A program made the position numbers and the translations under genes. A stretch of DNA of 49,161 bases from Chloroflexota bacterium. Its GTDB lineage: Bacteria; Chloroflexota; Anaerolineae; UBA4142; SHND01. The notes beneath the pieces were generated by a model. The model searched no databases. It was not told the origin of the DNA and saw nothing but the letters and a program-made list of their open reading frames with translations. The DNA lies in assembly GCA_029778615.1 (NCBI GenBank), contig JAKOPZ010000328.1, positions 1-49,161 of the forward strand, read 5' to 3'. This document shows positions 1 to 49,161 of the stretch, piece by piece (positions within the stretch are counted from its first letter, which is position 1; every line of letters begins with the position of its first letter).

Positions 1-141
1 CGTTTCCCCGAATGGCAAGTCACCGATGCGGGCAAGCGCGAAGTGCGCAAAGCGTTACGCCGCACCCTTTTCAAATACAAATTGCATACCGACACCGAAT
101 TGTTTGAAAAGGCGTACGGGTATGTACAAGAGTATTATTGA
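1..141 (+). CDS. hsdR: Type I restriction enzyme R subunit, C-terminal end (partial)
   Basis: The first frame is open from base 1 to a TGA at 139-141 and gives 46 residues ending in LFEKAYGYVQEYY. The run of basic residues followed by a KYKLHT...ELFEKAYGY pattern and a Tyr-Tyr end is typical of the extreme C-terminus of HsdR, the translocase/endonuclease subunit of type I restriction-modification complexes. Only the tail is present; the nuclease and helicase domains and the HsdM/HsdS genes would lie upstream, outside the window. A strong hairpin terminator follows 21 bases later, so this is probably the last gene of its operon. The family call rests on a short tail, so it is good but not certain. 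Confidence 0.7.
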   Translation, partial: RFPEWQVTDAGKREVRKALRRTLFKYKLHTDTELFEKAYGYVQEYY

Positions 142-162
142 TACATTGCTCATCCGCAAACA

Positions 163-198
163 AAACGCGCGTCGGTAACGACGCGCGTTTGTATTTTT
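163..198 (+). terminator. Intrinsic terminator after hsdR
   Basis: An 11-bp perfect stem (AAACGCGCGTC at 163-173 with GACGCGCGTTT at 180-190), a six-base loop and a following T-rich tract (188-198) form a standard rho-independent terminator for the upstream plus-strand gene. Confidence 0.85.
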
Positions 199-286
199 CG
201 ATTGACCGGATACGACGCAAGCAATGCCACGAAAAGATAGAATTGTGTATTTTGCAGACGCATCGGCAAATGGCGGGCGATGCCGC

Positions 287-667
287 TCAGCCCTTGGGTT
301 GAACCACCGCCAGCACATTCCGGCTCGGGTCAATGAACCATGCCGCCCACGAGTGCCCCATGTCCGCGACGCCATCGTCCGTCACCGGGTCGGGCGCAAC
401 ATAATCTTCCACATGGACGCCGCGCGCCCGCAGGTCGGCGACCGCCGCGCGAATGTCCGGCACGCGCCAGGCAACCTGCGTTTGCGTGTCCGACGTGCCG
501 ATGGTGCTGGATGAGATGACCAGCTGCGTTCCGTCGCCGCACTGCAGGACGAGCCGTTCCTCCTCTTGCTTGAGAAGCGGCAAACCGAGCGTGTCGTGGT
601 AAAAGGCACGGCTCGCCGCCATGTCTGTTGACAACAGGATTGGAAACACAGGATAATTGCCCAGCAT
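287..667 (-). CDS. VOC (glyoxalase/bleomycin-resistance fold) family protein
   Basis: A 126-residue single-domain protein. It opens with a strand reading YPVFPILLSTDMAASRAFYH and ends with FIDPSRNVLAVVQ, the usual first and last elements of a vicinal-oxygen-chelate domain (substrate-binding or metalloenzyme fold of glyoxalase I, extradiol dioxygenases and resistance proteins). The substrate cannot be read from sequence. A longer frame runs upstream to 994, but the start at 667 is chosen because GGAGG lies just before it and the domain begins there. The next gene upstream (DHFR-like) is co-directional, about 160 bases away. Confidence 0.85.
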   Translation of the reverse strand: MLGNYPVFPILLSTDMAASRAFYHDTLGLPLLKQEEERLVLQCGDGTQLVISSSTIGTSDTQTQVAWRVPDIRAAVADLRARGVHVEDYVAPDPVTDDGVADMGHSWAAWFIDPSRNVLAVVQPKG

Positions 668-825
668 ACATGCCTCCGATGATCGCTTTGCTTTCGCTGT
701 GGGAAAATCTGTACCCGACGCGCTGTTTCCCATCCTATCATTTATTTCGCGCCAAAGCGCGCACCCGTTGCTCTGTCCCCCAATAAACCAAAAACGCGCG
801 ACGCCAACCATCAGCCCGCAAAGCG

Positions 826-1428
826 TTAGCCGCCTGCGATGCCGGTCTTGATGGCGCCGGCGCGTTCGTAATGGACGACCACGATGCCGCTCGCGCCGAT
901 GTGGCTTTCCGTCACCTTGAACGCCGCCGGAAGCGTGCCTTGCGCAAACAGCCGCTTGCCGCTGCCCAATGTGACGGGATAGAGCATCAACCAAAACGCA
1001 TCCACCAAATCATGCGGCATGAGCGTCTGGAGAAGGTTGCTGCTGCCCCACACGTTCAAATCGGGACCCGGCTGTTGTTTGAGCTTTGCGACATGCGCGG
1101 GAATGTCGCCGCTCAAAAACACCGACGGCTGCCATGCGCTGGAGGTTCGGGTCTTTGAGGCAACATATTTGGTCGCGGTCATGACGCCGCGCCATGCGTC
1201 CGCGTGTTGGGGCCAGTACGCTTCCCAAATCTCAAACGTCTTGCGACCCAGCAGCAGGTCGAACGGCTTGCTCAACTGTTTTTGCAAGAGTGCGCCCACC
1301 GCATCGTCGTCATAGGGCGCGCTCCACCCGCCATACGCAAAGCCGCCTTCCGTGTCTTCGTCCGGTCCGCCGCCGCTCTGGATGACACCATCCAGCGAAA
1401 TATGTTCCAGCACAATCAGTTTTCGCAT
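826..1428 (-). CDS. Dihydrofolate reductase family protein (RibD C-terminal-like)
   Basis: 200 residues. The N-terminus [17 protein letters not shown] and the later [16 protein letters not shown] and [12 protein letters not shown] segments match the DHFR/RibD-C fold of stand-alone YyaP/YwjB-type proteins, which are presumed NADPH-dependent reductases of unknown substrate. The length is normal for this group. It is not the housekeeping FolA, since the GVIQ start and the VWGS segment are of the RibD-C kind. It lies upstream of, and co-directional with, the VOC gene, and a possible promoter with a perfect TATAAT lies about 130 bases upstream. Confidence 0.85.
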
Positions 1429-1555
1429 CTGTCCCTCGAATCATTCCGCATTGTTTGTTCCCGCGCCTATGCTTGCCGGACAATATCCACCGAAATCTCT
1501 ACCGCCGGAATCGTTCGCCGGTCGTGCCCGTACAATCCGACGCACCACGACTCGA

Positions 1556-1561
1556 ATTATA
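1556..1561 (-). promoter_or_regulatory. Possible -10 box for the DHFR-family gene
   Basis: On the minus strand this reads TATAAT preceded by TTGCGC. The -35 region (1579-1584, GAAAAT) is poor. The predicted start site near 1549 would give a leader of about 120 bases. This is a weak call based on one good hexamer. Confidence 0.3.
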
Positions 1562-1585
1562 GCGCAAGTCTGCGCGCAATTTTCG

Positions 1586-1614
1586 TTGACACCCCCGCGC
1601 GTTTGTGATAACGT
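1586..1614 (+). promoter_or_regulatory. Sigma-70-type promoter for the acylase gene
   Basis: TTGACA at 1586-1591, a 17-base spacer and TAACGT at 1609-1614. The -35 is perfect and the -10 is weak. It lies 135 bases before the acylase start, and the repeat tract at 1628-1741 would be in the leader RNA. Confidence 0.5.
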
Positions 1615-1627
1615 TGCGCGTGCTCGC

Positions 1628-1741
1628 CAATCACCCAATCACCGAATCACCCAATCGCGAGCTCGCTTGCAAGCAAGCACGCAGCATCGCTCGTACCTAA
1701 TCTCTAATCTCCAGTCTCCAATCTCCAGTCTCCAATCTCCT
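1628..1741. repeat. Two adjacent short tandem arrays (AATCACCC octamer, TCTCCAR heptamer)
   Basis: The gap from 1429 to 1748 has no gene. Beyond the promoter elements it holds an 8-bp array (AATCACCC, AATCACCG, AATCACCC, AATCGCG, from about 1628) and then a 7-bp array of TCTCCAG/TCTCCAA units ending just before the acylase start codon. No other structure is seen there. Confidence 0.8.
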
Positions 1742-1748
1742 ACCGCCT

Positions 1749-4202
1749 ATGGCTTTTCGAACTGTTTCTCTCGCCGCCGCGCTCACCGCCGCGATTGCTG
1801 CGCCACTCGCGGGATTGTTTTATTTGTGGCGGCGTCCACTCCCCACCATCAACGGACGTTTGAAATTGAACGGACTGCGTGACCGCGTGGAAATCATTCG
1901 CGATGAATGGGGCGTGCCGCACATTTACGCGCAGAATGACGAAGACGTTTTTTTCGCGCAAGGGTTCGTTCACGCGCAGGACCGCTTGTGGCACATGGAA
2001 ATGAATCGCCGCCTGCCCGCCGGACGCTTGAGCGAAATGTTTGGCGAAATCGCGTTCGGCACCGACAAACTTTTGCGCATCATCGGTTTGCAGCGCGCCT
2101 CGAAAAATGATTGGATGCACGCTTCAGCAGAAACGGTGCTCGCATTGAACGCGTACGCGCGCGGCGTCAACGCCTTTCTCGAAACGCATCACAACAAACT
2201 TCCGCTCGAATTTACCTTGCTGCGTTTTTCTCCCGAACCATGGCGTCCGCTCGATTCGCTCGGCTGGATCAAAATGATGGCGTGGGGGCAAGGACTCAAT
2301 TGGGATGCCGAACTCGTGCGCGCGGCAATTCTCGAAAAACTCGGTCCCGAACGTACGGCGCAATTATTGGGCAGCGACATTGCCGACGCCAATCCGATTA
2401 TTTTGAATCAATCCGCCGTGCCCGCGTTTGAACGCTTGGTGAGCGAGCTGCGCGAAGCGAAAAATTTTTTGAATCTGCATTCGCCCGTCGGCATGAGCAA
2501 CAATTGGGTCGTGGACGGAACGAAAACGGTCACGGGCAAGCCACTCTTGGCAAACGACCCGCATCTGCCGTTACAAATGCCGTCGCTCTGGTACGAGATG
2601 CATTTGAGCACGCCCGAATGGCAAGCGGCGGGCGTAACCTTGCCCGGCGTGCCAATGGTTATCATCGGGCACAATCAAGACATTGCGTGGGGCGTGACGA
2701 ACGCGTTCGTGGACGCGCAAGATTTGTACATCGAACAATTTGACCCAAATGACGCCGCGCGTTATCGCGTGAACGACACGTGGGAAAAAGCAAACATCGT
2801 GCGCGAAGAAATTCGCGTCAAAGGCGAAGCGCAGCCGCGCGCGCTGGATGTGACGATTACGCGGCATGGTCCGATTGTGAACGATTGGTTCTCTAATTCG
2901 CCGTGCGCGATGGGCGATGACACGCGGCTCGCTTTGAAATGGGCTGCCAACGACGCGTCGCGTTCCGTACACGCGGGCTTGAAACTTTTGCGCGCGAAAA
3001 ATTGGGACGAGTTCAACATCGCACTGCGCGATTGGACCGAACCCGCGCTTTCGTTTGTGTTTGCCGACCGCGCAGGAAATATCGGCTATCATCTCGCAGG
3101 CAACACACCCGTTCGCAAAAAAGGCAAAGGCGCAACGCCCGTGCCGGGTTGGAATGACGAGTACGAATGGTTGGATTACTTGACGCACGACGAATTGCCC
3201 GAAGTATACAATCCCGCCGTGCATCTCGTGGTCACCGCCAACAACACCGTCGTCGGCACCGAGTATCCGCATCATCTTTCGCTCGACACGATGAACGGTT
3301 ATCGCGCGAACCGCATCATCCAACTCTTGACCGCGCACGAAAAATTATCGGCGGACGATTACGCCAAAATTCAAACTGACGTATATTGCATTCCTGCCGC
3401 AGCGTTTACGCAATTGCTCCGCGCGTGCGATGAATTTATCGCGCAGCACGACGCACTGCGCGCGCGTTCCACCGCCGCGCTGCAGGCGTTGGATTTGCTG
3501 AACGCGTGGGATTGTCACCTCACCGCCGATTCCGTCGCAGGCGCGTTGTATGAAACCACACTGCATTTTGCGATGGAGCATTTGTACAAACCGTGGCTCG
3601 GCGCTTTGACCAACACATTCATCGGCGTCGGTTTTCATCCGTTACTGCATCCCGTCAACGGTGGATACATTGACCGCGCCTATTTGATTGCGCTCCGCAT
3701 TTTGCAAAATCAAGAAACCGAATGGATGCGGGACGCGCAGGGCAATCCGTTGACGCGGGTGGACATTCTCGCGCACGCGTTGAACGACGCGTTACAGTAT
3801 TTGGAAACCCATCACGGCGCAAACATGCAAAAATGGCAGTGGGGCGCGCTGCACCGCGCGAGTTTCAAACATCCGCTCGGCGCAGTGAAACCGCTGGATA
3901 AAGTTTTCAATCGCGGTCCGTTTCCGTACGGCGGCGACACCGCAACCGTGTGGCAGGGCGCGTTCATTCCGCAGCTGCCGATTCCCGACGATGCCGTGTT
4001 CACCGCGTCATGGCGGCAAATTTTGGATTTGAGCGATTGGGACAATTCGCGCGGCGTGCATCCGACGGGACAATCGGGGCATCCCGCCAGCAAACATTAC
4101 GCCGACCAAATGCCGCTGTGGCTGCAAGGCAAAACGCATCCGCTCTGGTGGTCGCGCGAAAAAATTTTGGAACATCAAGAAGGAGTGCTCATCCTCGAAT
4201 AA
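1749..4202 (+). CDS. Penicillin acylase family protein (Ntn-hydrolase)
   Basis: An 817-residue S45-family N-terminal-nucleophile amidohydrolase. A hydrophobic N-terminal segment (about residues 5-27) suggests a signal or anchor. The alpha chain follows (RDEWGVPHIYAQNDEDVFFAQGFVHAQDR, then LPAGRLSEMFG). The autoproteolysis site is at GMSNNWVVDG, where Ser250 becomes the catalytic N-terminal residue of the beta chain. Downstream GHNQDIAWGVTN and the HPTGQSGHPASKHYADQ segment near the end are family hallmarks. Members cleave amides such as beta-lactam side chains or acyl-homoserine lactones; the substrate here is unknown. It is followed after 48 bases by a lipoprotein gene. Confidence 0.95.
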   Translation: MAFRTVSLAAALTAAIAAPLAGLFYLWRRPLPTINGRLKLNGLRDRVEIIRDEWGVPHIYAQNDEDVFFAQGFVHAQDRLWHMEMNRRLPAGRLSEMFGEIAFGTDKLLRIIGLQRASKNDWMHASAETVLALNAYARGVNAFLETHHNKLPLEFTLLRFSPEPWRPLDSLGWIKMMAWGQGLNWDAELVRAAILEKLGPERTAQLLGSDIADANPIILNQSAVPAFERLVSELREAKNFLNLHSPVGMSNNWVVDGTKTVTGKPLLANDPHLPLQMPSLWYEMHLSTPEWQAAGVTLPGVPMVIIGHNQDIAWGVTNAFVDAQDLYIEQFDPNDAARYRVNDTWEKANIVREEIRVKGEAQPRALDVTITRHGPIVNDWFSNSPCAMGDDTRLALKWAANDASRSVHAGLKLLRAKNWDEFNIALRDWTEPALSFVFADRAGNIGYHLAGNTPVRKKGKGATPVPGWNDEYEWLDYLTHDELPEVYNPAVHLVVTANNTVVGTEYPHHLSLDTMNGYRANRIIQLLTAHEKLSADDYAKIQTDVYCIPAAAFTQLLRACDEFIAQHDALRARSTAALQALDLLNAWDCHLTADSVAGALYETTLHFAMEHLYKPWLGALTNTFIGVGFHPLLHPVNGGYIDRAYLIALRILQNQETEWMRDAQGNPLTRVDILAHALNDALQYLETHHGANMQKWQWGALHRASFKHPLGAVKPLDKVFNRGPFPYGGDTATVWQGAFIPQLPIPDDAVFTASWRQILDLSDWDNSRGVHPTGQSGHPASKHYADQMPLWLQGKTHPLWWSREKILEHQEGVLILE

Positions 4203-4238
4203 AAAATTTTTTGCTTACGCGCAAAAAATTTTTTACGC
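4203..4238 (+). terminator. Weak AT-rich hairpin between acylase and lipoprotein genes
   Basis: TTTTTTGC and GCAAAAAA can pair around a short loop and are followed by TTTTTT. The block AAAAAATTTTTT appears twice. It may be a weak terminator or only an AT-rich spacer. Confidence 0.35.
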
Positions 4239-4250
4239 TGCGAGTTTCAT

Positions 4251-5909
4251 ATGAAATCAAAATCCCTTTTCCTTTTTCTTGTCACGCTCGGCGCGCTCGT
4301 CGCGTTCAGCGGTTGCAGCATGTTCGGCGGCGGCGGTGACGCGAACGCGAAACCAACGCCAACTCTGCCATTCCCCACCAACGCGGTGGTCGAAACACCC
4401 GCAGGTGGCGCCACGCAAGCCGCGCCCCAAGAAGGATTATTCATCGGCGGCGATGTGTTTAACGATTCCAATGCGAACGGCGCCAAGGATGACAGCGAAC
4501 CGATTATCGCGGGCGTGATTGTGCAAATCGCGGCGGGCGATTGCCCCGGCACCGTGTTGGCGCAAACGACGAGCACCGTCAATTCCCCTTCGTACAAATT
4601 CGACGGCTTGGCGACAGGCACGTACTGCGTTTCCATTGACGCTACGTCACCGCAAAATTCCGCGATTCTCGGACAGGGTGAATGGACCTTTCCGCAAAAA
4701 GTTCAAGGCGCGATGCTTGACCCAGTGAAACTGAACCGCAAGAGCAAAGACAATGCAAATTATGGTTGGACTTTTGCGACCATCGGCGCGGTCACGCCGG
4801 AACCCGGACAGCCCACGCCCGAACCGATTATTCCTACGCCCACCGCGTTCGTTCAGCCGACCGGCGGGCCGCAAGGATGCACATTCAAAGCGAATTACCT
4901 CGCGGATGTGACGATTCCCGATGGCACGCTGATTGCGCCCGGCGCGCAATTTGTAAAAACGTGGCGCGTGCTGAACAGCGGCACGTGTTCGTGGGGACCG
5001 GGCAGCGGTCTGCAAAATTTGCAATTCACCGGCGGCAACGCGCTCGGCGCGCCGAACCTTGTGCCCATTCCAAACGCGATTCCCGCCGGCGCGACGGCAG
5101 ACCTTTCAATCAACATGACTGCGCCGACGCAAGCCGGTGTGTACAAGAGCAATTGGAAATTGCGCGCGGATGACGGCACGTTAATTGGCGTCGGTCCTTC
5201 CAACGTCGCGCTGTATGCGTCCATCCGCGTACAAGGCGCGCCGCCGCCGCCAACCAATGTTCCGCCGCCGACGAATGTGCCGCCACCGGTTGGACAAAAA
5301 ATTCAATTCGCGCCCGGCGCCACCGAAGCCGAAGCGCAAGGACAATTGTTGGCGAACGGGATTGGGACATTCACACTGAACGCGTCGGCGAATCAAAATA
5401 TGCAGCTGACGCTTTCTTCAAACAGCGCGAGCGCGCGCATTGCGGTGCTCTCGCCGAGCGGTGTGCCGTTACCGCCACAGCGCGGCAATCCCGAAGGCAC
5501 GTACTGGCAGGGCAATTTGCCCGCGACGGGCGATTATGTGATTCAAGTGCTTGCGGGCAACGCCGCGCCCACCGCGAATTTTTCGCTCAACGTAACCATT
5601 CCCGTACGCATCACCTTTGCGCCCGGCGCAATTTCGGCGAGCGTGGATGGCGTGACGAGTCAATCGCGCGTGGTCACATATTTGCTCAAAGCGAGCGCGG
5701 GGCAGATGATGAACGCGAATTTGGTTGCGCCGCCCAACAGCGCGGGGATTACGATTTACGGTTTGGACGATGGTCAGCCGCTGATTCGTTCGCAAAGCGG
5801 CGCGACGAGTTTTGACGGACAATTGCCCGGCACGCAAGATTATGTGATTCAAGTTGTCCCGTTCGGAAATGGGCAAGTGAATTACACGCTCAATATCACA
5901 GTGCAATAA
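4251..5909 (+). CDS. Cell-surface lipoprotein with SdrD-B-like, NBR1-type Ig and pre-peptidase-like domains
   Basis: 552 residues. The N-terminus is a lipoprotein signal peptide with lipobox FSGC (Cys23 by count). A Thr/Pro-rich linker leads to an SdrD-B/CNA-B-like module (GDVFNDSNANGAKDDSEPIIAGVIV, about 65-165). A second TP-rich linker leads to an NBR1-like Ig domain (about 205-325) with the typical FVKTWRVLNSGTCSWGPG signature. The C-terminal part holds two beta-sandwich repeats of PPC-like type, each ending in a DYVIQV motif. Such architectures are common in Anaerolineae surface proteins and imply adhesion or scaffolding rather than catalysis. The NBR1-like domain is the strongest assignment; the C-terminal calls are by pattern only. 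Confidence 0.85.
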   Translation: MKSKSLFLFLVTLGALVAFSGCSMFGGGGDANAKPTPTLPFPTNAVVETPAGGATQAAPQEGLFIGGDVFNDSNANGAKDDSEPIIAGVIVQIAAGDCPGTVLAQTTSTVNSPSYKFDGLATGTYCVSIDATSPQNSAILGQGEWTFPQKVQGAMLDPVKLNRKSKDNANYGWTFATIGAVTPEPGQPTPEPIIPTPTAFVQPTGGPQGCTFKANYLADVTIPDGTLIAPGAQFVKTWRVLNSGTCSWGPGSGLQNLQFTGGNALGAPNLVPIPNAIPAGATADLSINMTAPTQAGVYKSNWKLRADDGTLIGVGPSNVALYASIRVQGAPPPPTNVPPPTNVPPPVGQKIQFAPGATEAEAQGQLLANGIGTFTLNASANQNMQLTLSSNSASARIAVLSPSGVPLPPQRGNPEGTYWQGNLPATGDYVIQVLAGNAAPTANFSLNVTIPVRITFAPGAISASVDGVTSQSRVVTYLLKASAGQMMNANLVAPPNSAGITIYGLDDGQPLIRSQSGATSFDGQLPGTQDYVIQVVPFGNGQVNYTLNITVQ

Positions 5910-5928
5910 CGCGTTGATGCGAGAAATT

Positions 5929-5998
5929 GAAAACGCGAATCCACGCGAATCAGAACGAATAAATTCGTTACTACAGATTCGCGCAGATTCGCGGTTTC
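5929..5998. repeat. Inverted short repeats of the word GCGAATC
   Basis: The gap before the nucleoside hydrolase carries ACGCGAATC twice and the complementary GATTCGCG twice, separated by GAATAAATTC. It can fold as a hairpin in the leader of the hydrolase gene. Confidence 0.6.
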
Positions 5999-6009
5999 TT
6001 TATCAAAAG

Positions 6010-6972
6010 ATGAAACGCAAACTCATCATTGACACCGACACGGCGTCGGATGATGCCGTCGCGATTTTGATGGCACATCGTTTTCCGGAGGTTGAGGTTC
6101 TCGCGGTGACAATTGTTTCGGGCAACATGCGCGTCGCAGACGCATCACGCAACGCGCGTTACACCATCGAATTGGGCGGCGCACAAACGCCGGTGTACGT
6201 GGGCTGCCAACGTCCGCTCTTGCGCGAACCCGTGCACGCGTACTGGTATCACGGACCCGACGGCATGGGCGGCATGAATTATCCCGAACCGCAATTGCCA
6301 GAACAAAACGAACATGCCGTTGACGCGCTGATTGATTTGATACGCGCGAATGAAAAGGAGGTAATGCTCGTCACGTTGGGACCATTGACGAACATTGCCG
6401 CCGCGTTGATTCGCGCGCCCGAAATCGCAAAAATGGTTGCGCGTTGCGTGGTCATGGGCGGCGCGGCGAACGTCGTCGGCAATGTGACGCCCGCCGCCGA
6501 ATACAACATTTGGTGCGACCCCGAAGCCGCGCGCATCGTGTTTCGCAGCGGGATGAAATTAGAAATGGTCGGTTGGGAAGTAGGACGCGGCGACGCGGCG
6601 TTGACGGAACAAGAAATCGCCGACGTGTACGCGCTGCATACACCGTACGCGAAATTTGCGATGGACTGTAACGTTCACGCCTTGCACCTTGCGAAACATT
6701 GGCAAGGCGACCCGGGCATGACGCTGCACGACCCAACCGCGATGGCAATCGCGCTCGACCCGACCATTTCAAAACAAAGCGGACATTATCGCGTGGACGT
6801 GGAAACGCGCGGCGAGCTCACGCGCGGCATGACGGTGGTGGACGAACGCCACACGGTTGGCACGCAAGAAATTTTTACGGACGAATGGCGCGTGCGCGAA
6901 AAAAATGTGTTGGTGCATCACGCGCTCGACGCGCCGCGTTGGAAAGGATTGTTGGTTCAGTGTTTGCGCTAA
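6010..6972 (+). CDS. Nucleoside hydrolase (inosine-uridine preferring family)
   Basis: 320 residues from the chosen ATG. The N-terminal LIIDTDTASDDAVAIL is the metal-binding DTDxxxDDA signature of nucleoside hydrolases, which bind a calcium ion and cleave N-ribosidic bonds of (deoxy)nucleosides or related ribosides. VTLGPLTNIAAAL and VVMGGAANVVGNVTPAAEYNIWCDPEAA are the other conserved blocks. A TTG-started frame reaches 5914, but its extra residues are encoded by the repetitive GCGAATC tract and lie before the conserved DTD motif, so the start at 6010 is preferred. A terminator follows directly. Confidence 0.93.
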   Translation: MKRKLIIDTDTASDDAVAILMAHRFPEVEVLAVTIVSGNMRVADASRNARYTIELGGAQTPVYVGCQRPLLREPVHAYWYHGPDGMGGMNYPEPQLPEQNEHAVDALIDLIRANEKEVMLVTLGPLTNIAAALIRAPEIAKMVARCVVMGGAANVVGNVTPAAEYNIWCDPEAARIVFRSGMKLEMVGWEVGRGDAALTEQEIADVYALHTPYAKFAMDCNVHALHLAKHWQGDPGMTLHDPTAMAIALDPTISKQSGHYRVDVETRGELTRGMTVVDERHTVGTQEIFTDEWRVREKNVLVHHALDAPRWKGLLVQCLR

Positions 6973-6979
6973 AAAGTTC

Positions 6980-7016
6980 AAGAGCTGGAGTGAAATGTTC
7001 ATTCCAGCTCTTTTGC
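6980..7016 (+). terminator. Intrinsic terminator after the nucleoside hydrolase
   Basis: AAGAGCTGGA (6980-6989) pairs perfectly with TCCAGCTCTT (7003-7012) and is followed by a T-rich stretch. Confidence 0.8.
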
Positions 7017-7017
7017 T

Positions 7018-7023
7018 TATAAT
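7018..7023 (+). promoter_or_regulatory. -10 box (TATAAT) before the GT-C-like gene
   Basis: A perfect TATAAT directly follows the terminator, 33 bases before the start codon at 7056. No clear -35 is visible because that position falls in the terminator stem. Confidence 0.4.
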
Positions 7024-7055
7024 CCACTTTACACATTTTCTATTGAAAGTAGCGC

Positions 7056-8939
7056 ATGTTTTTTCAACAGCATTGGCGGATTCTGGTTTTCGCCGCGCTT
7101 GCCCTCATCGTTCTTGTCCTCTACGCTCCCAACTTGTCCGTCGGTTTCGTCAACGACGACTTTATCGAAGTCGGCGCGCGCTCTTATGACGCGCAAGATT
7201 CGCTCGCGAACACAGATTTGAATTTGTGGTTCGAGCGTTTCGCCGAACGCTCATTGATTGACCCCGTAACCGACCGCCAAATTTTTCGCCCATGGCGGCA
7301 AGTGATTTTCGCCGCCGATTATTTCATGTGGGGCTTGGAGCCATTCGGCTATCACCTCACAAATGTTGTGTTGTACATTTTGTTGTGTTGGGTCGTCGTC
7401 CTATTGGCGTGGCAGTTGATGCGGCGGCGACGCGCGGCGGTGTTGGCAGGAGTTTTGTTCGCGGCGCAGATGGTGCACGCGTCGCCGGTCATCAGCATTT
7501 CGTCGCGCGGACACATTCTTGCCGCGTTATTCGTCGCGCTGTGTTTGCTGTTTTACATTTTTCCGCGCACGCGTTTGAACGTCGTCACAAGCTGGTTGAT
7601 GTGCGCGCTCGCCATCGGTTCCAAAGAGACCGCGCTGTCAACGCCCGCGCTGTTGTTGGCGTACGAAATGATTTATCGGCGCGATGAAATAAAACAACAG
7701 CCGCGCGCGTTCGTGCTGCGTCAATTGCCATTTTGGTTATTGGCGCTCGGCGCGGTCGGCATTCGCTTTTTGACAACCGGGTACGGCGAACCGGAACCGT
7801 TCGCGTTGGGCGAGTGGGACTGGCTTTATCAAATTCAGGATTATACGCTTTTCGCCGTACGCCCTTTTTTGCTCGATATTGAGGTATGGCAGACCGCGTT
7901 GCTTTTGGGCGCGCTCGTCTTTTTGGGCGTTCTATATCGTACGCGCCGCGAGGTTGTGTTGGGGTTACTCTGGATTCCGCTGGCAATGCCGGTGACTATA
8001 TTGTTCCCGCCCGCCGAACGTTATTTTGCCACCGCTTCCATCGGTTTGGCGCTCGCGTGCGCGAGCATTTTGGCGCAGCCGTTCGATGCACAAAGGCGTT
8101 ATGCAAACATTGCGCGCGCAGTGGGCTGGATTCTCGCGGCAATATTGATTGTGGGTTTCGCGTGGGGCACGCTGAATCGCAACGACGATTATCTGGATTT
8201 GTCGAATGTAGAACAGCGCACTTTGCGGCAATTGAAACAAGCGGAACCGACATTACCGCACGTGGCACAACTGACGTTTGTCGGATTACGCGCGCCCGCG
8301 CGCGGCGGAACTTTGTTTATCACCTCGCGTCAATTGGAATACGCGGTGCAGCTGTTGTATCAAGACCGTTCGCTTCATGTCGCGCTGGCGGACGAATTTC
8401 CGACAACGCTGGACACGCCCGCCAAAACGTTCTTTTTTGAATACAGTAATCACCAGCTCAATGAACGCGCAGACCTCGTCACTGCGCTGCGTGAACGGAG
8501 ACGCTGCGGCGATACGCGGCAAAACATGATTCGCTGGAATTTTAACGCGGACGCGGAGGGATGGCAGGCGTGGCATCAAATCGCGGGCTTGGAAAATCGC
8601 GACCGCGCGCTCGCGTTTCAAACGACGGGGAACGACCCCTTCATGGGCAGTCCGTATATCGAGGTGCGTCCGCAAGAAATAAAAAACGTGGAAATTCAAA
8701 TGCGCGCCCGCGCGAGAATTTCTACGTTCCATGCCGAATTGTTTTGGCAAACGGCGGACCAACTGGATTTTTCAAACGACGCGCGCGCGACGTTTCCGGT
8801 GACGGCGGACAACGCGTCGCACAAATACGTTGTCACTGTTGATGCGCGCGGCAGTGCGCCGATTGTGCGTTTGCGTTTTGACCCGTCCGATACGCCCGCC
8901 GAAATTCAACTCGAACGCATCACGGTGTACTGCAAATAG
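7056..8939 (+). CDS. Polytopic membrane protein, GT-C glycosyltransferase-like, with C-terminal beta-sandwich region
   Basis: 627 residues. The first transmembrane helix (about 8-28) is followed by an acidic loop GFVNDDFIEV and then FRPWRQVIF and GYHLTNVVLYILLCWVV. This order (DD loop after the first helix, FRP motif, HLxNxxLH-type helix) is that of the GT-C superfamily proteins related to TMTC/PMT transferases that use lipid-linked sugars. About ten membrane segments follow. The last 150 or so residues are soluble and rich in beta strands (FNADAEGWQAW... to VRLRFDP), resembling a carbohydrate-binding jelly roll. The donor and acceptor are unknown. It ends 13 bases from the convergent M24 gene. 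Confidence 0.75.
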   Translation: MFFQQHWRILVFAALALIVLVLYAPNLSVGFVNDDFIEVGARSYDAQDSLANTDLNLWFERFAERSLIDPVTDRQIFRPWRQVIFAADYFMWGLEPFGYHLTNVVLYILLCWVVVLLAWQLMRRRRAAVLAGVLFAAQMVHASPVISISSRGHILAALFVALCLLFYIFPRTRLNVVTSWLMCALAIGSKETALSTPALLLAYEMIYRRDEIKQQPRAFVLRQLPFWLLALGAVGIRFLTTGYGEPEPFALGEWDWLYQIQDYTLFAVRPFLLDIEVWQTALLLGALVFLGVLYRTRREVVLGLLWIPLAMPVTILFPPAERYFATASIGLALACASILAQPFDAQRRYANIARAVGWILAAILIVGFAWGTLNRNDDYLDLSNVEQRTLRQLKQAEPTLPHVAQLTFVGLRAPARGGTLFITSRQLEYAVQLLYQDRSLHVALADEFPTTLDTPAKTFFFEYSNHQLNERADLVTALRERRRCGDTRQNMIRWNFNADAEGWQAWHQIAGLENRDRALAFQTTGNDPFMGSPYIEVRPQEIKNVEIQMRARARISTFHAELFWQTADQLDFSNDARATFPVTADNASHKYVVTVDARGSAPIVRLRFDPSDTPAEIQLERITVYCK

Positions 8940-8952
8940 AAACTGCGCGCAT

Positions 8953-10143
8953 TTATCCTTTGACGAGAATCAATTCGCGCTGCGGCGGCGCGAGCCATTC
9001 GACGCCGTCTTGGGTCACCAACACATCTTCTTCCAGTCCGATATACCCCGCGTCCGTTTGCACGCCGAGTTCGATGGTATACACCTGATTTTCTTCGACG
9101 ACGCCATACGGTGTATCGCCGTAACGTTCCCAACGCGGGAGCAAGCCCGTGCCGCCGTCATGCACCGCGCGTCCGACTTGATGCCCTAGCCCGTGTTGAT
9201 ATTCGGGGTATCCTTCGCTCGTAATCACTTCACGCGCGAGCGCGTCCACTTCCCAACCCATTACGCCGGGTCGCAAAATTTTTGCCGCTTCTTGAATCGT
9301 TTTCGCCACCGCGTTGAACGCGTGAACCAGATGCGCGGGCGCTTGTGTTTCCCCCGGTTTCAACACATACCACATGCGCTGCAAATCGGAACAGTAGCCG
9401 TTTTGCTTGATGCCAAAATCAATATGCACCAAATGTCCGGGCTCGACTTGCAAATCGCCCGGACCTGCGTGTCCCGCCGACGAATGGGGTCCGGTGTTCA
9501 CAGCGGGGCATTGGTCCCACGCCCACGCGGTGCCGACATTCCATTCATCACAGCGCGCGTGAAAATGCTGCGCGATTTGTTTTTCAGAGAGTCCGGGTTC
9601 GAGCAGCGCGGTCGTTTCGTCAAACAGAATTAATGTGCGGTCAATCGCGTCGCGAATACGCGTTATTTCTTCCGGCGTCTTGCTGCCGCGCAGACGCGAC
9701 AGAATCGGGTCGGCGGAGATAAAGCGTTGCGCGTATGGCGTGCCCTGAAAAATCTTTTGCAGGGTGAGAAACATGCCGTGCGAAAGTCCGTCTGCGTTTG
9801 GGTTGCTGACGGAATAATTGAGCGCAATGTGCTGCGGGTCGAGCGCGGCAATTTTTTCGCGCAACAGTTCGCTGATGCCCTGTACGTACGAATGGACCTC
9901 TGTGTACCAACCGCGCTTGCGATATTCGTCGTCATCGCCTTGACCGACCATCGCGATGCGGTCGCCGTTTTTGGTGAGGAGCATCGCGGACTGCCACACC
10001 ACCATTCCCGGCGCGAGCAATTCCCACGCGCGTTCCGGCGTCTCTTCGGTCTCGCGCGCAAAGATGAGCCACGCGTCAATATCGAGCGCTTGCAAAATTT
10101 GATTCGCCTGTGCGAGTTTTTCGAGTTGTAACATGTGCTGCAT
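8953..10143 (-). CDS. M24 family metallopeptidase (Xaa-Pro dipeptidase-like)
   Basis: About 396 residues from the start at 10143 (ATG at 10134 is also possible; an upstream ATG at 10179 lies in repetitive DNA). The N-terminal half is a creatinase-like domain. The C-terminal pita-bread domain shows the metal ligands: Asp in HIDFG, Asp in YCSDLQR, His in GLGHQVGRAVHD, Glu in TIELGV and Glu in GLEEDV. This is consistent with a dinuclear-metal aminopeptidase P/prolidase or a relative acting on other small peptides. It is cytoplasmic, as no signal is seen. The gene follows a DUF1028 gene in the same direction, separated by an inverted-repeat spacer. Confidence 0.92.
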   Translation of the reverse strand: MQHMLQLEKLAQANQILQALDIDAWLIFARETEETPERAWELLAPGMVVWQSAMLLTKNGDRIAMVGQGDDDEYRKRGWYTEVHSYVQGISELLREKIAALDPQHIALNYSVSNPNADGLSHGMFLTLQKIFQGTPYAQRFISADPILSRLRGSKTPEEITRIRDAIDRTLILFDETTALLEPGLSEKQIAQHFHARCDEWNVGTAWAWDQCPAVNTGPHSSAGHAGPGDLQVEPGHLVHIDFGIKQNGYCSDLQRMWYVLKPGETQAPAHLVHAFNAVAKTIQEAAKILRPGVMGWEVDALAREVITSEGYPEYQHGLGHQVGRAVHDGGTGLLPRWERYGDTPYGVVEENQVYTIELGVQTDAGYIGLEEDVLVTQDGVEWLAPPQRELILVKG

Positions 10144-10210
10144 TGAGCATCGAGGGCTGGGCAATGAGAAAAAAATCATTTCCTCTCAATGCTCAAGGCT
10201 CATTGCTCAT
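10136..10210. repeat. Inverted short repeats of the word TGAGCAATG/CATTGCTCA
   Basis: The spacer between the DUF1028 and M24 genes has ATTGAGCATCGAG...GGCAATGAG on one side of an A-rich centre and CTCAATGCTCAAGGCTCATTGCTCAT on the other. The two halves are roughly complementary and could form a hairpin. It overlaps the DUF1028 stop codon and possible M24 start codons. Confidence 0.6.
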
Positions 10211-11073
10211 CCCTTTCCAAATCTCTCTCTCAAAAATTTCAACACCACTGTATCAATGAATGGTCCCTCTTGCAAGCGTTCTTCTAAATTTTCGACGCCG
10301 CCAAATTTTCGAAACGCTTTTTGCGACGCGTCATCCCACACGCCGTTCACTTGTACGTCATAGCCGCGTTTTGCCATGATGCTTTGCAATTCGCGCGCGA
10401 CGGTTTCGTCAATCGCAAGTAAATCTTCGGGGCGCGATTTGTCGAGATAGAGAAAATGCAAATCGAGCAAACGTTTCAATTCCTCAATCGGCATCGCGTG
10501 GTCGTCCACGCGCAAATCGAGATAGCGGTCGTTAAAACCGCCATAACCGCCGTTCGCGCGCACCACGAGCAACGCGGCGGATTCTTGCCCGCGCGCATCG
10601 CCGCCCGCCGCTTGTCCCGCCGCGAGCGCGCGAAGCATCCGTTCCGCCAAACTGCCTGATGTTCGTTCAAACGTTTCCGCGAGCGCGTCCACCACCGCCG
10701 CGCCGACGAGAATGTTGCCCTGCACGGCGAAATTTTTTCCCGTGCGTCCGCCCGCCCAATCCGAACATTCGCTGCCGGTAAAGGTGTACGCGCGTCCCTG
10801 CGCGTCCACAATGCCAAACTGCCGCTGTGCCGCTTGCGCGTCCGTTGCGGTGAGCGCGCTGCCCACTTGGTCGGGCGACATGCCTTGATTGAGCATTTCG
10901 AGTCCGCGCGGACCGTACGAGGTGTTCGCCCAACTCTGCGTCGCCATCGCGCCGACGCCCGCTTGCGCCCACGGCACGACAGAACCGACCGCGAGAAATT
11001 TGGACGCGACGGCAATGCCAAGGTCGCCGTTGGCAGAGTCATACGCGACGAGGGAAAAGGTGGAGAGAGTCAT
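10207..11073 (-). CDS. DUF1028 family protein (Ntn-hydrolase-like)
   Basis: 288 residues. TFSLVAYDSANGDLGIAVASKFLAVGSVVPWAQAGVGAMATQ is the DUF1028 N-terminus, whose fold resembles the Ntn-hydrolases; members are often clustered with amino-acid or peptide metabolism. The last 80 residues (LLDLHFLYLDKSRPEDLLAID...) look like the peptidoglycan-binding-like domain often attached to DUF1028. The enzymatic role is unproven. There is no clear Shine-Dalgarno; the start is set by the conserved N-terminus. The peptidase gene follows. Confidence 0.88.
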   Translation of the reverse strand: MTLSTFSLVAYDSANGDLGIAVASKFLAVGSVVPWAQAGVGAMATQSWANTSYGPRGLEMLNQGMSPDQVGSALTATDAQAAQRQFGIVDAQGRAYTFTGSECSDWAGGRTGKNFAVQGNILVGAAVVDALAETFERTSGSLAERMLRALAAGQAAGGDARGQESAALLVVRANGGYGGFNDRYLDLRVDDHAMPIEELKRLLDLHFLYLDKSRPEDLLAIDETVARELQSIMAKRGYDVQVNGVWDDASQKAFRKFGGVENLEERLQEGPFIDTVVLKFLRERFGKG

Positions 11074-11130
11074 TGAGATTGGAATTTAGAGTGAAACGTC
11101 AAATATAAAACGTGAAACGCGGAACGTCCT

Positions 11131-11493
11131 TCAAATTGGCAAGCGACGGACGCGAATGGTTCTTTCACTTACGCTGATGATTGCACCCTCCTGCAAGGCA
11201 TCGCTATGTTCTTGAATCACGCGTAACAAATAACCATTCACGTTATCAGGACGCATATCATTCAAGCGGAACAAAATGACGCTCGGAAGCGGCGCATGAC
11301 TTGCGGCGAGCAAATCACCAAAGTCAGTATCGTTTGTAAGAATAACGGAACTTTCCGAACGCGCCTTGGACAAGATTTCATCATCGGGCAGTCGTTCCAA
11401 TTCCTCATCCAGCAATCGTTTGGCTTGATAGCCGCGCTCGGTCAGGTATTTAATTGTTCGAGGCGAAATGCCCATGTTCCCAAGAAACTTCAT
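11131..11493 (-). CDS. DUF5615 family PIN-like protein (putative toxin)
   Basis: 120 residues. MKFLGNMGISPRTIKYLTERG, then LPDDEILSKA, VILTNDTDFGDL and VILFRL are the hallmark order of DUF5615 proteins, a PIN-like nuclease group that forms pairs with DUF433 proteins. The acidic residues of LTNDTDFG would sit at the PIN-like active site. Its start ATG overlaps the stop codon of the DUF433 gene (TCAT at 11490-11493), so the two are translationally coupled. Its action as an RNase is an inference from the PIN-like fold. Confidence 0.85.
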   Translation of the reverse strand: MKFLGNMGISPRTIKYLTERGYQAKRLLDEELERLPDDEILSKARSESSVILTNDTDFGDLLAASHAPLPSVILFRLNDMRPDNVNGYLLRVIQEHSDALQEGAIISVSERTIRVRRLPI

Positions 11494-11726
11494 GCCGGCT
11501 CTGGCTCAAGAAATTCAACACGCTCTTCCGCCAACCGCTCTGCATATCTGACTGCTTGGTAAATATCTTCAAGTTCAAGCGGCGGATAATCCCTGACAAT
11601 TTCTTCCGGGGTCATTCGGTTTGACAACAAATTCAAAATGAGCGCCACTGTAATCCGCATTCCGCGAATGCACGCGCGCCCGCCCATAATGTGGGGGTCA
11701 AAAGTGATTCGGTCTAAACCTTGCAT
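11490..11726 (-). CDS. DUF433 family protein (putative antitoxin)
   Basis: 78 residues from ATG at 11726 (the frame runs open to 11804 without a better start). ITFDPHIMGGRACIRGMRITVALIL and MTPEEIVRDYPPLELEDIYQAVRYAE are diagnostic of DUF433, a small winged-helix-like domain, here in the antitoxin position before a DUF5615 gene. An AGAGAG lies before the start. In other systems such proteins bind the operon promoter and neutralise the PIN-like partner; here that is inferred. Confidence 0.85.
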   Translation of the reverse strand: MQGLDRITFDPHIMGGRACIRGMRITVALILNLLSNRMTPEEIVRDYPPLELEDIYQAVRYAERLAEERVEFLEPEPA

Positions 11727-11818
11727 GGAATAACTCTCTTTCCGTTTTGCGTTGCGCGCCAAAACTATATCACACTTTTTCAAACCTGATTCGTCCGATA
11801 TCACCTGTCAGGTCAACA

Positions 11819-13891
11819 TTACGGCTGCTTTGCCTGTCCCGAATCGGGGTCGAGCATCAAACCGGATTCGTCCACCGCTTCAAAATCGGAACCTTTCACC
11901 TGACGCAGTTCGCTCACGAGCGCGTCATTGTCCCAGCGTTCGTCGGGCGCGCCGTTGAGATACCAATTACTACCATTGTCCGCGAGAAACATGCCGTATT
12001 TTTTCAACGCGTTGAGAATCACTTGCGTCTGTGTCGAGTAAGGCGAGACATCGAAGGATGCTTTCAAGCGAAAACGCTGTCCGAGCGGCGGCACATTCGG
12101 ATTCGTAATGTCCGATGCTTTATGCCGGGCGGGCCAAATATATTCGCCGCGCGTTTGGCTCGCGGTAAAACGCAGCGCGTGTTGGATTGCGCCGGCTGCT
12201 GCTTCGTCATAGCGCGCGAGCAGCGCGGTCATCGGCAAACCCGCCGCGTCCGCGCTCGTCCATCCCGCCGGACGCAGCGCGTTCGATTTCAAATCCCAAA
12301 TCGCGCCCGAGCCCGCTTTCCATTTGCCGCGTTTGTTTTTGCGCGCGGCGAACAATTCATACAACAGGCATTTCTTTTTTTGCACGAGCAGAATGTGACG
12401 GTCCGAACCGCCCTCGATTTTTGGATTCGACGGAATGGGGTACGGACCCTTGTCGCTTTCGTCTCGGTACTGAAAACGCACGGGCAGCAGCGGCTGCCTT
12501 TTGGGAACGATGTTGTACGGAATCCCAATCGGCGCGCCGTCCCACAAGCCCGCGCCAAAATCGGGATGCATTCCGATTTGGCTGCCGATGGATTGAATGT
12601 ACGCATTCGAGTTGGCATCTACAGGCAGTGTATCAATCGGCGTATTGAAAATGCTGTCGAACGGAAACACATTGCAGTTCGCGATTTTCGGAGATGGATT
12701 TGGATTGGGCGTTTTGCTCGGGGCAGCCGTCGGCGGCGCGTTGGTCGCGGTGCGCGTGGGCGTACGCGTAAAGGTTGCCGATGCTTGAGAGGTTGATGTG
12801 CGCGTTTCGGTACGCGTTGGGGTGAACGTTGCGGCGAACGTTCCGGTACGCGTCGGCGTGCGCGTAGGGGGGGGAGAATTTCCGTTTTGTTGCGCTTCGC
12901 CCGAATCGGCGTTGACCATTAACGCGGATTCATCCACCGCTTCAAAGTTGTAACCGTGAACGTACACTTGCAAATCATGCAAATCGTCATCATCCCACCG
13001 CGAGTCAGGCGCGCCGGAAAGATAAAAGCCTGTGCCGTTATCGGCGACGAACATGCCGTACTGCTTGAGCGTTCGCAAAATCACCTTGTTCGATTCCGAA
13101 AAGCCCGAAATATCAAAATCATTTTTCAGCCGAAACCGCAGACCCATGGGCGGGTCGTTGACGTCGGTGCTGGTGTTGGTGAGATGCCGCGCGGGCCACA
13201 CGTAATCTTCATACGCTTGCGGCACGGTGAAACGCAGCGCGTGGTGAATCACACCATCGCCGTTCAACGCCGCCTGCACCTCGTCGTATTTCACCAGTCC
13301 GGGCAATATCGCCAGTCCTGCCGCGTCCGCGCTCGTCCACCCGGCGGGGCGCAGCGCGTTCGAGTCCAAATCAAACATCGCGCCGTACGCGCGCCAACTG
13401 CCGTTCGCGTTCGGGTACGCTTTGTACAATTCAAACAGTTTGCAGTCGCCTTGCCGCACAATCAACAAATGTCGGTCATCACTGCTGCTCATGCCGCCTT
13501 CGACTATCGCGTCCGTCGGAATCGGATACGCACCGGGGTCGGCTTCGTTGCCATACGGCGTCAATGTAACGGCGACCACAGGTTGATTCGTTGGCACGAC
13601 AAGATACGGAATTCCATTTGGCGCGTGATTCCATTCGGTCCCGAAATCGGGATGCAGTCCGTTGTTGGCACCGATGTGATTGATAAAATTTTCCGAGTTG
13701 GGATGCGGCGCGAGAGAATCAATACGCGTGTTCCAGATATTGTTCGCGGGGAACACTGCACAATTGCCCACATCGGCAAGGACGTTACGCGCGCGCGCGG
13801 CAAACAACACCGCGACCGCGAGCAAACATGCCAGCGCGGCGTACGCGAACCGCACGCGATTCGATTGGGGAAGGAGCTGTTGATTTTGCAT
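11819..13891 (-). CDS. Secreted protein with a tandemly duplicated uncharacterised domain and a Thr/Pro/Arg linker
   Basis: 690 residues from ATG at 13891. A signal peptide (hydrophobic residues 15-32, cleavage likely after LADV) leads to two copies of a roughly 285-residue domain (about 43-330 and 405-690), joined by a low-complexity linker of TPTRT-type repeats. Both copies share GIPY, a YPIP block, SNALRPAGWTSADAAGL, HALRFT, a WPARH block, RFRLK and YGMF.ADNG...YL.GAPD.RWD, and both end in FEAVDES.LM. I do not recognise a characterised family. Invariant Asp, His and Arg residues suggest a ligand site or an enzyme. The longer frame to 13975 is rejected because it runs into the terminator of the next gene. 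Confidence 0.8.
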   Translation of the reverse strand: MQNQQLLPQSNRVRFAYAALACLLAVAVLFAARARNVLADVGNCAVFPANNIWNTRIDSLAPHPNSENFINHIGANNGLHPDFGTEWNHAPNGIPYLVVPTNQPVVAVTLTPYGNEADPGAYPIPTDAIVEGGMSSSDDRHLLIVRQGDCKLFELYKAYPNANGSWRAYGAMFDLDSNALRPAGWTSADAAGLAILPGLVKYDEVQAALNGDGVIHHALRFTVPQAYEDYVWPARHLTNTSTDVNDPPMGLRFRLKNDFDISGFSESNKVILRTLKQYGMFVADNGTGFYLSGAPDSRWDDDDLHDLQVYVHGYNFEAVDESALMVNADSGEAQQNGNSPPPTRTPTRTGTFAATFTPTRTETRTSTSQASATFTRTPTRTATNAPPTAAPSKTPNPNPSPKIANCNVFPFDSIFNTPIDTLPVDANSNAYIQSIGSQIGMHPDFGAGLWDGAPIGIPYNIVPKRQPLLPVRFQYRDESDKGPYPIPSNPKIEGGSDRHILLVQKKKCLLYELFAARKNKRGKWKAGSGAIWDLKSNALRPAGWTSADAAGLPMTALLARYDEAAAGAIQHALRFTASQTRGEYIWPARHKASDITNPNVPPLGQRFRLKASFDVSPYSTQTQVILNALKKYGMFLADNGSNWYLNGAPDERWDNDALVSELRQVKGSDFEAVDESGLMLDPDSGQAKQP

Positions 13892-13952
13892 AAATGGATT
13901 GTAGCGACAAGCGGCGCGAAAAAAAATATGACCTTTGGACGGCGCGTAAAAT

Positions 13953-13985
13953 AAAAAAACGCCCTGCTCGGTCATGCAGGGCGTT
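13953..13985 (-). terminator. Intrinsic terminator after the Flp pilin gene
   Basis: On the minus strand AACGCCCTGC, an eight-base loop and GCAGGGCGTT form a perfect 10-bp stem (13958-13985) followed by a run of T (13953-13959). Confidence 0.85.
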
Positions 13986-14012
13986 AAACGGACGAATACG
14001 GCGCCGAAGGAA

Positions 14013-14174
14013 TTACGTTCCGGCTAAACCGTTGGTGACACGGCTGAAAACGTTGCCGATTTGTGGTCCCATAATCGCCAAAATTGCGATTACGACGAGC
14101 GCCACCAAGACAAGAATCAGTGCATACTCGACCAATCCCTGTCCTTCTTCGTCCCGGCGAGGCAGATAAAGCAT
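14013..14174 (-). CDS. flp: Flp-type IVb pilin
   Basis: 53 residues. A short charged leader ends in EEGQ, followed by GLVEYALILVLVALVVIAILAIMG, the classic Flp/Fap prepilin: cleavage after Gly, Glu+5 and one long hydrophobic helix. It is the structural subunit of tight-adherence (Tad) pili at the cell surface. An AGGAGG lies six bases before the ATG at 14174; the longer frame to 14324 lacks support. No tad assembly genes are present, so assembly machinery must be elsewhere. A strong terminator follows, so the gene is monocistronic. Confidence 0.92.
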   Translation of the reverse strand: MLYLPRRDEEGQGLVEYALILVLVALVVIAILAIMGPQIGNVFSRVTNGLAGT

Positions 14175-14403
14175 AAGAAACCTCCTGAATAATAGGTGAC
14201 CGGAAGTCCGCGTCACTATAACATTTGGCAAAACGCGTTGGCAATAGGAGTTCCGTACTTGCGGCTTGTTCAACATGACTGCGTCAGGTGAATGGAAATT
14301 TGTTGTGAACATAGTTCGCCGCAACGCATAGCAAATTAGACGTGCGTGGAATCGCGCGAATCCTCGTCTCCAAATCTGAAATGGAGGCGCCGCGCGCGAT
14401 GGA

Positions 14404-14456
14404 TTGACAAAGAGTGAAAAGCATCATACAAGTTGTTACACTTGTTATGTACAAGT
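14404..14456 (+). promoter_or_regulatory. Promoter and alternating CAAGT/ACTTG operator before the aldolase gene
   Basis: TTGACA (14404-14409), a 17-base spacer and TACAAG (14427-14432) form a plausible promoter. Overlapping it, ACAAGT (14428), ACTTGT (14440) and ACAAGT (14451) alternate, giving two interlocking inverted repeats with 6- and 5-base centres. This looks like a repressor site. Confidence 0.45.
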
Positions 14457-14528
14457 TTTCAAACGACTGCCGAGATTTCCCGAAATGCGCGAAAATAACG
14501 TCGTCAAAAATTCCTCTCGAGGTGGACC

Positions 14529-15287
14529 ATGATTCGCGAAAATAAAACCAAAGCGAAATTGCGCCGCGGCGACACCGTGTTTGGCTTGATTTCGTTGAGC
14601 GCCGACCCGCTGCTCGCGGAATGGTGCGGACTCGTCGGCTTTGATTTCTATATGCTCGACGCCGAACACGGCGCGATTACGGTAATGCAAGCGGAAAATA
14701 TCGTGCGCGCATGTGAAAGCGTGGGCATCACGCCGCTCATTCGCCTTGGACAATTCGACCCGAAACTGATTTTGAAATATCTCGATATCGGGATGTTGGG
14801 CATTATGCAGCCGGGTCTCAAAAATGCCGACGAAGTCCAAATCCTCGTGAACGCAGTGCGCTATCCGCCGCGCGGCACACGCGGGCTGGGACCTTCGCGC
14901 GCCAACGATTTTTTCATGGGACAGATGGCGCAAGCCGAGTATGTGGAATTTGCAAACTCGCAGATGCTCGTGCTGCCGCAATTTGAAGAACCGGAAATGT
15001 ATGCGGAGTTGAACGCGATTGTGCATATTGAAGGCGTGGATGGCATTTGTATCGGACCGCGCGATTTGGCGTTGGCGATGGGCTATCCCGACGGGGCGGA
15101 CCATCGCGAGGTGCAAGACTTGATTCAAGAAGCCACCGCGCTCGCGCGCGGCGCGAACATTGCCGTTGGCATTCCCGCGTCCACCGGCGAACTCGCACAG
15201 CGGCACATTCAACGCGGCGCAAATATCATTCTCGTTTCGACGCATTCGTTAATGCAGCAAGGCGCGAAAGATTTTTTGAACGGCTAA
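14529..15287 (+). CDS. HpcH/HpaI family class II aldolase
   Basis: 252 residues. FYMLDAEHGAITVMQAENIVRACE (His of the EHG motif), TPLIRLG (catalytic Arg), LPQFEEPEM (metal Glu) and VDGICIGPRDLALAMG (metal Asp) are the class II pyruvate aldolase active-site set. Relatives cleave 2-keto-3-deoxy acids such as 4-hydroxy-2-oxoheptanedioate or 2-keto-3-deoxy-L-rhamnonate to pyruvate and an aldehyde; the exact substrate is not visible. The GAGGTGG before the ATG is a good ribosome site. The downstream kinase-like and fucosidase genes are close and in the same direction, hinting at deoxysugar use. Confidence 0.92.
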   Translation: MIRENKTKAKLRRGDTVFGLISLSADPLLAEWCGLVGFDFYMLDAEHGAITVMQAENIVRACESVGITPLIRLGQFDPKLILKYLDIGMLGIMQPGLKNADEVQILVNAVRYPPRGTRGLGPSRANDFFMGQMAQAEYVEFANSQMLVLPQFEEPEMYAELNAIVHIEGVDGICIGPRDLALAMGYPDGADHREVQDLIQEATALARGANIAVGIPASTGELAQRHIQRGANIILVSTHSLMQQGAKDFLNG

Positions 15288-15315
15288 AGATTGGTGGTGC
15301 CGTGCCGATACGCAA

Positions 15316-16377
15316 ATGCCGACAGCCCGCGTGCGGCGAATTCTGTCAAACAGCGATGCGCAAATGGAAACGACCTTCCGAACGCTCTGGCAAGACGCGG
15401 CATGGATTGCGGAAGCGCACGCGTGGATTCATTCACAACTCCGCACACATGCTATTCATTTGACGGACGCGATAGAGACTCTTCAAACGCATCCGTGGGG
15501 TTTGATGATGCGCGTGCCGACGGACGCGGGCAATTTATTTTTCAAAGCGATTGCGCCGACGTGGAGTTTTGAAGCCGCATTGACGCAGGCGTTGGCAACG
15601 TGGCAGCCCGACGATGTGCCGCAACTCATCGCGGTAGATACCGTGCGCGGTTGGCTGCTCATGCGCGACAGCGGCGCGCGGTTGCGTGAATTGATTCGTT
15701 CGACGCGCGACATGTCAGCATGGTTGGAAATCTTGCCGCAGTACGCGCGTTTGCAAATCGCTTTGGCAACACGGCGCGCAGAAATTTTAAGGTTTGGCAC
15801 GCCCGACCATCGTTTGGAAACGCTGCCCGCGCAGTATCAAGAGATGCTCGCGAATCGCGAGCTTTTGTATCTCGACCAAGAGAATGGTTTGGCGACGGAC
15901 GAGTACAAACAATTGCAACAGCTTGCGCCGCAATTTGAAGCATGGTGTGAGGAATTGCGCGCCGCGCCGATTCCTGAATCGCTCGAACACGGCGATTTTC
16001 ACGACGCGAACATTTTTGTTGAAGGAACAAAATATCGTTTCAGCGATTGGGGGGATGCGTGCGTGGCGCATCCATTTTTTTCGATGCGCGTTGTTTTGGT
16101 GAGCGTGGAAAATAGTTTGAACTTGCCCGACTATTCTCCTGCAAGCAAACCACTGCGCGACGCATATTTGGACGCGTGGCGCGAATTTGGTTCGCGTGAA
16201 ACATTGCAAGAAATTTTTCGACTCGCCTTTCGTATCGCTCAAGTATCGGGCGCACTCAAGTGGTATCGGCAGATGGAGGTGACGCCGCCTGATTTGCGCG
16301 ATGAATATCGGCACGGCGTTCCGAGTTTGCTCAAGGATTTTTTGCACGCCGATTTGGAAAAATATCCGTACGCGTAA
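15316..16377 (+). CDS. Aminoglycoside phosphotransferase-like kinase (APH family)
   Basis: Up to 353 residues; ATG at 15364 is an equally good start, and neither has a clear ribosome site. The Brenner motif LEHGDFHDANIFV and the metal site FSDWGDACVAHPFFS are both intact, so an active kinase of the choline/aminoglycoside kinase fold is expected. The N-terminal lobe is short and divergent. Substrates in this family range from antibiotics to sugars and amino alcohols. Given the aldolase upstream (28-base gap) and fucosidase downstream (50-base gap), a metabolic small-molecule substrate is more likely than an antibiotic. That is an inference. Confidence 0.85.
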   Translation: MPTARVRRILSNSDAQMETTFRTLWQDAAWIAEAHAWIHSQLRTHAIHLTDAIETLQTHPWGLMMRVPTDAGNLFFKAIAPTWSFEAALTQALATWQPDDVPQLIAVDTVRGWLLMRDSGARLRELIRSTRDMSAWLEILPQYARLQIALATRRAEILRFGTPDHRLETLPAQYQEMLANRELLYLDQENGLATDEYKQLQQLAPQFEAWCEELRAAPIPESLEHGDFHDANIFVEGTKYRFSDWGDACVAHPFFSMRVVLVSVENSLNLPDYSPASKPLRDAYLDAWREFGSRETLQEIFRLAFRIAQVSGALKWYRQMEVTPPDLRDEYRHGVPSLLKDFLHADLEKYPYA

Positions 16378-16426
16378 AGCGTATGACAAATTTGAAATTT
16401 GTCGTACACCGCAAAGGACAACACAC

Positions 16427-17890
16427 ATGCTTTTCACCGCCACATGGGATTCGGTCAGTCAACACAATTTGCCGCAGTGGTACGACGATGCGAAATTTGG
16501 AATGTTCGTGCATTGGGGTTTGTATTCCGTTCCCGCGTGGTCGCCGACGGGATACAGCGCGATGCAAGTGGTGACGGGCAAAGCGCCTGCGACGTACCAC
16601 GACATTCCCGACGGCGCGTTTTATTTCAACAACCTGAATATCCCCGACAGCCAAACGCGCGCGTATCACGACAAAACGTACGGCGCGAATTTTGCGTACG
16701 ATGAATTTGTGCCAATGTTTAACGCGGCGATTGAAACATGGGACCCCGACGCGATGGCGGATTTTTTGCATGATTGCGGCGCGCGCTATGTCGTGTTGAC
16801 AACGAAACATCACGAAGGATTTTTGATGTGGCACGCGCGCACGCAAAATCCATTCAAACAAAATTATATGGCGACGCGCGATTTGCTCGGGGAATTGTCA
16901 AACGCGGTGCGCGCACGCGGAATGAAAATGGGCGCGTACTATTCCGGTGGATTCGATTGGACGTTCAACGCGACGCCGATTCGGGAATTGAGCGACGTGC
17001 TGCGCGCGATGCCGCAATCACCCGAATATGTCGCATATGTGCTCGCGCATCTGCACGATTTGATTGAACGCTACGAACCTGCGGTGTTGTGGAACGATAT
17101 TGGAATGCCCGCGCAATTGAATTTGCCGCAGCTCTTTGCCGATTATTACAACGCGGTGCCGGATGGCGTAGTAGATGACCGTTACGCGCAATACACGCTC
17201 GGCGACCTCACAAATGTTTTGACGAGTCCGCCGTTTGCGCGCTTGCTTTCGCAAATCATGGATAAGGAATTTGGCGGCGGCGCACCGCCTTCAACGGTCA
17301 AGCATTTTGATTTTAGTACACCCGAATACACAACCTATCACACCACCGTCGCGAAAAAATGGGAGGCGACGCGCGGCATCGGTCACTCGTTCGGTTACAA
17401 TCGCAACGAAACGCCCGACGATTACATGACCATTCCGCAATTGGTTCAATTCGTCGCCGATGTGGTGAGCAAAAATGGAAATGTTTTGTTGAATGTGGGA
17501 CCGCAAGCCGACGGGACGATTCCCCAAATTGAACAGGAACGCGTGCGCGGTTTGGGCGCGTGGTTAAAACAAAACGGTGAAGCGATTTATAACACGCGTC
17601 CGTGGACGCGCGCGGAAGGTACCGCGCAAGAGAATGGTAAAACTCTCGACGTGCGTTTCACGCGCAATGGAGAAAATTTGTACGCCATCGTTTTTGCCTC
17701 CGACACGCCGCGCGAAATTCGTTTGCAAGATGTGCAAGCGAATCAAGTACAAAATGTTTCGCTCATCGGTTCCGACGCGCCATTGACGTGGAACGCGCAA
17801 GACGCTGATGTCATTGTTGCGCTGCCGCCATTGTCCGAAATCAATCGCAATGCGTCAACATTCGCGTTGAAATTGACAATGAACGGGTGA
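16427..17890 (+). CDS. Alpha-L-fucosidase (GH29)
   Basis: 487 residues. The start block (WYDDAKFGMFVHWGLYSVPAW), VVLTTKHHEGF, MGAYYSGGFDW and LWNDIGMP are GH29 signatures; Asp224 in WND is the expected nucleophile of this retaining enzyme. The C-terminus has the extra beta-sandwich seen in the family. There is no signal peptide at the chosen ATG, which has AAAGGA upstream, so the enzyme is probably cytoplasmic and would act on imported fuco-oligosaccharides. The stop codon TGA falls in GGGTGAACAGGTGAC, the edge of an octamer array shared with the convergent protease gene. Confidence 0.95.
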   Translation: MLFTATWDSVSQHNLPQWYDDAKFGMFVHWGLYSVPAWSPTGYSAMQVVTGKAPATYHDIPDGAFYFNNLNIPDSQTRAYHDKTYGANFAYDEFVPMFNAAIETWDPDAMADFLHDCGARYVVLTTKHHEGFLMWHARTQNPFKQNYMATRDLLGELSNAVRARGMKMGAYYSGGFDWTFNATPIRELSDVLRAMPQSPEYVAYVLAHLHDLIERYEPAVLWNDIGMPAQLNLPQLFADYYNAVPDGVVDDRYAQYTLGDLTNVLTSPPFARLLSQIMDKEFGGGAPPSTVKHFDFSTPEYTTYHTTVAKKWEATRGIGHSFGYNRNETPDDYMTIPQLVQFVADVVSKNGNVLLNVGPQADGTIPQIEQERVRGLGAWLKQNGEAIYNTRPWTRAEGTAQENGKTLDVRFTRNGENLYAIVFASDTPREIRLQDVQANQVQNVSLIGSDAPLTWNAQDADVIVALPPLSEINRNASTFALKLTMNG

Positions 17891-17893
17891 ACA

Positions 17894-17938
17894 GGTGACA
17901 AGGTGACAAGGTGACTGTCACCCTGTCACCTTGTCACC
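17894..17938. repeat. GTGACAAG octamer array as a near-perfect hairpin between convergent genes
   Basis: Three direct octamers (17894-17915) face three inverted ones (17917-17938), one base apart and with one mismatch. The array lies between the fucosidase and protease stop codons and encodes the last residues of the protease (VGDKVTG and stop). It could act as a bidirectional terminator. Confidence 0.85.
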
Positions 17939-18760
17939 AACCACATTGGAAGCGCAAGCATAAAGCACGGTCTTTATCTGAAACGGCGTGAGTTCAGGAT
18001 GTTTGCTGCGAATCAATGTCGCAATCCCCGCAATGTGCGGCGCGGCAAAACTGTTGCCCGTCGTTGTCATCATGCTTTCGTCCGCCCAAGCGACAACCAC
18101 ATCAATCCCCGGCGCACCAAATTCTACCGGCGGTTCGGGATTGTAATAGTACGTGAAGGGGTCATGCCCTTCGTGCGCGGCGACAGAAATGACGGAAGAA
18201 TAGAGTGAGGGATAACTGGGCGCGGGAATGTTGTTCACCGCAGAGACGAGCAAGATATTTTTGAAATACGCTTCGTCAGCGAGTTCGTGAAAGAGCGCAT
18301 AGTATTCTTGTTTTGAAGTGGACAGCGAAAGATTCATTACGTGCATTCCGTTCTGAATTGCCCAACGCAAGCCGCCCGCAAATTGTAACCCGCGTCCCGT
18401 CGCGTCTTTGCCCAACACGCGCACGCTGTAAATTTCGGCGTCCGGCGCGAGTTTGTGAATGATGCCCGCGCACGCGGTGCCGTGTCCAAACAAATCGCGC
18501 GGTGTTGGGTCGTCGGAAATTCGTACACCCTCTTTGCGTCGTCCATCGTACTCGACAATCACCCCCCCCTTGACGCAATCGTCCAGCCACGGATGATTGT
18601 ATTCCACTCCCGAATCAATGACCGCGACGCGCATTCCTTGCCCCGTCGCGCCACCCCATGCCCATTCGCGCGAGATAGATGCAATCGGACCGAACGCGCG
18701 CAGTTCTCGGAGTACGTCGGAAGTGAATTGGTTAGAGTAGGCGGGTCGGAGTTCTGACAT
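17918..18760 (-). CDS. Subtilisin-like serine protease (S8), compact and without a signal peptide
   Basis: 280 residues. The catalytic triad is intact: Asp49 in VAVIDSGVEYNHP, His93 in GHGTACAGI and Ser237 in GNSFAAPHIAGIA, with the oxyanion Asn in VSAVNN. There is no signal peptide and no I9 propeptide, only about 40 residues before the Asp motif, so it looks intracellular or dependent on a partner. It is the last gene of the block starting with the GAF gene, 78 bases after the nSTAND-WD40 ATPase. In known systems STAND ATPases often activate an associated protease, so it may be the effector of its neighbour; it could alternatively process the repeat polypeptide encoded upstream. Both roles are inferred. 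Confidence 0.93.
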   Translation of the reverse strand: MSELRPAYSNQFTSDVLRELRAFGPIASISREWAWGGATGQGMRVAVIDSGVEYNHPWLDDCVKGGVIVEYDGRRKEGVRISDDPTPRDLFGHGTACAGIIHKLAPDAEIYSVRVLGKDATGRGLQFAGGLRWAIQNGMHVMNLSLSTSKQEYYALFHELADEAYFKNILLVSAVNNIPAPSYPSLYSSVISVAAHEGHDPFTYYYNPEPPVEFGAPGIDVVVAWADESMMTTTGNSFAAPHIAGIATLIRSKHPELTPFQIKTVLYACASNVVGDKVTG

Positions 18761-18842
18761 TGGGGGATGAGGGGGTGACAGGGTGACAAGGTGAAGGGGT
18801 GACAGAGCGAATTGTCACCTTGTCACCTTGTCACCTTGTCAT
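18761..18842. repeat. GTGACAAG octamer array between the protease and ATPase genes
   Basis: Direct units (18771-18803) and inverted units (18813-18840) flank GCGAAT. The array supplies the TGA stop of the ATPase gene and ends at the protease start. Confidence 0.85.
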
Positions 18843-21800
18843 GGGTTTTGACATTCAATCGTTTCGTGTAAAAACGTGACGCGTTCTTCGCAGGTTAGTT
18901 CGCGCGTAATGCGCGCATCCGCAAGTTTCAACAATTCGTCGAGCGGCGCGCACGCGATACATTCGTATAAACGCGCGGTCGTGTCGCCTGTGGTCACAAT
19001 CGTTTTGCCGTCGGGACTGAACGCCGCGTCGGTCACAATATCCGAATGTCCGCGCAAAATTTCGATGAGCTTGCCCGTTGCCGTTTCCCACACGCGCGCG
19101 GTCTTGTCATTACTCGCGGTGATGATGAATCGTCCGTCAGGGCTGAACGCGGCGCGCGTAATTTCGGCGGTGTGTCCTTTGAGTTCGTGCAAGAGGTTGC
19201 CCGAATTCGCATCCCACACGCGCGCCGATTTATCCAAACTCGCCGTCAGCACAAGTTTCCCATCAGGGCTAAAAACCATATCGTATATGTGTGCTGTATG
19301 CCCGCGCAGTTCTGCAATTTTCTGTCCGGTTGCTGCATCCCATACTGTCACAATGGAATGTCCCGCCGCCAGACTCGGGGCGCTCGCCCCTGCAACAAGT
19401 CGTCCATCGGGACTGTACGTGGCGGAGTAAAAAACTTGTCCGGCGTTTCTTAAAGATTGCACCTTCTCGCCGTTGGTGGTGTCGAAAACAGCAACGTGCG
19501 TCACATTGGCAGCGGCGACAATGTGCTTGGCATCCGCACTGTACGCAATCGTATAGGGAATATAGTCATTCTGAAATTGCGACTTGCCTACTGTCGTGTT
19601 TGCAAGCAGTGTTCCGTCTGGCACACTCCAAATCCGTATCCTCTGGTCTTCGCCGCCGGTTGTGACTGTTTTGCTGTCGGGGCTAAAGACTGCGGTAACT
19701 ATGTGACCGCTGTGCCCGCGCAATTCAGCAACCAAACTGCCGTCAGATGAATTCCAAATTCTCGCAATTCCGTCGTCGCCTGCCGTGACAATATACAAAC
19801 CGTTTGGACTGTATGCAATTGAATTGATTGCGCCCGTGTGTCCGCGTAATTCGAAAAGCGTTTTCCCCGTCGCAGTTTCCCACACGCGCGGGAGGCCATC
19901 TTTGCCTGCGGTTGCAACGCGCTTGCTGTCGGGACTGAACGCGGCTTGTTTTACAAAATCGGTATGACCTTCCAACGCTTCGCCCGGGTTCACATGCCAC
20001 AAGCGCGCGGTGCTATCATCGCTTGCAGTAATAATGGATTGTCCGTCAAGACTGAAATGCGCGGTGTTGACTGCCGCATTATGTCCATTCAAATCTTGAA
20101 GGGGTTCAAGAATTGCGTCTGTAGGCGCACTGCCAAGACCCTGGTCCAGTCTGGTTCCTGGAGCAACTTCGTTTCCCTTAAATTGCCACCATCGCGCGCT
20201 ATTGTCGCCGCCTACAGATACAGCATATTTTCCATCTGCACTGAATCTCGCATCTCTAATACCTCTACGGTGTCCAGGCAGATTGGCTTTATTGAATCCT
20301 GTAAATGCATCATAAACGCGCAAAGTTCCATCATCATTCCCCGTCAAAATGTATCTGCCAGATGGGCTGTACGCAAGTGAGCGGACTCCACTCGGCGTGT
20401 CCTTCAACTCGGCGATTTTATTCCCTGTTGCGAGTGACCAAATTGTTGGAGGTGCGGCGTTTCCTCCAGAAAGCGCAATGAACTGGCTATCGGGGCTAAA
20501 TTCCAAATCATGGGGATAAAGGTCTGGAATTTGTAAAATCAGCTCCCCCGTTTCGACATCCACAATAGAGAACCCGATAGTATCCGTACCAGCGACAAGA
20601 GAGCCATCAGGGCTAAATATGGCGACATTGAGTTTGGTTTTGTAATTGAATCGTTGAATTGGGTTGCCAGCCGCAGCATCCCAGATACGCGCAGTCGCAT
20701 CATCACTTGAGGTGAGGATATGTTTTCCATCGGGACTGAAATGCACATCGTTGATTTTATTTTCATGCCCGCGTAATTCGCTCACCAATTTGCCTGATGG
20801 AATTTCCCAGACGCGCGCCACTGTGTCCTCATCTCCCGTAACCAGGTAACGCCCATCGGAGGACAAATCAATTGCCCCCGTGCCGGTTTTCGGGGAAATG
20901 CTGGAAATGATGGTTCCGGTATCAGAGTTCAAAATACGAATCGGCGCACAGGTGACTGTGAGACCCGTCGAACGGTCACAGAGCTCCCACATAATGACAT
21001 ATTTTCCATCAGGGGTGATAAGCGCATCCAAGATGGGCGCGCCTCCTCCCTTGACTGTCCAACGATATGGATTAAGCAGCACCGTTCTCAACGCATCTTC
21101 CGCTTGTGTTGTCTGTGCGGTGTTCATCGCTTCGCGCGCGATGAGTAAGGCGCGTTCTGGGTCGGATTCAAGTTGTCCGAGCGACAGCGCGGCGAGTTCG
21201 CCGGAACGCGCGATTTTTTGTTGATTCACCGCGTCCGCTTTTGCCGCTTCCGCGTTCTTTTTTTCTTGCTCCGCCAATTCTTTTTGCGCGTTCGCGTCCG
21301 CTTGCGCTTTTTGCGCCGCGTCGCGTTGATTCAATGCTTCTGCTTTTTGTTGTTCGGCAAATGCCGACGCGCGTTCCGCCTCTTGCCGCTGTGTCAATGC
21401 AAACACCGCGAGCGCAATCACTCCGAGCAATAACAAACTCAAACCCACCAAACCAAAACGCAAACGTCGCACGCGGTTTTTTTCCGCAGCCAATTTTTTT
21501 TCGCTCTCGATTTTTTCTTGCTGCTGTGTAAAACGCGTGCGCCAATTTAAAATCGGCGCGCCCAACACATCATGGAAAATTTCGTAACGCGGTTCCGTCG
21601 GCTGATCCAACGGCGGCGCGACAGGACGCAAGATGCGGACATCCCCACTCGATAATTTTTCCAACGTCGCGGCAATTTCGTTTTGCGGCGCGTGCGCGTA
21701 ATTGGCGAGGTCGTGCGCCGTGTGCGCGATTTTTGTCCCCGACGGTGTGACAAGAAAATTGAAAATGTTCGCGGCGACGTGCTGTTCGTTTTCGGGCAGC

Positions 21801-22813
21801 GCACCCATCGTCGTATCCAAATGCGTCCGCACAATTTTTTCTGCGCCGCCCAAACGTTCAAGCGTTTCCAAGCGCAGCGTGTGCGAATCCGCGCGCATGG
21901 TTTCATCCCACAGACGCGTCATCACCAATTGCAAATACGGCGTTTCAATTTCATCGCCGCCCGCGCGTTCCACCGCGCCGCGTCCACTTTCACCAACAAT
22001 CACTTGTCCCGTGCGCGTTTGCTCCAACACCGCGTCCACGAGCGCGGGCTCGATTTCCACGCGACTGCCGTTCGCATAAAGCCGATTGTATTCGTCCAAC
22101 GGTTTCACAATCGCCTCGCGCGCCGCGTCGCGGTCGAGGTGTGCCATCCGCAAATAATTGTCAAATAAATTTGGAATGCGTCCTTTGAAACGGTCTAGTT
22201 TCGCCAAGGCATCTTCGCGAATTGCCAATAAAAAATTGACGCGCAAATCGTCGCGATTGAGCACACGCGCAAACTCGTCGGCAAACGAATGTTTGCCCGC
22301 AGACGAACCTGCGCCGCCGTCGTCGGGATGATACAAAAAATATTCTTCGAATTGGTCGAGGATGATATAGAGGTCGCCGCCGACGCGTTGGGCGTTGGTG
22401 TTCAGTGAGTCTGCGAGTGAAGGATGATGGGGTGATGGGGTGAGGGGGTGAACGGGTGCCGTAGAGACGTTTCGGTGAAACGTCTCCTCTCCTGATAACA
22501 ACGTTCGCGCAATTTCATCCTCCACGCGCGCGATGAGAGCTTGCACGGGGTCGTCGCGCCAACTGGAAAAAACGACGACGCCAAATTCGGGCGTGCCGCG
22601 TTCATTCAAATTACGCTGCGCGTCTTGACGCAGTTGATGCGCGATGCCCGCGCGCAACACAGAACTTTTTCCCACACCACTCGCGCCGTACAACAACGTG
22701 AGCCGCGAAACGTTCATGTTCGCAATGATGATGTCTTGCTCCGCCGCGCGTCCGAAAAAGAACGGGGCGTCAGATTCGGCGTAGGGCATGAGACCTTTGT
22801 AGGGAGAGTGCAT
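18839..22813 (-). CDS. nSTAND1 ATPase with transmembrane segment, coiled coil and about 16 WD40 repeats
   Basis: 1324 residues from ATG at 22813 (AGGAG upstream). The N-terminal SPYKGLMPYAESDAPFFFGR leads to Walker A YGASGVGKS (42-50) and a Walker B-like region LYIILDQFEEYF (148-159), the nSTAND1 arrangement. A single hydrophobic helix (about 455-480) is followed by an Ala/Glu/Lys-rich coiled coil (about 485-560). About 16 WD40 units (FSPDGK...ARVWD type) then form probably two propellers. STAND ATPases are signal sensors that oligomerise on ligand binding, and the WD40 part is the likely sensor. Residues about 107-131 are encoded by inserted repeat DNA between Walker A and Walker B. The protease downstream is a likely partner. 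Confidence 0.93.
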   Translation of the reverse strand: MHSPYKGLMPYAESDAPFFFGRAAEQDIIIANMNVSRLTLLYGASGVGKSSVLRAGIAHQLRQDAQRNLNERGTPEFGVVVFSSWRDDPVQALIARVEDEIARTLLSGEETFHRNVSTAPVHPLTPSPHHPSLADSLNTNAQRVGGDLYIILDQFEEYFLYHPDDGGAGSSAGKHSFADEFARVLNRDDLRVNFLLAIREDALAKLDRFKGRIPNLFDNYLRMAHLDRDAAREAIVKPLDEYNRLYANGSRVEIEPALVDAVLEQTRTGQVIVGESGRGAVERAGGDEIETPYLQLVMTRLWDETMRADSHTLRLETLERLGGAEKIVRTHLDTTMGALPENEQHVAANIFNFLVTPSGTKIAHTAHDLANYAHAPQNEIAATLEKLSSGDVRILRPVAPPLDQPTEPRYEIFHDVLGAPILNWRTRFTQQQEKIESEKKLAAEKNRVRRLRFGLVGLSLLLLGVIALAVFALTQRQEAERASAFAEQQKAEALNQRDAAQKAQADANAQKELAEQEKKNAEAAKADAVNQQKIARSGELAALSLGQLESDPERALLIAREAMNTAQTTQAEDALRTVLLNPYRWTVKGGGAPILDALITPDGKYVIMWELCDRSTGLTVTCAPIRILNSDTGTIISSISPKTGTGAIDLSSDGRYLVTGDEDTVARVWEIPSGKLVSELRGHENKINDVHFSPDGKHILTSSDDATARIWDAAAGNPIQRFNYKTKLNVAIFSPDGSLVAGTDTIGFSIVDVETGELILQIPDLYPHDLEFSPDSQFIALSGGNAAPPTIWSLATGNKIAELKDTPSGVRSLAYSPSGRYILTGNDDGTLRVYDAFTGFNKANLPGHRRGIRDARFSADGKYAVSVGGDNSARWWQFKGNEVAPGTRLDQGLGSAPTDAILEPLQDLNGHNAAVNTAHFSLDGQSIITASDDSTARLWHVNPGEALEGHTDFVKQAAFSPDSKRVATAGKDGLPRVWETATGKTLFELRGHTGAINSIAYSPNGLYIVTAGDDGIARIWNSSDGSLVAELRGHSGHIVTAVFSPDSKTVTTGGEDQRIRIWSVPDGTLLANTTVGKSQFQNDYIPYTIAYSADAKHIVAAANVTHVAVFDTTNGEKVQSLRNAGQVFYSATYSPDGRLVAGASAPSLAAGHSIVTVWDAATGQKIAELRGHTAHIYDMVFSPDGKLVLTASLDKSARVWDANSGNLLHELKGHTAEITRAAFSPDGRFIITASNDKTARVWETATGKLIEILRGHSDIVTDAAFSPDGKTIVTTGDTTARLYECIACAPLDELLKLADARITRELTCEERVTFLHETIECQNP
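22421..22486. repeat. Repeat insertion inside the ATPase coding region (octamer tract plus palindrome)
   Basis: A GATGGGGT/GAGGGGGT octamer tract (22421-22455) adjoins a perfect palindrome GAGACGTTTC-GGT-GAAACGTCTC (22464-22486). Both are read in frame as a Pro/His-rich loop in the ATPase domain. The palindrome resembles small dispersed repeats I recall from cyanobacterial genomes. Confidence 0.8.
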
Positions 22814-22823
22814 GTTTGAACTC

Positions 22824-22880
22824 CTGACAGGGTAACAAGGGACAAGGGACAAGGTGACAGGGTGACAAGGTGATTGTGAT
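22824..22880. repeat. GTGACAAG octamer array between ATPase and four-helix genes
   Basis: Degenerate to exact units (GGTAACAAG, GGACAAGG, GGTGACAGG, GGTGACAAG) run in one orientation between the ATPase start and the four-helix-bundle stop codon. Confidence 0.8.
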
Positions 22881-22883
22881 TGA

Positions 22884-23273
22884 TTATGTTTTGCGTTTGG
22901 TGATGACCCACGTTTCGGGATGATTAATCATGCCAACGAGAGTGCCGATGATTTCGTTATACTTTTGATACAAGGTGCGCGCGAGCTCGCGGTCGAGATA
23001 TTCACATTCAACACAAAATTCCAACCACACTTGCGTTTCCGCTGCTTCTGCTTCGGCATCCGATAATTTGCTAATGAAATGGGCAACATAACGTCTCTTG
23101 CGCCACGCCTCTGCTAAATTCGCGCAAACCGAACGCGAGGAACGACGAATTTGGTCGGTCAAAGAATATGTTTCAGTTTTAGGAAAACTTTTGGACAAGC
23201 GAAAAATCTCCATCGAAGCATCGAACGATTTTTTGTACACTTCCAAGTCCCGATGAGTCACGATATTGCCCAT
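22884..23273 (-). CDS. Four-helix-bundle protein (23S rRNA intervening-sequence protein / Avd-like family)
   Basis: 129 residues. HRDLEVYKKSFDASMEIFRLSKSFPKTETYSLTDQIRRSSRSVCANLAEAW is the diagnostic N-terminal half of the four-helix-bundle family, which includes proteins encoded in 23S rRNA intervening sequences and, more distantly, the Avd accessory protein of diversity-generating retroelements. Many members have unknown roles, probably in nucleic-acid binding. The start has GAGAGGA upstream. No reverse transcriptase or template repeat is nearby, so a retroelement role is not supported. Its place between the cyclase-SIR2 and ATPase genes may be functional or accidental. Confidence 0.88.
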   Translation of the reverse strand: MGNIVTHRDLEVYKKSFDASMEIFRLSKSFPKTETYSLTDQIRRSSRSVCANLAEAWRKRRYVAHFISKLSDAEAEAAETQVWLEFCVECEYLDRELARTLYQKYNEIIGTLVGMINHPETWVITKRKT

Positions 23274-23337
23274 TGAATTTTCCTCTCTTGTGTCACGTAC
23301 CGTCGCATTAGAGAATGCTCCTTACGCGTTACGAAAT

Positions 23338-23389
23338 GTCACCCTGTCACCCTGTCACCCTGTCACCCCATCACCCCCTCACCCTCTCC
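23338..23389. repeat. CCTGTCAC octamer array overlapping the end of the cyclase-SIR2 gene
   Basis: At least four exact CCTGTCAC units, decaying to CCCATCAC and CCCCTCAC, run into the coding end, where they encode the last residues (VRG) and the TGA stop of the cyclase-SIR2 gene. Confidence 0.85.
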
Positions 23390-24855
23390 TCCAACATCCC
23401 CACATACTCTTCCAACTTTACATTCAGACTTTCCACATCGCGCTTGCGCCAAAATTCTTGTTCCAATACATCTGGTTTCGCGCCGACCGCCCACGACTTG
23501 TACGTCAAACGCTGCTGCCCCCACAAACGATGCAAAATCACGCGCAAATACCAATCCCGTAACGAATACCCCAAAAACAAAAAATGACTCTTGCGTAATT
23601 TTGCCGCCAGCGTCACGGGAATCAAACTCGAAATATCGCCGCGCGCGAGATAATCAATGTAATGGTCTTCGGTAATCACAAAACTGTCCCACTCGGAACT
23701 CTCGCGGTCCACTGCGCCGTGCAATTTCAAAATGATGCAGCGCGGGTCGGCGGCGAGACCGCGATATTCGTTCGGGCGTTCAATCAACGTCGCGTTCCCA
23801 TCGGGCGTGCGATGCAAAAATTTTCCGCGCGCTTCGCCTTCGGCAACATACGTGACCAAATCAAATTCTTCATTCGCCGCGCGAAACGCGCGTTCGAGTG
23901 CGTCGTCGTAATTGGTTGTGACAAATAAAAGCGCGCGCGGTGAGAAATTTTTCGCGCGCAAGAGCGCGGGGAGCTGCGCGAGGAATTGGTGCAGCGCGGT
24001 CGGCGCGTAGTCGGCGTCGAGGAGTGCGTGCATTTCGTCGTACAACGGACCCGTTCCCGTCACGAGCGAAACGTACTGCGAAACATGCACGAGGTCACGC
24101 GGCGCGTTCGGGGGATAATTGAAATTTTGCGCGAGATGTTCCGCGAGTTCCGCGCCATGCGGCAAAACTTCGGCGTGATGATTTTCCCAAATCGCGCCCG
24201 ACAGCCGTCCAAACAAATTGACGCCTTCGCCTAAAAAAATGACGAGCCGATTTTCGCTCAACGCTTTCACCACCGCGTCGAGATGCGCGTCGAGCGCATC
24301 CAAGCCTTTGAGCGGCGGAAAATCCGATTTCAAATCGAGCGCGACAATTTGAAAAACATGTTCGGGCTTTTTCAAATCTTTCAGGCGAATCGCGCCGAGG
24401 TCGCGCAAACTCACCCCATTCGGCAAATCATTTTGTGCCGCATCAAACGTTTCTTGCGTGAGAATAATTTGCCCGCCGTATCCCGCCGCGCCCACGCGCG
24501 CTGCGCGATGTACGTCCACGCCAACGTAACGTTCATTGCTGACGACCGGCGCGCCGGTGTGCAAACCCATTCGCACGCGCACTTGAACATTTTGCGCCCA
24601 CGCGTGATTGAGAAGCGCGCGTTGTGCGTCCACTGCCGCCGTGAGCGCATCGGGCGCATTCGCAAAAGCATAAAAAAACGAATCGCCCTGATTGTCCACC
24701 TCAACGCCGTTGCGCGCCGCGAACGCGGAACGAAGCAATTGCTTTTGGTCATTCAACACCAACGCATATTCCGCGCCGAGTTGATGTAACAATTGCGTCG
24801 AACCTTCAATGTCGGTAAAGAGAAAGGTGACAGTGCCGGTTGGAAGTGTAGGCAT
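23371..24855 (-). CDS. Class III nucleotidyl cyclase fused to a SIR2-like domain
   Basis: 494 residues from ATG at 24855. Residues about 7-172 are a class III cyclase: metal Asp15 in FLFTDIEGST, Asp58 in QGDSFFYAF, and the transition-state Arg120 in VDVHRAARV, where the usual Asn is His116. Residues about 200-490 are SIR2-like: GEGVN (209-213) in the glycine-loop position, TTNYDD (313-318), KLHG with catalytic-type His379, and FLGYSLRDW (427-435). SIR2-like domains of this branch are often NAD-consuming defence effectors; cyclases make cyclic nucleotides. The fusion could couple a second messenger to NAD cleavage. Whether both halves are active is unknown. It sits between the GAF and four-helix genes. 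Confidence 0.9.
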   Translation of the reverse strand: MPTLPTGTVTFLFTDIEGSTQLLHQLGAEYALVLNDQKQLLRSAFAARNGVEVDNQGDSFFYAFANAPDALTAAVDAQRALLNHAWAQNVQVRVRMGLHTGAPVVSNERYVGVDVHRAARVGAAGYGGQIILTQETFDAAQNDLPNGVSLRDLGAIRLKDLKKPEHVFQIVALDLKSDFPPLKGLDALDAHLDAVVKALSENRLVIFLGEGVNLFGRLSGAIWENHHAEVLPHGAELAEHLAQNFNYPPNAPRDLVHVSQYVSLVTGTGPLYDEMHALLDADYAPTALHQFLAQLPALLRAKNFSPRALLFVTTNYDDALERAFRAANEEFDLVTYVAEGEARGKFLHRTPDGNATLIERPNEYRGLAADPRCIILKLHGAVDRESSEWDSFVITEDHYIDYLARGDISSLIPVTLAAKLRKSHFLFLGYSLRDWYLRVILHRLWGQQRLTYKSWAVGAKPDVLEQEFWRKRDVESLNVKLEEYVGMLEERVRG

Positions 24856-24875
24856 AATGCGTGCCGGAATGGCAG

Positions 24876-24927
24876 GGTGACAAGGTGACAGGGTGACGGT
24901 CACCTTGTCACCTTGTCACCTGTCACC
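24876..24927. repeat. GTGACAAG octamer hairpin between GAF and cyclase genes
   Basis: Units at 24876-24897 and their near-perfect complement at 24899-24920 are one base apart. The inverted half supplies the last residues (GDR) and TGA stop of the GAF gene. Confidence 0.85.
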
Positions 24928-25668
24928 ACTATATTCCCCAAACGCTTGCAAAATTTTCAAACACAACGCGCGTTCGCGTTCGCCGAGCGATGCGATTTCT
25001 TGAAACACGCGCGCAATTTCCATCACGTCGTCATGACGCAGTGCGTCATTGTGTTCCATCGCGCGTTGTATGTCCACTGCGGCTTCGGGGGAAACGAGCG
25101 CGCGTAAATTTTCAACAAGCGCGTGATTTAACTCGTCGAGATGTTCGGATTGATGAATCGCAATCGCCGCCTGACGCGCAAACATGCCGAGCAGTTCCAT
25201 GTCCTGCATTCCGAACGACGGCGCGCTGATTTTGTCCAACACTTCCATTACGCCGATGACGCGGTCATCCACAATCAATGGCATGGCGAGAATGGACTTG
25301 GGAACGTATCCGGTTTTTTCTGCCGTGTCGCGCGCAAAACGTTTGTCACTCTGAACGTTGGAAACCGCGATTGGTTGTCCCGTGTTGGCGACGTAACCGG
25401 CAACGCCTTGGTCGAGCCCGATGCGCATGCCAACCACAGTTTCGCTACCGACACCATACGCAACGCGAAAGACGAGTTGCCCCGCGCGTTCATCCACGAG
25501 CGCGATAGAAGAAGCCGCTGCGCCGAAAATGCGCGCGGCGGCTTCGACAATGGTTTGCAAGAGTTCGTCGTTGGATGAAGGCAAGAGCGCGCGTCCGGTG
25601 GCTTGAATGGCGAGGAGCCATTGTTGCAATTGCGCGGCGAGAGGATTGGAAGAAGTTGTATTGTCCAT
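24916..25668 (-). CDS. GAF domain sensor protein
   Basis: 250 residues. A GAF domain spans about 30-178: LQTIVEAAARIFGAAASSIALVD, GLDQGVAGYVANTGQPIAVSNV and MPLIVDDRVIGVMEVLDK, followed by an F...D...LL end that resembles the NKFDE-type element of cyclic-nucleotide GAF domains. The C-terminal 70 residues are helical with no output domain recognised. It is probably a small-molecule sensor working in trans on the cyclase-SIR2 protein encoded 60 bases downstream. A terminator separates it from the repeat-polypeptide gene upstream, so it needs its own promoter, which I could not identify. Confidence 0.88.
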   Translation of the reverse strand: MDNTTSSNPLAAQLQQWLLAIQATGRALLPSSNDELLQTIVEAAARIFGAAASSIALVDERAGQLVFRVAYGVGSETVVGMRIGLDQGVAGYVANTGQPIAVSNVQSDKRFARDTAEKTGYVPKSILAMPLIVDDRVIGVMEVLDKISAPSFGMQDMELLGMFARQAAIAIHQSEHLDELNHALVENLRALVSPEAAVDIQRAMEHNDALRHDDVMEIARVFQEIASLGERERALCLKILQAFGEYSGDR

Positions 25669-25683
25669 GAGGGATAATGGTTA

Positions 25684-25727
25684 GAAAAACGCACAGGTGG
25701 GAGCGATGACGGTTCGCTGCCCACCTG
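25684..25727 (-). terminator. Intrinsic terminator after the repeat-polypeptide gene
   Basis: On the minus strand CAGGTGGG and CCCACCTG pair, extended by AGCGA/TCGCT across one bulged base (25694-25727), and are followed by GTTTTT (25685-25690). It separates the peptide gene from the GAF cluster. Confidence 0.75.
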
Positions 25728-25773
25728 ACGAGGAGAAGAAGGAGTTTGCAGTTGAAATTTAGCAGAGCGACGA

Positions 25774-26364
25774 CTATGCCGAAATCGCTTCTGTGACTTT
25801 GTAGCCGCCCGTGGTCGGGTCGAATTCGAGTTGTTGATTGAGGGCTGCGGCTTGCACTTGAGTTGCTTTGGTCGCGCGACGGGGTTTGATTGCGCCGGTC
25901 ATTTGATGAGCAGCCACTTCGGCTCCGCCTTTGACAGCTTTGATAGCTTTGACCGAGCCGGTGGTCATCTGATGCGCCGCGACATCGGCTTCGCCTTTGA
26001 CGGCTTTGATGGCTTTGACCGAGCCGGTGGTCATTTGATGGGCTGCCACTTCCGCCGCGCCCTTGACAGCTTTGATGGCTTTGACCGAACCGGTGGTCAT
26101 CTGATGCGCCGCGACTTCGGCTCCGCCTTTGACGGCTTTGATGGCTTTGACCGAGCCGGTGGTCATCTGATGCGCCGCCACATCGGCTTCGCCTTTGACG
26201 GCTTTGATGGCTTTGACCGAGCCGGTGGTCATTTGATGCGCTGCCACCTCTTCGCCCAAAATCAACTTGTCCAGCAAGTTGCGTTCATCTTTGGAAAGGG
26301 TCGCCCGCATTGCCGAAAGTTTTTTCACGAGGCGTTTGAAGGCGGTGCGTTCTTTGTCTGTCAT
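25774..26364 (-). CDS. Cationic tandem-repeat polypeptide (five 22-residue units); possible multi-core peptide precursor
   Basis: 196 residues. A charged helical leader (1-38, ending in NLLDKLILGE) is followed by five 22-residue units (39-148), each reading VAAHQMTTGSVKAIKAVKG with an acidic residue before and a variable EA, GA or AA after. A degenerate sixth unit and a tail containing FDPTTGGYKV follow. Each unit holds four Lys in a 12-residue stretch and an acidic spacer. I do not recognise a family. It could be a polyprotein that releases cationic peptides, or a repeat fold. No RiPP-modifying enzyme is nearby. AGGAGG lies before the ATG. Upstream is a CRP-type promoter shared with two neighbours; downstream is a terminator. 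Confidence 0.85.
   Translation of the reverse strand: MTDKERTAFKRLVKKLSAMRATLSKDERNLLDKLILGEEVAAHQMTTGSVKAIKAVKGEADVAAHQMTTGSVKAIKAVKGGAEVAAHQMTTGSVKAIKAVKGAAEVAAHQMTTGSVKAIKAVKGEADVAAHQMTTGSVKAIKAVKGGAEVAAHQMTGAIKPRRATKATQVQAAALNQQLEFDPTTGGYKVTEAISA
25900..26250 (-). repeat. 66-bp tandem repeat coding for the polypeptide units
   Basis: Five complete 66-bp units (25921-26250) and part of a sixth. Units differ mostly at third codon positions, while the protein is constant except at the unit junction, which points to selection on the peptide. The unit-ending pairs run EA, GA, AA, EA, GA, suggesting a three-unit duplication step. Confidence 0.9.
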
Positions 26365-26414
26365 TTTCTAATCCTCCTGATGGAATTGGTTAATGCCTGT
26401 CGGTTGATGCTCCG

Positions 26415-26457
26415 ATTGTATCGGAATTCAATACGAATGTCTGTCATCTAGATGACA
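26415..26457 (-). promoter_or_regulatory. Class II CRP-type promoter of the repeat-polypeptide gene
   Basis: A perfect 16-bp palindrome TGTCATCTAGATGACA (26442-26457) is centred 34.5 bases from the downstream edge of a TACAAT -10 box (26415-26420). No -35 box is evident, as expected where an activator replaces it. The same geometry occurs before two neighbouring genes. Confidence 0.75.
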
Positions 26458-26477
26458 CAAACAAACCTGTTGCCAAA

Positions 26478-26900
26478 TTACTTTGCCAAACCGCCGCGTC
26501 GTAAACCGGGGTCAAGATATTCGCTCGCGGGCGCGCTCAACGTTTGATTCACATTGCGGTCAAAATAACGCGCGTTCCATTCGTCACTGTGCGCTTTCCA
26601 ATCTGTCTTGCGAGCAATCGGTTTCGCCGCCGCATGCAGTCCCGCCAATCCGCCGCGCAACGGTCCGCGCGATGCGCTCTCGAAATAGAATGGCAGCTCG
26701 GTAGCGACATTGCGATTGAAATAGAAATCGCTCCAGGCGTCGGAATGCGCTTTGAGAACAGGACGCGGACGAATCGGCGCATTGCCCAATTCTTGTTTCA
26801 ATTCCTTGCCGGGTTCGTTGGGCGCTGCGAGCAACATTGTTGGGAGTGTGAGCAACATCAGGGCGAACGTGGCGGCGAGTGCAAGTTTGTACGTTTTCAT
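26478..26900 (-). CDS. Small secreted protein with a duplicated KAHSD-W-YF-RNV motif
   Basis: 140 residues from ATG at 26900 with GGAGG upstream. A clear signal peptide (MKTYKLALAATFALMLLTLP, cleavage near LLAA) is followed by a mature part of about 115 residues that contains KAHSDAWSDFYFNRNV and later KAHSDEWNARYFDRNV, each followed by a Gly/Leu/Arg-rich segment (GLRRGGLAK at the end). I do not recognise a family. It is expressed from a CRP-type promoter like its neighbours, so it may act with the repeat polypeptide, for example as a surface or immunity component. That role is inferred only. Confidence 0.8.
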   Translation of the reverse strand: MKTYKLALAATFALMLLTLPTMLLAAPNEPGKELKQELGNAPIRPRPVLKAHSDAWSDFYFNRNVATELPFYFESASRGPLRGGLAGLHAAAKPIARKTDWKAHSDEWNARYFDRNVNQTLSAPASEYLDPGLRRGGLAK

Positions 26901-26956
26901 GGCGAACCTCCTTGAACGAATCGGCGGAAAGTTCCGCACTAACCGATTACGTTAAT

Positions 26957-26999
26957 AGAATAACACGCCATGTGCTGTGCGTCTGTCAGATACGTGACA
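26957..26999 (-). promoter_or_regulatory. Class II CRP-type promoter of the secreted-protein gene
   Basis: TGTCAGATACGTGACA (26984-26999) is centred 34.5 bases from the downstream edge of TATTCT (26957-26962), the same arrangement as at 26415-26457. Confidence 0.7.
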
Positions 27000-27015
27000 C
27001 AACGAAAAAATTGTT

Positions 27016-28785
27016 TTACGTTGGCGCGGGTTCCACACGCAGCTCGCGCAAAGTCGCCTGGTCGAAACCGGCAAAGCGCGGCAAATCGTTAAGGTTGGTG
27101 CGCGACAAACGTTCGTAAAATTTCACGCGCACAATTTGGCTGATGCCTGGATACGTCATCAAGTGGCGCAAAGTCTGCGCGGGCACTTGGAGCAGCGTCG
27201 TCGGTTCTTGCGCCAAAACGTTCGCGGTGCGCGGTTGTCCCGAGAGCGCGGCAATTTCACCAAAGAAATCGCCCTCGCCCATCGTTTCCAGCCAACGCGT
27301 TCCGCCGCCTTCCTCCACACCCGCAATTGCACTGCCCTGCATCACAATAAACGCGGCATCACTCGTTTCGCCAAAGCGCACAATTGTCGAACCTGCGGGC
27401 GCGTACAAAACAGTCGAATGCGTCGCAAGCATTTGACGGTCAGTGGGACTCAATGCGGCGAGCGCGCCAAAACGCAGTGCGAGCGCGTCAATGTCTGCGG
27501 GCGTTGCCAAACGCAGGACTTGGGCGGCGGGCGCGGTCGGCGCGGTCCGCAGCAATTGAATGACTTGCTTCCACTGCGCTGCCGGTTGTCCGAGTCCGGG
27601 GAGAAACAGCACGAGAATGCCCGGGACCAGTATCATCAACGCCGCGATGAAAAACAATTCGCGCACGCCCGTCAGGTCCGCCAGTCCCGTCAAGCCCATA
27701 CCGATTAAAAACGAAACATCGCGCGTGACAAAGAAAACGCTCGCGACGCGCCCGCGCATTTCGCGCGGCGTGTTGCGCTGCAAAATCAATTGCCGCGCCA
27801 CCACCGACGGCGCGTTCATAAATCCCGAAAGCGTCACAAAGAAAAAAGCGAGCGTCACCGACGACAGCTGCGAATACACAATCTGCGCCAGACCCATGCC
27901 GACAAAGCTGATGGTCAACCATTGTCCGGCGGGCAGCCGGTCCGCATAGCGCGCCATCAACAAACTCGACAGCACAAAGCCGAGCGAGGTCAGCCCTTCT
28001 TGAATACCGTACTCGAATTCCGTCGCGTGCAGTGCGCGCGTGGCAAAGGGGAGCAGCAGCGCGTTCGTCAATCCAAAACTGATGCCCATGATGGGCAAGA
28101 GCGTGTACGACGAACGCAAAATTTGCGAGCCGAACAAAAAACGAAAGCCGCTTTGCATGTTGCGAAAAATCGTCACCACACGCGTTGCGCCTTCTGCTTG
28201 CACCGACGGCACGCGCGTAAAAAATATACAGCCCGCCGAAAACAAAAACGTCAGGGCGTCGAGATAAAACGCGATATCGAGTGAAATTTGCGCGAGCAGC
28301 CCCGACGCCGCAAAGCCCACCGCCGTTGCGCCGAACGAGCTGATTGCCATCAACGAATTCGCCGCCGCCAGTTCTTCATCCGACGCGATTTCCGGCAGCA
28401 CGGATGCCTGCGCCGGTTCAAAAAATTGTCCAACGCAGCTGGTCAACAACACAATCACGTACAGCCACACCACATTCGACGTGACGAGAAACGGAATCGT
28501 AACCACCAACGCCGCGCGCACAATATCGGCAATCAACATGATGCGCTTGCGGTCCACGCGGTCCACAAACACGCCCGCAATCAAGCCCAACACAATGCTC
28601 GGCGCGGCAGTCGCCATCAACATCAAGCCGACGGACAACGCGGAACCGGTCGCGCGATAAACGAGAATCGAAGCGGCGAGCGAAGTCAACGCGCTGCCCA
28701 CCGTCGAGACGAGCTGCGCCGTCCAGAGCAGCGTAAAGTTGCGATTGCGGAACACCGCAAACGGAGAAATCGGAGCGCTGTGCAT
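27016..28785 (-). CDS. MFS transporter fused to a C-terminal cyclic-nucleotide-binding domain
   Basis: 589 residues from ATG at 28785. The first 410 or so residues are a 12-helix MFS exporter of the MFS_3/enterobactin-exporter kind (FAVFRNRNFTLLWTAQLVSTVGSAL, then LGLIAGVFVDRVDRKRIM). Residues about 430-560 are a cNMP-binding domain with GEGDFFGEIAALSGQPRTANVLA, which retains the phosphate-binding Glu and Arg of the cassette. A ligand-gated exporter is suggested. The gene starts just after the terminator of the STAS gene, so expression may need readthrough. Its substrate is unknown; the neighbouring peptide is a candidate by proximity only. Confidence 0.9.
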   Translation of the reverse strand: MHSAPISPFAVFRNRNFTLLWTAQLVSTVGSALTSLAASILVYRATGSALSVGLMLMATAAPSIVLGLIAGVFVDRVDRKRIMLIADIVRAALVVTIPFLVTSNVVWLYVIVLLTSCVGQFFEPAQASVLPEIASDEELAAANSLMAISSFGATAVGFAASGLLAQISLDIAFYLDALTFLFSAGCIFFTRVPSVQAEGATRVVTIFRNMQSGFRFLFGSQILRSSYTLLPIMGISFGLTNALLLPFATRALHATEFEYGIQEGLTSLGFVLSSLLMARYADRLPAGQWLTISFVGMGLAQIVYSQLSSVTLAFFFVTLSGFMNAPSVVARQLILQRNTPREMRGRVASVFFVTRDVSFLIGMGLTGLADLTGVRELFFIAALMILVPGILVLFLPGLGQPAAQWKQVIQLLRTAPTAPAAQVLRLATPADIDALALRFGALAALSPTDRQMLATHSTVLYAPAGSTIVRFGETSDAAFIVMQGSAIAGVEEGGGTRWLETMGEGDFFGEIAALSGQPRTANVLAQEPTTLLQVPAQTLRHLMTYPGISQIVRVKFYERLSRTNLNDLPRFAGFDQATLRELRVEPAPT

Positions 28786-28835
28786 AAACAAAAAGCCCCT
28801 CTTTTGAAATCTCGTTTGAAAATTCAAAAGAGGGG
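28786..28835 (-). terminator. Intrinsic terminator between STAS and MFS genes
   Basis: On the minus strand a perfect 13-bp stem (28796-28808 with 28823-28835, core CCCCTCTTTTGAA) is followed by CTTTTTG. It ends about ten bases before the MFS start codon and occupies the place of its ribosome site. Confidence 0.85.
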
Positions 28836-28853
28836 ACCCGGGTGCAGAACGAA

Positions 28854-29189
28854 TTAAAAACTCGTCGCGGCGGCGTCACGCGTCGGAAAGATTTTAAACA
28901 GCTTGTCCAAGCCCACGAGCTTGAGCGAGTCGAGCAAATAATCGGATGCGCCCGCGAGTCGCAAATCGCCGTTCTTGTCCTGGACCGCGAGGCGCGCGCT
29001 CAATAACGCGCGCATTCCCGCGCTGGACATGAACGTCGTGTCGCTCAAATCCACCACCAATTTGTAATGTTTTGCTTTGATGGCATTCTGAAGCGCTTCG
29101 TCCAATTGCGGCGCGGTGAATCCGTCCACCCGTCCGTTCACGGAAATGACTTGCGTGTTGCCTTGCGTTTCGGTATTGACTGTGAGCAT
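28854..29189 (-). CDS. STAS domain protein (anti-sigma factor antagonist type)
   Basis: 111 residues. The whole protein is one STAS domain: VISVNGRVDGFTAPQLDEAL, LVVDLSDTTFMSSAGMRALL and LKLVGLDKLFKIFP. The SSAG serine pair is at the site phosphorylated by anti-sigma kinases in SpoIIAA/RsbV relatives. Such proteins free a sigma factor or regulate a phosphatase/kinase switch. GAGGAGG lies before the ATG. It is transcribed from a CRP-type promoter and is followed by a terminator and the MFS gene. No anti-sigma kinase is seen in the window. Confidence 0.92.
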   Translation of the reverse strand: MLTVNTETQGNTQVISVNGRVDGFTAPQLDEALQNAIKAKHYKLVVDLSDTTFMSSAGMRALLSARLAVQDKNGDLRLAGASDYLLDSLKLVGLDKLFKIFPTRDAAATSF

Positions 29190-29218
29190 AAGTTTGCCTC
29201 CTCATAGAGTACACACGC

Positions 29219-29261
29219 ACTGTACTGCATTATCGAAAAAATGTCTGTCACTTGCGCGACA
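29219..29261 (-). promoter_or_regulatory. Class II CRP-type promoter of the STAS gene
   Basis: TGTCACTTGCGCGACA (29246-29261) is centred 34.5 bases from the downstream edge of TACAGT (29219-29224), matching the two sites before the peptide and secreted-protein genes. It lies between the STAS gene and the CRP-family gene. Confidence 0.7.
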
Positions 29262-29313
29262 CTTGTACGCGGCATTATATAAACTCTCGCCGCGCCGCGC
29301 AATGGGGGTTGCC

Positions 29314-30003
29314 TCAAACTTGCGCGATGCGCCGCAAGGATGCGCGGTCCAAAATGACCAGTTTGCCGCGTCCGGTAAGAATCCAACCCGCGCGCCGCCA
29401 TTGTCCCAAAATTTTCGCGGTCGTCTGCCGCGCCACGCCGATATGCTGTGCGAGTTCATCTTGCGAGAGCGTGATAAAGCCCTTGTCGCTCGCCGCGCGG
29501 TCGAGGTCCAACAACACGCGCGCCAAGCGCGACGGCGCATCGAGAAACGCCAACGCGCGTTCGCGTTCGGTGCTGGCGCGCAAACGCTGCGCGGTGATTT
29601 CCAAAATTTGACGCATCAAGCGCGGCTGCCGCTCCAGCTCGGCCAAAAATTCCGCACGCGGCAAACGAATCACTTCGGTATCCAGCTGCGCCATTGCCGA
29701 TGCCGAACGCGGCGAATCTGTGAGCAGTGCCAGTTCGCCGAGACACTCGCCGGCGCGCAATTCGTTAATCACCAGCTCGCGTCCGTCGGTGGTAGTCAGG
29801 ACAATTGCCAACGCGCCCGCACGAATGACAAACGCCGCATCCCCTTCATCGTCTTGATAAAAGAGATAACTGTGACGCGGAATCCGTTTCAGGTGCGCCA
29901 CGCGCGCAAACACTGCCAGCGCGGCATCATCCACTTTTTGAAAGAGGGGAATGCGGCGCAGTAGATTCATCAATTCGGCGGGGGCAAGGCGTGACTCGGG
30001 CAT
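29314..30003 (-). CDS. CRP/FNR family transcription regulator
   Basis: 229 residues from ATG at 30003. Residues about 12-130 form a cNMP-binding domain with GECLGELALLTDSPRSASAMA, keeping the Glu and Arg-Ser of cAMP-binding members; no FNR-type cysteine cluster is present. Residues about 165-225 are a winged helix with LSQDELAQHIGVARQTTAKILGQWRRAGWI. In the recognition helix the E. coli CRP motif RETxxR is RQTxxK, which fits a site that differs from TGTGA. It is adjacent to the STAS gene promoter bearing a TGTCA-N6-CGACA site, so it is the likely regulator of the three CRP-type promoters here. Confidence 0.93.
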   Translation of the reverse strand: MPESRLAPAELMNLLRRIPLFQKVDDAALAVFARVAHLKRIPRHSYLFYQDDEGDAAFVIRAGALAIVLTTTDGRELVINELRAGECLGELALLTDSPRSASAMAQLDTEVIRLPRAEFLAELERQPRLMRQILEITAQRLRASTERERALAFLDAPSRLARVLLDLDRAASDKGFITLSQDELAQHIGVARQTTAKILGQWRRAGWILTGRGKLVILDRASLRRIAQV

Positions 30004-30070
30004 CGCGCTGTGAACATGGTAACACGAATGCGCGTCGCGCGAAAGGGGGTTTCGCAGAATTGATTCCGTT

Positions 30071-30112
30071 TTGAAAAAAAAATCCGGCGTCTCGCGCGGG
30101 CGAAACACCGGA
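30071..30112 (-). terminator. Intrinsic terminator after the DUF4097 gene
   Basis: On the minus strand TCCGGTGTTTCGC and GCGAGACGCCGGA form a stem with a few mismatches (30083-30112), followed by a run of T (30074-30082). Confidence 0.85.
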
Positions 30113-30133
30113 CTTGCAGGAGGGGAATCGTTT

Positions 30134-31582
30134 TCAATTTTTCAAACTGCGCAAGAGCATTTCCGCTTCCGCCACCGTAATTTCACCGGCTTGGAGCGCT
30201 TGCAAAATCGCAAACTGCGAATCGTACACTTGGACGCTACCTTGAACGCTACGGGGAGCGTTCCCTACATTGGGCGGATTCAACGCGGCTTCGGGTTCCG
30301 CTAAATCGGTCACGGTGACGGGCACGACCGCGTTCGCGGATTGTGGCGGCGTCGGAGGCGCGGGCGGCACGGGCACTTGCGGTTCCTGCCGCGCCATCGC
30401 GCGTTCTTGTTTTGATGCAGCTCGGGGCGCCGCCGTTGGAACACCGGCATAGCGCGAGGGGCGTCGTTCCATCTCGATTTGAATATCACCATGTTGTGAT
30501 TCCAAATGAATGTCAACGGGCTCGCCTGAACCTTCGCCGATGGTGCCAACCATTCGCCCGCCATGGCGCGCGCCGGGACCGGGACGCCCGACACGCACGA
30601 GCGGCGCATCACATTCGATTTCGCCATGCCGCGTTGCCGCATCAATACGCGCATACGCATCACCGGGCAGTTCGAGACGAATATCGCCGTTGCGCGTGGT
30701 CAGCTGCCATGCTGTCGTCGGCAGAACACTTTCCAGTTCCATATCACCGCGCGCGGTTTCCAAATCGAGTTCCGCGACGCGTCCCAATTCCATTTGAATG
30801 TCGCCGCTGCCGAGCCGCACGCTCACGAGCTGCGCGTCCAATTCTTGAAAGGCGACGTCACCATGTCCGAGCCGCACATGCACTCCATCGCGCTTGTCGT
30901 CATCCTCGCCCATTTTGAAATCGAACGAGAAACTGCGCGCAAAGCTGTCCGCCCACTGCGAGACCTGTTCGCCAAATTGCTCGCCCCATTCTTCCCACTG
31001 CTTGCCGTACTCTTCCCACGGCTGGTCACTTGCGACTTGAAAGCGTTTACCTATCCGCACTCGTACATTCGCAGGCGGAATCGGAGGAATCGGGGGAAAC
31101 GGCGCGGTAGGCGGCGTTCCCGGCACGGGTGGAATATTGGACTTGGTTTCCGACGCCGTCACCCGTTCGGGCGCGGGCGGCGCATCGGTCTGAGTACAAT
31201 TTTCCAAACTCACATCGCCATTGCCGGAACGCAGATTGAACACGCCGCGACAATTCTCCATCTCTATATCACCGCTGCCCAGTTGAACATTAAACCGTCC
31301 GTTCACATTTTCCACGCGCACTTCGCCGTTGCCCGACGAAAGTTCAATCACCCACGCTTTCGCTTGGGGCAGAGTCAGAGACCATTCACTGTTGCCGGGG
31401 AATGGACTGATGTGCAGCCAGCGTCCGACGATGCTCGGTTCGCTCCCAAAGCGACGACGTCCGCGCTCATCTCCTTCCAATAAAATTTCGTTCGAGTCGT
31501 GTGCCAGGATTTCAAATTCGCCATTTGTGGCGACGATGCGGATGGCGTCAAACGCATCCGCGTTCCATTTGTATTCAGACAT
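30134..31582 (-). CDS. DUF4097-type beta-helix protein with a SHOCT-like C-terminal helix
   Basis: 482 residues. The body is built of short repeated strands such as SGNGEVRVENVNGRFNVQ, GSGDIEMENC, LGSGDIQMELGR and TARGDMELESV, typical of DUF4097 (a right-handed beta-helix-like putative adhesin domain). A proline-rich stretch (about 150-185) and a Trp/Glu-rich patch (EEYGKQWEEWGEQF, about 205-220) interrupt it. The final 30 residues (ILQALQAGEITVAEAEMLLRSL) form a SHOCT-like helix pair also seen in the DUF2089 neighbour. There is no signal peptide, so it is probably cytoplasmic. It is the third gene of an operon begun by the DUF2089 regulator; the start has GGAGG. Confidence 0.82.
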   Translation of the reverse strand: MSEYKWNADAFDAIRIVATNGEFEILAHDSNEILLEGDERGRRRFGSEPSIVGRWLHISPFPGNSEWSLTLPQAKAWVIELSSGNGEVRVENVNGRFNVQLGSGDIEMENCRGVFNLRSGNGDVSLENCTQTDAPPAPERVTASETKSNIPPVPGTPPTAPFPPIPPIPPANVRVRIGKRFQVASDQPWEEYGKQWEEWGEQFGEQVSQWADSFARSFSFDFKMGEDDDKRDGVHVRLGHGDVAFQELDAQLVSVRLGSGDIQMELGRVAELDLETARGDMELESVLPTTAWQLTTRNGDIRLELPGDAYARIDAATRHGEIECDAPLVRVGRPGPGARHGGRMVGTIGEGSGEPVDIHLESQHGDIQIEMERRPSRYAGVPTAAPRAASKQERAMARQEPQVPVPPAPPTPPQSANAVVPVTVTDLAEPEAALNPPNVGNAPRSVQGSVQVYDSQFAILQALQAGEITVAEAEMLLRSLKN

Positions 31583-31621
31583 GGGTTGCCTCCGGTAAAT
31601 TTACATTGACGTTGCGCGCGC

Positions 31622-31843
31622 TCAAGGTTTTGAGGTCGAAGGTTTGAGCGAGGGAGTATCTTGCAAACGTTCGCCCCACGCGACCAACTTGCTGCCGACC
31701 GCGCGGCGCACGCGTTTGCTGTTGCCCTTGTGCTTGTTCGTTTGCGCCAAGAGCTCGTTCACCTGCGCCGCGTACTGCAGCGCGCGAATTTCATCTTGGT
31801 GACGTTCTTGTTCATAGCGTGCATTGAGCCAATTCATACGCAT
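31622..31843 (-). CDS. Small basic hypothetical protein
   Basis: 73 residues. It is mainly helical and charged (NARYEQERHQDEIRALQYAA, then RVRRAVGSKLVAWGERLQ) with no recognised domain and no membrane segment. It is supported by GGAGG five bases before the ATG and by its position between the DUF2089 and DUF4097 genes with gaps of 29 and 39 bases. The helical N-terminus could be a short coiled-coil adapter. Function unknown. Confidence 0.7.
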   Translation of the reverse strand: MRMNWLNARYEQERHQDEIRALQYAAQVNELLAQTNKHKGNSKRVRRAVGSKLVAWGERLQDTPSLKPSTSKP

Positions 31844-31872
31844 TGTCCTCCAAACATTCCAGTGAACGTTCG

Positions 31873-32274
31873 TTATTGCGCCAAGCCCTTGAGTTGTTCC
31901 AACGCTTGCGCGGCGTCCAGTTCGCCCGCCGCCACTTTTTGCAAAATGGCACTGCGTTCATTGGAAGGCGAGTTAGCCGGCGCGGCAGTTTGTTCCGCGC
32001 GGTCGCGCGCTTCGGTATTGTCAAGCGCCTGATTGATTTCTTCCAGCTTGTTACGGATGGTGGGATACGAAACGCCCAGCACTTTTTCCATCTCGGACAA
32101 ATTGCCGCGCACGCGCAGAAACGCGCGCACAAACGTCACCTGGTCTTCGGACAGGGTCGAAAACAGCCCGGGTTTGAATTCGCCCTGCATGGTGAGTTGG
32201 CAATTCCCGCACTTGATTTCCGTGATTGTGATAGGTCCGCCGCAGGCGGGACATTGTTCAAAGAGTTTCAGCAT
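31873..32274 (-). CDS. DUF2089 family zinc-ribbon/HTH regulator
   Basis: 133 residues from ATG at 32274 with GGAGG upstream. A zinc ribbon with CPACGG and CGNC (residues 8-26) is followed by a helix-turn-helix-like segment (LSEDQVTFVRAFLRVRGNLSEMEKVLGVSYPTIRNKLEEI), the DUF2089 signature. The C-terminus (ILQKVAAGELDAAQALEQLKGL) is a SHOCT-like helix pair shared with the DUF4097 product of the same operon. It is likely a transcription regulator, perhaps autoregulatory, since a near-consensus promoter with a nearby palindrome precedes it. Confidence 0.88.
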   Translation of the reverse strand: MLKLFEQCPACGGPITITEIKCGNCQLTMQGEFKPGLFSTLSEDQVTFVRAFLRVRGNLSEMEKVLGVSYPTIRNKLEEINQALDNTEARDRAEQTAAPANSPSNERSAILQKVAAGELDAAQALEQLKGLAQ

Positions 32275-32293
32275 TTGGTATCCTCCGCACATT

Positions 32294-32322
32294 GTTATAC
32301 TACAATAAATTTAATTTGTCAA
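32294..32322 (-). promoter_or_regulatory. Near-consensus sigma-70 promoter of the DUF2089 operon
   Basis: On the minus strand TTGACA (32317-32322), a 17-base spacer and TATAAC (32294-32299). It is the best promoter in the window and lies in an unusually AT-rich 130-base gap. A palindrome AACAATTGTT at 32343-32352, upstream of the -35, may be an operator. Confidence 0.8.
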
Positions 32323-32390
32323 TAGATAAATAAGAAATCTTGAACAATTGTTTAAATGTTTCGATTTATTGGTTTTTGCCTATTTTTTCG

Positions 32391-32427
32391 ATAAAAAAAC
32401 CTGCGAGGTTCAAGACCTCGCAGGTTT
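32391..32427 (-). terminator. Intrinsic terminator after the polyketide synthase gene
   Basis: A perfect 13-bp stem (AAACCTGCGAGGT at 32397-32409 with 32415-32427) is followed on the minus strand by a T run. The stem starts at the stop codon of the synthase gene. Confidence 0.88.
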
Positions 32428-33470
32428 TACCACTTGAGCAAGCATGACTCCATCGTCAGCCCGGGACCGAATGCCATGAGCACCGCATAGTCCCCTTTTT
32501 GCGGATTGCCCTGTTTGATGATTTCATCCAGCACAAACAAGATTGTCGCAGAGGACATGTTGCCGTATTGTTTTAGCACCGCGCGCGAGTATTTCAAATC
32601 TCCCGGCTCGAGCTCCAGCCGCCGCTCGATATGCTGCATAATTTTCAGCCCGCCCGGATGCAGACCCCAAAATTTAATATCGCCGCGACGCAGCTGATTG
32701 CGGGTCAGCAAATCGTCAATAAATTCCTCCACGTTCGCGCCGAGAATTTCCGGCACGTACGCGGACAGCATCATTTTCATCCCGTGGTCGGTGAGGTGAA
32801 ATGCCATGTGTTCGAGCGTGTTGTACTCGCAACGCGTGAGCGCATCCACGAGCATCGGTCCCATATTTTCATCATCGTATCCAATCACTGCCGCCGCCGC
32901 GCCGTCGCCGAATAGCGCGGACACAATCACGTTCTCCGTATCGTCACTCGGCTGGAAATGCAGCGAACACAACTCTATCGAAAGCATCAACGCACGCTGA
33001 CGCGGGTTTGCCATCACCACGTCGCGCGCGCGCTGGAAACCGGGGAACGCGGCATAGCAGCCCATACCCAAAATGCACGTTCGCCGCAAATCGCGCCGCA
33101 ATCCCACCTGCCCCGCGATTTGCAAATCGAGAAAGGGCAAATCATACCCCGTGCAAGAAATCACGCTGAACTGGTCTACCTCGCGCGCGACAATGCCCGC
33201 CGCATCGAGCGCGCGCTGCACCGTCTGCGTGCCGAGCGGCAGCGCCTCTTGCATAAAGGTGACGTTGCGTTCTTCGGTGCCGCGATACGTGTTGTGGTAT
33301 TCGCCCGGCGTGGCGGTGAACCGTTGTTGAATTCCCGCGCGTTGGAACAAAATGCGCGCGCGCCGATTCGCCCCAAGATGCGGTTCCAGAAAACGTTCAT
33401 AGATTTCTGCCTGCGTGTACTGATAACGCGGCACGCCCAACCCCAAGCCGAGAATTTTTGGAAACTTCAT
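32427..33470 (-). CDS. Type III polyketide synthase (chalcone/stilbene synthase-like)
   Basis: 347 residues from ATG at 33470 with AAGGGC upstream. The catalytic triad is readable: Cys138 in LGMGCYAAFPG, His271 in GLHPGG and Asn304 in GNMSSAT. The thiolase fold and the C-terminal GFGPGLT-like block (AFGPGLTMESCLL) are complete. Bacterial members condense malonyl-CoA with acyl-CoA starters to make alkylpyrones, alkylresorcinols or naphthols. No methyltransferase or oxidase partner lies beside it, so the final product cannot be predicted. A terminator follows directly, so it is a single-gene unit divergent from the next gene. Confidence 0.95.
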   Translation of the reverse strand: MKFPKILGLGLGVPRYQYTQAEIYERFLEPHLGANRRARILFQRAGIQQRFTATPGEYHNTYRGTEERNVTFMQEALPLGTQTVQRALDAAGIVAREVDQFSVISCTGYDLPFLDLQIAGQVGLRRDLRRTCILGMGCYAAFPGFQRARDVVMANPRQRALMLSIELCSLHFQPSDDTENVIVSALFGDGAAAAVIGYDDENMGPMLVDALTRCEYNTLEHMAFHLTDHGMKMMLSAYVPEILGANVEEFIDDLLTRNQLRRGDIKFWGLHPGGLKIMQHIERRLELEPGDLKYSRAVLKQYGNMSSATILFVLDEIIKQGNPQKGDYAVLMAFGPGLTMESCLLKW

Positions 33471-33675
33471 AGCTGCCCTTTCGCGTGCTCTGGACTGCTC
33501 GCCATAGTGCATCATTAAACAAGCTCTTTTGCGTCGAAACGCAAGAACTCGTTTAGAAATCGGTCTAACAGCAACGCGTACTCACAACAAGTTGGTTAAT
33601 GATGCAATAGTAAGCGGAATAAGGGCGGATGACAAAACGCGTGGGATTTTTGTCCTGCGCGACGCGCCCGCCGTA

Positions 33676-33732
33676 TTGGTGTTTTAATACTGTGCGATAT
33701 AATTACGTTCAATGCAAGTGCGTTATACTTGC
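33676..33732 (+). promoter_or_regulatory. Promoter with a downstream CAAGT/ACTTG inverted repeat
   Basis: TTGGTG (33676-33681), a 16-base spacer and a perfect TATAAT (33698-33703). GCAAGT (33714) and ACTTGC (33727) form an inverted repeat just after the expected start point. It resembles the operator before the aldolase gene (14428-14456). Confidence 0.6.
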
Positions 33733-33793
33733 CTCTGACGAAAACTAAGCCGCCGCAATGATTGCGTTCGGCATTTTATTGAGGAGTCCAGCT

Positions 33794-35212
33794 TTGATTA
33801 CTACAGCCCCCGAACTTGATTTACACGTCCCGCGCACGGATTTGCGCGAGACCCCGTGGTTCGCTCCGCGTACCATTTCGATATTGAATTCACCGATTCA
33901 AGGCGACAAGTTGCAAGCTAATTTGTTACCGAAATTGATAGAGTCCTTTCGCGAACAAGGACACATCGTTTCGGAGCAACCCGACGGCAATGTGAATTTG
34001 ATGATCGGTTTCTATGAGGTTCCCGACACGGACGAACCACTGGTGGACCGCATCCCCGAACGGCCCCTGCCTTTGGCGCTGACCGTCATGCGCGAATACA
34101 AACTCGCGCGGCGTCCCGACAACCTTGTCCTCTTTCTCACTATCCGCGAACGCCCCAGCGAAATGAAGCACAAGCAAGTGATTGAACTTTCGCGTACGGC
34201 GATGGCGCGCGCAGGTTCGCCAAAAATTATTTTTCTCTCCGGCGACCGCGAGACCGGCGAACTGTGGGAAGCCACCTACACCACCATGGAAGGCGGGCAT
34301 CCGAGCGACAAAGCCGAAGAGCGGGATGTCGTGACAATGCTGCGCGACCGTTTGATTTCGATGGCGTGTGCGCGCGATGTCGGCGCGGACTATATTGTCA
34401 AGGACAATGTGATTACACGCGCGCAGTGGGAAACGACGCGCACCCCCGAAGCGCTCATCGCGGCGGGGCATCGCATGGACACATTGAACTTGCTCCCCGC
34501 GCCCAAAAATGTCGCCGAGTACGTTTCATCCGAACTCGCCAACATCTACAATCGCTATTTGAATATGAAAGGATTCAGCGAAGGGATGTTGTTTATCTTT
34601 GACCCGGATACGGATACGTTGATGGTCACCGCGTCCGGTTCATGGAATGTGGACAAGCGCGCGTTGAAACGCGAAGAAGTCGTACCAATCGGCGGAATGG
34701 ACGGACACAAAATTCTGGTGTACGCGCCCGAAGGCATCAAGCCGAAAGGTCCGTCCGTCGAAGCTGTGGAAATGTACACCTTGCTGATGAGCGTACCCAA
34801 AACGCGTGTGAGCAAAAATGCGAACGGCGTGTGGGTCGCAGACCCGAACGGCGATAAAGAGGTGCCGATGATTCGCGGCGGCGTTCACACGCACGTCGGT
34901 GTCACGCATATTGACGAAGAATGGGTTGAGGATATGGGACTCAACCGCCGCGATTATCCGTATGGCTTTGGGTGCGGCACCGATTTGATGAAACAGCTCG
35001 CGCAAGATGCCGCGCATCGTTCCAAAGCGATTCACGACCCCGACGACCCGCGTTTGTACGTGCGCTGGCAAATGTTGTATCACGGCGAAACGGTGGTTGA
35101 ATTGTGGAAAGAAGGCGCGAGCGAGCAACCCTTGCAAGGATTGCTCGACATGTACGACCCGCAGCGCGTCGGCGCGATAGAGTACACATGGGACCACATT
35201 GACCAACCGTAA
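33794..35212 (+). CDS. Uncharacterised conserved-looking protein, about 472 residues
   Basis: I do not recognise a family. The preferred start is TTG at 33794, because GAGGAG lies at 33781-33786; an ATG at 33758 would add 12 residues encoded across that ribosome site. The N-terminal half has alternating strand/helix patterns (FREQGHIVSEQPDGNVNLMIGFYEV, PLALTVMREYKLARRPDNLVLFLTI). The C-terminal half has DTDTLMVTASGSWNVDKR and IRGGVHTHVGVTHIDEEW, with a His-x-His pair and acidic residues that could bind a metal. It has no signal or membrane segment. It has its own promoter and terminator and diverges from the polyketide synthase. Confidence 0.8.
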   Translation: MITTAPELDLHVPRTDLRETPWFAPRTISILNSPIQGDKLQANLLPKLIESFREQGHIVSEQPDGNVNLMIGFYEVPDTDEPLVDRIPERPLPLALTVMREYKLARRPDNLVLFLTIRERPSEMKHKQVIELSRTAMARAGSPKIIFLSGDRETGELWEATYTTMEGGHPSDKAEERDVVTMLRDRLISMACARDVGADYIVKDNVITRAQWETTRTPEALIAAGHRMDTLNLLPAPKNVAEYVSSELANIYNRYLNMKGFSEGMLFIFDPDTDTLMVTASGSWNVDKRALKREEVVPIGGMDGHKILVYAPEGIKPKGPSVEAVEMYTLLMSVPKTRVSKNANGVWVADPNGDKEVPMIRGGVHTHVGVTHIDEEWVEDMGLNRRDYPYGFGCGTDLMKQLAQDAAHRSKAIHDPDDPRLYVRWQMLYHGETVVELWKEGASEQPLQGLLDMYDPQRVGAIEYTWDHIDQP

Positions 35213-35240
35213 CAAGTAAAAAGTTAAAAGCTAAAAGTAA

Positions 35241-35279
35241 AAAAGTGGAACAAGGTGAAAACCTCTTCCACTTTTTTTT
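35241..35279 (+). terminator. Intrinsic terminator after the orphan gene
   Basis: AAGTGGAA (35243-35250) pairs with TTCCACTT (35266-35273), with a T run to 35279. A and T tracts on both sides (AAGTTAAAAGC and GCTTTTAGC words) form a further outer inverted repeat up to the dehydrogenase gene. Confidence 0.85.
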
Positions 35280-35334
35280 GTTCATGCGTTACCGTTCTTT
35301 TGTTTTAACTTTGAGCTTTTAGCTTTTTTACTTT

Positions 35335-36645
35335 TCACTTGAACTCAAACACCGCTTTAATCGCTTGGCTCGCGCCGCGCTTTTCCAAAAGTTCAAACGC
35401 GCGAGCGTACTCGTCCAGTTTGAATTTGTGCGTAACGAGCCACGATAAATCCAGTTGGGAACGGGTAGAACGGGTAGCAACGGAATCTGGTTCCGCTGCT
35501 GCCCGTTCCGTTGTTGCTGCCCGTTCCGTTGTTGCTGCCCGTTCCCCAGCCATCATCTCCAACGCAATGTCGAACGCCGAACGTTTTTCCCCGTTGTACG
35601 GTTCCGCGTGATTGGAATTGTAGGATGCGGCGACATTGAGCTCTTTGGCAAAAATCGGGGTCCAATCCACATTTTTTGTAACCCCCGGCACGCCGACCAA
35701 CACCACGCGCCCGCGACTGCGCGTCAAACGCAGGGAATCGTCAATCGAACCATCACTGCCCACGCATTCGTACGTCACATCCACGCCGCCGCCGCTCAAG
35801 ACGCGTTTACCAATAATCGGCTTGAGCATTTCGCCGCCGGTGCGTCTTGCAATTTCGTTCGAGTAATCCTGTTTGCCGTCAAGGATTTCCGTCGCGCCAA
35901 GTTTGCGCGCGGCGTCCGCCTGGAAAGGATAACGCGCCACAACCCAAATCGTTGCCCTTGAGCCCGTCGCGCGTAATGCGGCGAGCATCAGCAAGCCAAT
36001 CGCCCCGGCGCCCATAATCAAAACCGTTTCGTCATCGCGCGGCGGAAATTGCAGCGCGGCGTGCAAGCCAATGCAAAACGGTTCGACCAACACCGCGTTT
36101 TCATCACTCACGTTTTCGGGGACGCGATACACTTGCGCGTAATGCGCGACATATTCTTCGCTCCAACTGCCGCCGGTGTCACGACAAAAACCCGTGCCTA
36201 CCCCGGGCGCAAGAATTCCCTTACGCAAGCGTTCGCACAAATTCGTTTCGCCGCGCGCACAAAAACGACAGAGGTCCGAAAACCCGCGCGGCTTGCACCA
36301 CAGCATCGGGTCCACCACCACGCGTTCGCCAATTTTGAAATCGCCTGCGCGCGCGCCCACCGCCGCAATCGTCCCCACATTTTCATGTCCGAACGTGAAC
36401 GGAAACGAACTCCACGGCGAAAGATATGGGCTCGTATGCAAATGAATCGTCCCCGTATCCGTACCGCAAATGCCGCCGTAACGCGTTTTGATTTTTACCC
36501 ATTCGTCGTTCGGCAGCGGCGGTTCGGGAACGTCGCGCATTTGTGTACACGACATGCCGTTCCACAATACAGAAGGTGAAATTTTTTGCGCCGCCAGACC
36601 AAACGCATAACGCGGAATCACCGCGTCGAATTGGATTGCTTTCAT
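35335..36645 (-). CDS. Zinc-dependent alcohol dehydrogenase (MDR family) with a repeat-derived insertion
   Basis: 436 residues from ATG at 36645. GGICGTDTGTIHL (catalytic zinc Cys), FTFGHENVGTIAAVG (GHE block), a four-Cys structural zinc lobe ending CRFCARGETNLCERL and the Rossmann glycines MGAGAIGLLMLAAL mark a medium-chain dehydrogenase of the threonine/sorbitol dehydrogenase kind. It is about 40-60 residues longer than usual. Part of the excess is an insertion of about 36 residues (AATTERAATTERAA... to RSQLD) encoded by an 18-bp repeat, in a loop before WLVTHKFKLDEYARAFELLEK. The substrate is unknown. The gene lies downstream of the GpgS-fusion gene but faces the orphan gene. Confidence 0.9.
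   Translation of the reverse strand: MKAIQFDAVIPRYAFGLAAQKISPSVLWNGMSCTQMRDVPEPPLPNDEWVKIKTRYGGICGTDTGTIHLHTSPYLSPWSSFPFTFGHENVGTIAAVGARAGDFKIGERVVVDPMLWCKPRGFSDLCRFCARGETNLCERLRKGILAPGVGTGFCRDTGGSWSEEYVAHYAQVYRVPENVSDENAVLVEPFCIGLHAALQFPPRDDETVLIMGAGAIGLLMLAALRATGSRATIWVVARYPFQADAARKLGATEILDGKQDYSNEIARRTGGEMLKPIIGKRVLSGGGVDVTYECVGSDGSIDDSLRLTRSRGRVVLVGVPGVTKNVDWTPIFAKELNVAASYNSNHAEPYNGEKRSAFDIALEMMAGERAATTERAATTERAAAEPDSVATRSTRSQLDLSWLVTHKFKLDEYARAFELLEKRGASQAIKAVFEFK
35457..35545. repeat. 18-bp tandem repeat inserted in the dehydrogenase coding region
   Basis: Units GCTGCCCGTTCCGTTGTT at 35498-35515 and 35516-35533, a partial third to 35545, and related inverted words (GGAACGGG, AGAACGGG) at 35457-35480. 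The tract is multiple-of-three and read in frame. Confidence 0.85.
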
Positions 36646-36689
36646 GCACAAGGAGAGACGGGAGACTAGAGATTGAAAGTCTGCGGTCT

Positions 36690-38483
36690 CTACTCTCCGG
36701 TCCCCTTTCTCCGCAGCTCTGTGTATTCCGGAATCGTCACCATGGGCGGACGCTCGTGGATTTGAATGTCGGCAACATCCAAATCAAAATCATCATTCTC
36801 GTAACGAATCAATTTCATACTGCGATTGATTTGTTCCACCAACTCGAGCCCGCGCGCTTCGCCGACGCGCTGCATGACCACTTGAACAATTTCAAACGCC
36901 ATCTTGCTCAACGCGTGCAGAGATTGATTGCGATGGACGCGTTCTTCCAAATCCACTTGCCCCATCGCCTGCAACCCAAAACGCGTCAATAAATCAATCA
37001 ACAATCCTGTTTCCACACCATACCCGACAAAAAAGGGCACTTGCTCCAGCGCCGCGCGCCGCCCCGCGTACTCGCCCGCGAGCGGCTGCACAAAGCCCGA
37101 CAGTTCCGGATAAAACAAATTGAGCAGGGGGCGCGCCGTGAGCTCGGTCACACGTCCGCCGCCGCGCGCTTGAAATTTTCTACCGACGCGCAGGGGACGT
37201 TGATAAAAGCCCTTGACGTACATCAAACGCGGCTCGCGAATCAACGGACCCAAAATGCCGTACACAAAACGCGGATGAATGTTTACAATATCCGTATCAA
37301 TCCACGCAATCAAATCACCGCGCAAAACGTACAATGAATTCCACAACGCTTCGCCTTTGCCCGCCCAAGTCCCGTACTGCGTCAACACTTCCGGGTGTTT
37401 TACCACCGGCACGCCCAGTCCTTCGGCAATTTCGATGGTACGGTCGGTGGAATCGGAATCAATCACCACAATTTCGTCGAGCAGCGGATATTCGCGCACA
37501 AACCGTTGGCGCATTGTTTTGATGACGCTGCCAATCGTCGCTTCTTCGTTCAATGTCGGCAAGCCGAGTGAAATCGTTAGTCCCTGTTTTTCTTTGAGCG
37601 CGACCAATTGAGCAATGTCTTCAAATTCGTGCGCGTGAAAGGTATTCTCCGCGAACCATTTATCCACCACCACTGAAATTGTGTAATCCACCGGCGAAAA
37701 ATTGTGGTCGGCGGTCGCGCGTTCCGGCAAATTCTGCGTACTCTTGACCAGCACCGTCGCAATCTTGCTTTGTTCCAACAACTGCCGCGCGATGGTGCCG
37801 ATGCCGCTATTACTCTGGCGCGGATTGCGCGTGGCGCCCATGACGACGAGTTGGTGGCGGCGCGGACGCGCTTGTTCCAAAATTACTTGTTCGGGCGTGC
37901 CGCGCACCTGAATCCATTTGGTAATTTGCGGCAGCGTGTCCAAATGTTTGAACAATGCCTGCACGCGTTCGTCGCGAAAGCGCGGGCGCGTGACGGCGTG
38001 CAGCAGCGTAATCTCTGCGCTCGTGGCTTTGGCAACCGCGAGCGCGCTTTCCAGCGCGAGCGCCGCATACGGACCGCCGCGAATCGGCAAGAGAATGCGG
38101 TTTAATTTTTGCGGCAGCGTGCCTTTGAGCAAAACCACATCACACGGCAGCGTCTGCAAAAGTTGGTCGCCAAATTCACTTTCAAAACTGCCGAGCACCA
38201 ATTTCACATTGTCGCGCGGCAAGAGTTCGCGCACCTGTTGTATCGCGTCATGCGTCACGCGCACTTCCGACGACATTTCTGCCTGCGCGAGCTGGCTGAG
38301 CGCCTGCCGCGCGTCTTGCGCCGCGCGCGCGCCCGCGCTGAGAGATTGTTCCGCAGGCAAAACAATCAAGCCCAACAACCGAATGCGCAAATGGCGCGCC
38401 CGCGCCAAAATGCGCGCCAACGGCAAGAGACGCGCCACTTCTTCCGAACTTTTTCCGACCACCAAAAGATTGTGTTTGTACAT
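36690..38483 (-). CDS. gpgS: Glucosyl-3-phosphoglycerate synthase fused to N-terminal universal-stress-protein domains
   Basis: 597 residues. The first 270 or so residues are two USP-like domains: the second is clear (NRILLPIRGGPYAALALESALAVA, then LVVMGATRN and a GTIARQLLEQSKIATVLVK end), the first is degenerate. The rest is a GT-A enzyme of the GpgS/GT81 type: SLGLPTLNEEATIG, VVIDSDSTDRT, WIDTDIVNIHPRFVYG, GRVTELTARPLLNLFYPELSGF and GYGVETGLLIDL. GpgS joins NDP-glucose and 3-phosphoglycerate, the first step of glucosylglycerate synthesis. The USP part may regulate it. The GT4 gene is one base upstream, so the two are coupled. A GpgS-MpgS difference cannot be settled by eye. Confidence 0.88.
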   Translation of the reverse strand: MYKHNLLVVGKSSEEVARLLPLARILARARHLRIRLLGLIVLPAEQSLSAGARAAQDARQALSQLAQAEMSSEVRVTHDAIQQVRELLPRDNVKLVLGSFESEFGDQLLQTLPCDVVLLKGTLPQKLNRILLPIRGGPYAALALESALAVAKATSAEITLLHAVTRPRFRDERVQALFKHLDTLPQITKWIQVRGTPEQVILEQARPRRHQLVVMGATRNPRQSNSGIGTIARQLLEQSKIATVLVKSTQNLPERATADHNFSPVDYTISVVVDKWFAENTFHAHEFEDIAQLVALKEKQGLTISLGLPTLNEEATIGSVIKTMRQRFVREYPLLDEIVVIDSDSTDRTIEIAEGLGVPVVKHPEVLTQYGTWAGKGEALWNSLYVLRGDLIAWIDTDIVNIHPRFVYGILGPLIREPRLMYVKGFYQRPLRVGRKFQARGGGRVTELTARPLLNLFYPELSGFVQPLAGEYAGRRAALEQVPFFVGYGVETGLLIDLLTRFGLQAMGQVDLEERVHRNQSLHALSKMAFEIVQVVMQRVGEARGLELVEQINRSMKLIRYENDDFDLDVADIQIHERPPMVTIPEYTELRRKGTGE

Positions 38484-38484
38484 G

Positions 38485-39672
38485 TTATGCTCGATTCAAC
38501 AACGGAACAATCTTGTCTTGAAAAATCGCGTCCCACGCGTACTCGGTCACCACGCGGCGTTTGAGCAAATACCGCGCATCGTTTCTAAAAAATTCTGCCA
38601 GCTGCGCCGCACTCTGCGCGGGGGCGCGGTCGAGCGCGAAATAGTGCGCGAACGATTGCGCGGTCTCGCGGAATGGCGGAATGTCCGCGCAAAAAATCGG
38701 CACGCGCGCGATGCCTGCTTCCAAAATCGGAATGCCAAAGCCCTCGCGCGCGCTCGGAAACAGCAGCGCGTCGGCGATGGCGTACAGGTCGCGGCGTTCC
38801 GCGTCTCCGACCGCGCCGTACTCTTGCAAGAAAATAATCGTTTCCGCTGCGCGCGTTTTGAGCTCCTCCAGGTACGCGCGATTTTTGGGATTGTGCGGAC
38901 CGAGCGGTCCCATCACCACCAGTTTCGGTTTGAATCCCTGCTCCGCCAGCGCGTGCACAATCTCGATGCCGAGTTCAATATTTTTCCGCCGCGTCACGCG
39001 CGCGGGCAAGAGAAACAACGGCGCGCCGTCGAGCAGTTTCAATTCGCGCATCCACTGCGCGCTCTTGGCGCTCACCTGAAAAAATTCCGCCGCGTCCAAG
39101 CCCGGCGGCACGACGACAATTTTGGAAATTGGAATGTCAAGCAAACGCGCGAGGTCGTGTTGCCGCGCGGTAGAGACGACAACGTACTGTGTGTTGTCCC
39201 ACGCACGTTTTAACAAGTCCCACGGCGCGCCGTCGTGCAAATCGTCCGCGTATACGGGGTCGTCCCACGCGAAATCGTGCGCCCACGCAATCAATTTCAC
39301 TTGCGCGTGGGTGACGAGTTGATACAGCGCGTTGGTTAACGCGAGATTTTTGTGCAGGGTTGGAACATTGTGCGCGATGAGAATGTCCACATCGCGCAAA
39401 GCCGCCGCAAGCGCGCGCTGCAATTCGTCCGTCAGCGCGGCATAATCGGGTGGAATCGTTCCGCGAGCGAGTTCACGCTGTATGGTTTCGACGCGCGGAT
39501 TGCGCGAGTCTAATTCGGGAATCCGCGTCGCGTTATCGCCGCGTCCCGCAATCAATTTCACCGCATAGCCCTGTTCGCGCAAAAGACGCGCGTGCGCCGC
39601 AATGGTTACTTCGACGCCGCCGATGATAGGCGGAACGGAATAATGGAGAATGGCGATGCGCGGTTTGGTCAT
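38485..39672 (-). CDS. GT4 family glycosyltransferase
   Basis: 395 residues with a GT-B fold. The N-terminus IAILHYSVPPIIGGVEVTIAAHARLL has the acceptor-side Gly-Gly loop. The C-terminal half has LLPARVTRRKNIELGIE and the EGFGIPILEAGIARVPIFC nucleotide-sugar block (E..F....E) of GT4. It ends one base before the GpgS-fusion gene starts and lies 13 bases downstream of the GH63 gene, so the three form one operon. A role in extending or modifying glucosylglycerate, as GT4 enzymes do in mannosylglucosylglycerate synthesis, is possible but inferred from context. Confidence 0.88.
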   Translation of the reverse strand: MTKPRIAILHYSVPPIIGGVEVTIAAHARLLREQGYAVKLIAGRGDNATRIPELDSRNPRVETIQRELARGTIPPDYAALTDELQRALAAALRDVDILIAHNVPTLHKNLALTNALYQLVTHAQVKLIAWAHDFAWDDPVYADDLHDGAPWDLLKRAWDNTQYVVVSTARQHDLARLLDIPISKIVVVPPGLDAAEFFQVSAKSAQWMRELKLLDGAPLFLLPARVTRRKNIELGIEIVHALAEQGFKPKLVVMGPLGPHNPKNRAYLEELKTRAAETIIFLQEYGAVGDAERRDLYAIADALLFPSAREGFGIPILEAGIARVPIFCADIPPFRETAQSFAHYFALDRAPAQSAAQLAEFFRNDARYLLKRRVVTEYAWDAIFQDKIVPLLNRA

Positions 39673-39685
39673 TTGTTATGCGTCG

Positions 39686-41506
39686 TCAAATGATTTCCCC
39701 GCGCGAGGCTTTGATTGCCAAATCAATAAACACCGCACTCGACCAGCCAAACACCGACGCGGCGCGCGGCGGGGCAGCCCCGGTTTCGGGATTATAGTAT
39801 TCAAAAATATCCTGCTGTCCCATCAACAGCTCCAGCGTTTTGTCGCGCAGCAAGCGCGCGGCGTCAATTTCACCACAGCGCATCAGACCTTCGATAAACA
39901 AATAGTTGATGTTGACCCACGTCGGTCCGCGCCACATTTGTTCGGGGTCGTACAGGGCATCCTTTTTAGCGACGGTGGGAATGGGGTGCGCGAGCCAAAA
40001 TTCATTTGGATTGAAAAGATGTTCGAGCACGCGCGCGCGCATTGGCGCATCCAGCCGCCCCGTGAGCAGCGGATACAAATTGAAGGGAGTGAGGATGCGA
40101 ATCGGTTCATTGTTCCGCGTTGCCCAAAAAACGCCCGCGTCCGAGTCCCAAAAATGTTCGATGATGCGTTTTGACAATTCGTCCGCGTGCGCGCGCCACA
40201 TGGGCACATCGTCTTTCAAACCGAGAATGTCCGCGATTTGTGCGAGCGCGTCCATTTGCATCACCAGATACGTGTTCAAATCGGGCGACTCGACAGGCAT
40301 CCCTTCATCCCATAACGGACTATCATCGAGCCCGGAAGAATTGGGATGATTGTACTGGATGATGCCATCCTCGTCGTCGTCATTGGCTTTGAACCACCAG
40401 TAATTCCAGCGCGCCACCGGTCCGTACACTTCTTCCAAAAAATCGCGGTTGCCGCTTTTGGCGTACAGCTTCAAGGCGGTCCACGCGACGAGCGGCGGCT
40501 TGGTCACATCGGCTTCATAGGCATTGCCATGTTTGTCGCGAAACTGCCAGCGCAGAATGGTGCCTTCGTCATGCACGGCATCGGGCAGCATCCCTTGTTC
40601 GTCTTGATGGTCGAGCAAAATACGAATTTGATTTTCCGCGAGGTCCTGGTCAATGTATTGATACGCCAGCGCGTGAAAGAACGCGTCCCACGCCCACACG
40701 CCGACGTAATGCAGCATGGAAGGCATCATTGCTTCGCGGGTGAGGAAAAAGCGCGACGACAAGAGCCCCGCGCGCAGAATCCACCACGCGTAATAATATT
40801 GCGGCGCATACGCTTCATCCACCGCAGGTGCGGCGGCGAACCAATCGTGCCAGCGACGTTCCGCGTTTTGCAAGACCTGTTCGGCGCGCGGCACGCTGCG
40901 CTGTAGTCCCAAACGCGGTGTAATGTTCAAGACGAACGCGCTGTCCGTATCCGCGTCAAATTTGAGTTTCACGCGCGCATAGCCGTCCGTTGTATCTGCC
41001 GCGCCGTTCTCGATTTCATTTTCGAGGAGGCGCGCGTTTGTGGTATAAGCAACGTTGCGATGCGTACGGCGGTGTTCCGGGTCGCCTTTGAACTCGCCGC
41101 CGCGTCGGTCTGCCCGCGCGTGAGACGCCATGACGCGAAACGAAATCTCGCCGCGCACGGGCGGCAATTTCAAATACAATGTTTCTTCATTGAGAAACGT
41201 TAACCAAAATTCGCCGACGCGTGTTTCGATAAACACCGCGTGCGGATACGGTGTAAGATTCAATTCCAACGGCACGCCGTGCTCGTCGCACAGTTGCAAA
41301 TCGTCCAACACCGGACGCCGCTGCCGATAGTGCCCCACCTCTGCTTCCCACTTTGCCCAACGTTCGGCAAGACGAATCGAGAAATGGTTTTCGCGGCAAA
41401 AGACCAACAAACGCGAACCGCGTTCGCTAAAGGGAATGGCTTGCAGGTTGATGCGTCCGCGCAAGCGTTCCAGAAAAACAGATTCGGTTTTAATCACGTG
41501 AACCAT
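39686..41506 (-). CDS. GH63-like glycoside hydrolase (glucosylglycerate/mannosylglycerate hydrolase type)
   Basis: 606 residues from ATG at 41506. An N-terminal beta-sandwich (about 1-210) precedes an (alpha/alpha)6 barrel with MLHYVGVWAWDAFFHALAYQYID, GMLPDAVHDEGTILRWQFRDKHGN, WDEGMPVESPDLNTYLVMQ and WRGPTWVNINYLFIEGL, the motif order of GH63 hydrolases active on glucosyl- or mannosylglycerate. It would release glucose and glycerate when osmotic or nitrogen stress ends. No signal peptide is seen, so it is cytoplasmic. Its gene starts 46 bases from the divergent GH13_18 gene and is followed by the GT4 and GpgS genes, which supports the compatible-solute role. Confidence 0.88.
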   Translation of the reverse strand: MVHVIKTESVFLERLRGRINLQAIPFSERGSRLLVFCRENHFSIRLAERWAKWEAEVGHYRQRRPVLDDLQLCDEHGVPLELNLTPYPHAVFIETRVGEFWLTFLNEETLYLKLPPVRGEISFRVMASHARADRRGGEFKGDPEHRRTHRNVAYTTNARLLENEIENGAADTTDGYARVKLKFDADTDSAFVLNITPRLGLQRSVPRAEQVLQNAERRWHDWFAAAPAVDEAYAPQYYYAWWILRAGLLSSRFFLTREAMMPSMLHYVGVWAWDAFFHALAYQYIDQDLAENQIRILLDHQDEQGMLPDAVHDEGTILRWQFRDKHGNAYEADVTKPPLVAWTALKLYAKSGNRDFLEEVYGPVARWNYWWFKANDDDEDGIIQYNHPNSSGLDDSPLWDEGMPVESPDLNTYLVMQMDALAQIADILGLKDDVPMWRAHADELSKRIIEHFWDSDAGVFWATRNNEPIRILTPFNLYPLLTGRLDAPMRARVLEHLFNPNEFWLAHPIPTVAKKDALYDPEQMWRGPTWVNINYLFIEGLMRCGEIDAARLLRDKTLELLMGQQDIFEYYNPETGAAPPRAASVFGWSSAVFIDLAIKASRGEII

Positions 41507-41552
41507 TATAAAGTAAAGTCGTGAATGTGAAAATTGAAAAAGGAAAAGCGTA

Positions 41553-43292
41553 ATGCAAATCGCAACCAACGAAACGCCTGTAAAAGATATAACACCACTC
41601 CTCGCACTGTTATATGGAAACGAAAACGCGCCCGCGCTTGTGACGCGCGTGGACGAAATGCTGCAACGCTACGCGGCGCGGCGTCCGCATCGAGCGCGCG
41701 CGCCGATTGACCAACACACGGCATTGTTGATTACGTACGCTGACCAGATTCGAAACGATGGCGCAGGCACGGAACCGGATTCGGTCCCCCCAACTCCGCT
41801 GCACACTCTCGCGCAATTTCTCGGCGCGCATGCGCGCGAAATTTTGAGCGCCGTGCATCTCTTGCCATTTTATCCGTACTCGTCGGACGATGGGTTTTCG
41901 GTGATGGACTATTACGCAGTCAATCCCGTCGTGGGCGCGTGGGATGACATTGCGCGGTTGGACGCGGCATTTGATTTGATGTTTGATGCCGTCATCAATC
42001 ACGCGAGCGTGCAAGGCGCGTGGTTCCAAAGTTTTTTGCGCGGGGATGCGCCGTATGATGATTATTTTTTTGTCGTCACCCCTTCCTTTGATACGGCGAA
42101 TGTGATTCGCCCGCGCGCGCTGCCGCTGCTCACGGAATTTGAAACGGCGAGCGGAAAAAAATTGGTCTGGACCACATTCAGCGCGGACCAGGCGGACTTG
42201 AATTACAAGAATCCCGAACTGCTCTTGCAAATTCTCGATGTGCTGCTCTTTTACATCACACACGGCGCGCGGTTCATTCGCCTCGACGCGATTGCGTTTT
42301 TGTGGAAAGAGAGTGGGACCACCTGCGTGCATTTGCCGCAAACGCACGCGGTGATTCAATTTTTCCGCGCGGTCTTGACGCGCGTGGCGCCTGATGTAAT
42401 TTTGGTGACGGAAACGAATGTGCCGCACGCGGACAACATTTCGTATTTCGGCGACGGCACCAACGAAGCGCAGTGGGTGTATAACTTTGCGCTGCCGCCG
42501 CTCACCTTGCACACGTTACAGACAGGCGACGCAACCAAACTGGCGGCGTGGGCAAACACACTGCAAACGCCTTCCGACCAAACCGCGTTTTTTAATTTTC
42601 TCGCGTCGCACGACGGCATTGGCTTGAATCCCGCGCGCGGCATTCTGGATAACGCGGAAATTGACGCGCTGGTCACGCGCACACTCGAACGCGGCGGACT
42701 GATTTCGTACAAAACGAATCCGGATGGGACCCGCAGTCCTTACGAAATGAATATCAATTATTTCGACGCGCTGACAAGACATGACGAGCCGGAGGAAATC
42801 TCCATCGCGCGTTTCCTGTGCGCGCAAGCCATCATGCTCGCGCTCGCAGGTGTGCCGGGTATTTATTTCCATTCGCTGTTCGGTTCGCGGGGCGACCGCG
42901 CGGGCGCGGACGCGAGCGGCATTCCGCGCCGTATCAATCGCGAAAAATTTTCGCGCGCAGCACTGGAACGCGAATTGGCGGACCCCACCGGGCGTCGTTC
43001 AAAAATTTTCGCGCGGTTTGCAGAATTGCTGCGCGTGCGCGGACAACACACGGCGTTTCATCCGCACGCGGCGCAAACCATTTTGCAAGAGGACGCGCGC
43101 GTGTTCACGGTAAGGCGTTCGAGCGGCGCGGAACAGCTGTTGTGTTTGCACAATGTGACGGGAGAACGCGTGAGGGCAAGACTGCCGGAGGGCACGGCAC
43201 GCAATTTGTTTTCGGGGCAACAAGAGCGAGGAAAAGTCGAACTCGCGCCGTATGAAATCGCATGGCTCGCGTTGGCGCAAAAAGGGCTGTGA
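41553..43292 (+). CDS. GH13_18 sucrose phosphorylase-like enzyme (probable glucosylglycerate phosphorylase)
   Basis: 579 residues. HLLPFYPYSSDDGFSVMDYYAVNP is the start block of sucrose-phosphorylase-type GH13 enzymes. Catalytic residues are Asp245 (nucleophile, RLDAIAFLWKE), Glu287 (acid/base, VTETNVPH) and Asp354 (ASHDGIG). Such enzymes reversibly phosphorolyse sucrose, sucrose 6-phosphate, glucosylglycerol or glucosylglycerate to glucose 1-phosphate. The neighbouring GpgS and GH63 genes point to glucosylglycerate. AAGGAAAA lies before the ATG. It is divergent from the GH63 gene, so a shared 46-base control region is likely. Confidence 0.92.
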   Translation: MQIATNETPVKDITPLLALLYGNENAPALVTRVDEMLQRYAARRPHRARAPIDQHTALLITYADQIRNDGAGTEPDSVPPTPLHTLAQFLGAHAREILSAVHLLPFYPYSSDDGFSVMDYYAVNPVVGAWDDIARLDAAFDLMFDAVINHASVQGAWFQSFLRGDAPYDDYFFVVTPSFDTANVIRPRALPLLTEFETASGKKLVWTTFSADQADLNYKNPELLLQILDVLLFYITHGARFIRLDAIAFLWKESGTTCVHLPQTHAVIQFFRAVLTRVAPDVILVTETNVPHADNISYFGDGTNEAQWVYNFALPPLTLHTLQTGDATKLAAWANTLQTPSDQTAFFNFLASHDGIGLNPARGILDNAEIDALVTRTLERGGLISYKTNPDGTRSPYEMNINYFDALTRHDEPEEISIARFLCAQAIMLALAGVPGIYFHSLFGSRGDRAGADASGIPRRINREKFSRAALERELADPTGRRSKIFARFAELLRVRGQHTAFHPHAAQTILQEDARVFTVRRSSGAEQLLCLHNVTGERVRARLPEGTARNLFSGQQERGKVELAPYEIAWLALAQKGL

Positions 43293-43302
43293 CCAAAAAA
43301 GG

Positions 43303-43773
43303 TCAAGCGCGCCCGGACGCATAATAAGCGCGCACACGCGGCGAAATAAATTCCCAACACGCGCGCGGATTTTCGCGCACGCGCGTTCCCGAAATCGGCA
43401 CCGCGACGCGTTGAGGGTCAACCATGATGTGTCGTGCGTTCAAACGTCGCGCCAATTCTTCTCCGTACGTCTCCGAAGAAAAAACGCAATCGAACCGCAA
43501 AGGACACGTGCGGCGAATTTCGTCAATCCACGCGTTCCATCCTTCGTCATCGCTTGGGTTGTACGGGTCACGATGTTCGGCAAATTGCGCGTGGACCATC
43601 ACGTTCGGAAACAATTCGCGCAGCCATTGTGCGCGCACATTTCCGTCGAGCGTTTCGTCGGAACGATAAAACACCATGATATGCAATTCATCCACGCGCG
43701 CACGCGCAAAACGAATCAAGTACTCGTGTCCGCGATGCGGCGGATAAAATTTGCCAATGATGAGACCGCGCAT
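43303..43773 (-). CDS. Nicotinamide-nucleotide adenylyltransferase-like protein (NadM/NadR type)
   Basis: 156 residues. GLIIGKFYPPHRGHEYLIRFA is the GxFxPxHxGH nucleotide-binding motif, and VPISGTRVRENP is the ISxTxxR motif; together they define a cytidylyltransferase-fold NMN adenylyltransferase, closest in layout to the NadR N-terminal domain and archaeal NadM. Expected reaction: NMN + ATP to NAD + PPi. It lacks a kinase domain. It is convergent with the phosphorylase gene (ten bases apart) and lies downstream of the PaaK-like gene. Given the SIR2 domain elsewhere in the window an NAD link is notable, but the distance is 18 kb. Confidence 0.88.
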   Translation of the reverse strand: MRGLIIGKFYPPHRGHEYLIRFARARVDELHIMVFYRSDETLDGNVRAQWLRELFPNVMVHAQFAEHRDPYNPSDDEGWNAWIDEIRRTCPLRFDCVFSSETYGEELARRLNARHIMVDPQRVAVPISGTRVRENPRACWEFISPRVRAYYASGRA

Positions 43774-43779
43774 TTTCTA

Positions 43780-43850
43780 TTTCGGACGCGGAAAGAACGG
43801 ACAAACGCGGATTTCTATTTTCCCGCGTGAATCCGCGTTCATCCGCGTTC
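43780..43850. repeat. ACGCGGAT/ATCCGCGT inverted repeat, copy 1
   Basis: GGACGCGGA, ACAAACGCGGATTT, then TGAATCCGCGTTCATCCGCGTT. It folds as a hairpin and resembles the element at 45186-45277. The right arm overlaps the end of the PaaK-like gene and supplies its last residues (ERG) and TGA stop. Confidence 0.8.
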
Positions 43851-45185
43851 AAGTTCGCTCGTGTATTGCACCACTTTATCCTGCGCGCCGAACGATTCCA
43901 TCCGCACAATTTCCAATTTCTGTTCCGCGCCAAATAACCTCAACAATTCCGCGCGAATCTGTTCGAGCGGCACATTCGGATTCACCACGCGCAGCAACAG
44001 ACTCGCGTCCGCGTTTTGATGTAACGTAAATTGCCACACGGGAAATTCGCGCAGCGCGCGATTTACGTCGGCGGAATTGATGCGCTTGCCGTTCTCGCCC
44101 TGAAACACCATCGGCGCGCGTCCCGAAAAATCTGCCAACAGCGGTTTCATTCCGGAAAATTCCAAACGCGCGTAATCGTTGGTGCGGTAACGCAGTAACG
44201 GAAAATACGGATTCATCCCGCCGCTCAAAACAATTTCGCCCCGTTCACCTTTCACGCACGCTTCGCCGCGTTCATCAAGAATTTCTACATACAACCGATG
44301 CTGCAACAATTCAAAATGTTCGCCCACACGTGCCGCAATCGGACCCGCTTCCGTCATCGCATACACATCCACGACAGGACACGCGAAATGTTTTTCCAAC
44401 GCGTCGCGCAATCCGGTTTCTAATTGCATCGAAGTCGAACTCAACGCTTTCGGTTTCACAGCCAGTTCGAGTTTCATCAATTCTGCAAACGAAAGCGGGT
44501 CGCCTGTAATGATTTCGGGCTGCAAAGCATTGAGATATTTTGCGCGGTCATTCGCATCATTCCATTCGTTCGGATGCAAATTGATTTTCACCACGCCGCT
44601 GCCATTCAATTGCGACAGAATTGCCGCATACGTCGCAGTGCGTTCTTGAAAACACACGTTCGCAATCGCCACGCGATTTTTTCCGCCTTGCAAACTAACG
44701 CCATGTTTATCCAACGCCGCACGCAACAACGAAATATATTTCGCCGCGCTCGTGGGATGCGATGGGACATGAATGTGATGCCCCGTCGTTCCCGTGCTGC
44801 CGTAAAAAATCAAATCGTCGAGTGGCAAATCATCCGGCACAAACATTTCCGGCGCGCGCGCCAAGTCCGCGCGTGTCGTCAACGGAACATCAAAAAAGTT
44901 TTGCGGCACATCACCATACGCGCGATAGAACGGCACTCGCTCATAACAGCGCGTTACAAATTCATTCAACCAATCAGGAATTTCGCCGCGCTGCCAGCCG
45001 ATTTCCGCCGCGCGCAATTCGCGTTCATACGCGCGCACCGTTTCCAATCCCTCACGCGTTAATCTGTCACCGATGCGCCAATTAAAGCGCGGCGCGCTTG
45101 GATGCTCGCGCAAACGATTTAAGAATCGCGCACCTTGCTCATCCAAAAGCGGATGACGTTGTTCGTCAGTCAATTCACTCCACAT
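43839..45185 (-). CDS. PaaK-like adenylate-forming enzyme (phenylacetate-CoA ligase / coenzyme F390 synthetase family)
   Basis: 448 residues from ATG at 45185. VPFYRAYGDVP and the P-loop FYGSTGTTGHHIHVP are the N-terminal PaaK-like signatures; VDVYAMTEAGPIAARV and LLRYRTNDYARLEFSG are later adenylation motifs, with a small C-terminal lid ending in the active region VQYTSELE. The enzyme should activate a carboxylic acid as an acyl-adenylate, perhaps to a CoA thioester; the acid is unknown. An upstream in-frame ATG at 45251 lies in repeat DNA and is rejected. The stop codon comes from a repeat element. Confidence 0.85.
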   Translation of the reverse strand: MWSELTDEQRHPLLDEQGARFLNRLREHPSAPRFNWRIGDRLTREGLETVRAYERELRAAEIGWQRGEIPDWLNEFVTRCYERVPFYRAYGDVPQNFFDVPLTTRADLARAPEMFVPDDLPLDDLIFYGSTGTTGHHIHVPSHPTSAAKYISLLRAALDKHGVSLQGGKNRVAIANVCFQERTATYAAILSQLNGSGVVKINLHPNEWNDANDRAKYLNALQPEIITGDPLSFAELMKLELAVKPKALSSTSMQLETGLRDALEKHFACPVVDVYAMTEAGPIAARVGEHFELLQHRLYVEILDERGEACVKGERGEIVLSGGMNPYFPLLRYRTNDYARLEFSGMKPLLADFSGRAPMVFQGENGKRINSADVNRALREFPVWQFTLHQNADASLLLRVVNPNVPLEQIRAELLRLFGAEQKLEIVRMESFGAQDKVVQYTSELERG

Positions 45186-45277
45186 AGAATCGTTTGGACG
45201 CGGATAAAAACGGATAAACGCGGATTTTCTTGTTTCATCTTCCGCGTTCATCTGCGACTAATCCGCGTCCCAATCGA
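45186..45277. repeat. ACGCGGAT/ATCCGCGT inverted repeat, copy 2
   Basis: GGACGCGGATAAAAACGG and ATAAACGCGGATTTT face CCGCGTTCATCTGCG and ACTAATCCGCGTCC. It lies upstream of the PaaK-like start and next to the stop of the following gene, with the same word order as the element at 43780. Confidence 0.8.
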
Positions 45278-45278
45278 A

Positions 45279-45866
45279 TTATTCGCGATACGCTTTCGCC
45301 GCCGCTTCTTCCGCCGCTTTTTTCGCCATCGCTTCGCGCACCGCTTGCGCGCGTTGTTCGGCGACGCGCGCGGCTTGAATCACGCGCTCGCGTTCCGCCG
45401 CGTTCAAGGTCATCAAGCGGTCTTGCGCTTGGGAAATTGTTTCGCCGAATGGACGCAGACCGAACGCGCTCAAGGTCACGCGTACAAGTTCTTCGCGGCG
45501 GTCGAGGTCGGATATAAATTTTTGCGCGTTCGTCACTGCGCTCAACGCGCGCACATCGTCCTGCAAAAAATACAACGCGCGTTCGGTGAATTCGGAATGA
45601 GCGCGAAACCACTCGTCATACAACAGCCAACACGCAAGCAGCGTCACCTGCAAACGATTGCGGTCTTGTTTCGCGTCTGTAGATTGAAACACGCGCGCGT
45701 CGTTTTGTGTCAACGCATCTTGCCCCAACGCGACGAGCGTATCATTCACAACAGCCGCCACATTCACCGCGCCTTTATTCCCGATGCGCGGCTCCAACAA
45801 AAATTCCGGCGGCGTTTCGGCAAGACGGCGCGTGAGGGATTCGAGGAAAGGACCTTCGGTGTTCAT
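45279..45866 (-). CDS. Uncharacterised helical protein of the VWA/metallopeptidase cluster
   Basis: 195 residues with no recognised domain. The protein is predicted mainly helical. A middle part with VTLLACWLLYDEWFRAH and ALYFLQDDVRALSAVTNAQKFISDLDRREELVR is followed by a long charged helix, Ala/Glu/Arg-rich, ending in EAMAKKAAEEAAAKAYRE, likely a coiled coil. It has no signal or membrane helix. It follows the VWA gene in the same direction, separated by a 150-base repeat tract, and is probably a partner subunit, as VWA proteins are often encoded with helical adapters. That role is inferred. Confidence 0.75.
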   Translation of the reverse strand: MNTEGPFLESLTRRLAETPPEFLLEPRIGNKGAVNVAAVVNDTLVALGQDALTQNDARVFQSTDAKQDRNRLQVTLLACWLLYDEWFRAHSEFTERALYFLQDDVRALSAVTNAQKFISDLDRREELVRVTLSAFGLRPFGETISQAQDRLMTLNAAERERVIQAARVAEQRAQAVREAMAKKAAEEAAAKAYRE

Positions 45867-46017
45867 TCGAGATTAGAGACTAGAGACTGGAGACTGGAGA
45901 TTGACGTTTGACGTTTCACGTTTGACGTTTGACGTTTCACGTTTGACGTTTGACGTTTCACGTTTGACGTTTGACGTTTGACGTTTGACGTTTGACGTTT
46001 GACGTTTGACGTTTCAC
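45867..46017. repeat. Heptamer arrays TAGAGAC/TGGAGAC and CGTTTGA/CGTTTCA
   Basis: A short array of 7-bp units (GATTAGAGACTAGAGACTGG, 45867-45900) leads into some 16 units of CGTTTGA or CGTTTCA (45903-46017), the longest perfect short tandem array in the window, filling the whole gap between two genes. Confidence 0.92.
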
Positions 46018-46025
46018 GCACCGCA

Positions 46026-47786
46026 CTACACGCCATACTTTATTTGACTGAATGCTTTCGCAAACGCGACGAGTTCATCCAACGTACTCACGGGAAAAAT
46101 TTCCCAACCGCTGTTTTTCGCATCCACCAACAAAGGTTCGTATTGTTCCCAATTCGCAAATAAATTCAGCGCCATTGTTCCGCCGCCGCGCGCTTGCTCC
46201 AACGCGTTGCGCGCAATGATTTTTCCATCTTCGCCTTTTTCGTCTTTTTCGTACATCGTCGTCACGCCGTTATCGGAAATAATCAAAATGTGTACCGGAC
46301 GCGCGTTCGGTTTGCGTTCGGCGTACGTGTCGCGAAGAACATGCAAGGGAAACGCGGTGCCGCCGCCAATATAGCCCGTGAGAATTTTCAAAATTTCTTT
46401 TTCGTCACGAACAAAGCCATCCGTTTTCAAAAATTGTTTTGCGCCGCTCCACAACGTCGCTTGGACGCGCGCACCGACGCGCAAGGCGGACAGCGCGATG
46501 ATGGCGCCCGCCAGCGCGGGATACGAAACGTTCACTTGCGGATTCGGCATCGAACCCGACGAGTCCACGTACAAGTCCAAATCGAGCGGCTGCTTTTCGG
46601 GGAGTGAACCTTCGCTCGTGCCATACACGCGTTCGAGCGTAGTGAGTCCGGGAATAATGTGCGGGCTGTACATGACGCTGGACACAACATCAAAATTTTC
46701 CAACGGTGCGCCAACGTTCCACGTTTCCAATCCTTCGGGCAACGGGTCAGTCGCTTGCGGAATTTCGCGCGTCGGAAATTTTACCAGATACCGTGACGCG
46801 GCTTCTTTATAATAACGCACCGCGATTTCGTGGTCGTCGAGATTGATGCCGAGTTGTTTGAGAAGCGCGCCGTATTCGAATGGTTCACGGCGTTGTCCTG
46901 TGTTGATAATCGGTGCCGCAGATTCGCGCGGATTTCCCGCATTTCCCTGATTGCCCTCTTGCGCGTCAACGCCGCTCAATTCCGCGTCCATCGCCGGATG
47001 AATTGCGCCTTCTTGTTCACCCGCTTCAATAGCAGTGAGACCGTCAGGGAAACCGCCCGCGCCCGCGTTTTGCGTATCGCGCCAAACTCGCATCCATTTT
47101 TGCATCGCCGCCGCGTCGTCCTCTTGCAAATACGGCAAACACAATGCGGCGAAACGTCCCGAACCATCCAACCATTCGCGCGCGTACGAACGAATCAACC
47201 GCGCGCCGAGATACGCATCGCCTTCCAACTGATTATCTATTTTCCCGCGCGCAAGTTTTCCTTTTTCAATACTCCACAAAATTTCATAGATTCGCATGTA
47301 AAACGTCCACATGCGCGGCGTTTGCGCGTTCTTTCCTTGCGCGCGTTCGAGTGCGAGATACACATCGGCAATTCTCAAACTCTTGTCGCGCTGCAAACGA
47401 TTGTTAATGAACAAATCGGTGTACAGATTGCCGATGAACGCAGCATGGTACTCTTTCGTCGGCAATGCCCAACGCATGCGCGCGAGCATCCGCGCATTGT
47501 CCGTCAAATCGGCGGGGCAATAGACGTGGTGTCCGATTTCGTGCGCGAGAATTTCGAGCGCGTAATCTTCCAAATTCTTTTGCGCGATTTCTTTAAGGTT
47601 GATGACGATGCTGTGGTCGTTCAAGCGAATCATCGCAAACGATTCGGTGAGACCTTGGCGCGCCGCATCGTCATCGCTTGTACACCAAATCGGTTCGCGC
47701 AGGCGCGTAAATTTTGACCACAGCGCGAGCGCGTCGGGAAAATGCGCGCGCCAATTCTCCAACAGCGCGTTCAAATCCACAGGCAT
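46026..47786 (-). CDS. VWA domain protein with an N-terminal HEXXH metallopeptidase-like domain
   Basis: 586 residues. HEIGHH (82-87) within a helix after ALEILA is a zincin-type zinc site, followed by ADLTDNARML; this is the layout of putative metallopeptidases of the DUF2201 kind. A linker rich in Gly/Glu (about 250-300) leads to a C-terminal von Willebrand factor A domain with MIDAS motif DSSGS (from Asp408), TAFPL as the threonine loop and ILIISDNGVT as the third metal site. Such proteins usually work with a MoxR-type AAA ATPase to insert cofactors or remodel complexes. The next upstream gene in the window is an uncharacterised partner. Confidence 0.88.
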   Translation of the reverse strand: MPVDLNALLENWRAHFPDALALWSKFTRLREPIWCTSDDDAARQGLTESFAMIRLNDHSIVINLKEIAQKNLEDYALEILAHEIGHHVYCPADLTDNARMLARMRWALPTKEYHAAFIGNLYTDLFINNRLQRDKSLRIADVYLALERAQGKNAQTPRMWTFYMRIYEILWSIEKGKLARGKIDNQLEGDAYLGARLIRSYAREWLDGSGRFAALCLPYLQEDDAAAMQKWMRVWRDTQNAGAGGFPDGLTAIEAGEQEGAIHPAMDAELSGVDAQEGNQGNAGNPRESAAPIINTGQRREPFEYGALLKQLGINLDDHEIAVRYYKEAASRYLVKFPTREIPQATDPLPEGLETWNVGAPLENFDVVSSVMYSPHIIPGLTTLERVYGTSEGSLPEKQPLDLDLYVDSSGSMPNPQVNVSYPALAGAIIALSALRVGARVQATLWSGAKQFLKTDGFVRDEKEILKILTGYIGGGTAFPLHVLRDTYAERKPNARPVHILIISDNGVTTMYEKDEKGEDGKIIARNALEQARGGGTMALNLFANWEQYEPLLVDAKNSGWEIFPVSTLDELVAFAKAFSQIKYGV

Positions 47787-47876
47787 TCAACCTCACGCCA
47801 AGCCGCAAAGACGCAAAGGATTACGCGGGTATTTCTGGGAGTGGACCCGCGCGATTTGCGCCTTTGCGTGAGCAAT
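47787..47876. repeat. Inverted repeat with the word CGCAAAGACGCAAAGG
   Basis: CTCACGCCAAGCCGCAAAG and ACGCAAAGG on one side, and CCTTTGCGTGAG on the other, flank ACGCGGGTATT...GACCCGCGC, a second inner inverted repeat. The whole gap between two genes is this element. I recall the same word as a common intergenic repeat in unrelated environmental genomes. Confidence 0.7.
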
Positions 47877-48923
47877 TCAGTTCACTGCCACAACATAAAC
47901 AGTGTGTGTTAATTCTGTGGTCACTGCCAACGTATTTTGATTTGCCGCGAAACTGGTGGCATTCGCCAATTCAGGAAATTTCATCGTCAAACCCTTCGCG
48001 GAAACAACACCCTCACGATTCAATTTGAACGGCGACGCAATGTTTTCCGCGCGCGTTTGCTCAACACGATGCAGCGTCGCCCCGAACGCATCTGCGAACA
48101 CCAAATAATTTTCGTCCCCATCCCTCGCGACAAATCCCTCGTTCGTCCACATCACGCGCGGCGGCGCCAGAAATGTTCCCCCAAAGCCGCAAAACGCGCC
48201 GACGCGTTTGACGATTTGCAGAGAACGAAGCGGCGTTCGTTCTGTACCCGGCAGGTGCCACGGATTCGCCATCAACGCATAATGCAGCGCGTTCACATCC
48301 ACCGCGTCCACACCAAAAATCGCGCCCGCCATTTTTTCATCGAGCGTTTTCAAAATTTGCAGCGCACCGAGCCGATAGTGCGCCATTCCCGCGCGCCACG
48401 CCGCGACTTGGCCCGCTTGCAAAAACGTTTCCGCCTCCGCGCACAACGGCACAAGCGCGCGCATGATTTCAATCCATTGCAACGGACGCGCAGCGGGTGT
48501 TTGCGAAAGGTTGTACGCCGCGTTGACAAGCGATGCCGCGACGCGCTGTGGTTGTTGTATGAGAAATGGCGCGGTGTGCGGCAACAATTCGCTCCACACA
48601 CGCATTACGTACTGAACGTTCGCCGCAACGTTCACCGCCGCAACGTTCACCGCCGCAGGGAACGAAACGGCGTTCGTTCCGTACGATACGAGCAGTCCAT
48701 CCGCAAACAAATCCAGCGCAATGTCGTACAAGATTTGTCCGACGACGAGCGCGGCATCGTCTTTTATCTGCGCGACCGCTTCCACAACCGGCACAACGTA
48801 TTCGCGCAGACCATTCAGAAACGCGTCGCCGTCTAAATCGGGACGCGTGAGTAGTTTTTCCGCGAAACGCGCATTGAAATACGCGCGCCGCGCGGCGAGG
48901 ACGCGAAGAAAAGAATCGGACAT
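47877..48923 (-). CDS. Uncharacterised protein of the VWA/metallopeptidase cluster
   Basis: 348 residues from ATG at 48923. It starts with an all-helical part (LRVLAARRAYFNARFAEKLL, about 1-240) and ends in a beta-rich region (NREGVVSAKGLTMKFPELANAT... TTELTHTVYVVAVN). An Ala/Val repeat (AAVNVAAVNVAANVQ) is encoded by a 15-bp tandem repeat at about 48618-48660. No family is recognised and no signal peptide is present. It lies directly upstream of the VWA gene in the same direction, so it is probably a functional partner. Confidence 0.75.
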   Translation of the reverse strand: MSDSFLRVLAARRAYFNARFAEKLLTRPDLDGDAFLNGLREYVVPVVEAVAQIKDDAALVVGQILYDIALDLFADGLLVSYGTNAVSFPAAVNVAAVNVAANVQYVMRVWSELLPHTAPFLIQQPQRVAASLVNAAYNLSQTPAARPLQWIEIMRALVPLCAEAETFLQAGQVAAWRAGMAHYRLGALQILKTLDEKMAGAIFGVDAVDVNALHYALMANPWHLPGTERTPLRSLQIVKRVGAFCGFGGTFLAPPRVMWTNEGFVARDGDENYLVFADAFGATLHRVEQTRAENIASPFKLNREGVVSAKGLTMKFPELANATSFAANQNTLAVTTELTHTVYVVAVN

Positions 48924-48935
48924 GGCGCTGAGATG

Positions 48936-49008
48936 CAACGATAGGGTGATTAGATGATTGGGTGATTAGGTGTTTGCGATTTGCGATTTGCGATCTGCCA
49001 TAGCGCTG
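48936..49008. repeat. Octamer GTGATTAG and heptamer TTGCGAT arrays
   Basis: GTGATTAG, ATGATTGG, GTGATTAG units (48946-48970) are followed by GTTTGCGATTTGCGATTTGCGATC units of 7 bp. They fill the gap before the last gene. Confidence 0.8.
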
Positions 49009-49020
49009 TAATCAGCCCAG

Positions 49021-49161
49021 CTATTTGCTGAACTTTACCCATCGCAAGTAATTGGTGTACCGTTGATGCAGATATTTCAATTTCAAAATATCGTCGAACA
49101 TACTGCCGTACACTTTGCGCCCTTTGCTCCATTCGCCGAGCAAGCGTTCGATTTTCACCAA
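49021..49161 (-). CDS. C-terminal end of an unidentified protein (partial)
   Basis: The minus-strand frame is open from the window edge to a TAG at 49021-49023, giving 46 residues with a basic, aromatic C-terminus (MFDDILKLKYLHQRYTNYL, then RWVKFSK). The residue pattern is coding-like, and the following repeat tract starts only after the stop. The family cannot be decided from the tail. Because VWA clusters usually include a MoxR-type ATPase, it may be that gene, but nothing in the tail proves it. Confidence 0.5.
   Translation of the reverse strand: MVKIERLLGEWSKGRKVYGSMFDDILKLKYLHQRYTNYLRWVKFSK

Follow-up and report, generated by a model that had tools for sequence, protein, structure and literature searches.

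A tandem-repeat protein family of Anaerolineae, encoded with a subtilisin-like protease and proposed as its ligand and probable substrate

The window, i.e., the whole stretch of DNA that was analysed (49,161 nt), encodes a tandem-repeat protein that belongs to a real, undescribed protein family. We propose, with a probability of roughly one half, that this protein serves a subtilisin-like (S8) protease from the same operon as a dedicated ligand and probably as a substrate. By computation, we describe the family and its motif, the predicted disorder of the repeats, the operon, its operator and the co-occurrence of the repeat family with the protease. Given the operon, the operator, the co-occurrence and the observation that repeat-less homologues come without the protease and its GAF-domain neighbour, we put forward the array as the subtilase's ligand or substrate. 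A gene located in a signal-controlled set beside its own subtilisin-like protease looks as if its product were made to be cut. In the literature, we found no description of the system.

The repeat gene and its parts are located as follows.

25774..26364, minus strand: tandem-repeat protein gene, 196 aa, here the founding member of the unnamed Anaerolineae family
26251..26364, minus strand: N-terminal helical hairpin, residues 1-38, conserved as K..L.KKLSALRATLSKDERxLLD (alignments, AF2)
25918..26247, minus strand: five 22-residue units, residues 40-149, each with [E/D]-V-A-A-H-Q-M at its start
25855..25917, minus strand: partial sixth unit VAAHQMTGAIKPRRATKATQV
25795..25830, minus strand: C-terminal beta-hairpin LEFDPTTGGYKV, conserved in most homologues, repeat-less ones included (AF2)

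An earlier note on this DNA had reported a five-copy repeat array within the gene. We confirm the five copies and add the partial sixth unit. Tandem Repeats Finder reports the array at 25897-26247 with a period of 66 bp, 5.3 copies and a score of 548. A stretch of 19 residues, VAAHQMTTGSVKAIKAVKG, is identical in the five units, with three-residue junctions that read EAD, GAE, AAE, EAD and GAE, respectively. The sixth unit departs from this pattern past VAAHQMT.

The same note had concluded that the peptide itself is under selection. When pooling the pairwise differences among the five units, we find 48 synonymous and 14 nonsynonymous changes (pN/pS 0.096), and all nonsynonymous changes are within the three-residue junction. 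A similar picture is given by the array of G175, which is independent and from another family (pN/pS 0.09, pS 0.59). Since synonymous changes are in large excess over nonsynonymous ones in both arrays, the observation is sound and well beyond chance, and the selection is purifying. On the opposite strand, an ORF of 206 aa (25831-26451) runs across the repeat gene, and the repeats are the apparent reason why it stays open.

The AF2 model of the repeat protein, based on a ten-sequence alignment, shows helices at residues 3-22 and 25-36 (pLDDT about 93) as well as strands at residues 179-182 and 187-190 (pLDDT about 78). Throughout the array, pLDDT values are about 50 or less. The model thus predicts a disordered repeat array between two ordered ends. 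A fold search with the protein returned a single weak coiled match, which is uninformative. By inspection, we found neither a signal peptide nor a double-Gly leader in the repeat protein.

Homologues were first searched with the protein sequence and afterwards with an N-terminal profile; all of them are from Anaerolineae. In genome contigs, the single-protein search gave no matches, and the leader profile was required. No carriers outside of Anaerolineae were found in a sample across the phylum Chloroflexota, and no close relative was found on viral contigs or plasmids. Pfam and NCBIfam hold no model for the repeat protein or its leader, with only low-complexity matches below cut-off. The G074/L009 and G338/L025 matches were rejected as spurious or marginal.

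The N-terminal hairpin is common to all homologues, with L16, A18, R20, L23, E27, L31 and D32 invariant in the alignment, and a C-terminal hairpin of the LEFDPTTGGYKV type is found in most complete ones. A search for homologues of variable copy number, as the earlier note had recommended, is positive: the number of motif units per protein ranges from 1 to 9 between species. G003 has nine VAAHAMTTGAAKAIKAAKGGN units, G005 has two units, and G018 and G019 have one each. In other lineages, the units are EVEGHVMKPAAKPAAKP (G071), EVEGHVLKEANKPANKP (G175), EVEAHQLKGKVTKTYDEP (G220), DEMMAHSMTERITPGVTPAADAGP (G288) and EVEAHGMSRQKATSSKIVLQAKPTEP (G302). Family-wide, they can be summarized by the motif [E/D]-V-x-[A/G]-H-x-[M/L], and the profile around the histidine from 15 lineages reads E(-4) V(-3) x [A/G](-1) H x [M/L/F](+2). 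The motif histidine is kept in 15/15 lineages; the linkers differ. Unit charge is lineage-specific with net values from -3 to +2, and the arrays of G220, G288 and L045 are net negative. The units had been described as strongly cationic, which does not hold even for the window, where each unit carries only +1 to +2. Low-complexity sequence is observed in G000, G003, G018 and G019. The homologues of G085 and G130 are without repeats and show a degenerate motif, and the G011 array is broken by Ns.

The genes surrounding the repeat gene in the window are listed below.

29314..30108, minus strand: CRP-family regulator, cNMP-binding and HTH_Crp_2 domains, start codon uncertain
28854..29189, minus strand: STAS-domain protein, anti-sigma-factor-antagonist type
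27016..28827, minus strand: MFS transporter with C-terminal cyclic-nucleotide-binding domain
26478..26900, minus strand: small secreted-looking protein, start at internal ATG
24916..25668, minus strand: GAF-domain protein, next gene 3' of the repeat gene
18839..24903, minus strand: nSTAND1-WD40, 23S-IVP-type and cyclase-SIR2 genes between GAF and S8
17918..18760, minus strand: S8 subtilase, intact Asp/His/Ser triad

According to a gene-order table of 24 stretches, the order of the operon is kept across families of Anaerolineae and comes in two forms. In the first form, genes for a hybrid histidine kinase, an Hpt protein, a receiver-cyclase, a cNMP-SpoIIE phosphatase and a CRP regulator are followed by those for the repeat protein, the GAF protein and S8. 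This form is found in L031, L037 and L042 and, as far as contigs reach, in L033, L035, L045 and L048. In the second form, which includes the window, the same three genes follow those for CRP, STAS and an MFS transporter with cNMP-binding domain. The GAF gene is located directly 3' of the repeat gene at every repeat-bearing locus whose contig continues. In most relatives, the S8 gene adjoins the GAF gene and is thus two genes downstream of the repeat gene. The earlier note had listed a nearby protease: the protease is a true conserved partner, but in the window it is found as far as 7 kb downstream. The nSTAND1-WD40/IVP/cyclase-SIR2 genes are absent between GAF and S8 in G005, G302, L042 and L043. 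For G175, G220 and G288, the contig stops inside the array, and a contig from the same genome opens with the remaining array, followed by GAF and S8.

A small secreted protein had also been listed as encoded nearby. It has no counterpart in the orthologous intervals of G003 and G005 and is probably a lineage-specific passenger. The protein contains two copies of KAHSD.W...YF.RNV, and its gene has a CRP-type operator of its own (26984-26999). Exporters (MFS or ABC) are found near several loci and are not constant. In the L037 operon, where every gene besides the repeat gene is assigned, there is no tailoring enzyme; a B12-radical SAM gene is seen only in the neighbourhood of G071. PADLOC reported general subtilase, SIR2 and cNMP matches only, and we therefore do not class the operon as defence.

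Two CRP-type operator sites and a third, operator-like one are placed between these genes.

26442..26457, no strand assigned: CRP-type operator TGTCATCTAGATGACA, located 77 bp 5' of the repeat gene
26984..26999, no strand assigned: second copy of the operator, TGTCAGATACGTGACA, located 5' of the gene for the small secreted protein
29246..29261, no strand assigned: third operator-like site TGTCACTTGCGCGACA, between the CRP and STAS genes

The palindrome TGTCR-N6-YGACA is found 5' of the repeat gene in 15/17 loci, among them those of the repeat-less G085 and G130. It is absent at G011, and G288 has a version with one mismatch. The gaps between operator and start codon, computed for 14 loci, range from 64 to 163 bp. 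Across 21 scanned stretches, we observe 23 sites vs. 0.9 expected from shuffles; for the strict form, 0.02 are expected in the window. The window's own genome contains five strict TGTCA-N6-TGACA sites, two of them here, vs. two for the reversed control, and the other sites revealed no clear regulon members. Judged by sequence match, the predicted site has the layout of the CRP/FNR type. The CooA consensus TGTCGGCNNGCCGACA is a similar 16-bp palindrome, i.e., CooA-type CRP/FNR operators share the pattern TGTC(R)-N6-(Y)GACA (PMC545781). Unlike these, the operator studied here is tied to a cyclase-containing operon and to the repeat-protease gene set. An Rfam scan of window positions 17000-32000 gave no match.

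We also compared the distribution of the repeat family and the S8 subfamily within a sample of 396 genomes of the class. The repeat family is present in 14 genomes, the S8 subfamily in 13 and both in 10, such that 4 genomes are repeat-only and 3 subtilase-only (Fisher P about 1e-14 when ignoring phylogeny; because the genomes are related, this value overstates independence). Among the exceptions, contig ends interrupt the locus in G018, G309 and G329, and G338 is a marginal match. In G141, fragments of MFS and GAF are fused 5' of S8, and from this remnant we conclude that the repeat gene was deleted or misassembled. The repeat-less G085 and G130 have neither the GAF protein nor S8. G019 has S8 together with a single motif; repeats are therefore not required. 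In G003, there is a divergent GAF-S8 pair without an adjoining repeat protein. The S8 of this pair (L077 7026-8776) is 55% identical to that of the window and is encoded beside a ketoacyl-synthase-III-like gene and an ABC transporter set.

The S8 subtilase (Pfam PF00082) retains Asp, His and Ser as well as the oxyanion Asn in 14/14 sequences. Its alignment with mature subtilisin begins at residue 20, and neither a signal peptide nor a propeptide is found by inspection. Its AF2 model, based on five sequences, is too weak for use. Among curated models, mycosin and QhpE come closest, PatA follows more weakly, and none reaches its cut-off. QhpE, the maturation protease of quinohemoprotein amine dehydrogenase, is of similar size and domain and is among the best E-values. 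An assignment to the QhpE type was rejected, given NF049966 scores of 98-109 bits vs. a cut-off of 165. Unlike in QhpE systems, no other amine dehydrogenase gene was seen in the operon.

The motif resembles the ends of Bacillus subtilisin propeptides, which read EEDHVAHAY and EEDHIAHEY (checked in 1spb_P, 3whi_A and 1scj_B). That is, these show Ala at P4, His at P3, a hydrophobic residue at P1 and an acid at P7, and the repeat motif is arranged alike. Within the propeptides, no window scores better against the motif profile than these ends, with a background tail of 1e-4 for BPN' and 3e-3 for subtilisin E. The likeness is modest and was noticed post hoc, and we therefore treat it as a lead.

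For the proposed ligand and substrate role, we envisage the following sequence of events. A phosphorelay or other input would cause the operon's cyclase to produce a cyclic nucleotide. Acting on TGTCR-N6-YGACA, the operon's CRP-type regulator would then switch on the repeat protein, the GAF protein and S8 jointly. The N-terminal helical hairpin and the C-terminal beta-hairpin would anchor the repeat protein, which holds the putatively disordered array of 1-9 copies. Each motif could fill the active site of the subtilase such that A/G takes P4, His P3 and Met/Leu P1, as in the Bacillus subtilisin propeptide ends. In this way, the protease might be loaded, held or fed by the array, and the array would be cut into unit-length peptides. 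The regulation by the operon's CRP, the binding of motif and subtilase, the cutting and the cut site are what we infer from these data. Cutting of the array would be the output of a cyclic-nucleotide circuit, possibly releasing unit peptides. A more far-reaching version, which we hold only tentatively, is that of a cytoplasmic subtilase without propeptide that is switched in trans by a disordered chain of up to nine propeptide-end mimics. Here, the copy number would tune protease activity or peptide number as the output of a signalling circuit.

Should the motif prove to be a subtilase site, the protein would represent a compact tandem substrate or inhibitor, with a copy number that has evolved between 1 and 9. 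How multi-unit precursors and the control of proteases evolved would then become directly testable with small soluble proteins. The system further adds a family without Pfam or NCBIfam model, linked to a single protease, a single regulator and a single operator, in little-known uncultured bacteria.

The location in the same operon and the co-occurrence data would also suit multivalent docking or inhibition, which we consider possible but doubtful. Here, the motifs would bind to either the subtilase or the GAF protein but not be productively cut, and the copy number would set how much protease is held inactive. The conserved motif with its varying linkers and propeptide-like ending is in line with such a role, and so is a subtilase that lacks its own propeptide. 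There is also a precedent: the Bacillus intracellular subtilisin Isp1 is kept with the cytoplasmic inhibitor IPI (PMC3901451), i.e., a cytoplasmic subtilase is combined with a separate regulatory protein, as here. By analogy, the Isp1-IPI pair is the nearest example of such protease control, but IPI is a single Ig-like fold, compared to the predicted disordered array of the repeat protein. What argues against docking is that, when the units of a single protein are compared, the linkers are strongly constrained as well (pN/pS about 0.1), which is needless for a plain spacer, and that a disordered array makes an easy protease substrate.

A strict multi-core peptide precursor, whose released units are exported as antimicrobial or signalling peptides, was the reading of the earlier note, and we consider it unlikely. 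It would explain the variable copy number, the low pN/pS between units and why units are alike within a protein and divergent between species; the operon's protease and the MFS or ABC exporters near several loci would find a role as well. The note had named a stable repeat fold and a fixed copy number as refuting this reading; AF2 with ten homologues predicts no such fold, and the copy number varies. On the other hand, the exporters are not constant, the operon has no conserved tailoring enzyme, neither a signal peptide nor a double-Gly site was found by inspection, and both protein ends are conserved even in repeat-less homologues. Unit charges of -3 to +2, along with the missing signal peptide and tailoring enzyme, do not agree with cationic antimicrobials in particular.

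Among the closest known systems, the PatE-type precursors of cyanobactins, whose subtilases are PatA/PatG, likewise combine a conserved N-terminal part with repeated cassettes that a short recognition sequence flanks, and a subtilisin-family protease is part of the same gene set (PMC10885120); the similarity to PatA is weak (27.6 bits). The S8 protein was rejected as a PatA/PatG cyanobactin protease (TIGR03895 24-28 bits vs. a cut-off of 421), and the recognition sequences G(L/V)E(A/P)S and AYDG are unrelated to EVxAHxM. Unlike cyanobactins, the system studied here combines an annotated operon free of tailoring enzymes with a conserved C-terminal hairpin and a CRP-type operator. With regard to the traits of multi-core RiPPs, we find variable-copy cassettes and, in the gene set, a dedicated protease that would act on the precursor; as the tailoring enzyme is missing, we do not call the system a RiPP. 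Kex2-processed repeat proteins are fungal and secretory and have dibasic sites. They also combine near-identical tandem peptides in one precursor with a subtilisin-family processing enzyme. Different from these, the protein studied here is cytoplasmic-looking and from a bacterial operon, and the one from the window is without dibasic junctions.

Finally, a Lys/Ala-rich nucleic-acid-binding or spacer tail that changes length by slippage and has no dedicated partner would fit the low complexity in G000, G003, G018 and G019 and the drift in copy number, but it is quite improbable given the motif histidine in 15/15 lineages, the net negative arrays of G220, G288 and L045, and the GAF and S8 genes that accompany the repeats.

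Some further observations relate to the neighbourhood. The gene at window positions 23371-24903 encodes a fused class III cyclase and SIR2-like domain that is weakly ThsA-like according to PADLOC. It adjoins the nSTAND1-WD40 gene, and the two may form a separate conflict system. Short octamer tandem repeats (types TTGTCACC, TGACAAGG and TGTCACCC) are located at 18812-18841, 22825-22873, 23337-23385 and 24899-24927, coinciding with the gene boundaries in the interval from GAF to S8. At 45901-46018, the window contains the heptamer TTGACGT 17 times (93% match).

In two genomes of one genus, an NRPS condensation-adenylation gene adjoins the operon (L031 1917-7516, L082 906-4091); L031 also carries B12-radical SAM and ADP-ribosylglycohydrolase genes. 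In G175, an ABC exporter gene is located directly 3' of the S8 gene (L080 8029-9906). Genes for M3-family oligopeptidases, which would suit peptide turnover, adjoin the operon in three genomes (L036 6533-8317, L043 11375-12717, L082 8266-10026).

Follow-up and report, generated by a model that had tools for sequence, protein, structure and literature searches.

At the class II promoters of E. coli CRP, of which galP1 is an example, a 16-bp palindrome centred at -41.5 lies over the -35 element, and the activator carries a cAMP-type pocket and pairs the half-site TGTGA with residues R180, E181 and R185. Base contacts have been assigned to these same side chains, Arg180, Glu181 and Arg185 (PMC12531629). 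Two other members of the family work with a different half-site. The operator consensus of CooA is TGTCGGCNNGCCGACA (PMC545781), and CooA of Rhodospirillum rubrum and two CooA-1 structures all have an RQT recognition helix (1FT9, 2FMY, 2HKX). Cmr (Rv1675c) of M. tuberculosis binds TGTCAGCGTGCTGACA experimentally (PMC5499769). Because CooA and Cmr have like operators, the operator type that we describe below is already known. Here we analyse three promoters in a stretch of 49,161 nucleotides (the window, meaning the whole stretch of DNA that was analysed), together with their counterparts in related genomes. The sequence comparisons make it likely that the three sites are class II promoters at which the adjacent CRP-family regulator acts as an activator, in response to a cyclic nucleotide from a kinase-cyclase pair.

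Three promoters with a common geometry

The window contains TGTC-N8-GACA palindromes at 26442-26457, 26984-26999 and 29246-29261, with no further copy in its 49 kb, and all three lie upstream of minus-strand genes (for a repeat protein, a small secreted protein and a STAS-domain protein). The promoter elements are as follows.

26442-26457, minus strand: operator 1, the perfect palindrome TGTCATCTAGATGACA
26438-26443, minus strand: -35 hexamer CAGACA of promoter 1, with a 17-bp spacer to TACAAT, also present in the output of a generic sigma-70 scan
26415-26420, minus strand: -10 hexamer TACAAT of promoter 1
26984-26999, minus strand: operator 2, TGTCACGTATCTGACA as read on the gene strand
26980-26985, minus strand: -35 hexamer CAGACG of promoter 2
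26957-26962, minus strand: -10 hexamer TATTCT of promoter 2
29246-29261, minus strand: operator 3, TGTCGCGCAAGTGACA as read on the gene strand, centred at -41.5; sites preceding STAS genes also occur in genomes G005 and G002
29242-29247, minus strand: -35 hexamer CAGACA of promoter 3, overlapping the operator by 2 bp
29219-29224, minus strand: -10 hexamer TACAGT of promoter 3

A preliminary description of this DNA had reported three sites of identical geometry upstream of the repeat-peptide, secreted-protein and STAS genes, and both the positions and the distances check exactly: the palindrome centre stands 34.5 bases from the -10 edge in every case (26449.5-26415, 26991.5-26957 and 29253.5-29219). 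The third palindrome departs from TGTCA-N6-TGACA by one mismatch. The flanks had also been said to be shared, and this is true in part, in that GTC precedes the palindrome on the plus strand in all three, whereas the AC said to follow it does not hold up, only the C being common there (caa, caa, ctt). The GAC flank extends the palindrome to GACAGACA, and because the second GACA of this extended element ends the -35 hexamer (xxGACA), the operator runs from -49 to -34 and shares two bases with the -35. The spacer between the -35 and the -10 is 17 bp at the window promoters (CAGACA, CAGACG and CAGACA, respectively), and the generic sigma-70 scan alone recovers one of the three (CAGACA-17-TACAAT, 26443-26415). 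The predicted start points, 26408, 26950 and 29212 on the minus strand, lie 44 nt from the start codon of the repeat-protein gene, 50 nt from that of the secreted-protein gene and 23 nt from that of the STAS gene, and the predicted +1 base is G rather than A at two of the three promoters.

A collection of 23 sites, drawn from the window genome and from related ones, shows the same design. The -10 box stands at offset 21 in 21 of these sites and at offset 22 in the other two (G130 and G085), which supports the class II geometry that had been proposed. In 16 of the 23, the predicted +1, seven bases beyond the -10, is A. The bases GACAGAC are kept in 22 or 23 of the sites. Within the -35 element the GAC of the second GACA is likewise kept in 22-23 and the final A in 19, and most of the sites have TG ahead of the palindrome.

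The same regulator might use the same sites for repression: occupying -49 to -34, it would lie over the upstream end of the -35 and keep polymerase out. The 2-bp overlap between operator and -35 and the good -10 hexamers (TACAAT, TAGAAT, TATACT) are consistent with such a role, and Cmr of M. tuberculosis uses a palindrome of this kind and represses at dosR (PMC5499769). Against this, the spacing is exact in 21 of the 23 sites, as with activator-like contact to polymerase, while the sites of repressors usually wander; moreover, the -35 elements lack TT. A -35 without TT is common among activator-dependent promoters. We infer activation here and regard repression as unlikely.

The neighbouring regulator and its pairing with the sites

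The putative activator is encoded next to the third promoter.

29314-30003, minus strand: CRP-family regulator of 229 aa with a cNMP-binding domain, a Crp HTH and the helix RQTTAK (Pfam)

Both of its domains score above cut-off (PF00027, 79 bits; PF13545, 62 bits). It has kept a complete cyclic-nucleotide phosphate cassette, GELALLTDSPRS, with the Glu for ribose (E90) and the Arg-Ser/Thr pair for the phosphate (R99 and S100), and the cassette E and R-[S/T] are retained in 15 of 15 orthologues. The recognition helix had been described as changed to RQTxxK and does indeed read R-Q-T-T-A-K, the position of E. coli CRP Glu181 being occupied by Gln (Q193). Orthologues are present in 12 other genomes at 44-78% identity, all with RQT, and R-Q-T is found in every one of the 15 sequences (eight within the order, the window regulator included, and seven in other families); the helix reads RE or RV in eight remoter CRP proteins of the class (E about 1e-48 to 1e-33). 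A search of genome contigs with the regulator alignment returned just two remote proteins. The idea that RQT suits TGTC and not TGTG gains support from CooA, in which the same helix goes with the TGTC-type consensus given above (PMC545781), and from searches with the composite pattern, by which we mean the palindrome together with a -10 box at the fixed distance. A version of this composite with the E. coli-type half-site (TGTG/CACA) gave 0 matches in 20 genomes of the order, and the operator is for this reason specifically TGTC.

Sites and regulator occur together. Our order-level searches covered these 20 genomes and our class-level searches 396, and in the latter set an exact composite is present in 8 of the 13 genomes with a regulator orthologue versus 5 of the 383 without one (Fisher p about 1e-10). 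In seven genomes from four families outside the order, a site follows closely on the regulator and precedes the gene for a relative of the repeat protein. Directly 3' of the regulator gene it is exact in G220, G175 and G071, has one mismatch in G302 and G288, and has an 18-bp spacer in G130 and G085. This co-occurrence over 396 genomes and the adjacency in several families, which like the spacing and the domain make-up are read directly from the sequences, agree with the earlier pairing of the sites with the adjacent CRP-family gene. G016 has the regulator, and no site was found in the surroundings retrieved.

The sites might instead belong to a different member of the CRP/FNR family or to some unrelated factor, in which case the adjacent regulator would be incidental. 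Such a reading could accommodate G003, where an exact site precedes a kinase-cyclase pair and an RQT regulator was looked for and none found, as well as G349, in which an exact site stands ahead of a different CRP-family gene with an RPT helix. Exact sites without a clear tie to the window regulator are present in four genomes outside the order, G349, G388, G253 and G251. The co-occurrence and direct adjacency just described tell against another factor, as does the fact that the sole other full-length relative found in the window genome has the unrelated helix NLYSVSR. We consider the involvement of another factor improbable. The RPT protein of G349 (L165, 3043-3802), whose gene has an exact composite directly ahead of it, may possibly be an autoregulated relative with the same operator, judging from this arrangement.

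That the regulator is itself a CooA-type CO sensor is very improbable, even though its RQT helix is identical to that of CooA (1FT9, 2FMY, 2HKX) and its operator near-identical to the CooA consensus (PMC545781). A CooA identity was rejected in view of the intact cyclic-nucleotide cassette and the lack of a gene for a CooS-type CO dehydrogenase, TIGR01702 being without a match in the genome, which is about 95% complete. Furthermore, CooA is absent from the best 60 full-length PDB matches.

Frequency of the sites in the window, the genome and its relatives

The palindrome by itself is just modestly unusual, because the three copies of TGTC-N8-GACA in the window compare with a mean of 0.67 under a first-order Markov model and 12 of 300 simulations reach three. 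The palindrome with TANNNT at the stated distance gives four matches (the three sites and site 1 reversed) against a mean of 0.003, with a maximum of 1 across 300 simulations of the Markov model. A loose search of the window for TGTCA-N6-TGACA with two mismatches permitted found 16 where 16 were expected, which is chance, and the significance of the sites therefore rests on their being near-perfect, on their placement and on their conservation.

Genome-wide tests consisted of pattern searches with a reversed-pattern control. The scan of the whole genome that the preliminary description had put forward came out in its favour: the strict composite TGTCR-N6-YGACA-N21-TANNNT matches no other place in the 6.0-Mb genome, the fourth row returned being site 1 in reverse. 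Across the 20 order genomes, a search for TGTCR-N6-YGACAGAC with no condition on the -10 returned 17 rows, representing 16 distinct sites (one was read on both strands), and the reversed control gave at most 4 matches. TANNNT stands at offset 21 in 15 of these 16 sites (binomial p about 1e-24). The full composite has 15 exact matches in the same genomes and 0 with the reversed pattern. Outside the order, composite and control are near-equal in the 396-genome set (8 matches versus 7). The notion that chance palindromes happen to lie by chance -10 boxes, to which the result with two mismatches (no commoner than in shuffles) might lend itself, is refuted by the 15 versus 0 matches of the composite, by the offset-21 test and by the same genes standing behind it in other families, and is hardly credible.

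Genes behind the promoters

The genes that the promoters precede, and others in the window that bear on them, are listed here.

25774-26364, minus strand: repeat protein, with N-terminal KKLSALRATLSxxERxLLDxxV followed by 22-aa repeats with EVAAHQMT
26478-26900, minus strand: small secreted-type protein with a signal-peptide-like N-terminus and two KAHSDxW repeats (from the translation)
28854-29189, minus strand: STAS-domain, anti-sigma-factor-antagonist-like protein (Pfam STAS and TIGR00377, above cut-off)
27016-28785, minus strand: MFS transporter with a C-terminal cNMP-binding domain, 3' of the STAS gene (Pfam MFS_1 and PF00027)
24916-25668, minus strand: GAF-domain protein, 3' of the repeat protein (Pfam GAF), in the same order in other families
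23371-24864, minus strand: class III nucleotide cyclase with a SIR2-like domain (Pfam PF00211 and PF13289)
17918-18760, minus strand: S8 (subtilisin-like) peptidase (Pfam PF00082), directly 3' of the GAF gene in other genomes

In 11 other genomes (12 with the window), a relative of the repeat protein is encoded behind the site, the members of the family being window 25774-26364, L063, L064, L120, L123 and L158-L164. The window gene contains a 66-bp tandem repeat at 25897-26247. Across the family of small proteins the N-terminal segment is conserved, the tandem repeats on E-V-x-[AG]-H are lineage-specific (EVAAHQMT, EVEGHVMK, EVEAHQLK), and two members are repeat-free. The window protein matched no Pfam or NCBIfam family, and a literature search for the E-V-x-[GA]-H motif returned nothing relevant. 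No Pfam, NCBIfam or PADLOC family was found for the small KAHSDxW protein, and none of the regulon genes was assigned to a defence system by PADLOC. The S8 peptidases that follow the GAF gene in other genomes are 69-73% identical to their relative in the window.

Several other features of the window are recorded here as observations. The stretch from the STAS stop codon to the MFS start codon contains, as read on the minus strand, an inverted repeat CCCCTCTTTTGAA...TTCAAAAGAGGGG followed by CTTTTTGTTT (28797-28838); it was spotted by eye, the generic scan not having reported it, and is possibly a terminator or attenuator. The fusion of cyclase and SIR2-like domain at 23371-24864 is an uncommon pairing, with a weak and remote likeness to ThsA in PADLOC. 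Tandem repeats of 8 bp and TGTCACC type, at 18812-18841, 22825-22873, 23337-23385 and 24899-24927, lie close to where the WD40, 23S-IVP and cyclase-SIR2 genes meet and present TGTCA half-sites as direct repeats. The WD40 gene (18839-22852) encodes an nSTAND1 NTPase of 1337 aa with a WD40 propeller. A 7-bp tandem repeat, TTGACGT, is present in 17 copies at 45901-46018.

A kinase-cyclase operon and a proposed circuit

Four genomes (G302, G175, G071 and G288) share one arrangement, which starts with a giant multi-GAF hybrid histidine kinase and a response-regulator nucleotide cyclase. One more regulatory protein comes next (a SpoIIE-type phosphatase that binds cNMP in the case of G302), and then the regulator, the site and the repeat protein, which in G302 and G071 is followed by the GAF protein and the S8 peptidase. 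The response-regulator cyclase combines Pfam PF00072 and PF00211, and these kinase-cyclase pairs, in which a response regulator is fused to a class III cyclase, are 62-86% identical across families. Their loci include the following.

L128, 7397-8419 and 8416 onward: kinase-cyclase pair
L094, 7170-13228: kinase-cyclase pair
L127: kinase-cyclase pair
L159, 691-7454: kinase-cyclase pair

The window genome has its kinase and cyclase on contig C7, the cyclase being 86% identical to its G005 counterpart, behind a fourth promoter that reads CGTCACCTACGCGACA-GACA...TAAAAT. This site (C7:21270-21312) has one mismatch and was accepted because the equivalent operon of G005 has an exact site; so does that of G003. 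Of the other one-mismatch sites in the genome, the one at C169:5349 stays a candidate and reads TGTCTTGAATGTGACA-GTC, with a perfect TATAAT; the remainder were dropped, being without a GAC flank or a good -10.

We propose that the giant multi-GAF hybrid histidine kinase would take in a signal and control the response-regulator cyclase, which would make a cyclic nucleotide that probably switches on the CRP-family regulator. The most likely ligand is cAMP, a preference held on general grounds. A dimer of the regulator would bind TGTCR-N6-YGACA at -41.5, on the upstream edge of the -35 (xxGACA), and so activate sigma-70-type transcription from a start seven bases past the -10. In this genus the kinase-cyclase operon would itself be among the targets, and the copy of the promoter in front of it leads us to predict a circuit that reinforces itself. 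Because the design recurs beside the same regulator in related families and is wired to a two-component-controlled cyclase, promoter design, regulator and kinase-cyclase pair probably constitute a real and undescribed signalling circuit. A more specific possibility, which we think doubtful, would make of the circuit a dedicated cyclic-nucleotide pathway with a repeat peptide of a new kind as its conserved main output. The N-terminal segment of this small protein would be leader-like, its tandem repeats, built on an E-V-x-x-H motif, are lineage-specific, and the co-encoded S8 peptidase would cut it into several products.

Comparison with known CRP-family systems

We found no description of the RQT CRP subfamily or its regulon in the literature searched. 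The subfamily now gains a predicted operator, a predicted input (the kinase and response-regulator cyclase) and predicted outputs, all of which can be tested in vitro. The change of specificity to TGTC is already known from CooA. Here, outside the CooA lineage, Gln for Glu in the recognition helix again goes with TGTC for TGTG, and this pairing bears on the recognition code of the large CRP family. Each of the families examined has such a promoter ahead of the small repeat protein, a protein with no described function and a clear target for study.

The promoters resemble those of the E. coli CRP class II type in having a 16-bp operator at -41.5 that overlaps the -35, and the regulator resembles CRP in its cAMP-type pocket; the promoters differ in that the operator is TGTC, with R-Q-T, here. 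The nearest full-length bacterial regulators in the PDB are those of mycobacterial Crp (Rv3676; 3I54, 3D0S; E about 1e-24), in which, however, the alignment gives the helix as RETVNK rather than RQT. Cmr is also a CRP-family protein with an operator of the same type, but it responds to redox and NO via cysteines, represses dosR and is distant in sequence (E about 1e-12). CooA (Rhodospirillum rubrum, Carboxydothermus, Desulfovibrio) is a CRP-family activator that shares the RQT helix and the TGTC/GACA operator; in contrast to the regulator described here, which has a cyclic-nucleotide cassette and other targets, it is a haem CO sensor over CO dehydrogenase genes. These comparisons suggest a regulator that would work like CRP, with CooA-like DNA specificity.
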